64,000 nt of DNA, from NCBI GenBank assembly GCA_014871385.1, contig CM026433.1, positions 14,387,985-14,451,984 on the forward strand, written 5' to 3'. The position numbers and the translations under genes were made by a program. Below are positions 1 through 64,000 of this stretch, one piece after another. Below the pieces are notes generated by a model. That model was not told the origin of the DNA, made no database searches, and saw only the letters and a program-made list of their open reading frames with translations. How positions within the stretch are numbered: the stretch's first letter is position 1; every line of letters begins with the position of its first letter. The stretch comes from Ceratodon purpureus (lineage: Eukaryota > Streptophyta > Bryopsida > Pseudoditrichales > Ditrichaceae).

Positions 1-1150
1 GAAAGGCCCAGGTCCTGAATTAAGTGCTGACACATCATAGCTGATTGAGTAATCTTCCAAATTACTCTGGGCTTAGCCATGAGATACATATTGTATGATA
101 CTGTCTAAAGTTTGTATGATATTCCATAAATTTTCACATTCTGAAGATTGCCGAAGACGTGGCAAAGTGAACCACCTGTGATCCCTTTGAAGATCCAACA
201 AAGCAAGCTTCAAAAGTGCTTATTGAATTTGAATTTTGACAAATTATTTTCAACGATAGGATAAATATATAAATTTATTTTTGATGATTAGTGTAAAAAG
301 CAGTTAAAACATTTATTAAAATTTCTGTAAAATATATTTAAAAAATAAAGAAGTGCCTGAACTTGAAAAAGTAACTGCCTATCTATAAAGCCGAAGAGTT
401 CAAAAGGCTAAAAGGTGTAAAATACTTTTTAAGTTTTGATGTATTTTGGGGGAAATAGCCGTAGGATCTAGTACCTTACTTGTACATGTATGTGTACCTC
501 AAATATTAGATTCAAACTCCTTACGGTTTGTAGGATCATAACATTCTAAGTTGAAAGAAAAAAAAAATTCCCTTGTTGCAAAATGTTTTCAAAAATATAT
601 ATATATATATATATATATAAAACTATGATTTCAACATATAGACATAGGGATTTAGAGGTTAAAATGAAATATTGATTTGAAAACATTTGGACACATTCGC
701 CAAGGACCTCACTGCTTGCATCCAACATTTTCTCAGACATTTGTGAGGTCCTTAATACTACATTTCTGAGGTCCCAACCGTTGACTCCACTATCATCCAT
801 CCATCTAGAACTTTATCATCAATTAACGAATCTCTTTAGTGGATTAAACTAACAATTCATTATTCCCCTCTCAAAATTAATTCAGAATTCCATTATCCCA
901 ATCTAACGACCATGTGAAAAGTGAGTGCAGAAGAACTCTGCAAAAAATTGGGTGAAGTCTCCAATGGCACAATCTATCCAAAAATATTTAATTATGGAAT
1001 TACTCATAAAAAGTTTTCAATAATTCTAAACAGTCTTTCAAAAAATCAATTATATATGTGATACATCATAAACGTCCTAGCCGTCTATGCTTTAAAGCCG
1101 AAGTCCGAAAGTCCACAGTACAAACAAGGACTTACTTCGAATTACTCTAA
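1..1150. other. AT-rich intergenic stretch, no gene seen
   Basis: No supported coding exon is visible on either strand. The stretch is AT-rich and contains a TA dinucleotide microsatellite at about 595-619. The short open frames here have composition typical of chance ORFs, including one that translates the TA run as alternating Ile-Tyr. Confidence 0.6.
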
Positions 1151-1748
1151 GGGCCGATTTACATCTGGGGGCCGGGCCAATTCAGCCCCTTTGAGGGCTG
1201 AAATCCTCAATCGTGATTGGCCGAGAGGAAAAAAATGGCCCCAACCCCTTTACACCTAGTCCTCGGGCCAAGTTGGTGGCAGAATTTTTTTAATCAAGAA
1301 ATGCAAGGTCTGACATGGCCCGAGCTCGGTGAATTGGGTGCACCGAGAATGGAAGCCAACTCTTGGCCTCGGGGCCAATGTCAGAGTTTAATTTTTTTTT
1401 TAAATCATAATAAAAAATCCTTTCTCCTCAACCAATCACAATAATTCCCGCAATTGCAAGGTATTGAGCCCACCACCTCGTAGCTACGAGGAAGGAGCCT
1501 ATGACATTCTCGTCCACCGTATCCTTCTTTGGTCCTTCATGTTCACCATTGATAATTGATTGGTTTTCTAGATTTATTGGATTGGCCCGGCTTCTTGGCC
1601 CAAAGGCCATTACATAAGGGAAAATTGGCCCTTGTTCTAATCTTATTATAATGGGGACTTGAGGACGGCCCCAACCCAAAAATGGGCTGAAATTTCAAGC
1701 AATTGGCCTCAAGAAAAATTGGCCCGGCCCCTAGATGTAAATCGGCCC
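1151..1748. mobile_element. Harbinger/Tourist-like MITE with TAA target duplication
   Basis: The left end reads gggccgatttacatctgggg and the right end is its near-exact reverse complement (…gatgtaaatcggccc), giving terminal inverted repeats of about 30 bp with one or two mismatches. The trinucleotide TAA flanks both sides (1148-1150 and 1749-1751). A 3-bp TAA/TTA duplication is the hallmark of PIF/Harbinger elements and their MITEs. The roughly 600-bp interior has no transposase and its two ORFs look fortuitous, so the element is non-autonomous. Superfamily assignment rests only on the duplication length and the ends. Confidence 0.8.
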
Positions 1749-1870
1749 TAATTGGTTGTCAAACTGAGGACCTTGATTATTCATATGATTGGAAGAAAGA
1801 TCCATCAAGAATACTCACCAAGAATACTCTGTAATTTTTCAAATAGTCTTCAGAATTCCTTCTAGTTGTT

Positions 1871-2576
1871 AAGGTAGAATGACCTTAAACCGTGCGGCCC
1901 CCCAGAAGCGCAGGGTAGACCGCCCCTGTAGCCGCCCATGGCATGGACCTTATTGCGTGCACAGCAATTTCATAAATAGTGACTCAATATGGACATGTGT
2001 AGGGAGGTGGTTGGTTGGGGAAAGTTCGTATGTGAGCGGAGAGCGTAGAGCGGAGAGCGGAGAGCACAGAATGGAGAGCACAGATTTGACAATTAGCAAA
2101 ATTTTCAAAAGCAAAGTAGACCCTATAACCGTGGGAAATTACTAAATTAAGGCTTGATTTTGACACTTTTTTTAGGAAAAGAGTATATTACCGTGGAATT
2201 CAGGGTTATCTCGGGTAAGAATTTATTACGTTTGTTCTCTAAGATACAAATTAGGGCTGATGTCATGATGACGTCATGCATAAATTTTGTTAGATTTGTC
2301 ATGGGTTTAGGCAAGATACAATGATCAGGCGTTAAGTTTTAGATTAGACAAATAATTCTTTCATAGGTTTATGTAAATGCACAAGGAAAAAAACAACTTT
2401 CACAGAACATGAAGGAGGCAAGGTTTGAAAACTTCCTTTACATACACGAGTATAAACTGGAAATGAGAATCATAAATAATTTAGTGGTTTGCAATAGAGT
2501 AGACGATGCAGTATGTAATCAACTCCACTGAAATCAAATCAAATCAAATGGAAACAATGATAGGCCTCTTTCAAAC
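1871..2576. repeat. Left terminus of the 16.2-kb transposon (TIR and subterminal repeats)
   Basis: The outermost 26 bp are the perfect TIR. About 2030-2090 holds tandem gagcggagagc units, mirrored in reverse complement at the right end. About 2115-2140 holds accctataaccgtggg, also mirrored. The remainder up to the stop codon of the leftward gene at 2577 is AT-rich and is probably its 3' untranslated region. Subterminal repeat clusters of this kind usually bind the transposase; that role is inferred here. Confidence 0.75.
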
Positions 2577-5500
2577 TTAGAAGATGCTACAGTCGCTACT
2601 TCCACTCTCAGAACCCGATGACTCAGACTCTCCTTCTACAGCCTCTTCATCGACAAAAAGAAGGGCCCTGGGATCAAAATTAGTGGGCCGACTAGGAACA
2701 TATCTAAGTGCACCACATTGAAGCGCTTGTGCTAAGCCCTCTGCATAGTCCGGAAGAATAAAAGGCTGAACCGGGCTGGAATTAAGACGCCACGATGGAG
2801 TGAACACGGCTCTATGCCCACTTGGCGGTGTTGTCACAACTACTCTGCAATAGAAAGCCAGAAGTGGTTAGATCGAATAAGTAAATTTGCGTACAGGAAT
2901 AATACTAGATGCATTGCACGAAACATACAAATTCTAGAGTAAGACTTACAATACTTAGTGGGTCTTTGTTTCTTTGCTGGTGCTTCCTCTCCTGCTGCCG
3001 GTCTAGGATGTTTAGGGGGGCCCATGGGAGATTTTGCGGCCATATACGGTTTGAGAAGGGCGTTGAATATGGCTTCGTCATCCTCAAAAGCTATAATATG
3101 ACGACCAATAGCCTGGCAAGCCTTGACAGAGGCCCCTGCAACTCAAAGCAAGGTGAAGACGTGAGAAACTGAGGAAGGAATGAAAGGAATAATTCTGTAG
3201 AGACATGTAAGAACGATTACCTGTTCCTGCCTTCCAGTCCAGGACTATGTCGCCGGGCTTCGAGAGCTCTACAATTATGCTCTCCATCATCTCACGGGAT
3301 TTCTCCCTTGGCCCTCTCCATGGAACATCCCCATTCATTTGCTGAGAATCAACGTCGGTCCAGTTGAAAATCGCATCACTCTCGGTAATGTTGAGGTCGC
3401 CATGTATGACATCGGATTTCCTCGTTTGAAAGGAGAACTTAGATGGCGGCTCGCCACCACGAACGAAGACTTGGATCCAGAACCGATTAGTCTGCAATCA
3501 ACCAAATTATGTCAGAATGAATAAACGGAAGGGATAGTACTAAGTAAAGTGAAGGAAAGGAAAGGATGAAATTACCAGGTTCTTGGGGTTCGTAGGAGAA
3601 GTCAGGCCGAGCACATTGAAGCCCCACCAGTCTTTGTAAAGGACGAACTTAGTGGCGCTAGCTTCTTCGAGAATCTCCGTAGCCAACGCTTGATCATTGT
3701 TGTAGATGATGCACAAAGCGCCATCATTCTGCAAGTAAAGATTTGCGAAATAGAAAATGTCGTACACATAATCCTTTTCACGGGAGTTCCAAGGAGGAAT
3801 CACTGTAGGGGGGTCGGAAACAAGAGGGACAGGAAGATTCTCAGGGATGTCAACGATGATCAAGTCCACTCCTTGATGATTCTCATCCTGGCACCGCTCA
3901 GGTACTTCATTCTGGCGGCCACGTCCAAACTGCAGAAAGAAGAAAATAGGGTTAGACTATATGAAATTAATTAAAGTGTATGTAATATCGTATTATGTAA
4001 GAAGAGAATCATACCTTGCGCACGAACTCTAGAGTTTTCACCCAATCCGGATGGCCACCCTTGTCTTTGAGCTCCATGTTACGAACCAGTAACGGGGTCA
4101 CGGATGAGTTGATGATAGAAACACCAGTGGAATGGGGAGTTCCTGCGGAGGAGGTGCTTGCCGGGAGAAGTCTGGCCTTCCGTTGCTCCAGAAGACCTCT
4201 GGTGATAGCGGATGCACTGACCGATGAAGGCGCAGGAGTAGGGGACGGATTGGGAACGACAATAACAGGAGATGGAACGGCAGCGCCCTTCTCCGGTGCG
4301 GAGGACTCTGCACCAGTCTCCTGAGAGCCCTGGGACTTAGATCCCAATTTTCGCAGTCTCCGCGCCCGCCCTTTCTTCGGTGGAGGTGCAGAGGACTGAT
4401 CCTCCAGGCCTTCGTCATCCTGTGAATCGGCCCTTGAGTCATCGGCAGTCACCGATCCTCCATCATGCAGTGCCTTAACCTCGGCCTCTGAGTCGATTAC
4501 GAAACCACCAATGCAATCGAGATACCAGCATCCACTGGTCAAGTGCGGAGGCTTGTACTTCTTCACTTGCTGGGGGGTGTAAATACATTGGTCAGAGCCT
4601 TTCTGAACCCATGCAGCAAAGTATGATGGGAGGACATCATCGTGAACGGCACCTTTCGGAACAAGCTCTCTCTTGAAATACCTGATCAAGGTAAAGAACT
4701 TTGTCAGAACCGATTTCTAGAATTGGATAAAGCAACACAATATTGAGGCAGCAATTAAATGTAGCATTATCATACCGGTAAGTCACTCGCTTGACTGCAT
4801 CGGCAGCTCCCGGAAAATTGGTGAAATCCGATTTCTTATCGAAAGGCTTCTCTGCACGACGTCCAAGAAACGTTGGAAATGCCTTATCCCATAACAAGAT
4901 ACGCCAACTCTCGACATATGCATCTGGCCGAAGGATACCTGGAGTTGCCTTCCACTTAATGACCAGGTTTTCTGCCTTACAGATATCCTCGAACGCAGTT
5001 GTCACGGCTTCCTCCAGCTACCACATGAAAGTGAAAATGATTATGACAAATATTTTACGTGACAACCAAAAAAAAGGTAGTGTTAAAAAGAAGTTTTCTA
5101 GAATTTGTACCCCTGCCCAGAATGCTGCCTTGTTCAACCATGGGTCGAGGTCAGCTTCCTTGAACTCAGGAGGGAGGAACCGGTAGGAAGCCCGCAAACT
5201 TGGTGAAGAGTTCCACCACCTTAGCCACCGCGCTTTGTATTTTGCATCGACGGCTGTAGGAACAATCTTCGACAACTTATCCAATGTCATCTCTGGCCTT
5301 GAGATATTACTGTAATGCCGGTTGATCTGCAAAAAGACAATATCAGAGAAACCATAAGTAGATGGCCTAGAAGTACAAACGAAGGTGAAGAAATGGCGAT
5401 GGCATGTCTGTGAACTAACCTCTGCCAAGAAGTCATCACCGTTCTTTGGATTCGCTAGTTGCAAATACTTGGTGAAGTCTTTCTTCTTGATGGACTCAAC

Positions 5501-6572
5501 CATATTTTCTGATGCCGTGGTCATTGCATCCCAGACACCAGTTGCTGTCTGTTCATCCAGAGGTGTTTTATCCTTGTATGCTCGAACTGCCTCGTCTGCA
5601 GCAACCGAGATCTCTCGCTGTAAAACAAAGATGGGATTCAATTAGTTAAGAAACAAAAACGTCAATGACAAAGGAGGAAATAAAGTAGTAGAAACTTACG
5701 CGGTAAAGAAACGAAATGAAGACTTTCGTTGTCAAGGTGAACCATCCGGGAATCGATGGCTTGTTCGTCAAGCAGATCTGGTATTCCTCATCTGTGAGAA
5801 GATCCTTGAACTCTTCCAACTTCATGACACCGAAAGACCGAATTCGAAAGAGCTTGGCTGGGAGGTTGCTCTTCACGTGATCATTCTCCGTAGACCTGAA
5901 GTTTGATAAATAATTTATTAAGTCGAAATTCGAAACATATAATGTGCCTCTAGAACATAAAAAGTTATATTAGGGAAGATGTAAATACCAGTTGATATCG
6001 TGCATGGCATGGAGGAGGTTCCCAATCTGGCCACGTGGGTCTAGTACTATGCAATGAACGGATATGTGCCACTCCGGGTCCTCAGAATGATGTGAGTTAA
6101 TATGTCTAAACCAAGCCGAAAGGCGATGGTTACCTTCCCAGACATAAAACATCTTTCCGGAGAACTGCTGCAAGTCAGGGTCTGACTGGAGGTCGAGTTC
6201 GTAAGCTTCATTGGCTCTCTGCCAATATTCGCTCCACTCACCTATAATTGCATCTGTAACATCCGCAGTCTGCTCTTCGTGGTTGTACATTGAAATGTAC
6301 AAAACACGATCCCCGTCTCTGTACCCATTAACGAATTCGCGCTCGAGATGCTGTACTCCCATTTCCCCAACTGGCCTTACTTTCGCCATAGGGATCATCC
6401 GACACAACGGCACAAGCATACGGGACTTCTTCACTGGATCAATGCGTAGGTTGTTGATGACGCTGATGGGGTCTGGCTTGTACTTCGTTCGATAAAGCAA
6501 CTCACTTTCGATGGCATTGCTTAAGGCTACAGGGCAAGATGATGATGGCAACACGTCTTGTGTTTGAGTACC
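2577..6572 (-). CDS. ParB-like / permuted DNA-methyltransferase-like protein (10 exons, 5' exon assignment uncertain)
   Basis: Ten exons keep phase throughout: 6572-5989, 5895-5700, 5617-5420, 5326-5111, 5017-4776, 4681-4015, 3929-3576, 3491-3221, 3135-2950 and 2842-2577, encoding about 1059 residues to a stop at 2577. The first exon contains FYVWEGNHRLSAW (near 6110-6150), matching the ParB/Srx-like G-x-x-R-x-x-A signature. The last exons form a permuted N6/N4-type methyltransferase fold: a motif-IV position reading VDIPENLP (near 3850) comes first, and the SAM-binding strand LDWKAGTGASVKACQ, split by an intron at 3135/3221, comes last, followed by AIGRHIIAFEDD as in bacterial N6/N4 enzymes. 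The usual DPPY is replaced by DIPE, so catalysis is doubtful. The 4015-4681 exon includes a Pro/Ser-rich linker. The first exon opens in phase 0 without a good ATG, so it needs an upstream exon. Confidence 0.72.
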
Positions 6573-6694
6573 CTGGCAGAGATCATATAACGTTCATAGT
6601 GAGACAAAAGTAGACAAGTATAGGAAAGGTAGAACGTCATAATCTCATATATAATGATATCTTAAAACAGCAAAAGGATAGTGTGCTATAGCAT

Positions 6695-9600
6695 CTAGAT
6701 ACGTGGTGAGCGCCTATAGTACTCCCTAGAAGATGGACTACTCCAATGAAGGCGCCTCCTCCAAAATCGCCTGGTCCGTGGGACAGCAGAGGGCAGGATT
6801 GCCGGTAGACCAAAAACTACATGAGCTGGCCTCCTCATCCTAATTGGCGATGAAGGAGAAGGTGGAGACATAGGTGGAGAATCCTGGGGGAGAACCCTGG
6901 GAGATGTCGGCACATAAACAGGAGAAGTAGGCATGTACACCGGTGATGTAGGCATGTAAACGGGAGAGGTGGGCATGTAGTGTGGAGACTGGACCTCGAA
7001 AGGAACACCACCTACATCTACAGAGTTTGCTACAGCACAGGTACAATATGGCTGGTCAAATGAATCCGATAAGTCCGAAAGATTGATCACTGTAATCGGG
7101 GAACTCATGGACAGAAGTGCATCAGAACATACCTAGAAAAACAACAAAGACAATAAGGTTAAATTACTATTTGAGAATGAAGGAGTATCATTAGAATTCA
7201 TAAATCGAATTTAAGTACCTCTGTTTCCGCAGGAATGGGGCCATCAGCTTCGCTCCCTGTGGCAGGATCGGTGTACTCCTGCACCATAAACCCAGACTAT
7301 GTTAACAATCTTATAATAAAATCAAATCGAAACAACAAATTGGACTTCACCCAGCACCCGCATTCTGCTCCGAATGCGACCCCAACAACCGCCATGGCCT
7401 CGGCTTTCTCCCTCCCCACAAAGCTCCCCATCGCGGCCGCGGCCCCTTCCCCCACTTCTCCCATCACTTACCACCCGCATTCTGCTCCGAATGCGACCCC
7501 AACACCCGCCATGGCCTCGGCTTTCTCCCTCCCCACAAAGCTCCCCATCGCGGCCGCGGCCCCTTCCCCCACTTCTCCCATCACCTTGCATCCGCATTCT
7601 GCTCCGAATGCGACCCCAACACCCGCCATGGCCTCGGCTTTCTCCCTCCCCACAAAGCTCCCCATCGCGGCCGCGGCCCCTTCCCCCACTTCTCCCATCA
7701 CTTACCACCCGCATTCTGCTCCGAATGCGACCCCAACACCCGCCATGGCCTCGGCTTTCTCCCTCCCCACAAAGCTCCCCATCGCGGCCGCGGCCCCTTC
7801 CCCCACTTCTTCCATCACTTACCACCCGCATTCTGCTCCGAATGCGACCCCAACACCCGCCATGGCCTCGGCTTTCTCCCTCCCCACAAAGCTCCCCATC
7901 GCGGCCGCGGCCCCTTCCCCCACTTCTTCCATCACTTACCACCCGCATTCTGCTCCGAATGCGACCCCAACACCCGCCATGGCCTCGGCTTTCTCCCTCC
8001 CCACAAAGCTCCCCATCGCGGCCGCGGCCCCTTCCCCCACTTCTCCCATCACCTTGCATCCGCATTCTGCTCCGAATGCGACCCCAACACCCGCCATGGC
8101 CTGGGCTTTCTCCCTCCCCACAAAGCTCCCCATCGCGGCCGCGGCCCCTTCCCCCACTTCTCCCATCACTTACCACCCGCATTCTGCTCCGAATGCGACC
8201 CAAACACCCGCCATGGCCTCGGCTTTCTCCCTCCCCACAAAGCTCCCCATCGCGGCCGCGGCCCCTTCCCCCACTTCTCCCATCACCTTGCATCCGCATT
8301 CTGCTCCGAATGCGACCCCAACACCCGCCATGGCCTGGGCTTTCTCCCTCCCCACAAAGCTCCCCATCGTGGCCGCGGCCCCTTCCCCCACTTCTCCCAT
8401 CACTTACCACCCGCATTCTGCTCCGAATGCGACCCCAACAACTGCCATGGCCTCGGCTTTCTCCCTCCCCACAAAGCTCCCCATCGCGGCCGCGGCCCCT
8501 TCCCCCACTTCTCCCATCACTTACCACCCGCATTCTGCTCCGAATGCGACCCCAACAACCGCCATGGCCTCGGCTTTCTCCCTCCCCACAAAGCTCCCCA
8601 TCGCGGCCGCGGCCCCTTCCCCCACTTCTCCCATCACCTTGCATCCGCATTCTGCTCCGAATGCGACCCCAACACCCGCCATGGCCTCGGCTTTCTCCCT
8701 CCCCACAAAGCTCCCTATCGCGGCCGCGGCCCCTTCCCCCACTTCTCCCATCACTTACCACCCGCATTCTGCTCCGAATGCGACCCCAACACCCGCCATG
8801 GCCTCGGCTTTCTCCCTCCCCACAAAGCTCCCCATCGCGGCCGCGGCCCCTTCCCCCACTTCTCCCATCACCTTGCATCCGCATTCTGCTCCGAATGCGA
8901 CCCCAACAACCGCCATGGCCTCGGCTTTCTCCCTCCCCACAAAGCTCCCCATCGCGGCCGCGGCCCCTTCCCCCACTTCTCCCATCACCTTGCATCCGCA
9001 TTCTGCTCCGAATGCGACCCCAACACCCGCCATGGCCTCGGCTTTCTCCCTCCCCACAAAGCTCCCCATCGCGGCCGCGGCCCCTTCCCCCACTTCTCCC
9101 ATCACTTACCACCCGCATTCTGCTCCGAATGCGACCCCAACAACTGCCATGGCCTCGGCTTTCTCCCTCCCCACAAAGCTCCCCATCGCGGCCGCGGCCC
9201 CTTCCCCCACTTCTCCCATCACCTTGCATCCGCATTCTGCTCCGAATGCGACCCCAACACCCGCCATGGCCTGGGCTTTCTCCCTCCCCACAAAGCTCCC
9301 CATCGCGGCCGCGGCCCCTTCCCCCACTTCTCCCATCACTTACCACCCGCATTCTGCTCCGAATGCGACCCAAACACCCGCCATGGCCTCGGCTTTCTCC
9401 CTCCCCACAAAGCTCCCCATCGCGGCCGCGGCCCCTTCCCCCACTTCTCCCATCACCTTGCATCCGCATTCTGCTCCGAATGCGACCCCAACACCCGCCA
9501 TGGCCTCGGCTTTCTCCCTCCCCACAAAGCTCCCCATCGCGGCCGCGGCCCCTTCCCCCACTTCTCCCATCACCTTGCATCCGCATTCTGCTCCGAATGC

Positions 9601-11582
9601 GACCCCAACAACCGCCATGGCCTCGGCTTTCTCCCTCCCCACAAAGCTCCCCATCGCGGCCGCGGCCCCTTCCCCCACTTCTCCCATCACCTTGCATCCG
9701 CATTCTGCTCCGAATGCGACCCCAACACCCGCCATGGCCTCGGCTTTCTCCCTCCCCACAAAGCTCCCCATCGCGGCCGCGGCCCCTTCCCCCACTTCTC
9801 CCATCACTTACCACCCGCATTCTGCTCCGAATGCGACCCCAACACCCGCCATGGCCTCGGCTTTCTCCCTCCCCACAAAGCTCCCCATCGCGGCCGCGGC
9901 CCCTTCCCCCACTTCTCCCATCACTTACCACCCGCATTCTGCTCCGAATGCGACCCCAACACCCGCCATGGCCTCGGCTTTCTCCCTCCCCACAAAGCTC
10001 CCCATCGCGGCCGCGGCCCCTTCCCCCACTTCTCCCATCACCTTGCATCCGCATTCTGCTCCGAATGCGACCCCAACACCCGCCATGGCCTCGGCTTTCT
10101 CCCTCCCCACAAAGCTCCCCATCGCGGCCGCGGCCCCTTCCCCCACTTCTCCCATCACCTTGCATCCGCATTCTGCTCCGAATGCGACCCCAACACCCGC
10201 CATGGCCTCGGCTTTCTCCCTCCCCACAAAGCTCCCCATCGCGGCCGCGGCCCCTTCCCCCACTTCTTCCATCACCTTGCATCCGCATTCTGCTCCGAAT
10301 GCGACCCCAACACCCGCCATGGCCTCGGCTTTCTCCCTCCCCACAAAGCTCCCCATCGCGGCCATTGCGTCGGTGCTCCCTCTCTGTATTATTGAGTTCA
10401 CTCTCCCCTTGGTGCTCGCATCCCTCCAATCCCACAATACAAACTGAATAGCAAAAAGACTTACCCCACCCATGGCCGAATTCGGGTCAGTGTCATCCCC
10501 CGCGACCTCCATTTCGACTTCGTCGCGGTCGTCTGTTTCGCCGTCCCCACGGCTTTCAATGTCGTCGTCCCCTCCGCCTTGGCTGTCTCTCTCCTCGTCG
10601 TCACCGCCCCCAAACGCGTCTCCGGCCCCTCCACCTATGTCAACGTCGTAAAGGTCATCTGCTTCTACCATCTCTCCCCTGACCGCCCTCACACCTGCGC
10701 CGACCCTCCTAGCTTGGCTCGACCTCCCTCCCCGGCCCGCCCTCCCTCCTCGGCCTGCGCGTCCCGCCATTGCTTGCCCCCCCTCGCCTGCCTCCATGAT
10801 CCGAACTCGAGCTCTCCGCGCCTCGGCTCGCAAGGCTTCAGTTGCCTTTGAGGATGCTCTGCTTGGAGCTGCGATCTCCCCCCCAACCCTAAGCTCCTCC
10901 GTAGTCTTTCCAAAGAATGACATGCAATGCTCATTAGAAATCCGTGAGGCCTAGACCTAACCTAGGTTCTCCAATTTGAATCATTGTGAATGTACTTGAT
11001 TAAAAGGATGTTCCAAGTCTTTTACCCATAATCTCCTCATTGTTAGTCATTGCATCGAACTAGATTACACACAACTGATAAGAAAATATATAATGCGTAA
11101 CTATCATCAAACAATTTTAAGGAAGATTGTTTAGAACTTACTTCTCCTCCGTAAATAATATCTTCAGATTGACAATCTGTTGCTTTTGACGAAGAGTCCT
11201 TAAAGCTCAAAGAAGGTTGCGGAGTCTCAAGAGCTTCACTACAACTGGGACCTAAATCTGCTGTCATTTCTAATTGTTTTTGCCTGGTACTTATAATATC
11301 CATCTCTTCCTGCTCAACTACAAGCCCATCTAATATCTCATCTTTCTGCTCCGGTATAGAGTCTAGAACGAGTTTACGAATGCTATAAAACTTACGGGCC
11401 AAAGGCAGTCCAGCTCCTTGTCCCTTTAGAGGTGCACTCAAAATGTTACCTTTGGACTGCACCTTTCTACGTGATTCTCTCCTCTTTCTCGCTCTTCTAT
11501 CCGTGAAATCTGTTCTGCCTGGTTTTCTCCTAGGTTTAGGAGTGACATAAGCGGAGGGAGCTGGCCCTCCACTCTCCTTCAT
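6695..11582 (-). CDS. Basic/RG-rich protein ending in CTD-like heptads; probable N-terminal part of the ParB/methyltransferase locus
   Basis: Four exons in constant phase: 11582-11142 (ATG at 11582), 10929-10465, 7278-7219 and 7132-6695. Exon 1 is Lys/Arg-rich ([24 protein letters not shown]), suggesting nuclear localisation or nucleic-acid binding. Exon 2 has RG repeats followed by an acidic stretch. Exon 4 carries the four heptads [21 protein letters not shown] and YVPTSPR, matching the RNA polymerase II CTD heptad at Y1, P3, T4, S5 and P6. Read to its own stop, exon 4 ends at 6695 and gives a 467-residue protein. A possible in-phase donor inside it (agg|gttctc, exon edge 6896) would join the phase-0 acceptor at 6572, making one protein of about 1460 residues with the downstream ParB/methyltransferase exons. 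The large intron 7279-10464 contains the minisatellite. No known family is recognised for the whole. Confidence 0.6.
7358..10364. repeat. 117-bp minisatellite, 26 copies, GC-rich, one NotI-type site per unit
   Basis: The marker cattctgctccgaatgcg recurs every 117 bp from 7361 to 10286 (25 intervals, 26 units) with very little divergence. Each unit contains gcggccgc, except one copy with a point change near 8370. Two unit types alternate irregularly at the junction: cacttaccacccg (12 copies) and caccttgcatccg (13 copies). Because 117 is a multiple of three and the unit is GC-rich, four of six frames stay open for about 3 kb, giving spurious ORFs of more than 1000 codons on both strands. In the favoured gene model the array is intronic. 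Near-identity implies recent expansion or homogenisation. Confidence 0.95.
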
Positions 11583-12378
11583 GTGTCTAACTAACGAGAG
11601 AACTCTCCTCACAATATAGCTATCCTCCTTACTTCCCTCTAACTTATATATCCCAAACCTTCAACCCCCCTTGACTCAGCCCTAAATACTTACCTTATTC
11701 TAAACCTACTTGAATTAATGAAAATTATAAATAAATTGCATTTTGAATTAAAAGTGATGAAATTAATCTATTTTTGAAGAGAATAAACCAAGCCCACAAA
11801 ATACTAAAAGATTTTAATTAAGCACAGGAATACTTGTATTAAATATGGATGCAAGTGACGGCTCACTCTAATCTCACTCACAGTCTGTCTGTCCAGCAAT
11901 CTATTATGAAAATTGAGGAACCCTTACACTGCATAAAATATAGAATTTGAATAAATCATATGCGTGCATTAGTCCTATTCATATATAACTAATGCATGAA
12001 TACGATTAATTCAAATTCTATATATTTATTGTTTTAAATGCAGAAGGAAAAGACGGCTCTTTTTAATCTAATCACTTCCCAAAGAAATAGAAACTGCTCG
12101 ACTATTTAATCACTTAAAGCAATATTCTGAAAATCTAACCACATATTTATGGGCCTGCAGAAAGCACATTCCAATCAGTTAGCGCCGTCTCTCCTTAATC
12201 ATACATTCGTTACGTAGCAGAATGAATCATTACCTAGTCGTCCACATGGACATTCCAATTTGAATAAAATGATCAACAGCGATGCATCATTCCTCTCACT
12301 TTGCTCTCGCGATACAGCTTGGCTAGTACACTCACTCTTCTTTGTTCTTCCTCTAGTATCTCTGAGTTGCCTGCGAAT
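11583..12378. promoter_or_regulatory. Divergent promoter region of the transposon with central palindrome
   Basis: This AT-rich interval separates the leftward locus (ATG at 11582) from the rightward transposase (ATG at 12379), so both promoters must lie here. A large imperfect palindrome occupies about 11939-12022: the left arm tatagaatttgaataaatc and the right arm gattaattcaaattctata enclose tgcattagt and actaatgca. A pair of imperfect direct repeats (gacggctc…taatct…tcac) lies on either side, near 11857 and 12052. No clean TATA box can be assigned to either gene. Confidence 0.55.
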
Positions 12379-15300
12379 ATGGGGATGGTCTGTCTGTACG
12401 CCCAAGGCATGGGCATCCCTCTAAGGTTTCGCGTAGATGACGATGGTCTAGCTACGGTGTCCTCTCTTCGCCTCAGTCTCAGATTTCATTTTCGTGACGA
12501 TTCCATCAGTATAGAGGAGGAGATATTTGATGACGTTACTGCCGAGGTTACCCACACCCTCGGGCAACCTTCACTGAGAGATGAGAACAACATGTTGCAG
12601 TGGAGACTCCTCCCTGGATCCTATAGAGTCTACGGTCTTACTGATTCTCTGATGGCTGCATCCACTGAGATCCTCACCCCCCGCCGCTCGTCTACTTGCA
12701 CAATTCAGACTCCCTTACCTCGTGATGTCAAGGTCAAAGTCGAGCCTGGTACCGAGACTTCAGATGTAGAGAAACCTCCTCCGACCGTCATATCTCTCTC
12801 TTCTGATGACGAAGTCAGTCCCGTCAAGTCCGTGCCTAAGGTCCACGCAGATGCTCCTCCTTCCAATGTCTCTCCTCCATTGTCCCAGGTCACAGTTAGC
12901 ATTGTCCCCCTCCTTCAACAGATTGCTAAGACGCGTGGGTCAAAAAACATTTTGAAAAAGATAGACTATTCCACTATTAGACACGAGAGAGTAGAGTACT
13001 TGCCTGCGAAGTTTGATGGTCCGGTTCTTTTTGAGTTGTCCCCAGCTGCTGCAGGATCCTCTAAGCTCGCCGCCAAGTCGATGCAGGGAATGGACAAACG
13101 ATACGACGGACACTTGTGGACCAAGACCATCACAACAAACATCAAAAACGACTTCGGACTCTCTTTTCGAAGTTCCACCTGCGTCGGATGGCTGCGCTGC
13201 AGCAACCAGGAGTGTGACTTCCTCAAGCGTGTTCCCAAGATCTTCGAGGTCAACGAGACTGAGTTCGAAGGCTGTACCCTGCAAGCTTTTGTCATGGACC
13301 AGCCTCCTCCATCTGACTCCACGCTAGTGTGCAAGGTATGTAAAGAACCTCCATCATGTGTAGCTACATGCGAGGCTAAGATTTATTACGTTGTGGGCAA
13401 ACCGAATCAGACTAGAGCTTGTATTCACATAGGAACACATGATCATCCAGTGAAAGTTGGAGACTACAGAGACTCTAAAGCAGAGATTAGCAGCTTAATA
13501 GAAGAGCAGGTAGAGATGAACAACAAAGCAACAAAGAGCGCCGTCGTCCTGGAAGCGAGCAAACTCCTCATCGGGAGCTACCTTCTACAGCCCGAGGATG
13601 CACCACCGAGGAAGCTGACGATGGAGGAGCTGGTTCCTGTTCTGGATCGATGCAAAGACATGGCGTCGCCCAACATCCGCAACAAAGTCGCCACCTTCAA
13701 AAAATTCGTAAGGTACGGAATCATGGACGGTATCACCAAGCTCCGTGGTAACAGTCTCTGGGCGTATGTCCAGGAGAATAGGTTTCCGGGTCAGGGATCT
13801 ATGCGTGACAAAGTCTTTGTCTTCAAGATGTCGGAGGTTGGGCCGGGCAGTGGTGTCGACTTGGTCAGCCGTATGCAAGCTGGTGGCGACTTGGAGAACG
13901 CATGGATCATGTTCGACCATGTCAAACGCGTCAAAGACTGGTCGACGATGGCGTGCCATGTGTACGACGCCACCTACTGCCGCGTGATGACAATCGCCAC
14001 TTGCGACATGCAGTCCGAGGACACGGACGCCCAGCTCGTCTTCTGGAAAAACCTGAACCTGGTCATGGAGATCAATGGCGTTGCAGCGCCGAACTTCAAG
14101 GGGTTCATGGCGGATAACGCACAGGCCAATTGGAATGCAGTGCGGATCCTTTACGGCAATGGCAACAAAGAGGACCCAATGGAGGACCGGGAGAGGTCGT
14201 GCTTGTTCCACTGGACTCAGAACATGGTGGCGTATACGCAGAAGCACTTCCCCGAAGAACTCTGGGAACAGCACAAGAAGATGTGCACTCAGTACAAGAA
14301 TGCGACCAGCATGGCAGAGGCGGAAACTCTGTACCACGCGTTGCGAGCATGGTGGGCATCCACCGGGGTCGTTGGCGAGAGCGGGCTCATCAAACTCGAT
14401 CAGTGGCTGTCATTCTGGCACCACCGCTTCCGCCAGTGGGGGGGATTCATGACCGAGGTATTCTCTCTGCACTCTGTTTTGATGTTTTTGATACTGGTTT
14501 CCTAGCCCTAACCTACAAAAGTCTAATCCGTGAATCTAACGGCACCTACTGTCAAACCTGCAGAAATTCACGAAAGAAGAACTCACAGAGATGCCCACCT
14601 GTAACCTCGCCGAAACAGTTCACAACAAGTGGCTCCAAGCTTCAGGAAACAACGGGAACGACCTCTACGTTGCTACCGTGGACGATTTCGTTCGGGCATT
14701 TCTACAGGTTGTCAACTACTACCAGTTCCTCAAAGGTGACGTCGGCGGAACAGGACCATCCAAGAAGGAACTCAGGCTCCGGATGGCTGAACGCAACGCG
14801 AAGAAATGGGGAAATCCTACACTGCTCGACAAGCCCATGCTCGATATGCCAGGCGCGGATGAGTTCTGCACTCGTCAGCCTATCATGCCTGGAGCGGAAG
14901 TCTTCGGTTCACAGAAACGAAAAGCCGACGTCCTTATCGGAGCTGACGAGGAGTCTCATCGCCCGGACAAGACAAACTTCTCACGCCCAAGAGGCCCAAG
15001 ACGTGCCGTCAGGGCTCGCCCTATGCAGATGCCCGTCATAGTGGAAGAGGACTCCGAACACGACACCGAGGTACAATGTACCCAACCTCCTGCCCAGGAA
15101 GTTGATTCCCCTTTACCTTCACCTGTGAACAAGGGCGGCATTCGCCATGTCAACGCGGTTGAAGAAACGAAGGTCGACGTCAAGGAATGGCACATTTCGA
15201 GACTTCACAAACTTTCTGCGAAGTGCTGCTGGGCCCAAAGAGCTGAAACGAAGAAGAAGTGCACTGAGAGAATCGTCAGGGGACCCCTTTGCACAGCTGC

Positions 15301-16057
15301 ACCGACCTACACTGGGCTCTGGACTAACTATCGCAGGAACCTAGTGGAGAAGACTGAGTTCTTCTTCTGCTCCGACGATATTGAGCGTTGCGTGAAAGGC
15401 TCTAAGCGCAAGTGGGTAGCACACTACTCAAAGGACCAGGAATTCCCCTCCATTCCAGAGGTGTGGCCAGTGAAACTAGGTACTAACCTAAAACTTACTG
15501 AGATTCTTGCCCTCGAAGCAGCGGGCTTTCAACTTCCGCAGAAGAAACCGGTCTCCCCAAGACGCCTGTTCTCCTCTGCCCCGCCTCCTGCAAATCTCAG
15601 CTCAGTGCCAGTCCCTGCTGACGCTGACCGCTACCCAGGCAAGAGAGACGGCAAGATGGTGAAGCGCACTGCCACTCGTCCCAATCAAGCGCAGCGACTC
15701 TCCATGGGCTCCTCCGAATCTCTCAAAGCGCGCCTCCATTCCGTCACCATGATACCTGAGCCGGGCCACGGTTGCATCATTGGGCTGGATTCGGGCGTCG
15801 CTCCACACATCACACGGTACCAGATTACCATCAGTTCTTACCCTGGTTGCACTTGCCCAGCATTCAAGAAGACAATGACTACGTTCCGTGGGAAGACTCA
15901 GTTCACGTATTGTAAGCACCTATACTACATATTCTTGAAGGTCTGCAACCGTGATCCCGAAGCGGAGCTTTTCATCCATGCGCCTACCTTCAGCTTCAAC
16001 GAGGTCAAGCTACTCTTAGAGAGTGGAATCTTGCGTCACCCCTTGGCGAAGAAGTAG
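12379..16057 (+). CDS. MULE-type transposase with FLYWCH/GCM-like and SWIM zinc fingers
   Basis: Two exons, 12379-14457 and 14564-16057, separated by a 106-bp GT-AG intron (gag|gtattc … ctgcag|aaa), encode 1190 residues. An N-terminal low-complexity part is followed at about 270-360 by a Cys/His cluster (C-x-x-C, CxxCKEPPSC, HIGTHDH) like the FLYWCH/GCM DNA-binding fingers of MULE transposases. The DDE-type catalytic core is suggested by D530 (in HVYDATYCR), D579 (in FMADNAQANW) and E710 (in LAETVHNKW). RSCLFHW after the second Asp is also typical. A SWIM finger (C1122-x-C1124 … C1143-x-H1145) lies near the C-terminus. The frame is open and no damage is seen, so the protein could be active. 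The ORF extends upstream of 12379 without an ATG. Inferred role: excision and integration by binding the element's inverted repeats. Confidence 0.85.
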
Positions 16058-16311
16058 GTAGCCCTCCTACTTTAGAACTTCCATTTCCACAATGGCCATT
16101 TGTCACGTAGTGAATGATTTTAGTAATATACCATATACTAAGTCAGCTATTGAGAAGCTGTATTGACTTTTTCATTATATTAAAGGCTTTGGCGTTCACA
16201 TTGATTGCATTCTATTTCAATACATTGTATCTTGAAGAAGTGCACTATATACCTCGTATCCCCTGACATGTACCCTTTATTAAGGCAAACATATACTTGT
16301 TATTAGATGTT
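16058..16311. other. 3' region of transposase gene
   Basis: Short AT-rich spacer between the transposase stop codon and the convergent small ORF. It probably holds the transposase 3' untranslated region; ttatattaaagg-like and ttaataaat-like A/T tracts are present, but no unambiguous polyadenylation signal can be assigned. Confidence 0.4.
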
Positions 16312-16750
16312 CTAATCTTCGAACCTACCACGTTTAGGGTTGCCCACTACACTATCAGCAGGACTGCCAGCCGCTGACTGTACTACAGGAGAAACTACAT
16401 TCGCATTCACTTTCGTTCCCACACTTGGCAAATGTCCTTGGTATGATCGTTTCAGCAATGGCCCGATTAACTGATTCCCTGGAATAGGTTCCCCTTGGGA
16501 TCTTTCCAACCTTCGAGTACGCATGTGGTTGCAAAGGCACATCTGCGTCCTTCTCTAGCACTCTGATATCATCCGAATTTTCTGAACGTGGAGGGTCAGC
16601 TCTTACATCCGGTTGTACGTCAACATCCCTTGTCGAAGGACGCCCTTGGCTGTTGCCCATCACCTCTTCTTCGTCGTCCACCTCAACATATGGTTGAAAT
16701 GGACAAACATCGTCAGCAAGTGAAACAACAATATCTCTGACGTCTTCCAT
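16312..16750 (-). CDS. Small acidic hypothetical ORF(s) convergent with the transposase
   Basis: Two overlapping minus-strand frames both look coding. One starts at ATG 16750 (MEDVRDIVVSLADDVCPF…, 131 codons to 16355) and is acidic in its first half. The other runs from about 16542 to 16312 and ends in a basic tail, GNPKRGRFED. They overlap over about 190 bp. The simplest readings are a single gene whose frame was broken by an indel, or an intron I cannot place. No family is recognised. By position it is a candidate third gene of the transposon. Confidence 0.4.
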
Positions 16751-16899
16751 AGCTGTTGTCCCGCACTACGGAAAAGAGCTTCACAAAACACCAACACAAA
16801 AGAGGCTGAGACATTCCCTACTCTTATCTTAAATATCCCTGAAGGAGATGCTTGGCGCCCTTGAAAATCGGATATTCATTCATTTGAAAGTTGCATCTT

Positions 16900-17260
16900 C
16901 CTCAACTGAATGGAAAAGGATGAGGGTTGAGCAGAAGTCATTTAGCTTTTAAAATTAAAAAATAATAAAAAAAATTAAAAAAAAATTATAAAAGCTAAAA
17001 GGAAAAAAAGCAAAAATAAATATTAAGGTTGAAAATAATATGAAGGCGACTAAAAAAATGAAAGAGAAAATAAAATGAAAGACAAAATAAAATGAAAGAG
17101 AAAATAAAATGAAAGAGAAAAAAAAATGAAAGAGAGAATAAAATGAAAGAAAAAATAAAAGGAACTAGAAAATAAAATGAAAGGAAAAATAAAATGAAAG
17201 AGAGAATAAAATGAAAGAGAAAAGAAAATGAAAGAGAATTAAAGGAAAGGAAAGATAGAT
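16900..17260. repeat. Purine-rich minisatellite (aaaataaaatgaaagag units)
   Basis: A run of imperfect 17-bp tandem units built from aaaataaaatgaaagag dominates about 17040-17230, preceded by an A/T-rich low-complexity stretch from about 16945. The top strand is almost entirely purines plus T. No coding signal is seen. Confidence 0.8.
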
Positions 17261-17540
17261 AGAGTAATGGAAGTTAATATGAAGAATAAAAGAAATAAAT
17301 TATGTAGACCATGGCGGATGATTTCTAACAATGTTAAGAAATTGTTACGATATTAAATGTTACTTTATCCCTCTTAAGAGCTTTAATACCAATACATTTT
17401 ATGCGGTAATTTGCATATAAATTTGAGGAGATAAAGGGAATTAATGTATGCCTAAACTAGTTAGAAGGAGCTGGAGCATAGTAATTGGTGCACGTTAAAA
17501 AATTAATCATCAAAAAAAAGAGAAAACGAACTACAAATTC

Positions 17541-18068
17541 AATGAAAACACTGTAATTATTCCACGGTTATAGGGTCAATAAAATAACTAAAATTAGTAT
17601 TTTTCCTAAAATACACTAAGAATATTCGGATCTTCTAATTTTATAATTTATTTTTAGTAAAAAAGTTGCTATTTTTAGGTTCTGTCCCCCATTCTGTGCT
17701 CTCCGCTCTCCAAATCTGCGCTCACCGCTCTCCGCTCTGCGCTCTCCGCTCACGTACAAGCTTCCCTCGTGGTTGGTTCATGGTTCATGGTTCATTAACT
17801 CTATTTTGCACGGTTTTAGCTACATGCGTGAGCGCCACAAAGTACTCGTCTGCCGGATAAAAAGGAGAGTCTACTGATCACTTTAAGGTCATGTACACTT
17901 TTCGCTTCAAAAATTTGTAGTAAATTCAGTTTTCGCTATTTAATTCTGGAAATTTTTGCATTCACTCTCCCTCCTGTTTCCCCATCCAAGAAAAATTACA
18001 AACAGTACACACGAGGTCCACAACCATGCTGAATCTCTTATTCGCACGGTTTAAGGTCATTCTACCTT
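17541..18068. repeat. Right terminus of the 16.2-kb transposon
   Basis: Mirror image of the left end: ccacggttatagggtc (about 17560-17576), a ctctccgctctc-type array (about 17697-17752) and the 26-bp TIR (18043-18068). An additional partial copy of the terminal motif, tttaaggtcatgtacac, lies inside at about 17880-17897, so this end looks like a duplicated or extended terminus compared with the left. Confidence 0.75.
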
Positions 18069-18252
18069 AGTTTTGGTTTGATGGAGGGTGTTAGTTTTGT
18101 TACTTCTCTCTTCCCGGTTAGTCTCCTGGCTCTGGCTTCTGCCACCTAGCACAGTCTCCTTTCGTTGCATGTAGGATTTATCCAATCCTCGTTACTTTGG
18201 TTCTACTAAAGCAAAGTTTCTGTGGCACTTGGTTTAACCCCTAAAGGATGTC

Positions 18253-19086
18253 GGCTACTGGCGATACGAGGAGAGCTCAGACGTATTTTGGGGGTATATG
18301 TGGGTTTAGGGTGCATTTAGGTCCTGCTTTGCTATGCAGATTGAGGTCGCAGAAATTTCTACAGATGCGCCTTCAAGTGGTGGAGACACTGCTCAAAACC
18401 CAAGTGGATTCCGTGTTCTGCAGAAATAGTAATGAATTTTGAACCACGGAGGGGTGCGGTGATGTTGTTCACGAGGAGCTCCCAGAATATTCGTAGAGAC
18501 ATGGCATAGGGTCAGGACAGCCTGCACGACAAATGGACGGGTGATTGTAGGTCCATACGCAGGAAGGTTACAGGAACAGCCGGTAAGAGAGTGGGTTGTC
18601 CGTGTTCGGAAGTAGACCTGAGCGAATGGGGGACTGTCGTCGTGGCCAACTGCCCGGTGTGTCAGAATGTCCCAGGAGTGTGGCATCGGGCGCTAGGGTC
18701 AAGAGTGGGTCTGCTCTGTTAGAGACCGGAGGAGAGTAGAGTCCCAATAGTTCGACATTAGAAGTAGTGCCGGTATAAGTACTATTTTATTTAAGATTCT
18801 CCGCAAAACAGAGCACATACAATTACTCCTCCACAACATATGCACAGAGGTCACAAAATAGAGGATGCTTAGCTACAAAAGGTAAGAGGTTCGCAAAAGA
18901 TCAAAAGTCACCCACGGGATGCAGTAATGAGCAAAAACCTTAGCAGGCTGCAGGGGCATAAATCCTGTATAAACCTATCGTTGCTGACTTCGTAAAGCTA
19001 CCCCCCCTACCACTACGGAAGACAGACGGCAACGACATTGACTGGGAGAGGAAATCACGATTAGCGTCGCATTAGCTCTGTGAAGG
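18253..19086. other. Non-coding left part of the TTAA element
   Basis: No coding exon is supported between the left inverted repeat and the stop codon of the B3-like ORF at 19087. The interval probably includes that gene's 3' region. Short ORFs here lack any recognisable domain. Confidence 0.4.
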
Positions 19087-22000
19087 TCACTCCTTCTTCA
19101 CGTGAAACTGTGGCAGGTCTTGAACCTTCGTGAACACAAGTGTGTCTCCCACGGTGAGGTCGTTCATCTCCACAAATTCCGCCCATCCACTGGTGAAGGA
19201 ACAAAAGGTTTGCTTCCGTGCCACACAGACGGAGCTCTGAACAACAGACTCACGCGGAAGTCCTATCAGAGTGTGATGAAGGCCGTCGAATTTCTCTGCT
19301 CCAACGGTGCGCCAGTAAGAAGTCGGAATGTCCTGCAAGCAGCCAAGTCTAAAGACGTAAAAGCTCTCCCAATCAGTAACGACTACTGCATGCGGCATCG
19401 TCCTAAACTGTGCTTCCAGAGAAGAGCCATTGAATCCGAGAATCTCCGAAGCAGAACAACTCGTTTGGAACATCACTAATGTTTCCAAGTGCAAACACGG
19501 AAGTAATGACAGGACGCGTAATGCTCCGGGGGACCGAGACAGAGTCGCCGAGAAATTCAGGGGAATTTTGACGCACTTACAAGTCTTGCAGACTTGTTAC
19601 GGCGGCAATGTGTGGAGTGGAGAGTCTTGCGGAAGTTCAGGCCATCAGCAGTGATCAACGGAGGGTTCACCGCAGTCGGGGGCGCAGGGTTCAAGGTACT
19701 CGGGACGGCAGGGTTCTCTTGAACGACCTCCCTCGACCGGGGTGCACGGCGTGCCACGCTCGCGACCAGGCAGCGCTCATCAACCACCTCGAACACTAGC
19801 CTCCTCTTCCGTGGGGTGTATGGCATTCCCTGCAGCAGAAGATCCTCCAATTGCCGACCCCGATCTTTGTGTACCGTTCACTCCGTGAACTGCAGCAGGC
19901 TCCAACGGTCCACCCTCGTTGAAGCAATGCTTCCGCTTATCCCATCCGTACCCGTGTCCCCCTTCACTCCCGACCGCCCTCACATCTGCCCCTGTCGCCA
20001 CTCTGACGTCGGCCTCGTCCATGTGTCTCTCCTGGTTGTAGCCTCCTAGGTCGACCACGATCATCTTCTTTCCCGACCCCAAGCACAGTCCCTCCCCGAT
20101 CACATCGCCTTGCGTCCAAGACGGTGTGTATCCTGTATGGAAGGACGATTCCGAAATGAAACGGTTCGGAACCAGCACCGCCCAGCCCTTTCTAGCGACG
20201 CTCCAGTCTGTGTACAGGTCTGCGAAATGTGCTCGCATGTCTGCTGTTGGCGTCGCAATTGTGGTGGCCCCGAAGCTGCCCGGGTGAGTCGCTTCGAAAC
20301 CATGTGCTTGGCGAGGACCTCTGTGATGCCGCCACCCACCCCCCCGAAATACGGAGTCGAACAGGTTGACATTGACGGTGTCCATGCTCCCGGGTGTGTG
20401 CTGCGATTCTGGCGCTGTAAGGTCCACGGATTCGTCTTCCATGCCTTCGAGAGATCTGCGAGGACTCCGCTAATGACTGTGTCATTCAGCCTTTGCTGCG
20501 TCCCGGATGCTCCCAAGGTTCTCCACGCCCGCGTAACCACGCCCGGTGTTTCATTCGGTGTAATGCCCTCCGGTATCCACTTTGTTGGTTTTCGCGGCTT
20601 CCCCTTCCCCTTCCCCTTCTCCTGTTCCGTAAGTTGCGATCTTCGTTTTTGCGCTGAAAATATAGAACTCACCGAAAGGATGATTAGAAGGTAGGGGCAC
20701 AGCTTTGAATTTTGGGGACATATGTTTCGGAGAACGCGTAAACTAATCATTTGCGGAGCCAGAGTACGGGATGAACAAAATCGTCGGGCTAAGGTAAACG
20801 TACCTCTCGTTGCCGTCAAGGAATGCGGGGGGGGAGGTCCGATCTCGTTTGGGACGTCGCTCAATGGCATCGGTGTTTGCGTCCCGGGAGTGCCACGGCT
20901 TTTTAGCGGTTGCTTCCTTGTGTATGGCTTCCGAGGCTTCTTGGTGACCACCTGCGTCCCGATTGGCTCCGTCCGCGGGTCCGCATTTTCGTCTCCAGAA
21001 ATGTCCCCCACAGAGAGGGGTTGCGTCGAAGGCGGTGTCATGGTGGACATCGCCAAGCGCCTTGCTTCTTCCATCTGCAGCGTAGATGTCACATCATTAC
21101 TCATTGACCGAAGCACATGTCAACAGAGGGCCGGTTCATTGCTACGACGACAATGAAATAGTCCTAAAACCTATGAACTTCATTGGACTCGGCATATAAT
21201 CCAAATCTACAGACGTCTACAGCACATGTAAGTGAACAACATCGACTGGGTACCATGTCCTGCAAAATGCTTTAGAGCGTCAACTTCTACGTGCTGTGAC
21301 TCTTCCTAAAACAAGAACAGAATTCTGGATTCCATGCGTACAATTCGCCAAAATAGCACATGTAGGTTCATTTCATTGACTTCTTCTATGACCACTAACA
21401 TCATATGGATCCAGCAACTTACCTCTTTCTTGGTTCGTCGCTTCCGCTTCGCCTTCACAGGCGCTTCGACAGTCGCCCGTACCTGCTCCTCGAAGTCCTA
21501 CACACAGAACGATATAGACATGGAATTAGTTCCTGTGAAGTCCAATGCAGGCAGTGTAGGACATGCCCAGACCTCACCCCCGCGTCTTCTAAAATCTGGA
21601 TAGAATAATATTTCCGTTTCAAACTCTCCCCTCCGCAATCAACACTTTGGCATGGCTCATACTGAAGTTTGTCGCATTTGACCTACATAAACCCGAAACC
21701 CTAAGACCAGAATTTCACATACAGGGTCCGCTAAAATCTTCCACATTGTCAGGAGGCCGAGGGCACTTACCTTCGGCGTGGAAGCTGGGCGACCGTCTGC
21801 TTCTCCCGCCTTCAACCTCGCACGCGCAAGTGTCTTCATCCTTGTCGCCGGGACTTGGATAAATGTGATGGCGTAGAATGTCAGTAACGACTCCGGGGAA
21901 TTGCTTCCGCTCACACCAGCCTAACAATTTCGCAGCGTGTCTGTACCACAAGTACCTCGACCTCTCCGGAATTCCAAATTTTCCTCTGCGATTCCACGCC

Positions 22001-22269
22001 GCGGGCCTCGGCTGGGCTTCGAGGTACTCGGTGTTACAGAGTCTAAGTGCCTGTGTCGCACTTCCCTCTGATAACCCTTGCTCCAAAAACCAAGTATGTA
22101 GCTTCTTCCTGCACGCGAGAACACCATCGACCATCTCCGTGCTTCCGGCGTTGCAATCACCTCTGGCTAATTGCTCCCTCCTGCACTCTCGCGAAACTCC
22201 TGATCCCTCCTTCTCTCTGCCCATACTCCTGGTGTGCCCTGCCCTTCCTAAACGCCCGCCGATTTCCAT
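19087..22269 (-). pseudogene. B3-domain gene inside the TTAA element, multi-exon and probably frame-damaged
   Basis: Readable blocks, in transcription order: 22269-21771 (ATG start, ends phase 1 before gtaagt), 21497-21423 (KAKRKRRTKKE, nuclear-localisation-like), about 21104-20804 (TKKPRKPYTRKQPLKSR, AT-hook-like basic stretch), about 20650-19781, 19850-19581, and about 19477-19087. The last block has the plant B3 DNA-binding signature: FYVFRLGCLQDIP…W near its start, then SGWAEFVEMNDLTVGDTLVF. Between about 20690 and 19780 the coding-like signal jumps between two frames, one jump near a seven-base C/G run (about 20338-20346), and again near 19830. This suggests indel decay rather than introns. 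Exons 1 and 2 also do not join cleanly in phase. B3 proteins are plant transcription factors; here function is doubtful. Confidence 0.5.
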
Positions 22270-22784
22270 TTTCCCCCCGTTTCCTTAGAGAATGCAGTAC
22301 GCTAATGTCGCAATCGCCCGCGACTGCGCTTCCTACAACGACATCGTTAGTGGAGGTCGCGCAAAAACAGTAAAAAATCCTCCAAGGCAAGCAACACTCA
22401 AGCATAGAACTCCAAGGAACAGGAATCCAAAGTGGTCCTCCTCTCCGAGAGTCGAGAACCCTAACCGCCAACTACCGGCTACCCCGGTTACGAGCCGGAC
22501 GATGTCGACCCCGCCTGACACGTTGGGGAACTCGTAGGGGAACTCGTACTCTTGCAGCGTATGCCGCCGAGGGCCCCCAGAATACACGGAAACGTCCTTT
22601 CAGAACGATCCCCAGTCTACATAGTGTATCAGAAAAAAAATAAAAAATCATGATAATTAGCTCCTTCATGGTGCCAACAAGTTCTGTTTTCACCACATTA
22701 TCAAATACAAATTCCTTCGTTTGATAATTGAAGAATACAGGATGTCAAGGCCATTCCTGGCCTCAACATCCTTTAGGGGTTAAT

Positions 22785-23849
22785 GGTTTGCTTGTTCGGT
22801 GACTTGGCAGTTAGGCTTTTAGCTTTCTGACAGACCTTTCCGACCTTGTTCGGCCCGGATGGTTTTCATCCTCCCCGGTTTTGGTCTCTTTTCAATCCCT
22901 TTCCTTGGGATTTTCAGTGTTAACCACAGTGGGTTCTCACTCCCGGCCCTTGTGCCTTTATATGTTCTTTGTTGTTTTAACCCCGGTGGGGATTTACAAG
23001 AAGAAAGATCCATCCGAGAAAGGTGGAGAGCCCTCACAAGTTATAGAAATGACACATGCCCATTGTCGTTGTAAACTAGGGGTACGGGTATATAAAGCGG
23101 GAACACATTGACCTTAGCATTGACCTCAGCATTGAGCTACTCGAATATTTAGCAATCAAGCATGGTTTTTTGTAAATTTTGATTTTTCCAAATAAATGCA
23201 ATTAACTTAATCATGAAGAAACTCATCTAGAAAATTAACAATAAGATGTCATATTTGTAAATATTTTATATCATAATATATTTTACTCTAGTAGAATGTA
23301 TAGTTACTTGCCTTTTCAATAAGTATCGTTGCAAACCATTGTTGTAATATTAGAAGGCATCACATGCAACCCACACTTCTACTCCTGAAAAGAACATTCT
23401 AGTGGATGGCAAATTCATCGGATTACAAGAATTTTGAGGGCAGCCACATGAACAGTTCTATATAACTATTTATAGTTATAGTCACTTCAGTGTCATTTAC
23501 AACAGAATTTACGGGACAGCAAAAGAGTCCACTCCCAATCAAATGACATTAAACAGTAGTTACATCTAAGTCTATTCAGATCGCCTAAAACTCCAAAAGC
23601 ACGAACAAACCGTAATAAACTAAAACACACCTGAGAGACCTCTCCGAACACCCATCCAAAGGTATCAACTACAGTAACATTATTCATATTCTACATTGTC
23701 AAATTGAGAAGGAGAACAATGCTACATGTACCCTCAGCTTATCATAACATTCATAAGTTAACCATGGATAGTAGAGAATCTTCATGTACCATCTACGTGT
23801 CTCCCACCCCTCACTTGATGTCAACACTCTGCTATCAGTAGCATTAGAA
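22785..23849. other. Intergenic stretch between TTAA element and Smr gene
   Basis: No coding exon is supported. A TATA-like box (tatataaagcgg) occurs at 23089 just before short direct repeats of attgacc-tyagc (about 23109-23135). The piece 22785-23110 is GC-richer and could be a transposon-derived fragment. The AT-rich part from 23130 towards 23849 probably includes the 3' untranslated region of the minus-strand Smr gene. Confidence 0.4.
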
Positions 23850-26800
23850 TTAATCACCATCACACATTTCCAGTTTTTTGTTACGAACGTCCTTCATCTT
23901 GATGGTCAAGCAACCTTCGTTTACATCGTCCCAAGATATTCCACTTCTAGAAAGAAAACCAGTGACCTGCACACATGATAGAAGATAGTGATGGGAGCAT
24001 GGCAATAGTGATTACTGACGGCTGCTCTACAAAAAAAGCTTTCGAGAAGTATCATGTTCGGGAGTGAACAGAAGACAGAAAACACCGAGGCATCTGAAGT
24101 AAATTCAAGGAATGCAATACTACAAAACATTATCATCAGCTTCATACTTTAAACCGAGCTTTCGTGCTTTAAATGTAAATAGCATTGTGCTAAGCGTAGA
24201 AATTATTGAAGTAAACTGTAAAACCCTGCAGTAACAGAAAATCCAAATTGCACAACAATCGTAATAGTAGACAAGTTCACGATGCTTCCAAGTATCCAGC
24301 ACAAATATGAAAATATTCGATCACATAGAAGGGATTATACAGAACTGCTTACCGCAGGTTTAATTCTTGCACGTCCATTACTACTGTGAGAGCCATACCC
24401 AGTAATCACAGTCAACATATCCACAGCTGCACAAGCATTCAAGAGTTAACGTAAAAATTTATGTAAAGAAAACGGTTTTGAGTGCTGCTTACATCCACTT
24501 GAAGATAATGCTCCCCTTAAAGTCTAATAAGGTTATGAACGTAGTGTTAACTTTATCCATGCTAACGCACATGAACATAACGATAGAAAACCACAACATA
24601 CAATAAGGAAAAGAGTGTAAGGTGAATCAGTTGAACCAGATGGTTACAAGATATGGGCACAAGACATAAATAATATGAACAACAATATTCACTGAGATAT
24701 AAAGTAAAGGCCAAACATACAAGGGATTGAACACAATGTTTGAAGATGACGTTTCAGAACATTCATAGCTTCACGAACATGCTGAGCGTGCAAATCAATG
24801 GTAATATTGTTTACAATATCCTTGTTCCTGACCACACGTGCCAAAAAAATCGGAATCAGTTCCCCACGATAATACGATCATCGAAGCTATTATGTAAATA
24901 ATTTTTTCCTCATAACTCACAAGGATAGATAACGAAATCTCATGATTGCATCAACTTACTTAGCATGGAATATTCTCTGACTAGCACGTTCATCGGCTTG
25001 TTGAGCGAGTTGTTTCTGTTCCTTCCCCTAAGAAGAAAAAGAACATTTATTAGATATTCCCAAAGACAGTGACTCCACCACATGATTTGAAGTATGATGC
25101 ATTCTATGCTAAAACTCAACAGAAAATAAGTAACTAAATATTACCTTTTCAGCCAAAGTAACAGCACGGCAGCGCTCCCCGCGATCATAAGCTGCAGCAG
25201 CCTAACAAAGAGGAGAAATCACAAGTTTCAGACTTTCCTGTCCCATTTCACATGAGTGCCTAGGCAGAGACCCAAGCACGACCTGAAATCAATCAATAGG
25301 ATGACTTTCCTCGAGCTTCCGACGACAGCTCAAGTCCGAAAGGCTAAAAATGGTGTAAAAGATTATCTGACACCTGAAATGACCTTTTAAAGTATTGGCC
25401 CAAAATAAGAGCTCATAGAATACAGACTAAATCTCGGTTCTTCGGCCCAATGAGTGCCCCATTGCACATGAACTAAGTAGGAACACTTCATTAAGACGCA
25501 ATCTATGGAGGTTTTACATCAAGACTGGCAGAGTATGCACCTCTTTGAAATAATAGTCCATCATGCGCCAATGATCTTGAGCACTTTGACGCTGGCGTCC
25601 ATAGTCATCAAAATCACCTGATCCCGGCAGTCAAACCCATCACTCATGTCAACCTTTCTACCATCAATGATGTTCGCACTTAGAGATAGCAATGAACGTG
25701 GCACATATATCCAGTTCTACATGAAGAGCGTAACAACACTCTAATACTTGCGAGAAGTGAAGGCAACAAATAGCTAACACTAAATAAAACTAAAATCTAA
25801 AAAGTCCGAAAAAGCTGCTAATACAAAAATCTTAAATGCAGTAAAAGATTGATTCGGCGGGCATTGTGATTTAACAGCGGGGCATGACTTTGTACCGGGA
25901 GATTTAAGTTGAGACATTTCGTTTTTCCCTTCAGATGTTTTCTCCCATAACCCACGTTTGGAAGATACATCAGGCAAGTTCTGCTTTAACGGTATAATCT
26001 TTGGTTTGACATCGGCCCACGATGCCCTCAATGGAGGTGGCCGAGTGGTCACAAGCGAGTCGCTACTATCTTTGTGCACACTGGTTTTGCATATATTTGA
26101 GTGGTTTCCTTGGTCCACTTTTGACCCGGCAGACGAATTTGTCGAACGTTTGTCGGCAGTTGCATCCAACAGAAATTGGACTGCGTCACTGCACTCCCCA
26201 ATTTATAAAAATCAGCTCATGAAACTCGGGCAATACAAGAATACAAGAAAGTCGCCAGAAGGCAGTATTTACATAGGATTATTCCGTCATGAACCAGACT
26301 TCACAAAGGTGGAAAATATTTTTAAATGGGTGCCTGAACAAATATTAACAAATCACAGCCTTCCCCGCTGCATTCAACATCATGAATGAAATCTAACAAA
26401 ACCTCGTCCGAAACACATCACATCCTTTACAAAGATGATGGACCGACTGTGAGCTCCGACTCGACCCCATGCATGAAAATCGCAGCAACCATATAGCCCA
26501 AAGGAATGTGGCCGCCCGAGGATAATAACACTACAAAAAAATGACTCTACAGAAAAATCAAATTAAAAAAGAGCAGCACAGAAACAAGAGAGCAATTACC
26601 TCAATACAAAGTTATTTGATTGCATTACTTCATGCAAGTATCTGTCGTCAACATGTGGAAAAATTGCTTTCAGCTCGTTCAGAGAAAGCTGAAGTACCAA
26701 AAACCCACTATGCAGAGCTTAGCCGAAATTCGCATTAAATACTTGTAATGTCCATCAATTGAAACAGACTAAACCAAATCAGATAAGGACACTGCAGAAA

Positions 26801-29044
26801 ATGTGAAAATGGCTTCAATCTTTAACTTGCAGGATGGCAGCTTCACAAGGACAGAATGCCAGTCAAACAGTCTTAATGGACGCCACTCGTAATCAATAAA
26901 GTGTAGGACAGGGTAGATAAAGTATCATGTATTTCTACAGCTGAGCCAGCATTATGAGTACTCACCCATATTTTCAAATGATCTTGGTCTGTTTTTGACG
27001 TTTGATGAGTATAACTGTTTGCCGTATCGCCAGCTCTAGGCACCATATCGGGTCCATTTTTCCAAAAATCATCGTGGAGTCTCTGCCAGAATATAAAGGC
27101 ATCCAATTAAGTTGAAAGACCCTACATTCTTAATTAACTAACCCGACAAAAATAACACTTTGAGCCTCGAAGAGCAAAATAAGCTCCTCTATGGGCTAAA
27201 TGCATGGCATGCTGAACAGTGGATGTTATAAAATGCCAGCCTATTTGCGCTGAATAGTGAGTTCGATATAAACATGCGCAAAAAGAAGCATATGGTGAGA
27301 AGACAGAGACTCGCACTGGCGATCAAAGTGATTAAGTGATTAAGTGATTCCTACCTGTTGTTCCATGGCATTCTGCATGGAAGCGTTATCCACGTGTATT
27401 TTTGTCAGTTGATGAGATGAATGTGTTCTAACATCCTTGTCATCGAAGTACCATCCATCATGAGTGTTTGTTAAGTTTAGTTTTGGTGACTTTGGAGAAG
27501 TAGATGACGCCATTTGAAGTAACACTTCAATACTCTGCAGCCCAGCCCAGCATGAGAAAAGGAAACAAAGTGGATATATACATATCCTACCTATGTAGTG
27601 ATTATTCTGTAAAAAATAATCTGCCATATTCCAACAGCTGAGACAGCCCATAAATCTTAGATGCCAGCATATTGGTACCTACAAAGCGCAAACGATCACA
27701 AACCACTCTGACGAGCCCACGTCCCAGTTAGATAGGGTAGTGTAGCGACTCAGAAAATAAAAACATACCTTTTGCGTGTCACCATTAAAACTATCTGAAA
27801 CAAGACACACCCAAGAAATATTAAGGAATATTCAACCACAAAAAGAGAGAGAGAAAGTCACCAGCACATCCGTTCAATAAACATGCGAGATGGATGAATG
27901 ATACGAAAATAATAACATGGTCGAAACATCTCGAGACGCTGAATCGGTAATTTATCTCTACTTTTGGTCATCTCCATTCCCTCGCCCAACCATTTTTCTT
28001 ACACCATCCTCTCTCAACCCCTCTCCATAATGACAGGATCGCGAACATTTCCATCAAGTTCTATAACATCCACCAGCCCTTGTGATGAGGAATTCGAAGT
28101 GGATGCAAAAAGAAATGCTGCAAGACTTGCGTTCCCGAAATTGGATTGAAGAGGAGGAAGATTACAGTCGTGAATAGTAAAGTCTTAGAGATGATGGATG
28201 CAGGAACAAGACTGCGACATGCATTACAGTATATGCATACATACACGATCAATTTGACATTGGCGCCACCAAAGAACGTACCCAAAACGTCCCTAACGAC
28301 ACCGATGCCAAGCTGGAAATCTTCGCCAAGCACAGAGAGCAGTAGCTTCTCATCAGCCTCACGTGAGGCAGTAGCATCCGCCCGCTCTACTTCATTTTCT
28401 AGCCCACCCCGGCCTTTCTGCTTAGTCTTCTTCCTTCCAACTAACAACGCACCGTCGCCAGAAACCCCATTGCTACCCTCGTTATTCATAACTTCCCCAC
28501 CCCAGGCTCCCGTGTCCCAACGCGCACCATGCTGTGTGGGACTCTTCAACTGATGTGGATGCGACGACCCTCCACCATGTGCGGACTGCATATTATGAAA
28601 CAGGCTTTTACTTTGTTTCGGACAATCTCGATTAATAATCTCGCCAACTCTCATACCATACTTTTCCATCAGCAGATCATCAGATCCCACCACAGGCTGC
28701 TCAGCTGACTGTCTTCTAATTCCGTTACTATTCCTCTCCGCACCCAAATTCCTCCTAGCAACACCCCCGCCGTTCGATTTCACCGTCGGCTGCCTAGTCG
28801 TCAGCAACTCGGCAGCTGCATTCACATCCGAGTCCGCCTCAGTATACGCCTGCGCTATGTCCTCCAACGAAAACACCGGAAACGCAGCCAGCAGCTCCCG
28901 CAGCGCACTCATCTCTCGCTCCTCCGCTCCCTGCGCTTCAGTCTTCACTGCCTTCGCAGGCGCATGCGAATATGGGTACGTTGCCGGCCCGGCACTCCAC
29001 GCTCTAGTCGAACTCAAACCCCGCGCTGGTCGCTGGTCAAACAT
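23850..29044 (-). CDS. CUE-like / DUF1771 / Smr-domain protein (12 exons, complete)
   Basis: Exons, all consistent in phase with GT-AG borders: 29044-28282, 27794-27769 (26-nt microexon), 27534-27355, 27082-26966, 26688-26600, 26188-25896, 25617-25541, 25201-25145, 25027-24960, 24827-24721, 24426-24353 and 23966-23850; 655 residues. A CUE-like helix bundle lies at about 45-82 (ALRELLAAFPVFSLEDIAQ…AAAELL). DUF1771 lies at about 495-557 (AAAAYDRGERCRAVTLAEKG, KEQKQLAQQADERASQRIF). An Smr domain lies at about 560-645 (ITIDLHAQHVREAMNVLKRH, then LTVITGYGSHSSNGRAR and GISWDDVNEGCL). The IDLH and TGxGxHS motifs are the Smr nuclease signature. Plant proteins with this architecture are putative nucleic-acid-processing factors; substrates are not deducible here. 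No sign of damage. Confidence 0.93.
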
Positions 29045-31000
29045 CTTCCCCTAGACCGCAAACCTCTCCTGCCCACTGCAAACGCAACCCCACCAACCCC
29101 CCGTCAACGCCATTTGAACTCCACCCCACCAAACTAACGAACCTCAATTCCACACCGCAACACACTCCATCCAAAACGCAACGCAACAGAACAACTCCGC
29201 AACCAAAAAAAAAAAAAAAACGATCGCAAAACTCCCGCAAACTCTTCGCAACGCTCACCAACGCCCGTACAGTCCAAGATCCAAGGCCAATTAACCCCAA
29301 CCTGAGACCGTTCAACCGATCTCTTGACCTCGCATCTCTCACACTCTCTCTCTCTACGCCCTCTCCGTCTCTCTCTCTCTCTCCGTCTCCACAAGAAAGC
29401 CACGGACGCAAACACAAACGCGACACGCACGAGAGAGCAAGTAAGAGGCAAAGCAAGCAGCAGATGCGAGACGTAATTGAGGAAGTGAGAGAGGGGTTGA
29501 GTTTTGGCGATCATGGGCGATACTGCACCTGAAGCGGAGCCGTAAAGCTCCCCAGAATCAGCACAACACGAGCTCCAGAGCCACGCTAACATGGACGGCA
29601 CGCAGAGCCTAGCTTCGTTCTGAGGTCGCACCCTGTCTGTCTGTCCACTCTCACAGCCGGCGCTTCTTCACCACACCCACCACACCTCTCGCCTTCTCTG
29701 TGTACACCTCCCTCCGCTCTCCACTTGTGCTGCTTCTTCTTCCCCCTCCCCCTCGTCCTCCCCCTCCCCCGCCAACGCATCTACCAATTTCCACCCCTTA
29801 TCTACCAAACTCCCGTGCACTCTCCGACGGCGCATCTCACATCTACCAGAAAATATCATGTCCTTACACCTCACTCTCGACTACCCCCCAAACATCTACC
29901 AATCACATACTACACTCTTCCACGCACGCTTCCTAATCTATGAAACTAAAAGTAAAATCTATGAATTTGGGTAGGAAATCCATCATGCGATATGGGCTTC
30001 CTGGGTCCAGATCTCGAAGTTCCTGTATCTTCGAGGTGGACCCCAAAAACCGCCAGCATATCGAAAACCAACAATTTGTACATGAGTGGTAGATTTGGTT
30101 CTGAGAAGGTGGAGATTGCAGGCGAGGGAGGGAGGGAGAACGTAAGTAAGTTGTAGAGACCATGTGCAACAGTATAAGTGTAGTGTAGTGTAGTGTAGTG
30201 TTTTTGCGACTGGTGGGCAGCCACTAAGTTAGTACTAGTAGCCTAGGACTAGTGCGTTACTTTGTAGTCAGGTAACTTAAGGGGTGGGCACTGGGCACTG
30301 GGCACTGGGCACTGGGCACTGGGGATATATTGTGGGGACTTGGGCTGAAGGAAGTTGTTTCCTTCCGCGTAGGCTTGCATTTGGGGGACGGAGCTTATCA
30401 TAGTCATAGTGGAGTGGCATCGTGCTTAGTTTGCCTACATACAGGGAGTCCGCTTGTTTTGTTTTGCTGTGTTTGGTTTGGTTGGGGAACTGAAGTTGGG
30501 GGGGAATGGTGACGTCACAAGGTGCGTGCGTCCAGGAGTCAGGACCCAGGTGATAACTTATGGTCAAATATGGTAAGTAAGAGTACAGTACATGTAAGTT
30601 AGTCGGGGATGGGGAGGGCCATCCATGAATCATGATCCCTCGACTCTCGAGTCGCGTGGGGTAGACCGTAGGGTAACTTGTTCCCTGCTTGATTTTTTTG
30701 GGACTGGGTCCTGGCCCCTGGGAATGGAAGCAGTGGAGTGCCGTGCAGTGTGCACTGTGCACTGTGCACTGTGCAGCAGCCCCGGTATTTCGTCGTCGTG
30801 CTCCTCCTTTTCGGTGCCTCGGACTCCACAAACTTCCTTACTGACTTCGTTGTACTGCACAGTGCACACGATGTTGAATTTCTCCACGTCCGCAAATCAA
30901 TTCTTATTCTCTGTTTCATCAGGAGTCGACTTGTGTTCATGTGCATTTTGGAATCTAATGTACACAAATCATGATCTCTAATTTTACTTTGTTTTCCATG
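29045..31000. promoter_or_regulatory. Upstream region of the Smr gene, with simple repeats
   Basis: No coding exon is supported. Near the Smr start the minus-strand leader is polypyrimidine/GA-rich (ctctctctctccgtctc around 29340-29390), with an A17-type run at about 29203-29220. Further out are a heptanucleotide gggcact array (30281-30319), gtgcact repeats (about 30740-30775) and tgtagtg repeats (about 30178-30200). These features fit a promoter and 5' leader, but no TATA box or start site can be assigned. Confidence 0.45.
30281..30321. repeat. gggcact heptanucleotide tandem repeat
   Basis: Five to six uninterrupted copies of the 7-bp unit gggcact. A related gtgcact/gtgcagt cluster lies about 450 bp to the right. 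No function is evident. Confidence 0.9.
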
Positions 31001-31799
31001 TGAGAGAAAGACTAGCTATCACTTCAACATTCATACATCTGAATTGCAAGTTTCTTCTCTACACTTGTCACGAATGTGAATTTCAATCCAATCCATTATT
31101 CAGGTCGTTTTTGGAAGACAAATTGTTAAGTGTCATATGTATTATACAAAAATATGACACATTTTTAAATGAAAAACGAAATAAATAAATATCTTTGCAT
31201 GAAAAAAAATATATATGTATTATACAATATTATTTTTACATGTATTATGTTATTTTTGAATTATGGTTTCTTCAAATAATAAAGATAACATAATTTTCTC
31301 AAGCTGATTTCTGAAAATTTTGAAGAAATATATTTTTTTAAATTGTGAATATTTTAAAGAATCTAATTATGATTATACATTTAAAGATTTTGTGGTATTT
31401 TCATCAGCCCATTTTCGATATCATTGCTTAGCAACAACCCTTTACAAAATACAAACTTATGTCATTTATCTCTTATCCATTCTTTATTGTTTGTTTTGAT
31501 GGTTATTTTACTTATAGAAGTAAAGTATAATGAGATCCACGGATCATTGTTGGGATGCAATGACATGTACTCTCCTACATTTAATAAAATAAAAGCATGC
31601 GCATTCCATGAGTACAATAGACTAAAGTCTTCTAGGTTTTAAGAGATTTTAAAATACTCCATCATGGTTTTAAATTTAAAAAGAATGATTAGTGGTTTCT
31701 CTACAAAAATCATTTAATTCTAATATCCAATCAACTTCAAATCTACTACATCTATAACTATTTTCATTATGCGTAAAATATGTTGTGCACCATTGAATT

Positions 31800-32736
31800 T
31801 TAACCCCTAAAGGTTCTGGAAATCCAAAATGGCTCTCAGCTGTTTCGGGCAGCCTAGATGAAGGGGTTAAAAGTAATATTTTTGCCTAAAAATTTTACTA
31901 GATGCTCCTTATACCGCAAAGTGTATGTGGTAATATTTTCAAAGCCAAATTTCACTTTTAGAACCTTCATCTAGAAATTTTAGGTTTCAAGTCCAAAACG
32001 GGCAGTTTAAAATTAGGTTTTTTTAGATTTTTTTTTTTGGAAATGTGTTCATAACCAATTCACTACTCAAAATCCAAAGTCGCCTAAGTCAAAAAGCTTA
32101 CCAATTTTACAAGGGCAGCCTCCAAAAATCACAGAAACAACCTTCACAGTTTTTGGTAATTTTACAATTTTTTCTTTCATAATTTGTCAAAATTTGAGAT
32201 TTAGGAATTTTTCAAATTTTTTTTTTCCGAAAATTCAAAAACTCATGGAAGTAACTTTTGACCGTTTATTTGTTTTAAAAACCAAAAGCATTTCACGTCA
32301 TTTAAGTTTTACCAGATTGTGGTTTTTGTACCTTCTTCTCGAAAATAATTTGCATGAAGGCCAAAAAAGTGTAATGAGACTCTAAAATTTTGCACGGAGG
32401 TGCCCAACTTAGTTACCTACGTGGAAAAAAATATGAGCAAAATGTTTGAAGTAACAATAATCAAGTCTCCCTTGGCACCATTTAGAGTATGTCTTTTGCG
32501 CAAAGCCAAAAAAAAAAAAACAGTAAACTTTGAACGTTATAATCTCACAAATGGTAAAGATCCAACCGTTGAAATTTGACATGGTATTAGTGCAGGTAGC
32601 AAGGTTTAAGATCTTACGGTTGGATGTATCAAAAAAGTAAAAAATTAAGAATCATACTTCAACTTCTACAAGGTTGTCAAAAATCACAGTTTCTGGTTTT
32701 GGAGGCCCAAAAACGGCTTGAACCTTTAGGGGTTAA
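31800..32736. mobile_element. 0.94-kb TTAA-bounded MITE sharing ends with the 4.55-kb element
   Basis: The left end ttaacccctaaaggttc (31800-31816) and the right end gaacctttaggggttaa (32720-32736) are perfect 17-bp reverse complements with TTAA at both edges. The first 14 bp are identical to the ends of the element at 18235-22784. The interior has no convincing coding sequence, so it is a short non-autonomous member of the same family. Confidence 0.8.
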
Positions 32737-33915
32737 AGCAAACATGTTGACTTGTTTTATTTAGAATATTTGATATTATTGGAGTTTACACGTTACTAAA
32801 TTCAAAAGAATAGTATACCTAATTTTTATTGTTTCATTACAAATAGTTTGAAACTTGTATAAGATTGAATTAATATGTATACTAGCCTAATTCTCACTAG
32901 AAAATCGTCCAAGAAGGCTTTTGAGAATTTGTAGATATTCATTTTTTACTAATTTTAAACATGATTTTTGGAATTTTTTAGGAACATGGATAATTGTATG
33001 AACCTTACATGACACCATTTTCTTGGACTTAATATTCAAAAATATTTATAATGCCTTGAGTAATTTGTTTGTTTGTTGGACAACTTCAAAGTTTTTGCTC
33101 AATATTATTGCTATATCTAGTTTTTTTCTTACAAATAAGCTAATTATTTTTGAAATTGTCAAAAAGCATTCTTTTTCATAGTAGAATGATTTCACTCTTA
33201 AAACCATTAATTTTTTTGTCATTTGCCAACCAAGGTAAAAAATAAATTAAAAAGTACTATCGTGTTTTCTAAAGTGAAATATTCCAACATGAAGGACGTG
33301 GCAAAAACTATAGATTTGTTCAAAGAATAAACAAAAATACTTTGGACATTGTAATTTTTTATTTTTTTAAAGATTTAACAAAAACTACATGCTTGCAAAG
33401 TTGCTACCTTTGTGCATCTTTCTGGAAAAAATTATAAATTCATAATAAAATTTGCAATTGAGGGATGCCGCTCAAGTTATTTAAAAACATATGTCTGAGG
33501 CAATGAGCTTTTAACGGTAGATTCATGTGAAGATAGATGATTTGGTGTTGAATCATGCAGCATCAACAACAAAATAAGTTTTTGATTGACAATCACACTG
33601 AAAAAGATAATAACTGATTCATCAATAAGGTTTTTAAAACAATTATTAAGTGAAATAAAAAAAATTTGCACATAAAAGACAATGATTATAAATACATGGC
33701 TTTTACACCAAATGACGCCTTGTCAACATATGGATGAAATCTACAATTTATTTCAAAACTTATAAATACACAATAATTACAAAATATTTGAATGTCATCC
33801 ATCACAGAGAATATAATGAACATTTGCAATAATAGTTAAATTTTTATAATATTTTGAGACAATAATCTTTAATTTTAAATGATATTGAGATTCTAAAGTG
33901 TTTTGGGCTTTTATT

Positions 33916-33980
33916 ATTCAATGGATAGTCGTGTAATGTTAATTCAAATGCAATTAACATTACACGACTATCCATTGAAT
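33916..33980. repeat. Perfect 29-bp inverted repeat (hairpin)
   Basis: The arm attcaatggatagtcgtgta… (33916-33944) and its exact reverse complement (33952-33980) are separated by seven bases. A third, partial copy (attaacattacacgactat) follows directly in tandem with the right arm. The structure lies about 160 bp upstream of the 476-codon ORF. It could be a transcriptional element or a fold-back remnant. Confidence 0.9.
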
Positions 33981-34139
33981 TAACATTACACGACTATAAA
34001 GGCAATGAATCACAAAGCTTTTTTGAAAACTACAAAAGTAAAAAACAAAATTGTATGATGTTATATTAAATTTATAAAAATAAGTAGCGATAACATTGTT
34101 ATTTAATCTTGAATATTTTTCAACATTTTTGAATCCCAA

Positions 34140-35570
34140 ATGTATATTCATCAAGATGGAAAGTATATTCCTTATGATATCAATTTGATTCATGAAGAAG
34201 ATATTTCTAATCCATGGCGTAACTCAATTGAAGGTATTGACTATGTTCAGAATGAATCAATATCTCAATTTGATGGTAATACCACATCATATTCATTACA
34301 CCCTGAAAGCCAAGAAGAAGAAGTAATAGATGGTTTACCATTTGTCAAAGTTGGTGATAATCTTTGGAGTTCAAATCCTTATTATGAAAAACCATTATCT
34401 CATGAAAATCTTGAAGAAAATTCTGAAAGTATTTGGCAATATCAAATGCCACAAGAAAATGCTATAGCATTGAAGGAATTAAATGATCCTAATATTGAAG
34501 AATCAACAAATAAATCCACATTAAAAGAAGACATTCTACAAAATTCTTGTTCTTTAACTAGAGCAACATTACAAGAAAGTACTCCACATGGTTTGATATT
34601 AGTTGAAAAACAAGAAAATGATGAAATACTTGATTCAATGAACAATCAACGTGTGATCATTTATAAAAAATCATCTTCAGATTCAATCCTAAAGAGATCA
34701 CCTCATACTAGTTTATTCGACCTGCGTCAAAGATCTCAAAGTTGGAATGATGCTGCAAATAAAAATTTACCCAAACAAAAAATAATCTTTGATAAAATCT
34801 TTCAACAAAATAATCAAATAAACCCAAATGAAACAAAATTGTTTCCTTTACAACACAACGAAATATCATCCAAATTAGAAAATAATGACGTTGATGTTGT
34901 AATAAGTATTGATAATAAGAATGAAAGTTCTGAAAATAGTATAATAAGTATTGATAATAACAATGAAACTTCTAAAAATAATGATGTTAATGCTATAATG
35001 GTTATTCATGATAATGATGAAACTTCTCAAACTAATCATGTTAGTGTTGTGATGAGTGTTGATAATAATGATCAAACCTTTGAAAACAAAATAATTCATG
35101 ATATTGAAGATGGTCCTTTATCATCCAGTAAAAATGATGTTATAGAATCAAAAGGTTTAGATTCTCAAATAAATATTACATCTACAGTACTTGAAAGCAA
35201 TTCAAATGAATGTGAAAATACCCTTAAGTCAACATCAACAACATGTATACAATCATCTTTGCAATTAGATTTGTCAGAAACTAAAGATTCAAATGCTACT
35301 TCAAAGCATGAAGATTCAAAATCACAAATACCTTTAAAGAAGGATTTACAAATACAAATCGAAGATTGTGATAAAATTGATTCACCTTCAAAAATACTAT
35401 CACATTCACCTATGGCTTTTTATGCTCACAAACAAAACTATTCCACATCATCAAATTCCAAATGGATTCAAAAGTTGATCATTATTCCACCGCAACGCCA
35501 TGGTTCTCATAACATCACACTAGTGGTGATTTTCTATAACATACTATTATTTATTCTCTTAATTAACTAA
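34140..35570 (+). CDS. 476-residue AT-rich ORF, unknown protein with hydrophobic C-terminal tail
   Basis: A single uninterrupted frame from ATG 34140 to the stop at 35568-35570. In sequence this AT-rich, a 1.4-kb open frame is unlikely by chance. The protein is rich in Asn, Asp, Glu, Ser and Ile. The middle (about 245-325) has degenerate tandem units of the form V-x-x-x-I-D-N-N-x-E-S/T-S/F (SIDNKNESSEN, SIDNNNETSKN, VIHDNDETSQT, SVDNNDQTFEN). The last 20 residues are hydrophobic (VVIFYNILLFILLIN), as in a tail anchor. No family is recognised. Codon choice follows the local AT bias, unlike every other gene here. It could be a gene of a mobile or viral element, a rapidly evolving plant gene, or part of a longer spliced gene. 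Confidence 0.55.
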   Translation: MYIHQDGKYIPYDINLIHEEDISNPWRNSIEGIDYVQNESISQFDGNTTSYSLHPESQEEEVIDGLPFVKVGDNLWSSNPYYEKPLSHENLEENSESIWQYQMPQENAIALKELNDPNIEESTNKSTLKEDILQNSCSLTRATLQESTPHGLILVEKQENDEILDSMNNQRVIIYKKSSSDSILKRSPHTSLFDLRQRSQSWNDAANKNLPKQKIIFDKIFQQNNQINPNETKLFPLQHNEISSKLENNDVDVVISIDNKNESSENSIISIDNNNETSKNNDVNAIMVIHDNDETSQTNHVSVVMSVDNNDQTFENKIIHDIEDGPLSSSKNDVIESKGLDSQINITSTVLESNSNECENTLKSTSTTCIQSSLQLDLSETKDSNATSKHEDSKSQIPLKKDLQIQIEDCDKIDSPSKILSHSPMAFYAHKQNYSTSSNSKWIQKLIIIPPQRHGSHNITLVVIFYNILLFILLIN

Positions 35571-38500
35571 TAAAATATGTTGTTTTAATGCGTACTTTAA
35601 TTAGGATGTGATCTTTAAGAGAATTTATTATTTCATGCAATATGCAATCTTAGATCTTATTATATTGTTAGACATTATCATTATTTAATAAATCAATTGA
35701 AAAAATTCTACCATGTTTGAATTTTTTGATAATTTTTAAATATATTCTTCAACTATGACTACCATTACACATAAAATCATGTAATAAATATCATCCATCA
35801 TTTTACTTTTGCAGCTCTTTCGACATCTTGAAACAGAATTATCGTATTTCAAATGTGGTGTTGCACATCTATTTTGTAAGAATCTAGTTTCTAGGTGAAT
35901 ATCAGATTAATCATATCATAATTTGAGTTTATAGAATTAATTTAATGAGCTTTTAATCTTAAACATATGAATGAAAAAATTGTCATTTTAAGCACAAAAT
36001 AGAAATTCTACCAAATTTTATAAAAACAATTCAATTCCTCCAATGTAACATCCTTTAAAATTTGATCTTTTAATAGCCTTACACCCAAAGACTAATTAAA
36101 AATCCTAACCTTTAATTGAATTTTGTTAAAAAAACAAAATTCATCTCAGAGTCATCAATTTTTCTTTTTAATAAAATGAAGTATAGTTTCAATATTAATA
36201 TGAAAAGCATGCATTGAAAGATTTTATAGATTTTTACTTAATCTTTCAAAATAAAGAATTTGTGAAGTTTTTTGATAAATAATTCTCAAATACTAGGAAA
36301 TATTACAAATATTGCAGAAATCGTCAAAGATTAAAGCCTCTTTGTGGGTGTTGGGAGAAACAGTACAACACACAAGTGCTTCATTGACTCTTTGTGAAAA
36401 AAATGAAGGCAACAACTATAATATTGTTGATTGTTTTGAAAAATTCCTTAACAAGATAATGATAGAGGTAATACATCAATTATAAAACATTATTTGAAAT
36501 GATGATATATTAATCCATCTTCTCTATAAATTAAAAAGCATTGTAATACAAATGTTAACTACCAAGTTTCAATGTTATATAGTTGTCTACAATGCATTTC
36601 AGAAGTACTTTAAAAAATACAAAATGAAAAAAATAATTATTTATGATATAAACTAATAATATATAGTATTTATACATTTTAAATAAGTAAAGTAATAAAT
36701 TAAATATCAATATAAACTATGAATATTATACATAATAATTTTACAAATAATGTTCAAATTTGACTATATATCATGGAAGGATAATATTCTAGCAGTATAT
36801 TTATAGTTGTGATTTATCAAAATAGGAAGAAAAAACATCAAAGGCAGAAAATTGTAAAGGTATAAATTTGCGACTTTACTCTTGAGAATCCAATTTCTAT
36901 TTGAGAGTATAATTAATCTATTCAAATTTTCCAAAGAATTATAATTTATTTAAAATATCATATCAAGTTATGAAAATTCATCTTTTCACAATAATTTATT
37001 AAATATGAAATAAATTCATATGTGAATTTTTGCAGGGCTGGATGTGATGCTAGCTCAATTAAAGTCAAATATTTTTGGATGCTCGCTAATGTTTGTGATA
37101 TTTTTTCTTTCGATTTGGAATACAAATCATAAACTCTTCAAGGAATTTACTTTCAGAAATATTGTATCAAATACATAATCTATTTTCATTTGAAAGACTA
37201 CATTTTGTCATTGTTGCTATTTGATTGTTTAAAATTCTTGTCATATCATTTGTCACTCTCATTTTAAACAAATATACCCTATTAAAAAAATTATAGTATT
37301 GTAATTTTATAAAAATACTAGTCTAGATATTTTAATGAGTATAATTATATAAACTTAATTTAAGTATAGACATCTGAATGATATTTAAAATGGTTGCTGT
37401 AGGATACCAATTACTAATGGAAAATTTAATCTTCTACTACAACAAGTTAAGTCTTTTAAAGAGTATTTTTTTTTTTTAAATTGAAAAAAAATTCAATTAT
37501 TTTTAAAACATATTTTTAAATTTAAATTATCGTTTTTCTTTTATAAAATAATCATATATAATATTAATTTTGAATTTCAAAATACAATAAATACTAAACA
37601 AACAATGAACGATTTAAGAGAGAGTCGGATTAGTATCCAAAGATTTCATTCAAATCTGAAAATAAATTATCACTCTATCATTTTCAAAAATCAAGATTAT
37701 ATCACTCTATCGTCAACATCATTTTTGAATTTACCTATTTTTAGACCTTGAAATATTTATGGAATTTTGTATTTTTAATTTTTTTTCTATTTTTATGGAT
37801 GTTAAATATTATACTCAAGACTTTTCTTCTTATTATTCCACATTTATGCAATATTCTAAACATCTAGATCTTTTCAAGTTATTAGGTTTTGCTACGAATA
37901 CATACACCTATAGCTTTAAGACATCCACCTAATTAATCTTAAAATCACTTTGATTTTTTTAATAGATATCAGGAGTTTTGCTTGAATCTATTAAAGTTTT
38001 TTATGTGATATAGTTAAAAGGTATAAGAAAAATTTGGTGGTCTCTCCATTTTTGATATATAGAAACTTGATGGTCATAAAAAACTAGTTTTGATGTCATT
38101 TCATTATTAAAAAGTATTTTTCTTTAGAGACTATCAAGTTTTATTTCCATTATGTCCACTAATTATTTAAATGAAAAAAACAGAAAGTTTTCTTCAATCA
38201 AAAATCATGGTATCTTAGTCAAATATTGGATGGATCTAAGTAAAATCTATTGTGACATAAAATTCCACAAATACTGTAAAATCATTTATATTAAAACTAT
38301 ATAAAACTATTGTGTGTTTTTCATTGTTATCTTTATAAATTACATTCACGATTTAATCTGTGACGGTATTATGTTTTTGACAAACACGTGCACATGTTGT
38401 TGCAGGCGATATGTTTGAATGAGCATCAAAACTTTGGTAATCCATATAATATCATTGTAACTTTAAATGGAGAAGGTAGTCTGAATACTAAAACTCTTTA

Positions 38501-41090
38501 AATTTCTTTTTAAAAAATAAACAAATACAGGTTATTGTATTATATATGGAGGAAAAAAATATTTTTAAAAAATTCAAGAAATTTTGAACTATTTTCCATA
38601 TTTCTATGTAGTAACCTTTTTTTGGCATAAAAAAATGAGTTAAAAATTTAGAAAATATTCAAATTGAACAGAAATAATGTTGGTTGATGAGATAATTCAA
38701 GTATTTTTATGATTATATCTAATTATAAAAATCTAAATAAATTCAATAATGTAAATCAAATATTACTATTTATTTATTTCTACATACATTTAATCAAATG
38801 TTGTGCTAAATACGATACAAAATGAATGCGAAATTATTCATCATTCTTAAACAATTCCGGAATGAGGTCAGATTTGTAAAATTTTGATATTATACATTGT
38901 AGACGTTAAAAAAATTAAAGTGCTTTTGTAATATCAAATGATTTTAATTTTACACTTTATTTGAAATCTTGTTTTTATTGAATTTATCATGGGTTACTTT
39001 TTATTATCAATAAAATTATAAAATGAGATGGCGATTAGATGGACTGTCTCATTTTTTAAATCATGATAGAAGAAATCTAATGAAGTCATGTAATCATTTG
39101 TAAACATTAATAAGTCCAACATCAATAACATTGCATCATGTTTTGAACACTATTAAAAAATCAATAAATATATTAAAATCTCATAATTTCTTTTAATTTT
39201 CTTTCATGTAGTAATACATTATTGCCTTTGAAGTACCATAGATGTAACTAGATGGGAGATATGAAGATTCAATATATAGAGTCTTACAAAAAATTCATTA
39301 CATGTGATACAATTCAAATTTCAACCTATGAGTCTCCATAGATATAGACGATTATAATATTCAATATCTAGTGATATATATCTAAAATGTAGTTATTGGC
39401 ATTCAATAATTAGAATTTTATTTTGAATTCTTTCCCAATCAGATGGATTTTGAATTCTAAAAGACTTTAATTTCAAATGAGCATCACCGCTTCTCATAAA
39501 AAACACTTCTCATAAAAAAATACTTTTAAACTATCAAATCTAAACCAAGAATATAAGAACCAAAGCGAAAGTTTTCTTTGCATCCTCAATTAAAAGATCA
39601 CTTAATTCTTTCATTTTTTATGGAAATCAAGGTCTTCAGAGGCCTGGATGTATTTTGGAGTGCAATCAATAAATAAAGGGTAAAAAATGAGATCCATCCG
39701 TATAAATGTGTAGTCTCTTTAGAATACATATTAGTGGCCAAACATGGGTGAAATTTAATGTATAAACCAGAGTATTATAATGTCCCAAATTGGGTGTACT
39801 ACACAACATATACATGACGTTTGTGCATTCTTCTAGAATCAACGACCAAACGAGCTAGACTCAGGCAAAACACATGGAATCGATGTTGTTAAGACTTTGA
39901 AGATCTATCCAACAACACCATGAGCGTTGCATTTGGAGCACTTTTGAGCATTTCAAGAAATTCATTGCCATATATAATTAGCTCTAGCAGGCGCATTAGA
40001 AGTCCAAATGCATCCCTATTTTGTGCAGTAGATCCAACACACATTTGTCCTTCGGCGTTGTTTTCTACAATTTTGCTATTTCTATTTCGATCTTACTCAA
40101 TTATGGAATAACCACACCACAACAACCATATTTGACTGATTAGTCATGAAAGAGTTAAGACTCCTAGAGAATCACAGATAAAAAGTTTCAATATATTTAA
40201 CGGTACGGATTAGAAGATTATAGAATTTGAACTAACACACATTGTTTTTTTGTCCTTTCCAAAGAAGGTTGTTAGACTTGAACTTCTCTTTGTATCAAAT
40301 TCTTGCACTAAATAAGTTGGAGGTTTTCTACTATTATAGTATAAGTGAGGTTATATTCTTGTTTATCAAGTTTATGAGTACCAAATGATGTAGCATTGTG
40401 AAAAAAATTGTGAAAAAGAACATGGATTCATATTATTGCTAATATTCATTTTATTTTTTTGATAAGCCACCATTTTTAGAATATGTATTTTGCCTTTAGG
40501 CTATATTTACCCTCCTAAAAAAACACTAGGCAAATGTATCAAGATGGCCAATTTAGGACTATGGCCAATTAGGGATAAATATCATCCCAAAAATATATTA
40601 GGGTTCAACAAATTATAAAAATTTATGGATATGTCCAAAAACTATCTTTGGATGTAAAAAATGTTATCAAAGTTTTACATAAAAAATATTATAAAAAAAC
40701 AAAACTCTCCTATTCTACTACCCAAATTGCCACAACTCATAGATTGAAACTAGTGTCTTGATTTGACATCCAATCCAACAGTTATTCAACACTGTAGTTT
40801 TAAACAAATTCCGTTTATAAAAGCAGTGCAATAGTTCCAATCTCTGTGATTAATTGTGTACCAAATTTCCATGTATTTGTTTTATACTAAGCATTGCAAT
40901 TTTGTAGGCCCATGAGTCACTGGTGACTGTAGTCGTAAATACCCAACAGGAGTTAAGTTAGTACTCTTCTAATAATAATAAAAGCCCAAAGAAAATAAAG
41001 AATAAGAATAACAATGGTAGTGGGTGGAATAGTGTGAGTAATAATGGTAATAATAATATGGGATGATGAGAGCAGCACAGTATATAAACA
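35571..41090. other. Right half of AT-rich island, no gene
   Basis: About 5.5 kb of very AT-rich sequence with no supported exon on either strand. The only ORF of note (39920-40111) is short and featureless. No terminal repeats that would delimit the whole island were found by eye. The composition begins to return to normal near 40.9-41.1 kb. Confidence 0.6.
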
Positions 41091-42604
41091 TACTAATTTG
41101 CAGCATAATCTGAAGGCACTATGATTCGTCGTTGGACATGGTCAATACAGTAAGTTAGTAGGCCTGCCTGGATTCGGGCGCATAGAGGTCCAGCCAATGA
41201 ACAGCCGTTCGGCACGTCACAAGTTACAACTCCCCCCCCCCCCGCTATTCTTATAAATAATAAAAAAGACGAGCAACACACGAAAGACGGTGCCAGCATC
41301 ATACACGAAAAACACAACTACAGTAAGTTACTACTACATACGAAAACACCTACGACCACTCCCACTCCCACTCCCGAATGGGAAAGCTCCACGGTCACCG
41401 AAGCCCACGGATACCCACACACAATACCAGCACAGCAGAGCACAGCAGAGCACAGCACAGCACCCAAAACAAACACACATACATACATACATACCCCCAA
41501 AACCAACACTACACCAGTCACACCAATTCTAAACGAAAATAAACACTTGTCCTAAAAAAACCGACACACACTTCAAATGGGAAACGACAACTTCACCATC
41601 TCTGGTGATTGGCGGCTTTAGGGAAAATGACGAGTGACGGGGTTAGGAAGGAGTGACGGGGATAGGAAGGAGTGACGGGGATAGGAAGGAGTGACGGGGT
41701 TGGGGGAATATTGCGGGCAGCCAAGAGCCTGGCTGGCTGGCTGGGCTGGGGCCATGGCAGTGGGGGAGAGAGAGGGAGAGGCGGAAGGCGGGACCTCAAT
41801 TGTGCGGAAGACGGGAGACACGAGTGTGGGAGTGTGGGAGTGTGGGAGTGTGGGACTCGGGCGATGTTGTTTTGTCGGCGCATGCGCGTCATTGTGACAG
41901 GCTCATCTTGCACTTCCTCATAGCTTATGCCCCAAATTTCCATCACCCGGGGACATTTCGCTCATCCGGCGCTCCACCAAGAGGACTAGTACTTACTCAC
42001 TGGGCCACACAGACAGTCTAGGGTTTGCTCGTACCACGGTGAGCCGGGTCGAGGCTGCTTTTGGTATGCAGGTGTTGTTGGGTTCTTCGCGTTGTGTTTT
42101 TTCGGGTGGTGTTGTTGTTGGGTTGGGATTCCGTCTGGGAGACTTGCGTTTCAAGGTCGATCGGTGACGTGGGATTATTTTCTAGGGTTCTGGGCACTGG
42201 TTGGGTATGATAGAATACATCTCTCTCTCTCTCATGTTTCTTCAGAGGTTGTACAGAAGATTCAGGAGATTTGGAGGCTGTGATGGATGGTGGGCAGTTC
42301 ATAAGAGTGTCGAGGACGTGTATTTTAGGGTGAAGGAATTTTTTTGTCGTCAAAGTAGATCGTCGTTAGAAAGACCTAAAGATCTGCTTCCATGTGCTGG
42401 ATTATGAACCTTATGGAGCTAGGAGCACGATATTTAGAGCAGCCCTCGAGGAGTTTTGTGGCTCTGTGTGTATGTTGTGGGTGAAGGTTTTACAAGGGTT
42501 ATCTCTTGCAGAGAGTCGTTTTCTTGGTGTGGGAAGTTTGGAGTTCTGATTTTGTGTTTCTGTGGTTTGTGTTACTTTGTAGTTTTGAGTTCTGAGCGTC
42601 AGCT
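41091..42604. promoter_or_regulatory. Upstream region of YIF1
   Basis: No coding exon is supported. Simple repeats include a C-run at 41229-41243, agcacagc repeats around 41431-41462, catac repeats (about 41478-41496), a gagtgacgggg-type repeat (about 41629-41700) and gtgggagtgtgg repeats (about 41826-41853). A (ct)n tract at about 42222-42232 lies in the likely 5' leader. The region probably includes the YIF1 promoter and a leader, possibly with a 5'-untranslated intron. Confidence 0.45.
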
Positions 42605-43925
42605 ATGGCCTGGCAACCGGGCCCTGGCTTTGATCAGTATGGTGGGCAGCCAGGGATGCAGCCGGGGATGCAACCGGGGATGCAACCAGGGATGCACCAG
42701 GCAGGGATGCAAGGTCCTACCGGGCCGATGAATCCGTTGAATGATGTCTTCTATGGTGCCGGCTCTGGCTTGCTGGGTACTTACTTGGGAAACAGCAAAG
42801 ATTATGTGCAGAGCAACGTAAGTTGGGCTTTTGGCTTGTTCACCCCAGATTGCAGGCATTGGTGTTGTTGTTTTAGTGTGTTGAAGATGAAGGATAATTG
42901 TTTAGAAAGAGACCCCGAATTTTATTTCTGTGCGCTGGTTGGTGAACTTGTGGGTAACAGGTTAGCAGATATTTGGCAACTCACGACATTCAGTACTACT
43001 TTCAAGTGACTGACCAATATGTAAAGAACAAGCTCAAAGTGGTTCTCTGCCCCTTCCTTCACAAGGTACTCTCCTCCCTCATTATACCGTGTCATTTCGA
43101 CGATACTTCACTTTCTTCTATTGCAAGTCAAGAGGATTCTGGACATGTTCTTTATAATATTAATCGAAAACTAATACTGGTTTTGTCAACTCTAATCTGC
43201 ACAGGGCCATTGGACCAGAATAGCAGAGCAAGTGGCAGGGGGTTTGAAATATAAGCCTCCTCGTCATGACATCAATGCTCCAGATCTCTATCTTCCTCTT
43301 ATGGCTTTTGCAACTTACATTATGCTCTCTGGCTTTGCGCTGGGGCAGGCGGGCAAGTATGTAACATTGCACCTTTCCTATGTGTGCCTTACCTTCTTCA
43401 GTCTGAATGAAGGAATCATATTTTTCCTTTTTGCTGTCACTCAGGACCACATTGTTGGAGTAGTCCAGTGTTTTGGTTTGAGTCATTGAGCCTGCATCCA
43501 CTTCCATGACGCTCATTTGCACTTGCTCGTCTTGCTTGTGTTGCAGGTTCAAACCAGATGTGATGAGTGGATTAGCTACTAAAGCAACAGTCGGGTGGTG
43601 TGTAGAAACGCTAATTTTGAAGGCTCTCGGGTGGGCTTTAGGAAGCGGAGATGCTCCGACATTAGATATTGTAGCGTATGGGGGTTACACGTTCATCGGA
43701 GTTTCTTTGTCTGTGTTCGCACGTATGTTTTCCACGTATGCTTTCTACATCACATGGTTCTACACAAGTCTCTGCATGGCGAGCTTCCTGGTGAGAACGA
43801 TGAAACGCTTGTTGTTCGCGGAGGCAAGGAGGTATGACAGAGATTCAACTCGACACCATTACCTTCTTCTTCTCATGGCTGTTGCCCAATTCCCTTTGTT
43901 TTACTGGTTAGTACATGTGAGATAG
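42605..43925 (+). CDS. YIF1: YIF1 family ER-Golgi membrane protein (4 exons, complete)
   Basis: Exons 42605-42817, 42961-43065, 43205-43356 and 43547-43925 join in phase (849 nt, 282 residues). After a Gly/Met/Gln/Pro-rich N-terminus with four GMQP-like units, the cytosolic core reads [43 protein letters not shown], and [20 protein letters not shown], which is diagnostic for YIF1. Five hydrophobic segments follow, the last ending at [16 protein letters not shown]1 proteins partner with YIP1 and Rab GTPases in ER-to-Golgi vesicle transport. Length is close to animal and yeast homologues (around 290-315). All introns are short GT-AG. The start is the first ATG before the conserved core. Confidence 0.95.
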
Positions 43926-44750
43926 GATCAGCTTGGCACCTTGTATAATACAACCTTTTGTAACTCCAATAAGACTACTCCGTTATTCAATTATAGTACA
44001 TTTAATTTGTTGAAGGACAATATTCCGGCTTGTGTTCTGTTCGTGTTCTTTGCATATGGTGCTCCATTCCATTTTGATATCATTTTTCACTTGAAGCTTG
44101 CCGTTGTCTGGTGCATGGTGACTTGTTTCTCGTTTCCTTTCTGTTTGCGATTGGCTTTTTTTTTTTTTTTTTTTTTTTCCCCGTTCCGTTTTCACTGGTG
44201 TATCTATGTTGCTTGCCTTGGTTCCTTGACTCCATGTGCGTGTAAACATGTTTGTAAAGCGTCTATTTTGTATGCCTGGATCTCAACCAATGGAGGGAAG
44301 CTGACACCTTGAAGAATACATTTTTTAATTTATACATCAAATTTACAGTAAGACTGGTTTTGAAAATCTTTTATCAAATCATTAGTAGTTGTTTGACGAT
44401 TGATTTTGTCTTCAAGAACTCAATAATCAGCTAGTTTGAGCTATCAATTAGTAAATCTTGTCCTTCCATCTAGTCTTTTTTCCTAAATTCTGCTAAAACT
44501 GGAACTGAATTAATGTATGTTCCCACCTGGCATTAGAGGTGGACTTACAAGGGTTTTGCATCCTTAAAAAAGTGTGTTTTCACCTACATTTTTTAGTAAT
44601 TACCAATTTTACATAGATGTATACATGGCACACTTTAAAGAATGGATATTAGCAAACATTAAGGACAAAAAATATTTGAGCAATAATAGGTAATTGTTAA
44701 TGGAGCACCAAAATAGGTAATATTATCTTGTTTTGAACACTAAAAACAAT
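43926..44750. other. 3' region of YIF1 and intergenic DNA
   Basis: Follows the YIF1 stop codon and probably contains its 3' untranslated region. It has a T-run of about 23 bases at 44157-44179. The ORF at 43941-44312 reads across this homopolymer and has no domain. Nothing else is supported. Confidence 0.5.
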
Positions 44751-45230
44751 CTTAGGCCCAATTTATACTTGGGGCCGGATTGAGGATTGGCCCAAACTCT
44801 TCAAATTTCAACCAATAGGATTGCTCGATTTTTTCAAATCAGGCTCAAGGGTTTTATACTAAGGCCGGTCCCAATGATCAACATTTCCTACATGACAGCT
44901 TATGTGGCAGTAATTTGGCGCCAAATCTTTGGGCCCAACAAAGTAATCCTTTCTCCTAACCCCCTTTGTGAAAATTTGCATTACAAATCAACGCACCTCC
45001 CGTCGCAAAATAGTCCGGACAGTTGGCATTTCGGGCTATTCGGGTGGAATTCCCGCCCCGAGTAAAAGCCCGCTACGCACGAAAGTCCGGGGTGGATTAA
45101 AGCTTTTGGGAAGCAGCCCGTAAAAGAGTTACTTCTGAAATCCCAGATCCCATGTTCAAACCCTCTCCGCCGTGCATGCATTATCCTCAACTGAAGTGCG
45201 GTCACACTACAAGATTTTTTAAAACCACGT
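44751..45230. mobile_element. Possible truncated relative of the Harbinger-like MITE
   Basis: The segment starting at about 44752 (ttaggcccaatttatacttggggccgg) resembles the left terminus of the MITE at 1151 (taagggccgatttacatctgggggccgg) at most positions. No matching inverted end was found nearby, so it may be a decayed or truncated copy, or a different family with similar ends. Confidence 0.35.
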
Positions 45231-45405
45231 AATTTCGCATTAGAGTTGAACTCTCGACGTGTTAGAAACGAGTTGAATGCCCTAGATAAGGTTCATTCTC
45301 GATCCCGTTTCTTTGTCCCGGGCACAATACTTACAATATTTTAAGATAGACAGTGGGGCACGAGGGTTATGTAGGGTGAGCCCCTTCCGGTCGGGGCTCC
45401 CGCGA

Positions 45406-45484
45406 TGGTAGGTTCCCTTTACGAACGGGTCGGGCTACGGCCAATCCCTTTGCAACGAGGAACCTCCCATCGCGTGGGCCCCTC
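45406..45484. repeat. GC-rich hairpin
   Basis: cgcgatggtaggttcc (about 45410-45425) and ggaacctcccatcgcg (about 45459-45474) are complementary along nearly their full length, separated by about 33 bp. The stem sits in a GC-rich segment (gagccccttccggtcggggc is another small stem just before it). It resembles neither a tRNA nor a terminator. Confidence 0.7.
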
Positions 45485-45767
45485 CTGAGAGGACCTCGCC
45501 TGCACATGCTGTATTTTCGTGGCGTGTGCTAGCGGCCTTCAACAGAAATCATCCAGCTCTGTTGGCCTTGCCGGCGGTTGTCTCCCGCCCTTGAAGAGCA
45601 ACACCAGACCTAGACCCTAAACCAGCAACGCCACTTGCAGGGTGCCCACCTGCCATGGCGGCTGGCAGAGTTCAAACTGATCATGTGCGTGAGACCACTG
45701 TGGACCAATTTCAAAGAAAAAAGGCACCACTACAGTACATTGTAGTTTAGAATTGAACTACTGAAGT

Positions 45768-45990
45768 AGAGTTCAAATGAACTACTTGAGCACAGTTTAA
45801 ATCATACCACGTTATATAAAAGAAGCCATTAAAGCTCTCATCATTACAAGAAGAACGCCTTGATCGACGTTCTGATCGATTTTCATGTTGATCTGGTACT
45901 AAACTGGTGAATCACTAGACTCGCAGGCAACAGCAGGTAGTTGTAAGAAATTCGTGAGTATTTTGAGAGGTGCGGAATTGAAATAAAAAG
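45768..45990 (+). promoter_or_regulatory. First copy of duplicated TATA promoter and leader
   Basis: A TATA box tatataaa lies at 45813-45820, followed by a leader that recurs about 450 bp downstream. The leader includes gttctgatcga, tcatgttgatctgg, gtgaatcactagactcgcag and a gaggtgcggaattga block. Here the copy runs into a tandem repeat instead of the ORF, so it is an orphan promoter. Confidence 0.7.
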
Positions 45991-46009
45991 GTCTAAAACA
46001 CTATCTTTC

Positions 46010-46215
46010 AATCTTCATGGTTGAAACACTATCCCAACCTGGTTGAAACACTATCTTTCAAGCCAATTGAAACACTATCTTTCAACCCAATTGAAACACT
46101 GTCTTTCAACCTGGTTGAAACACTGTCCCAACCCACGATAGTGTTTCAACATAGTGATTCAACACTGCTTTGGACGAGCAGAGTTTCAACATAGTGATTC
46201 AACACTGCTTCAACA
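46010..46215. repeat. Tandem repeat of ttgaaacactatctttcaa units
   Basis: Five degenerate units of about 24 bp (ttgaaacactatctttcaac) are followed by an inverted version, gatagtgtttcaac. Then comes a second tandem pair, agtttcaacatagtgattcaacactgctt (two copies). The units are internally palindromic (ttgaaa…tttcaa). The block lies exactly between the two copies of the duplicated promoter. Confidence 0.8.
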
Positions 46216-46221
46216 CGAGCA

Positions 46222-46456
46222 GAGTTCAAACGAACTACTTGAGCAAAGTTTGAATCATACCCCTATATAAAGGAAGCCAGTAAAGCTCTGATCATCACAA
46301 GAGGAACGCCAAGTTTTGTCTAGCTTCCATCGATGTTCTGATCGACTTTCATGTTGATCTGGTCCTAATCTGGTGAATCACTAGACTCGCAGGCAGCAGC
46401 AGCAGCTAGTTATAAGATTATCGTGAGTATTTTGGGAGGTGCGGAATTGATCGATC
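46222..46456 (+). promoter_or_regulatory. Second copy of the duplicated TATA promoter and leader, upstream of the nuclease-like ORF
   Basis: tatataaa is at 46264-46271, about 190 bp before the ATG at 46457. Sequence from gagttcaa at 46222 to gaggtgcggaattga near 46450 matches the first copy with scattered differences and small indels. This supports a real TATA-driven transcript starting in this leader. Confidence 0.7.
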
Positions 46457-46996
46457 ATGATCAATCGGCCGCCGGCACCGCTTCCAATGGGGGCAGAATG
46501 GCTGAACGCATTGCCGCAAGGACCAGGATGGACGCCACCAGCGGCGTTCGCAGCGCAACCCGTGAGAGAAGTGCACTTCAGGACGGTGCAAGGACGGACA
46601 TCGAGGCAGAATACGCAGGTCGTGGAGTGGCTGTATGCGTCGGTGAGCGCGGGGCATCTGGGGCGAGGGACAGCGACCAACGCCCAGGTGCGGACTTGGG
46701 TGCAGCAGGAAGTTGGGCGACCCAGAGACGACGCCGGGCACATCATCGGAAACAACCAGGGAGGGCTGGGAACCGTGCAGTAGAATATCTTCCCGCAGAA
46801 TGGAAACTTCAATCGTGGTGTCTTCAGCCGCGACGTGGAGCAGATGATCCGTACCGCTGCCAACCTTGGTCAGGTACGGATCTGGTTCCGCTTCAATTAC
46901 ACCAATGCGGCTGAGCCTGGTCGACCGACCAATTTTCGCTTCTTCATTCTCTTCCCCAACGGTATGGCGATGAACAACGACCTCCTAAACCCATGA
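46457..46996 (+). pseudogene. DNA/RNA non-specific nuclease-like gene interrupted by one in-frame stop
   Basis: From ATG 46457 the frame stays coding to a stop at 46994-46996 (180 codons), broken only by TAG at 46781-46783 (codon 109). Before the stop lies RPRDDAGHIIGNNQGG (His at codon 95), and directly after it NIFPQNGNFNRG. Together these resemble the GH…gG…N-lvPQ…N-R pattern of bacterial-type DNA/RNA non-specific endonucleases (beta-beta-alpha metal finger), often found as toxin C-termini. The stop falls between the His motif and the conserved Asn. There is no intron and no signal peptide. Possible readings are a recent pseudogene or a polymorphic null allele. A bacterial origin by transfer is plausible but unproven. 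Confidence 0.65.
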
Positions 46997-49643
46997 TATA
47001 ATCTACAGCGATGTTTGAGTGCCCATCCCACCTCGACCCTGCATCGTCTGTCGGTTGCGCCTCTCCTGCACTCCAAGGTTTTAATTGCAGGTGAAAACTG
47101 TCGAATTGGAGGTGCATCATGAGCATATCAGTTGTTGGCACTTTCTGATTTCGTTCTTTGTCTGTTCAATTTCAGCGCCTCTTTCAAAACCTTGATGCAA
47201 CTTGATTAATTACTGAGCCTGCAGTATATACAAATTATACTAGTACTTAAAAATACAGTCTCTGCTAGATCTTAAATTGGTATCAATTGGTGAGACATTT
47301 TTGGATGAGTTAACACGTTTAGCTTCCACAGTTGTTAGATATGATCGATACATGATACCATACCAAGTTGTAGCCGTGCTGTACATAAGGGTAGATGTAA
47401 ATTTCCATAAAATACACTCGCTGTACGCTTGTTTGTGCATTAAATATTATAGGTCGATTTTGTGGATAAATAGGTAGCTAGTTGTGTTCAAAGTGTGTTC
47501 AGGGAACTTGTTAAAAGGTATTGACTATACAAGTATGATAAAACCATGGCCATAAAATGCGAGCTCGATTATTCGCCATCTCTCAATCTTGTATGTTCCT
47601 TAAGCTCATAACTTTTTGTCCTCATCTCTTCAGGATTTCCACAATTGTATCTTATCTAAATTCACAACTCCATTGCCGCAGTGTTCCTCAATAACATATG
47701 CTACTGCTTTCCGCCCAGCGTTTAAATTACTGGCGAATTTTCGCCAGAAACTTACCTCAAATTGTGTGTGGCTCCTCATACACTAGGAAAATTGAGGAAA
47801 AAAATGGATGGATTCACCAAAATCTTATGAAAATTTAACCAAAGTCGCCACTCTTTAGATGAAAGTACCTTAAAATAGAAAATTTTATGGATGAATATGT
47901 TCAAATGAATGATTCATCTTACTTGGCTTCATTCCAAGGTGCCTGTCGTGCTACCTGTGAAAAAACAGTATTTAAACGCTGTTTCCGCCCTGCTCCTTTC
48001 CTTTGCACTCTCAGAGAACTGTCACGGTGAAGGAGAAGAAACCATACTTCTTGCAGGCTCACTTGCAGCTGCACCTGACTCGCAGCTTGATCCATTCATC
48101 CTCTGAGAAGCATCTGGAGCGTCAACAACTTTTTCAAATGACGGATACTGTCGCATGCATTTCCCATCTCGGTTCAATGCCCTTGCAAAGAAACAAACTC
48201 ACTGGCTCTTCCGAACCACGTACCTGTACGCAAAGTTGAGGTCTTCGGGTTTAAGTGATCGTTTCTAACATTCATTTCAAGAAACTTATTTCATAAATCC
48301 AGCATTATTTGTACATACCGACATGCCCGATCGCAGCAAACGCTGGCAGATGGAAAGAATCATTATGGAAACGCATCATTCACGAGCAGACCGGGGTGCG
48401 AGAATTCCGGCGAGAAGATAGATCTGTTTAGTGAAACAGGCCCAATTTCAAAAAGAATACAACAAGAATCACACCTTCCACTCCTCACCACTAAACCAAC
48501 CCTGTCATTCCCAGTAGCGTGTAAATCTACAGAAGATTAGAACAGAAACTGTCTTAAGTTGCAAGTAGTTTACTTTCCGTCAAATTCTCCTGTGACGGTG
48601 AGGCCGATCGGCACGCGAAGGCCTGCTGCTTTCAAGCGGGGAGCGTCCTCGTAACGACTGGAGGGTTAAGATCTGTGCCCACTTTGCGATCGCCTGAGTG
48701 CTAATCTTTTCGTTTGCAGAGAGGAGATATCGGAATGTCTGGATGCAAGGAGAGAACTAACGAAGAGCCGAGGACAAAGTCTAATGACACACTTTGCAAG
48801 GGAGCTACTTCTACAGTACAAGCACTTCTCAGAATCTATGAAACAGAGAGGCACCAAATACCTCCGTTTCTGAAGTACTGCACATTGAATAGTTGAGCCC
48901 ACCCAAACCATGTGTGAAGCAAGGTTCTTGTTGACGTGACGAGCAGGGTACACTACAAAAGAAGCAAGCAGATTACAGAACACTACTATTTCAACCAGGA
49001 ATCAGGATGATACAGGATTCCCGAAAAAAAACATACCCATGTTAATTACTAGTAATAAAGAAAATTTCTAATTTCAGACTAAATCACCCATAACACGGTT
49101 GGCATTGAAAGTTATGTTCACGACTCAGCTTTGACAGAGGAAAGAAGTAAATTGTAAGATGTTCGTTTGTGAAATGTAACATCAAGATTCGTCAGAGTGT
49201 CAAAATGGTTTCGAACACGAGTGCAGCAAGCGCAAGCCATACGTGAATGACACATAATAAATGCAAATGGACCTGGAATTTGAGAGCGTCGAACTTAATT
49301 ACAATGTAAAGTTCATTGAGGATACACATGTACATGTTGAGCAGCTAGCAGTGTCCACAAGCTTCACTACGGGCTCGATAAATTTCTAAAGTATCAAGGG
49401 CAGCGAGGCAGAAACACTCGGTGTCAAACTGTCTTCTGCCTCATCGTCAAACTAAGTCTGGCGCTTGCATTCGGGAAAAAATGTCTACCTCCGCACTACG
49501 GTAGCTAAGTTTGTAACATATGCACAGAAAGGACTACAAAATATGCTCTGCTCCCAGAGAATTTATCAGGCACAACCTGCTACCTTGCAGCCGATTAATT
49601 ACTGCAAGACTCACATGAGTAAAGAATCAAGGGGAACACTCCT
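46997..49643. other. Intergenic stretch, no gene seen
   Basis: About 2.6 kb without a supported exon. Short ORFs at 47240-47477, 47909-48239 and 48666-48983 carry no recognisable motif and have no consistent splice partners. Confidence 0.5.
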
Positions 49644-50341
49644 TCATGTCCCATTCCGCGACAGCTTCAATACTCGACCTGTGCTTGAAGGCGTCCGGCT
49701 TCCATCAGGCGGCAACGCGGTTCGTGCAGTCATGCGGGTAGACGTGCGCTGCACTGAAAGGACGGTTTTAGAAGTGCGGGATCCTTGATACCTTCCAATG
49801 GCACTTTCATCATGACCATTGTCGACATTCTTGCCATTTTCCTCATTTGTATCATTCTCTTCAGCTCCGTTTGAATCATCCCGAGTTGAACTGTCATCCA
49901 ATCCGCCATTTTCCTGCTCTTTATCTGTGCAAAAACATTCCCATCACGATGGCACCCACAACTTCTAAGAAGGAAAAAAGCTGCCATCAAAGAATAATAA
50001 ATGAAAAATGAAATTGATGGAAAACTGAATCTTGGCATGTGAGCTGTCGATGTCACCTGGATGGATGCATGGGAAGAGAGCACAAATACCAGCTCTGAAA
50101 GCTACAGAACGAAAGACATACCTGGCGAGTAAGGCTCTGAGCCTTCACTCAAGTCCGGAACTATGGGCGGTGACTCGACGAGAGGCCCATACATGAAGGA
50201 ATCCGCTGTCAGAAAGGACCTCAAGCCTTGCAGAATTGTGCTACGTGCGCCACGCTGCCGCGTCGCTTGCTGCAACCTCCGTGCTTCCTTTGCTTTGTCG
50301 CGGCCAGGAACTGTGGCCTTGTGCAGCCTAAGAGCATGCAT
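49644..50341 (-). CDS. Unrecognised two-exon plant gene
   Basis: Exon 50341-50122 and exon 49924-49644 join in phase (cgccag|gtatgt … tgcacag|at), encoding 166 residues. The N-terminal half is basic (GRDKAKEARRLQQATRQR) and then conserved-looking (ILQGLRSFLTADSFMYGPLV). The middle is Pro/Ser/Asp/Glu-rich (SPPIVPDLSEGSEPYSPDKE, then ENDTNEENG). The end is Ser/Thr/Arg-rich. An acceptor (ttttttag|gtcattgcc) lies just upstream of the ATG and the frame remains open there, so a further 5' exon, coding or leader, is likely. I do not recognise the family. Confidence 0.6.
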
Positions 50342-51855
50342 TGTGGCAATGACCTAAAAAATCACATGGCCACGCATATGCTGTCAATGCTGGCCTCACA
50401 TAACCCTAGAGCCTAATCCTCCCCAGAAGATAAAACATCTCGAGGTTGCCAAGACCTAGGACATCTGATGCGACAAACATACATTCATTCTAAAAAATTA
50501 GCATAAACCCTGCACAGAAACATGGGAACTACCAATAGCAGCAGGCATATATTCAGGGAGTCTCCATTGAGGAATAGGAAGCTATGTACCTGTGGGAGTG
50601 CAGTAAGTTATAAGTTATGTGATGAAAACCTGGAGCAGCTGCAACAACACACACCAAAGGAGCAGACAGCAATGTGGACAGAGGGGAGGGAGGGGAGAGC
50701 CCAAGTGAGAGGTTTGTGTTTTTGCACTGAGTGCAGAGAGTTTGGGAGGGAGGAAAAAGTGGGGTGCAGTTGATTATGGTGGTTTTATGCGAAGTGGAAT
50801 GATGGAAAACCCCACGATTAGGCTAAGTTAAGTGAAGTTTGGAATTGCTGCAAGAAAGAAAGAAAGAATGGAATTGAGAATGGTGAAAGTGAAAACGAAG
50901 GAAGACTGCTCTGCTCTGTTCTGCTCTGCTCTGCTGTCCACCACCTGGCGACGTGGGTGGTGGCCACTTGGCGGTCATGGGGGAGCTTCAGCTTGCCCAT
51001 AGGAGAAATGGATGGATGGATGCCCATGAGATGCCCATGGCAGGGATGCCCGTGGGCCATGGGATGGATCATGGGAGGATGCAGTTACCCGTCCATGGGT
51101 TTCGGTTGCCGTGCTCCCTCCCTCCGCTGCGCTAAGTTACCTGGACTCTGTGCCCGTCACCGCTACCTGTGCATTCCACACAATTAAACCATGACTAATG
51201 AAGTTTATGAATTATGTGATAATGGCTACTTAGTACTATGAAGGAATTCAGATGCTTCAGAATGGTACTGTTACTACTGTAATTAGGAGATGCTCCTTCC
51301 TGGTAACTTGTGTGTGGGAATGAAGAGGACATCCCTAGGTTACCCACAACAGTCTTAATTAATTATGAGTTGCCCTGACGTGACATACCCTTGGAAAAAG
51401 AATACCGGTACATCGAAATAGACAAAGGGACGCCCAACATCAATTCATTTTGGGAAGAGTTTGGATCGGAGGAGAATTAAGGATCGTATTCAGGTGAGCA
51501 ATGAGCAATGAGCAATGAGCATGGAGCGGCAACATCCCAGAGTCCAGAGTCCAGACGACGGCACCTGAAAAGCACACATATGGTCAAGACACCTAAAACC
51601 AATCATTTAAGAGATTATGCATGCAATATGGACCTGGATTCATATTTTTTTCTAGATCTCCCAAGATTTTAAATCTAAAAACTTGTCGGAATTGGAGAAA
51701 TCTAGTGATCGGTTTTGGGGACCCGGTTGGTTTTAGGTGCTTCAACCTTACTGACGTACGTACGGTACATATGACAGTGGTGGAATCAAAAAAGGACGAC
51801 TGGCGAATGGCTGACTGACTTGGCAGCTGCCACCTTAGTGATGAAGACTGGACGA

Positions 51856-51886
<31 letters not shown>

Positions 51887-52642
51887 TATCAATGATGATA
51901 GAGAACGGAAAATTATTCATCCGGTCCGAGGTATTTCATCCATGTCGGCTTTCAAACAACAAAACAAGCACACTGCACAGTGACCACTCACTCATGACAA
52001 CAAACATAAACAACAACACAAACACAACAAAACAAGCACTCTCACTCACTCACTCGCGCAAAGCAGTGCAGTGCAGTGCACTAACTTAGCAGGAAAACAC
52101 TCCAATCCCAACCCCAAATCCTCCGCCACCGACACCCGAACATCGCCCGATCCCCGCCCCCTGAATCCCCCCCTCGCCACCTCCACTCCAACACAAATCT
52201 CACCCCAAATGGTCCACTCTCCACAAAGAACCAGCGCAGCTTGCACTGGCACTGCACAGCCCCTCTCATCATCATCATCATGGGCTGGGCTCACCCCACA
52301 GGGCACAGCCTGCTCTCATGGGCTCCTGTCGCGCATGGTTGTGTGGGCGATGACCTGAGGGAGCCTCTAGTGTGGGGGTAGGGAGGGAGTGACTGACTGA
52401 CTGTGTCACTGACTGCCTGAGTGGATGGGTGTGGGTGGGAGTGGGGAGGAAGCGAGGGGTTTCCAGGGGAGGTGGAGATTCGAAGGAGGCGTGACGGGGG
52501 AGAGATTTGAACAGATTTCTGGGTTAGGGCTTCAATCGTGCTCTGCCTCCACACCCATGTCCTTCGTTTCTCCCACCACACTCCATGGAGCGGGGAATTT
52601 GAGTTGGTGATCTTGGACAGACTCAAGTGTCCAGAGGACGAC
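50342..52642. promoter_or_regulatory. Intergenic region, probable promoter of the RRM gene at its right end
   Basis: No coding exon is supported. Contains tctgctctgctctg repeats (about 50910-50937), an (atc)n tract at about 51858-51893, a second (atc)n at about 52266-52280, an actcactcactc tract at about 52040-52053 and gcagtgcagtgca repeats (about 52065-52080). The last 600 bp are GC-richer and pyrimidine-rich, as expected for a plant 5' leader. Confidence 0.45.
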
Positions 52643-55600
52643 ATGGCAGGTCCTCCTCAGTACAATCAATGGGCTCCGCCCATGCAGCCTGATGCAGCTC
52701 ATGACGAGGTTCTTCTTCTCATTCCCTGCTGCTCACAACTCCTCCTTCTCTGGTTCATTCTAATATTCTCAGACAGACTCCTTTCCTCTGAGTTTTTGTT
52801 AATCCGAGTGCACCTACGATGTGTATCGTTGTCGGCATTGAGTTGCAAGTTGCTGTGTCAATGCTATAATAGCTCTGCTGGAGGACGGATTGATCAACGA
52901 TCATGGTATATCGTGAAGCAGAGTATTTGTGGATGATGAAAAATGTTTATGTCTTTGAAGGGCTCTGAATCTCTCATAAGTTCGTCTTACAAGTTGTGAA
53001 TGCGGGTACGTCCTTTGGATGTGTGAAGGGTGATTGGATGGTCTCTTGTTTGGGATTAATTTTGAGAGAGCTGAGGTCGAGTTGCCTTGTAGTATGAGGG
53101 AATGCAGAGGCATGTATGCAGTGTACGAGTGATGGAGTGGTTCTGATGGCGATGGTTCGTACATGGACAGGTACGAACTATTTTTGTGTTAGGGTTCCCT
53201 CCTGATGTAAAGGAACGAGAGCTGCAGAATCTGCTGCGGTGGTGGCCAGGTTATGAAGCGTCGCAGATGAATTTCAAGTGTGACCAACCCATGGGTTTTG
53301 CGCTTTTTTCCACAGCTGCTATGGCCATGGCTGCACGCGATGCTCTTCAGGTGTATAAGGGAAATCACGTACCATCTTCATGTTGTTTCGAACGTGTTAA
53401 AATCCAATGTGTTACTCAGGCTCATGTGTCTCAAGTTTTTGCTAGTCAGTTCAACAACCAGGGGTTTAGAAATTTGTGTACACGGCATGCTAGGTGGCAC
53501 TTTGATAGCTAAGTTCATCCGCTCTATAGCTCATTGAGAAGTATGACCGGTGATCATCGCCACTAAGCCGGACATATTTTGTTGCTTTTCCTGTATTCAT
53601 GACCTACAGTACGCTGAATCAAACATCTAACTTAATTTTCTGTCTGTGTGCAACCAGAACTTAGTTTTCGACGCGGATACAAATTCTGTATTACGAGCCG
53701 AAATGGCCAAGAAGAACTTGTTTGTGAAGAGAGGTATCCTTTTCACCTCTAAAACTTTAAAGTTCATACTCCCAAATTCGTGGTTTTACAACAGGATGTC
53801 CAACGTATAATTGCCACATATGTGTAACCTAGTTCCAATGTTCAACTTCCATATGTTTGTGAGCCTGTGCTTTTGTAGGGCTGCGTCTAATATTGCTGAG
53901 TGGGGTGCTCAGGAGTCACGGGGGACCTCAACGCGGGTTTTGACGCAAGCAAGCGCATGCGCACAGGGGGTGGTGATTACTCTCCAGCACCCTATCCTGC
54001 ACCATATCCTCCTGCCTATCCTGCCCAGCCCATGGCTGTTTCTGCACCTGCATGGGGCCCTCAAACGTAACCTACTTGCTAATTCGTTTTCATATGAATT
54101 TGGGTCATCAGTGTAGGGGCGATTGAGGGACAATTGATTCATCACCTGTCCATCTAAACATAGTTTGATGCGCACTCGTGAAGACTAATTGGCTACGACA
54201 ATGAAGATCGGCTTGGTTGGTGTTGATGTGCAGATATGCCCAACCGCAAGCACAGTATGAGCAGTATGTTTCCTACCCAGCACCGCAGCCTTCACCCGTA
54301 GCACCATCTGGCTATGCCCCAGTGCAGGTATCTTCCCCATTCCAAATCCTCTTCTCTTCCCAGCCTATACATTCAGATCGTCTCTCCAATCTTTTGCGTC
54401 ATGGTTGCCTAATTGTGGTGGCCACTCACATAATGTGCTATGTTATGGAGTAGACATTATATTAATTCACTCTGTAGATAGAAAGTGCTGGAAAATTTGT
54501 AAGGAGATCTGCTGAAAAAGGACATACCCAAGTCCGTTGTCAATAAAGCCTCTTATGAAATATATTGTTTTGGATGAATATGCAGAACACAAAGGACAAT
54601 CCACCTTGCAACACATTGTTTATAGGGAATTTAGGAGAGGCTGTTAATGAGAATGAGCTGCGGGCGCTATTTAGTGGGTGGGCTTGTCTTACCGTTCTAT
54701 GAGTTTTTGTCAATTCGGCAAGTGAGAGGCTGATTTCTTGAATGCTGCTAACCTTAGAACTTTCTTCACTCAATTTCGTTTTTCTCAAAATCTATTCTCG
54801 GTTGAGCTAAAAAGTAGTCCTTTGCCATGCTTGAGTTCCAATTCTGCTCAGATCATCTCATCCGTTTGCACCAGATATTGGATGCATGAATGGTGCAATT
54901 CCAACATAATTGAGCTATTCTACGTGTGATGGCTCTACTAGATATGTTTGTACAAGATGAAGTTTTGAATACCCTACTGCTTTTGTTTGTATTTTCAGGC
55001 AACCAGGTTTTAGACAAATGAAAGTTTTGCGACAAGGCAAGAACACCGTTTGCTTTATCGAGTTTGTGGTAAGCCTTCAACATATTACTTGAAATGCAGT
55101 CACTCTGGAGGATACGAACATCCATTCAAGCATTTTGCAAGAGGCATGTAGCCAGTATCAGAACCAAAACCCTGTCGCTTCTCAGTAATGGTATTACCAA
55201 TAACCTTCATATCTTTCTGTGCTTGTTCCTCATTGCAGGATGTGAATAGTGCAATGTCGGTACACGCTAACTTGCAAGGCGCTGTTCTCTCAACCTCAGA
55301 CAGAGGTGGCATGAGAATACAATATCCTTAAACTAGCATGTATACCAATCTACTTGACATGATCCCTTGCGAATTACAATACTGTTGGCGCTTGTTTGTT
55401 CTGCTTTCTAACTTACAAGTCAGGTTCATGGTTCAATCAAAAGTGCAGTAGTGGGAGAATGTGGGTTGTTGCTACTGGCCTTGTTGGATGATCTTCCTTA
55501 ACCAAAGCAGTACGTTCTCGAAGAATCCATACGGGAGGAAAAGGGAAGGAGCGAATACGCATCATGAGCCAGGGCTAACAATGGCTCCAGGTGTGGAAGG

Positions 55601-55673
55601 GAATGGAGGTGCAGAACATACGGTGCCTCCGACTGCGGTGGTTATTGGACCCGAACAGCAAGCAACAGTCTAG
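52643..55673 (+). CDS. Double-RRM RNA-binding protein with a U12-type intron (9 exons, complete)
   Basis: Exons 52643-52708, 53171-53350, 53658-53733, 53913-54066, 54234-54327, 54586-54677, 54999-55068, 55239-55321 and 55514-55673 join in phase (975 nt, 324 residues). RRM1 (about 23-107) has RNP2-like RTIFVLGFPP, a GFALFSTAAMAMAARDAL stretch and AEMAKKNLFVKRG. The linker is Tyr/Pro/Gln-rich (DASKRMRTGGG, YPAPYPPAYPAQP). RRM2 (about 191-275) has NTLFIGNLGEAVNENELR, CFIEFV and RIQFSKNPYGRKR. This architecture matches the plant cell-wall-integrity Scw1/Whi3-like and RBPMS-like RNA-binding proteins, which bind mRNA. The last intron is AT-AC. The first donor (gag|gttctt) is weak but keeps phase. 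Confidence 0.9.
55322..55513 (+). other. U12-type AT-AC intron
   Basis: The intron starts atatcctt, the textbook U12 5' splice site. It has a perfect branch-point ttccttaac at 55494-55502 and ends in ac at 55513, about 12 nt after the branch adenosine. Only this splice gives an uninterrupted RRM2 end (RIQ|FSKNPYG); GT-AG alternatives run into a stop. Minor-spliceosome dependence is therefore expected. Confidence 0.95.
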
Positions 55674-58409
55674 CTGGACATGTGTCAGTTGATGCTCCTC
55701 TAAGAATGTGATGTACTTCCAACTCTAAAGCTCAGGCATGGTTTCTTTTATTGCATCCTCTTCAGCATCGGCATGACTTCATGTTGATTTCATCCCCGTA
55801 TTGAACCATTTTCAGCGTTGTAGGATTTTAGATTTTCTCTGTGCATATTGCAATGCATAAGTGACCCTTCGAGTTATCGTTTCACATGCTGACGAGCGGA
55901 TGATTTATGGCAACTGTCTGGCACACCATGGTGCTTATAGAAATGTGCTCCTGTTACACAATAGAGGCATGACATGACATGTACAAGCGCCTATGTTTCC
56001 AATCGTATTACAAGCATGATTTATGCAGCATTTAGGACTTATATTTACTGTTCGTACTTCAGACTGCATCATGCCAGTTACCTATTCCATAGTAGTATAA
56101 TATTATTCAGTAGTCTAGCACGCAATGTACATTTGTGAAAACTGTGTATCTTCTGGCACAATTCACTGTAGTCTATTTTCAATCATGTATATTCCTGTGC
56201 ATGTTCCCCTGATCAACGTGAGTCGTCAGAGCATGAAATCTTTGTGTTTAGAAGGTGGAATACTTATTTTGGAACAGTGAGTTAGCCACTTGCTCGCTGT
56301 CTCTCTGTGCTTTCTACACTAATCTGTTAATGAGTGGAAGTTGACAGGGTTCTTCATTCACCTAAACCTGGGTCTGAATATGCCTCGAGAGCTTCCGGGA
56401 TAGACGAGCATCATGGGCTATTTTGTCGGCATCCTCTTCACCAATTACGTAGATGTGGGGGTTCAATATACAAGGTTTTTGTCCAGTCAGTACCATGCAT
56501 TTGGGGAGGTTGGTCAGCACAACTTTTTGAGGTACCTAGATGTTTCTTCAGGACATGGTAGTTCATTGATTACGGACGATATTTATTGTGTTCTGAAAAT
56601 GCCTTATTTATAAGCTTGGTTTTTCTTTTGTAGAATATGTGAGTAGTTAGAAGTAAAGTCTTTCGAAATTTTAATTGCAAGAATGTTCAAAGAAAATTTT
56701 GCAATCAATCACCCACTGTTGTGTTCCGAAGTATGTGATGTCACTGACGATAAAACTGTGCATTTACAGACACTGACGAATGATGGTCTGGCCCTTATTT
56801 GAAGGGAATGCCACAAGGTAAGGGATTCAGTCTCATTGTATAATGATGCTTTATCACTGGTGTGTGAGTCTAGGAGCTAGTATTAGGAGATTAGATAATC
56901 CAACAATACTATCACATGACAGCATGCATTTGGCTAGGGCCGAGAACTCTGAAATCCTGTACCTACGTACCTTATGCCTTGAAGAGAGTTCATCTTGGCC
57001 AGCTCCAACTTTCGTGAACTTAATTTCAGAAACGTTTGAGACCTCAGCGATGAGACCGGAGTAGTTTGACGAATGCCAAGATTTGAGATCAAGGCAAGAG
57101 TGTCCTCAACGAGAAAAAGAACGGGACGATCGATTCAGGTCATTCAATGGCGGTGAAGAAAATTTCCAAGTCCTTCAATTCGTAAAAATGAAAAGAAAAG
57201 AAAAACCAAGCATCATGTCTACTTTCCCGATTCCATACACGTTAAAACTACCAAATCCCTCCAGTCTTGCTGAATTGTTGAATTGGTAGGCTGAATGTTG
57301 TTTAGCTCGACTTACATGGTAGGTCCGTCCAACAAGCAGGTCTCATTTGAAAGAATTAGCTTGAGATCCTGTAGGTAGGCAACTTCCGAAGGTGATGGTA
57401 ATATCTCCCAAGCTGTTAGCGTTTCTACGAAGCCAGGTATTAATATCAGAGTATATTAATTAAAACAAATCTACTTGAGGACGATACGGGATTCTTCAAC
57501 GTTCGTCCCCGGTGCCCTGAGTTTGTCAATGGCGCCTTCTGGTGCAGTGTCACAGTTGTGGAATGTTCCAGCACCTGGAATATTAATGTGCCACAGGGTA
57601 CTGAAAATGAAGTTGGTCAATTAGCTTCATTGGCGCGCCACACGCATATACCACCTCTCGTACACATCCAGCCCACGAACCACCATCTTTTGCAAACACC
57701 TGAGCATCTGCAGTAGAAAACACTAATTCAAAATTTCAAACATGATCTCATTTTAATGAGTTCAGTGTACTGAAGTAGTCTTTGCTCATGTCCTTTGAAG
57801 CAAGATTTGAAGAAAATACTATCTCCAAATTTCAAGATCACTCAATTAATTCTTTCACCGTTCGCCCAAGTACTGGTCCTGACTCCTCAACGTCAAGTAT
57901 CTTGGAGGATCCTCTGGCAATAATCAAGTATCCTGGAGGATCCTCGGGTCGAAGTCCAAGTCTAAGTGCAGGTAATATTCCAGAACGTGGGTGTACTGCA
58001 TCCGCTGCGCCGTGGCATATGGGGAGGCAGTGTGTATATCAGAACCATCATCTGCTGAGTGCTGTGGTTGTTTTGAGAGTGGATTCTTGCCGAACAAGAC
58101 GGGGACAAGACGAAGAGGTAATGAAGTTTGCACTTCTTGTCATAAGCTGGTGAATCCTTCGTTTCTTCCTTGAGAGATCATGTGGTTGAATTTGGATCTT
58201 GTTCGGAATTTCAGAGAGGAGAGAGAGTCTCCGGCAACAGGACCACAGTGAATGAAGAGTATGTTAGTTGTAGTACTCTGTGTCTGCCGAAAGGAATCCT
58301 GAAATACTATGAAGTGTTACGTGGTGTATGAGAATGCAGAGTTGTTTGTTTCAAGGGTTAAATTTTGCTGTTTTGAATCGGTACTGGTGGATCAATTGCA
58401 GGCAGTGCA
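55674..58409. other. 3' region of RRM gene and intergenic DNA
   Basis: No confident gene. The first few hundred bases are probably RRM 3' untranslated region. A minus-strand open stretch at 57583-57707, bounded by a good acceptor (ttctactgcag|), reads as a plausible terminal exon but has no partner I can identify. A frame at 57788-57971 on the plus strand is also coding-like (MSFEARFEEN…) with a possible donor, but is unsupported. Confidence 0.45.
57583..57707 (-). CDS. Possible orphan 3'-terminal exon
   Basis: Downstream of a polypyrimidine acceptor (ttttctactgcag|at) the minus strand reads DAQVFAKDGGSWAGCVREVV then YACGAPMKLIDQLHFQYPVA and stops. Amino-acid composition looks like real protein, but only 41 codons are present. 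No upstream exon with matching phase was found in the next 2 kb, so it may be a gene remnant or chance. Confidence 0.2.
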
Positions 58410-59158
58410 ATGGAGAAAATCAAGCGATCCATGTGTGTTTTACTACTCTTGCTGCTTAGCTTCACCTCTCTCGCTGCTGGTGTCGCAATATCCCAGCCAA
58501 CGATGCCACGCCCCTTCCTAAAAGGTGGCATGCCAGCAGGTATTTACATACCTACATTACACTGCTAAAAATGGTACTTGAGATTAGGTTCGTGAGTCGA
58601 AGTAAGAGTGGAATGAGATTTATTTTGGTACCCCACTATAAAGCTCTGCTTTGTTTCATCAATTACGTGACATCACGACCCTCGAATTTCCAGAGAAGCT
58701 TTTTCGTCGTAAACATCCTTAGAGTTGTAGGCCTCTGAAGTATTCATGGTAAGGTGCCTTACCGCATATCTGTCATCAGAGGCCTGCGGCTTTAAAGATA
58801 TTTATTGCGAAATAAACTAGACACTCAAGACAAGCTGGATGTTTCATGAACTAACGGATATTCACATTTTGTTGGTGAGGCCGTCGGAGAACAATCCCTT
58901 TCATTAATCGTGAAAACTCACCATTTCTAAGTTGCAATCATTTTAGTAAAACAACTGTCATAAAATTTGTACTTCTCGCTCCATGGAACGGTAGATGGAA
59001 TCCTCATGTGTTGTAAATGTTTTGTGGCAGAGGGAGAAGTTGATGGAAATGGTGCGTTGATGATCCAAATGAAGCGGGAACTTCTGGCGGCCCATGGTCG
59101 AGACACTCCCAGTGGCTATCCACCTTCTCCAAAGATCAATCCTCCATACCATGGTTAA
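58410..59158 (+). CDS. Candidate small secreted peptide precursor (2 exons)
   Basis: Exon 58410-58539 ends in phase 1 (ccagcag|gtattt) and joins exon 59031-59158 (gtggcag|agg), giving 85 residues. Residues 1-26 form a classic signal peptide: basic start MEKIKRSM, then CVLLLLLLSFTSLAAGVA. The rest is short and polar, and ends GRDTPSGYPPSPKINPPYHG. That C-terminal end is Pro-rich with Gly, Ser, Tyr and His, as in processed, hydroxyprolinated or tyrosine-sulfated plant signalling peptides, and basic residues precede it (MKRELLAAHGR). It does not match the consensus of CLE, CEP, PSY, RGF or RALF well enough to assign a family. Predicted location: secretory pathway or apoplast. Confidence 0.55.
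58727..58796. repeat. Nested hairpin in the peptide-gene intron
   Basis: The outer arms aggcctctga and tcagaggcct are perfect complements. Inside them lies the near-palindrome ggtaaggtgccttacc. Together they form a two-level fold-back of about 65 bp. Too short and bulged to call a microRNA precursor from sequence alone. Confidence 0.6.
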
Positions 59159-61399
59159 CTGTTAATCTGGAGAACATGGCCAATAATCCTTCAGCGGTGG
59201 ATTCAGACGTACAGTGCTTATGCAATTCAACTGACTGTTGCTTAATGCCTGAACTTATAAAGATAGACACCTACGTCTCTGTATTAAGCAACCAATTCAT
59301 TTGGTTTTGAATCCCTATATTTGGGTGTAATAAACAGCAGAGAGCAGGCTCACAACTTCCTTCCTTGGAATTATTCTGTTAGTGACTAACGTAGATACTT
59401 TCAAGTTGAAATCCGTCACTTTCAGCTATGAATACATTGAGGAGGTCAACATTGCGGACGGTCATTAGAGCTCCTAAAGATCATCATGTTCAGATTTTCG
59501 TGCAAAATCGTCATATCAAATGGTTGACATCTATAAGTTTAAGTCATGAAGAGAGACTTCCTCAACAAGAGACTTCTCAGGGCAGGCTAATTGTATTGCA
59601 CCTAGTTGTACCAAGAGGCTTGAACAGAATTAGCTAGTTCAGTAGCTCAGAGGTCGATAACTAGGGAAGCATCATAGAACTCAATTCCATCAACTCCTCT
59701 TACATTGCAATTCATGATCTCCCAATAACAGTGGGAATCTTCGGTGAAACTTGAAATGTTCATGACAGCGTTCACGAAAAGAACACCCTCATTCAGGAGT
59801 GAACAGGTTTCCCAGTCCCAGCCACAACAATTAGACATGAGCTTTGATTGAGTTGACCAGCACTGAAAATTGACTAGAATGAGCATGAGCAGCAATAAAA
59901 GCATGAATGAATCTTGAATGAAATCAATTCAAAGCAGGATCATGCTGCTACAGTTTGGTTTTATACAAGTAAATTACTTTTAAGGTGTAACTTGTAAAAT
60001 AAGGTTGGATAACTTGACTGCCCTGTAACCACCAACTCAAGGAACCTGATCTATTCTAGGCACTACTATCATCAGTAATTTAAAGGAAATCCTAAGATGA
60101 AATAATAACTCAAGAAAATTATACAGTTTTCAACAATTATTTGAAATGTAGAATTACTACTAATTTGCAAGATGGAAAGTACTCTTGCACCCATCTTTGT
60201 CAAGTAGATTACTCCATATGTAATGTATGTAATATTGTTTTCTACTTGTGACGATGTCTTCAACTACCAATTACTTCTTAAGAAGATAATTTGACATGCC
60301 AACATTTTGCTTTAAAGTCCCTAAAGTTTGTGAATGACTTTTATTTGCAAAAAACTCACTTGAAAACTGGTACCATTTCTAGTGCTTTTGGATTAAGTAA
60401 AATTAAATGATTTTTCTTCACCTTGAATTTTAGGATTTCAAATTAGTTTCATAAGAAGTGTGGCATTTGTTTTGGAAATATTGAAAATATGGATTGAAAT
60501 AAGATAGTGCTTGAAGATAATTCTACACCACTGGATCTATGTGAAACAAACAAAGAAGCAGCAGCCGCCTTCTATGACCAGAGAGATCCCCTTGGCACTC
60601 TTCTAAGAAATTGCAGGCAAATTTAAAGAGTGGTGAACTGTTGGCTGTATGTAGAGATGAGCTGTTGAAGACATTCATTCTCCTGGGTGACCTCTCTCTC
60701 TCTCTCTCTCGGGTGGTCCGTCATGAGTAGCAGCTACTGCTTCTTGACATGTTGCAAATTCCTGTATACGTAGAGTAGAGAGAGAATTAGCATGTATTGA
60801 ACATTATGAATGGCCTCCAAGTTGCACCATTGTGATGGGATACAACATGGCTGTATACATTGGGCGAGATGGGCATACAGTTTCTTCCATTGAGTTGTCT
60901 GTGGAGTATGTAATTTCCAAGAGAAATTAGAGGAGAAGGCCAGTACCAAAATCACGATGAAAGTAGCTACAGCCCCTAATTACGGTATGAGAACTACCAA
61001 ACTCCCTTCGAATACGGTAGTGATCCAGAATCCCCTTCCAAATGAATCATAAAAAAGAGAGGCAATCCAATATTGAATTAATCCCACACATGATCCATCC
61101 CCAGGTGTGGAGAATAATGGAACTAGTCCCATGCATCCAAGTAATGAGCTCTCCTTTCCACGCTCCCAGCACCCCACCCCAAGTCTCCAACACCACCACC
61201 ACAATCCGACTCAGATACCTTTCCAGGTGGACTGAGGGAGAGAAAACCTAGCCAAACGCCCCAAACTGCAGAATTGACACATACTCTAGCAGGTCCCCTC
61301 CCTAAAGAAAGCCCCAGGGCTGAGGGCCCATGGGTGACAACATCAGAGTCATGACATGCCACACAAGCGCCATGTGAAGCCACGGAACGCGGGCCCCAC
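59159..61399. other. Intergenic stretch, no gene seen
   Basis: No supported exon on either strand. Contains a (ct)n tract at about 60690-60710. Short ORFs lack motifs. Confidence 0.5.
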
Positions 61400-64000
61400 T
61401 GTCACATCCACGTCAGACCGATGTGGCTCCCAGCCTCCACCTCACTCGTCCACGTCGGCGGAGGCCGAGGACGACGACGAGGAAACTCCCTTCCCTGGCA
61501 CATACAGCAGAGTGGAGGCTGGCTGCTGGCACAGCAAACGAAACTCAGTACTCACTCACTCTCCCTGCCAGTCCATGATCACCCCATCCCCCACAACAGC
61601 AATCATAAGAAACCATTCCCTTTTGCTTTTCCATTCCCCCATTCCCCCATTCCCCACACAGACCCACTCTCACTCTCACTCTCTAACATAGACACCCACA
61701 TAAGTTACAGACAGCCAGCCAGCCAGGTGATGATCAGGTGAGAGAGATCTGGAGGGGGCTTTCTGCTTCACCTTCTTCTTTCTTCCTTTCCTTGTTGTGC
61801 TGCTCCTCACTCTCCTCTCCTGTACTGTCCTGCGTGCTGCAGTTGCTGCCTGCTGTTGTTCCCTGTTGCTGCATGCAGACCTTCCTCATTCCCCAGGCTC
61901 ATCATCATCATCATCATGTTGTTCTGAGTTCGCTGGGATGTCATGTCATGTCCTGTGCAAGGTTCCTCTTTGGGTGATCTTTTTCCTGCATAGTCTCACC
62001 ATGCATGCTGCTGGGGGAATCATCTTAATTGGGGCCATGCTGGTGAAGTCATCATCATCATCAACATGCTCGTCTAATTCTGTTTATGGTGGGAGGAGCT
62101 GGGAATATATATGTCATATGCAAGGTTCTGTTTGTTTCTGATCTTTTTTTCCTGCTTTGGTGTCATGGTTTCCTGAGGGAGGGAGGGAGGGAGGGAGGGA
62201 GGGAGGGAGGGAGGGGGAGTGTGCAGGGAAATGAGCTCAATTGTTACCATTCTGATAAAGTCATCAGCGGGAGAATCGCTGTTGTTGTTGCTGCTGCTGC
62301 TGCTCGGTTTTGCTGGAAGCTTGGGTCATATGCCGGGTTTTCTGTTGTGATCGTTTTGTTCTGTTGATTGCGCAAGTCTCAGAGTCCATGGTGTTCTGAG
62401 GCAGTAGTTTGGGGAGTGGTCCGGAGAACTCATCGTTCTATCTATCTGTTGCTCATCGTCTGATTTGGTGGAAGCTGGCTTGCATTTTGCGACAAATATC
62501 ATTCCTTTCGGTTGTGGTGGGAAGTAGTGAGAGGACTTCGTTCATGGACGTTTCGTGAGTTTGGGGAGGTGGTGGTCTTTGTTTCCATTCTGGTGAGTTC
62601 TGTTCCAGGTGGAAGGAAGCAAGGACCGATGCGATCGAGGTTGAGTCGTGGACTCTGATCGTTTCTTTTTTATGTTCGTGTATCTTGTAGTTCATGGTTT
62701 AGTCGTGAGGGAGGGGATATGGTGTTTGGGATGTTGTGGTGAGGGGGATTCTGTTGTTGTGAGGGAAGGAAGGATTGTGTTGTGTTTATTCGTTTTGGGT
62801 GGAGGTCCTGTCACATGTGGTGATGGTGGGGTGGCATTGCATGGCGGGAGAGTAGGGAGTTTAAGTTTAAAAGGTGAGTTGGCGCTGTGATGGAAAGAAT
62901 TGGGCAGGGCCCGATGAGTTTGTTGCGCTCCACAGCGAGGGCATGGTGGCTTGCAAGCTCCATCTCCTGTTGCTTTCGCGAAGGAGGCTGCTGAAGGTCT
63001 TGAGCTTTTAGGTGGTCTCGTCATTTTGGTTATGTCGGTTGGGGCCGTGGTCAGGAGTAGGTCATCGAGGCGTAGAATCAACAGCTGGAGGTATAATTTA
63101 GTCTTGCAACGAAGCACGACGAGGAGTGAGGTCAGGTGATGTGAGGGGAGGGGTATGTGAGGGATCATCGTGTTGATAAGATCGATTATAGAGACGTAAG
63201 TAATTGTAACATATTATAGTTTTTTGGATTGCCGATTGGTAAAAGATGCATTGGAGTGTCGGTCGGCGTTCAACCCTGCAAGAAGCTGATACGATTCTTT
63301 CAGGGAGAATGACGTGATGCTCAGTGTATGCGGGGTATATGCGAGGCATGGGGTGTACAGATGTGGGGCATCCGTTCTGCAGATTAACCCTATTTCAGCT
63401 TTTTTTGTCGGCTGTCATTTACTCAATCACTTCCAAGAATGTATCCTAAATTCTTGGTGCAGTCTTTGTGCCACCCGGATTCTTAGGCTTGAAGTTTAGA
63501 ATCCTTCGTTTGTTTCGTTTCAGTAATCAGCTTCACAGTCGAGGTAGTTGGTGTTAATCTTACTGTTGTAGGTGTCCAGTTTACAAATAGAAACTTAATT
63601 GTGATGTTAAGCAATTCATTTTTCAACGGATCGAATACCCGGCTGTCTGTTTCGCACTGTTCGATCGTGCAGTACGCTGGATGAGCTTTAATCTTTACCT
63701 CACGTTTAATTGATTCGCTTCCAGATATCAGCCAAGTATGATATGTTCCAGAACCATAGCAGGAGTGTGATGCGGTGGGCGGCTAGGATTGTAGGGTTTT
63801 ATTTTTTTTCCTGCTCAAGGGTCTGCAAGCATCTATGATAACTATTATCTACATTGTTGACGAAGGCGTAATTTCACTCTTGTATATTTCTTGGCCCACG
63901 CTGCGCCTTTTCCTTCACGACTTGTAGATGTGTATTTTGCCAGACGAGCTGCCGGTGCAACTTAAGTTGTGCAAGTTAAAGTTCTGGAGTTCCTCAGTAG
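61400..64000. promoter_or_regulatory. Probable promoter and long leader of a gene beyond the right edge
   Basis: Between about 61.4 and 61.75 kb the sequence turns GC- and pyrimidine-rich (ctctcactctcactctc near 61670), with cacgtc elements at about 61407 and 61453. This is followed by cag|gtgatgatcag|gtgaga, which looks like splice donors in a leader. From there to the window end are atc repeats, a (ggga)n run at about 62176-62216 and tgt/gct repeats (about 62280-62305), but no clear coding exon. The direction and existence of the gene are inferred from composition only. Confidence 0.3.

Follow-up and report, generated by a model that had tools for sequence, protein, structure and literature searches.

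A transposon-borne gene that unites a ParB-like domain with an N4C/N6A methylase, and that lies opposite the transposase, has been described in Ectocarpus Sola1-1_Ec32 (PMC12477816). The section of that article on the gene reports a giant DNA transposon of 21.5 kb and a protein of 1104 aa encoded on the opposite strand, and refers to green and red algal cases, with citations of Iyer 2011 and the Bostrychia genome paper. A ParB-methylase partner in a transposon is thus already published as a kind (PMC12477816). As to the purpose of such genes in giant transposons, in that section the 2025 article could only propose self-binding.

We identified an element with a partner of this kind in a 64,000-nucleotide stretch of Ceratodon purpureus DNA, hereafter the window. 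The element is a Mutator-like DNA transposon of 15.75 kb with a 10-bp target duplication. What is new here is that the transposase stays constant while the ParB-like part diverges, that typed arrays of dyads track the ParB type, and that the methylase part carries a D[IV]PE motif. An initial annotation had proposed an autonomous MULE-type element with a ParB/methylase partner; this outline is right, although the ends assigned to it were wrong. Coordinates are given in Table 1.

Table 1. Features of the element and its insertion site, with positions in the window
Feature	Position	Strand	Remarks
MITE left part, 147 bp, of 438-bp TA-flanked MITE	1870..2016	+	Contains TIR 1870-1896
Left target site duplication GTGGTTGGTT, 10 bp	2007..2016	+	Matches right copy
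Real element, 15,752 bp	2017..17768	.	TSD, empty site, E1 and E4 with same ends and own 10-bp TSDs
Left imperfect TIR, 54 bp, GAGCGGA-type short repeats	2017..2070	+	46/54 bases match right end
Gene 2 exon j	2577..2842	-	Acidic C-terminus, stop
Gene 2 exon i	2950..3135	-	Methylase part ends here
Gene 2 exon h	3221..3491	-	Methylase part as far as SAM-site motif DWKAGTG
Gene 2 exon g	3576..3929	-	Methylase part; motif IV position DIPE in place of DPPY
Gene 2 exon f	4015..4681	-	Includes low-complexity linker
Gene 2 exon e	4776..5017	-	
Gene 2 exon d	5111..5326	-	
Gene 2 exon c	5420..5617	-	
Gene 2 exon b	5700..5895	-	
Gene 2 exon a	5989..6572	-	ParB/Srx-fold domain, GNHRLSAW box
Conserved open segment, exon or small ORF	6716..7134	-	68.7% DNA identity to E1; conserved in E4
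Central tandem array, 25.7 units of 117 bp	7354..10363	.	Between the two genes
Conserved open segment in ORF 11043-11660, possible upstream exon or third ORF	11329..11614	-	DNA identity 79% E1, 78% E4
Transposase exon 1, 693 aa	12379..14457	+	RNase H catalytic fold (D513, D579)
Transposase exon 2, 497 aa + stop	14564..16057	+	NLAE box 14603-14632; SWIM motif 15848-15919
Right imperfect TIR, 54 bp	17715..17768	-	46/54 bases match left end
Right target site duplication GTGGTTGGTT, 10 bp	17769..17778	+	Matches left copy
MITE right part, 291 bp	17779..18069	+	Contains TIR 18043-18069; empty-site match to L006

The plus-strand gene encodes a transposase of 1190 aa with an IS256/Mutator-like fold. 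As annotated initially, it carries a SWIM motif (C-x-C-n-C-x-H, residues 1122-1145 near the C-terminus), which was recognised by pattern only and lies in a region with no Pfam match. A C-terminal SWIM zinc motif is common among MULEs, but not universal. Weak structural leads in exon 1 are a ubiquitin/PB1-like start and a GCM-like zinc region. The best Pfam profile for exon 1, Transposase_mut, is a weak match (E 0.034, in 2 of 54 exon-1 relatives); exon 2 has no Pfam match, and the family as a whole has none above the cut-off.

Gene 2 is divergent from the transposase, on the minus strand, and encodes at least 1059 aa in which a ParB fold is joined to an N6/N4-methylase domain. A divergent locus of up to 14 exons had been annotated initially; the locus and its orientation stand, whereas the conserved part comprises 10 exons with GT..AG borders that splice to an open frame of 1059 aa. 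Two AG acceptors lie side by side at the last exon; we used the second, since a stop follows the first immediately. Both domain assignments of the initial annotation hold: the N-terminal part is predicted to adopt a ParB-like fold and contains the G-x-x-R box, and the methylase part matches N6_N4_Mtase (PF01555) above the Pfam cut-off, beside which no further domain is listed above the cut-off. Foldseek alone gave the ParB-like part a lowest E of 0.067, to a sulfiredoxin, and 0.13 for the best ParB. The first open segment beyond exon a (6716-7134) contains YMPTSPV heptads, which we take to resemble the Pol II CTD, and one stretch that is presumably SUMO-motif-like.

The ends of the element were initially placed at 1871 and 18068, giving a 16.2-kb transposon bounded by perfect TIRs of 26 bp. 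The inverted pair is real, symmetrically spaced and 27 bp long (0 matches expected in 100 shuffles); however, it forms the ends of a host MITE in which the element is nested. With the element removed, the joined flanks (438 bp) match the solo MITE copy L006 without gaps at 99.5% identity, an empty site showing that the large element inserted into one older MITE copy. Both outer TIRs are present in 23 of the 27 solo copies fetched, and these copies, of 418-452 bp with TA at either end and no 3-11-bp direct flanking repeats, would accommodate neither gene. The end test was failed by L041, L052, L053 and L058, two of which align with the MITE over 431-439 bp and the others over 169-263 bp; because 600-1500 bp was taken per side, a large insert would make a copy fail this test and go uncounted. 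The outer TIRs have no exact copy in E1 or in the examined part of E4, while E1 and E4 share the inner ends and have 10-bp duplications of their own. A transposon delimited by the outer TIRs is accordingly extremely improbable. The mirrored subterminal repeats noticed at the outset proved genuine and are the true ends. Together with these inverted repeats, the DDE transposase of IS256/Mutator fold and the 10-bp duplication in 3/3 full copies, within the 8-11 bp typical of MULEs, mark the element as Mutator-like. MULEs are generally known to capture genes, and gene 2 might have been a host gene or fragment trapped once, as in a Pack-MULE. Against such a capture, which we consider very improbable, both genes travel together across many copies: the partner is present in 8 of 10 extra copies (the remaining two stretches are uninformative), and a divergent ParB lies upstream of 29 of 86 transposases among the matches listed, where 0.39 would be expected. 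Neither copies that never carry the second locus nor a single trapped gene describes these data. In the genome 150 ParB-exon places were scored, linked to the transposase, and gene 2 is intron-bearing and under purifying selection. Relatives of both genes also occur elsewhere (56 ParB-exon and 127 transposase homologs).

Between copies the transposase DNA is 97.6-99.6% identical, whereas the ParB exons fall to 70%. The array between the genes also varies. In the window the dyad CGCATTC-tgctcc-GAATGCG recurs exactly in it 26 times, with starts from 7359 (first) to 10284 (last). Arrays across copies form five families that are mutually dissimilar except for a dyad-symmetric core; within families there is sequence kinship between L064 and L067, L068 and L069, E1 and L066, and of L074 and L077 to the window. 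Dyad type follows ParB type (Mantel, 7 or 47 of 5040, with dyads picked by the analyst, those of L064 and L071 by eye), a correlation that partly reflects shared descent because ParB and array are neighbours.

We lean towards a reading in which the ParB-like protein binds its own array as a VANC-like module for self-recognition and anti-silencing, with typed ParB and array beside a constant transposase. Each unit would offer one dyad that the ParB-like domain binds in the manner of parS, and the domain might then load onto or spread over its own element. Bound protein could tag the element as self and keep it expressed, for example by excluding silencing; this last step is the more speculative and is modelled on VANC proteins acting on VANDAL elements. 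A copy that switched its ParB/array cassette would escape being cross-recognised by the host or by other copies. Marking of the element's own ends appears less likely than binding to the central array. A bolder version, possible but tentative, takes swappable ParB and cognate dyad-array cassettes on an invariant transposase chassis as a self-identity system of ParB/parS type, in which copies would fall into recognition groups like plasmid incompatibility groups and the methylase fold would be non-catalytic.

Minisatellites are often present in MULEs and giant elements, and the array may be an ordinary one whose dyads are incidental or protein-coding, with gene 2 acting elsewhere, such as with the transposase at the ends. 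Arrays of 117, 171 and 108 bp could be coding, because their periods are multiples of three and their frames are open; yet arrays of 190, 200, 202 and 224 bp, which are not, also carry the dyad, and the frame in which it is read differs between the window array and L067 (judged by eye). Conservation within arrays gives no clear signal: among 10 single arrays the dyad is unchanged in six and more variable than the rest in two, and it is not clearly better conserved than the remaining unit, equally invariant windows being common (17-86%). Some types have imperfect dyads (most units of L075-L077), that of L071 is weak (39/300 shuffles), the longest repeat in L064 and L072 is one other than the dyad, and the best shared 16-base motif falls outside it in E1 and E4. 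Against this, the dyad core is the common part of otherwise different array families, and we consider a plain minisatellite unlikely. Less probable still is that the methylase is an active N6A/N4C enzyme which ParB recruits to the array, the mark protecting or licensing the element. The catalytic motif IV of N6A/N4C methyltransferases is (D/N/S)PP(Y/F/W). In gene 2 the position aligned to DPPY of DpnA and CcrM, across which HMMER pieces score about zero, reads D[IV]PE in all 8 copies for which the exon was available; the second proline is lost, as is the aromatic residue, so that the domain may be inactive and a role in methylation is doubtful. The PF01555 match, the retained SAM-binding motif (DWKAGTG and variants, with D/E-W-x-AGTG kept) and purifying selection on the methylase exons (dN/dS 0.23-0.35) count in favour of an active enzyme, as does the proposal of such a role for the Ectocarpus protein (PMC12477816). 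The fold probably has a SAM/DNA-binding or structural role rather than one in standard methylation.

Array binding and anti-silencing by the ParB-like protein are directly testable because a candidate target, the typed dyad array beside the gene, is in hand. If this holds, VANC-type arms-race logic would have been invented a second time, here with a protein of the bacterial partition type, and the element would supply array-specific DNA binders for use in plants.

The hallmark of bacterial ParB-parS systems is CTP-dependent, sequence-specific binding at a dyad site. Gene 2 resembles them in having a ParB N-terminal fold next to an array of dyad sites, but it is eukaryotic, intron-bearing and fused to a methylase fold, the gene models here include no ParA, and the site varies by type. 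MuDR and other MULEs share the 8-11-bp duplication, the SWIM-type transposase and sometimes two genes, often antisense (PMC6446971, as far as consulted), whereas here the transposase lacks a Pfam match above the cut-off and the partner is unusual. As in Sola1-1_Ec32, one gene opposite the transposase combines ParB-like and N6/N4-methylase domains, proteins that we liken by domain description; that element, however, is a Sola-1 of a brown alga and ours a Mutator-like plant element with a 10-bp duplication. For the Ectocarpus protein self-binding and modification were proposed, and the section on this gene mentions no array, dyad, type switching or motif IV (PMC12477816). A parallel in logic is VANDAL/VANC of Arabidopsis, also Mutator-like, in which, in the parts of the accounts consulted, related elements diverge jointly in a second protein and in the non-coding tandem repeats that it targets (PMC5735166, PMC10398659). 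Demethylation is a feature of the VANC system, while ours is described from sequence, with a gene 2 that is ParB- and methylase-like by fold and profile. Unlike in VANDAL elements, the array core here is dyad-symmetric, and the transposase remains more than 97% identical while the module changes.

The perfect inverted repeats at 1871 and 18068, which the initial annotation took for the ends of a 16.2-kb transposon, are present in the window (0 expected) but bound a MITE rather than the large element, and are reproduced in solo copies. The left 219 bases gave 40 scored matches in the genome, the window and 39 others, and the latter cover only the first 146–147 of these bases at 98–99% identity. 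We inspected 27 of the 39, searching for the 27-base end with three or fewer mismatches, outer TA included. Both ends were detected in 23 copies (418–452 bp, with an outer TA on each side); the four that failed match the MITE over 431–439 bp (two) or 169–263 bp (two). No shared flanking repeat of 3–11 bp surrounds the 23 two-ended copies, two of which (L056 and L057) have identical 14-base flanks and were counted as one event. These two lie on opposite strands of contig C6, ~88 kb apart, and probably represent an inverted duplication. When joined with one copy of GTGGTTGGTT, the window flanks form 438 bp that align without gaps to solo copy L006 at 99.5% identity, and thus the MITE was struck by a second element making a 10-bp duplication. 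Either MITE end could self-fold, since the terminal repeat holds a 6-bp inverted repeat.

A protein search of the genome scored at least 86 places, from 2506 candidates, encoding the transposase of the inserted element at 98–100% amino-acid identity. Two copies were spanned end to end, E1 on chromosome-scale contig C2 (target duplication TAATTTTTAT) and E4 on contig C7 (GCAACGAGCA flanks on either side). Both have the same ends as the window element and carry both genes in divergent orientation, the second (gene 2) matching a ParB fold and an N6/N4-methylase. Gene 2 was also found in eight of ten further copies, each seen as a 4.8-kb stretch; the remaining two stretches are uninformative. Among the 86 transposase matches listed, at least 29 have a divergent ParB exon 6–13 kb upstream, compared to 0.39 under random placement. 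The gene pair is co-conserved in multiple copies, the pattern that the initial annotation proposed to look for. The element also encodes YMPTSPV-like heptads, which resemble the RNA polymerase II CTD repeat, in a segment that also has a SUMO-interaction-like motif.

Features of the window and of related copies (window coordinates unless stated)
Feature	Location	Strand	Detail
Apparent small inverted-repeat element	1150–1749		33-bp repeat pair, 97% complementary, 534 bp between; left of MITE
MITE terminal repeat	1870–1896		perfect inverted repeat TAAGGT-agaatg-ACCTTA
Inserted element	2017–17768		15,752 bp; imperfect 54-bp TIRs
Conserved heptad segment	6716–7134	minus	four heptads in window and E1, six in E4
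Minisatellite, right end of element	17054–17260		17 bp, AATAAAATGAAAGAGAA-like; extra matching copies in E1
AT-rich block	32001–40000		8 kb; 22–28% GC vs about 38–50% across most of window
Open frame in AT-rich block	34113–35570	plus	485 aa, N/S/D-rich
E4 copy	1190–20483 of joined stretch		contig C7
Gene 2 of copy L070	1403–4728 of L070		amino-acid identity to window 99% at last exon, 63–82% towards centre
Solo MITE L057	C6 40113446		
Solo MITE L056	C6 40201117		

The dN/dS of gene 2 is 0.15 between the window and E1 and 0.19 between the window and E4. Its dS is 1.2 and 1.1, respectively, and that of the transposase in the same copies is 0.10. Gene 2 dS declines towards the shared left end of the element, from 2.3–2.5 (saturated) in the ParB exon through 1.8–1.9 in the middle exons and 0.6–0.7 in the methylase exons to 0.3 in the last exon. 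In ten copies with both genes, transposase DNA fragments are 97.6–99.6% identical in all 45 pairs, and the ParB exons form four groups with 70–74% identity between groups. Among the 150 scored matches listed genome-wide, ParB exons share 88–100% identity with the window's in nine and 70–74% in 141. Copy L069 has an E4-type ParB exon, but the start of its methylase exon resembles the L067 group, so the ParB and methylase parts have also been shuffled. The gene 2 gradient in L070 is conversion-like.

A tandem array lies between the genes in 12 of the 13 stretches examined; the thirteenth, L070, stops short of the centre. Units are 108, 117, 171, 190, 200–202, 210 or 224 bp long. An all-pieces comparison yields five array families: the window; L064, L067, L072 and L073; L071; E1 and L066; and E4, L065, L068 and L069. 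The one match between families at E 0.01 is a stretch of 14 bases (L066–L068). The arrays of E4 and L069 share a 24-bp dyad at 92% identity and elsewhere just weak AT-rich pieces. Those of E1 and L066 are 100% identical over 34 bp surrounding the dyad and 91% identical in a second block of 32 bp. Wider relatedness is seen for L064–L067 and L068–L069.

The unit's longest perfect inverted repeat is a dyad in nine arrays. The window has CGCATTC..GAATGCG, L067 and L073 have GGCATTCG..CGAATGCC, E4, L065, L068 and L069 have CCTACTGTC..GACAGTAGG, and E1 and L066 have GGTGTCTGCT..AGCAGACACC. Shuffles matched the observed stem in 0–2 of 300 trials for six of these arrays and 5–10 of 300 for the other three, counts that are not independent, as several copies belong to one type. 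The L071 dyad, TTCGG-ca-CCGAA, is not significant (39/300). In L064 and L072 another repeat is longest (9/300 and 19/300), and a GGCATTC..GAATGCC dyad is present too. A symmetry-blind search of six units (window, L067, L071, E1, E4 and L069) placed the best shared motif at the dyad centre of every unit when the motif length was 10, 12 or 14 bases, equalled by 9, 12 and 1 of 100 shuffles, respectively; at 16 bases (1/100) it falls off the dyad in E1 and E4. Conservation within single arrays does not discriminate the dyad, and the 117-, 171- and 108-bp arrays contain open frames; both observations count against reading the dyads as binding sites.

Dyad similarity correlates with ParB identity across seven types (Mantel r 0.58, 47/5040), with the sites of L064 and L071 picked by eye. 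A shorter L071 site gives r 0.63 (7/5040), leaving out one type at a time gives 6–47/720, and omitting both L064 and L071 gives 3/120. We also checked the centres of four of the eight other window-type copies, picked on ParB identity before the array was known. All four (L074–L077) have a 117-bp array. L074 carries a dyad identical to the window's within a related array; in L075–L077 the core is GCATTCGG..CCGA and the arms are imperfect. The L077 array is 68% similar to the window's over the stretch, and those of L075 and L076 have no match to it.

The element, its gene pair, the fold match, the array and the covariation of dyad with ParB type are all observed. Beyond these, we propose that ParB would bind the array dyads and then spread, and that the ParB-bound element may be marked as self. 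Taken as a whole, this account of self-recognition is one towards which we lean cautiously; an anti-silencing step, considered alone, is a tentative suggestion that we regard as somewhat less likely than not. A 21.5-kb Sola-1 element of Ectocarpus has a 1104-aa ParB and methylase gene opposite its transposase, and green and red algal cases are cited alongside it (excerpts of PMC12477816), so this kind of gene is already known. Among the open-licence papers listed on transposon ParB/methylase genes, on the Bostrychia case, or on eukaryotic elements with ParB, parS and tandem arrays, no title or abstract concerns an array of dyads linked to the type of ParB. The closest parallel that has been tested is VANC of the Mutator-like VANDAL elements, a second protein that strips silencing from copies with its tandem-repeat motifs, and related VANC proteins differ in their targets (excerpts of PMC5735166 and PMC10398659).
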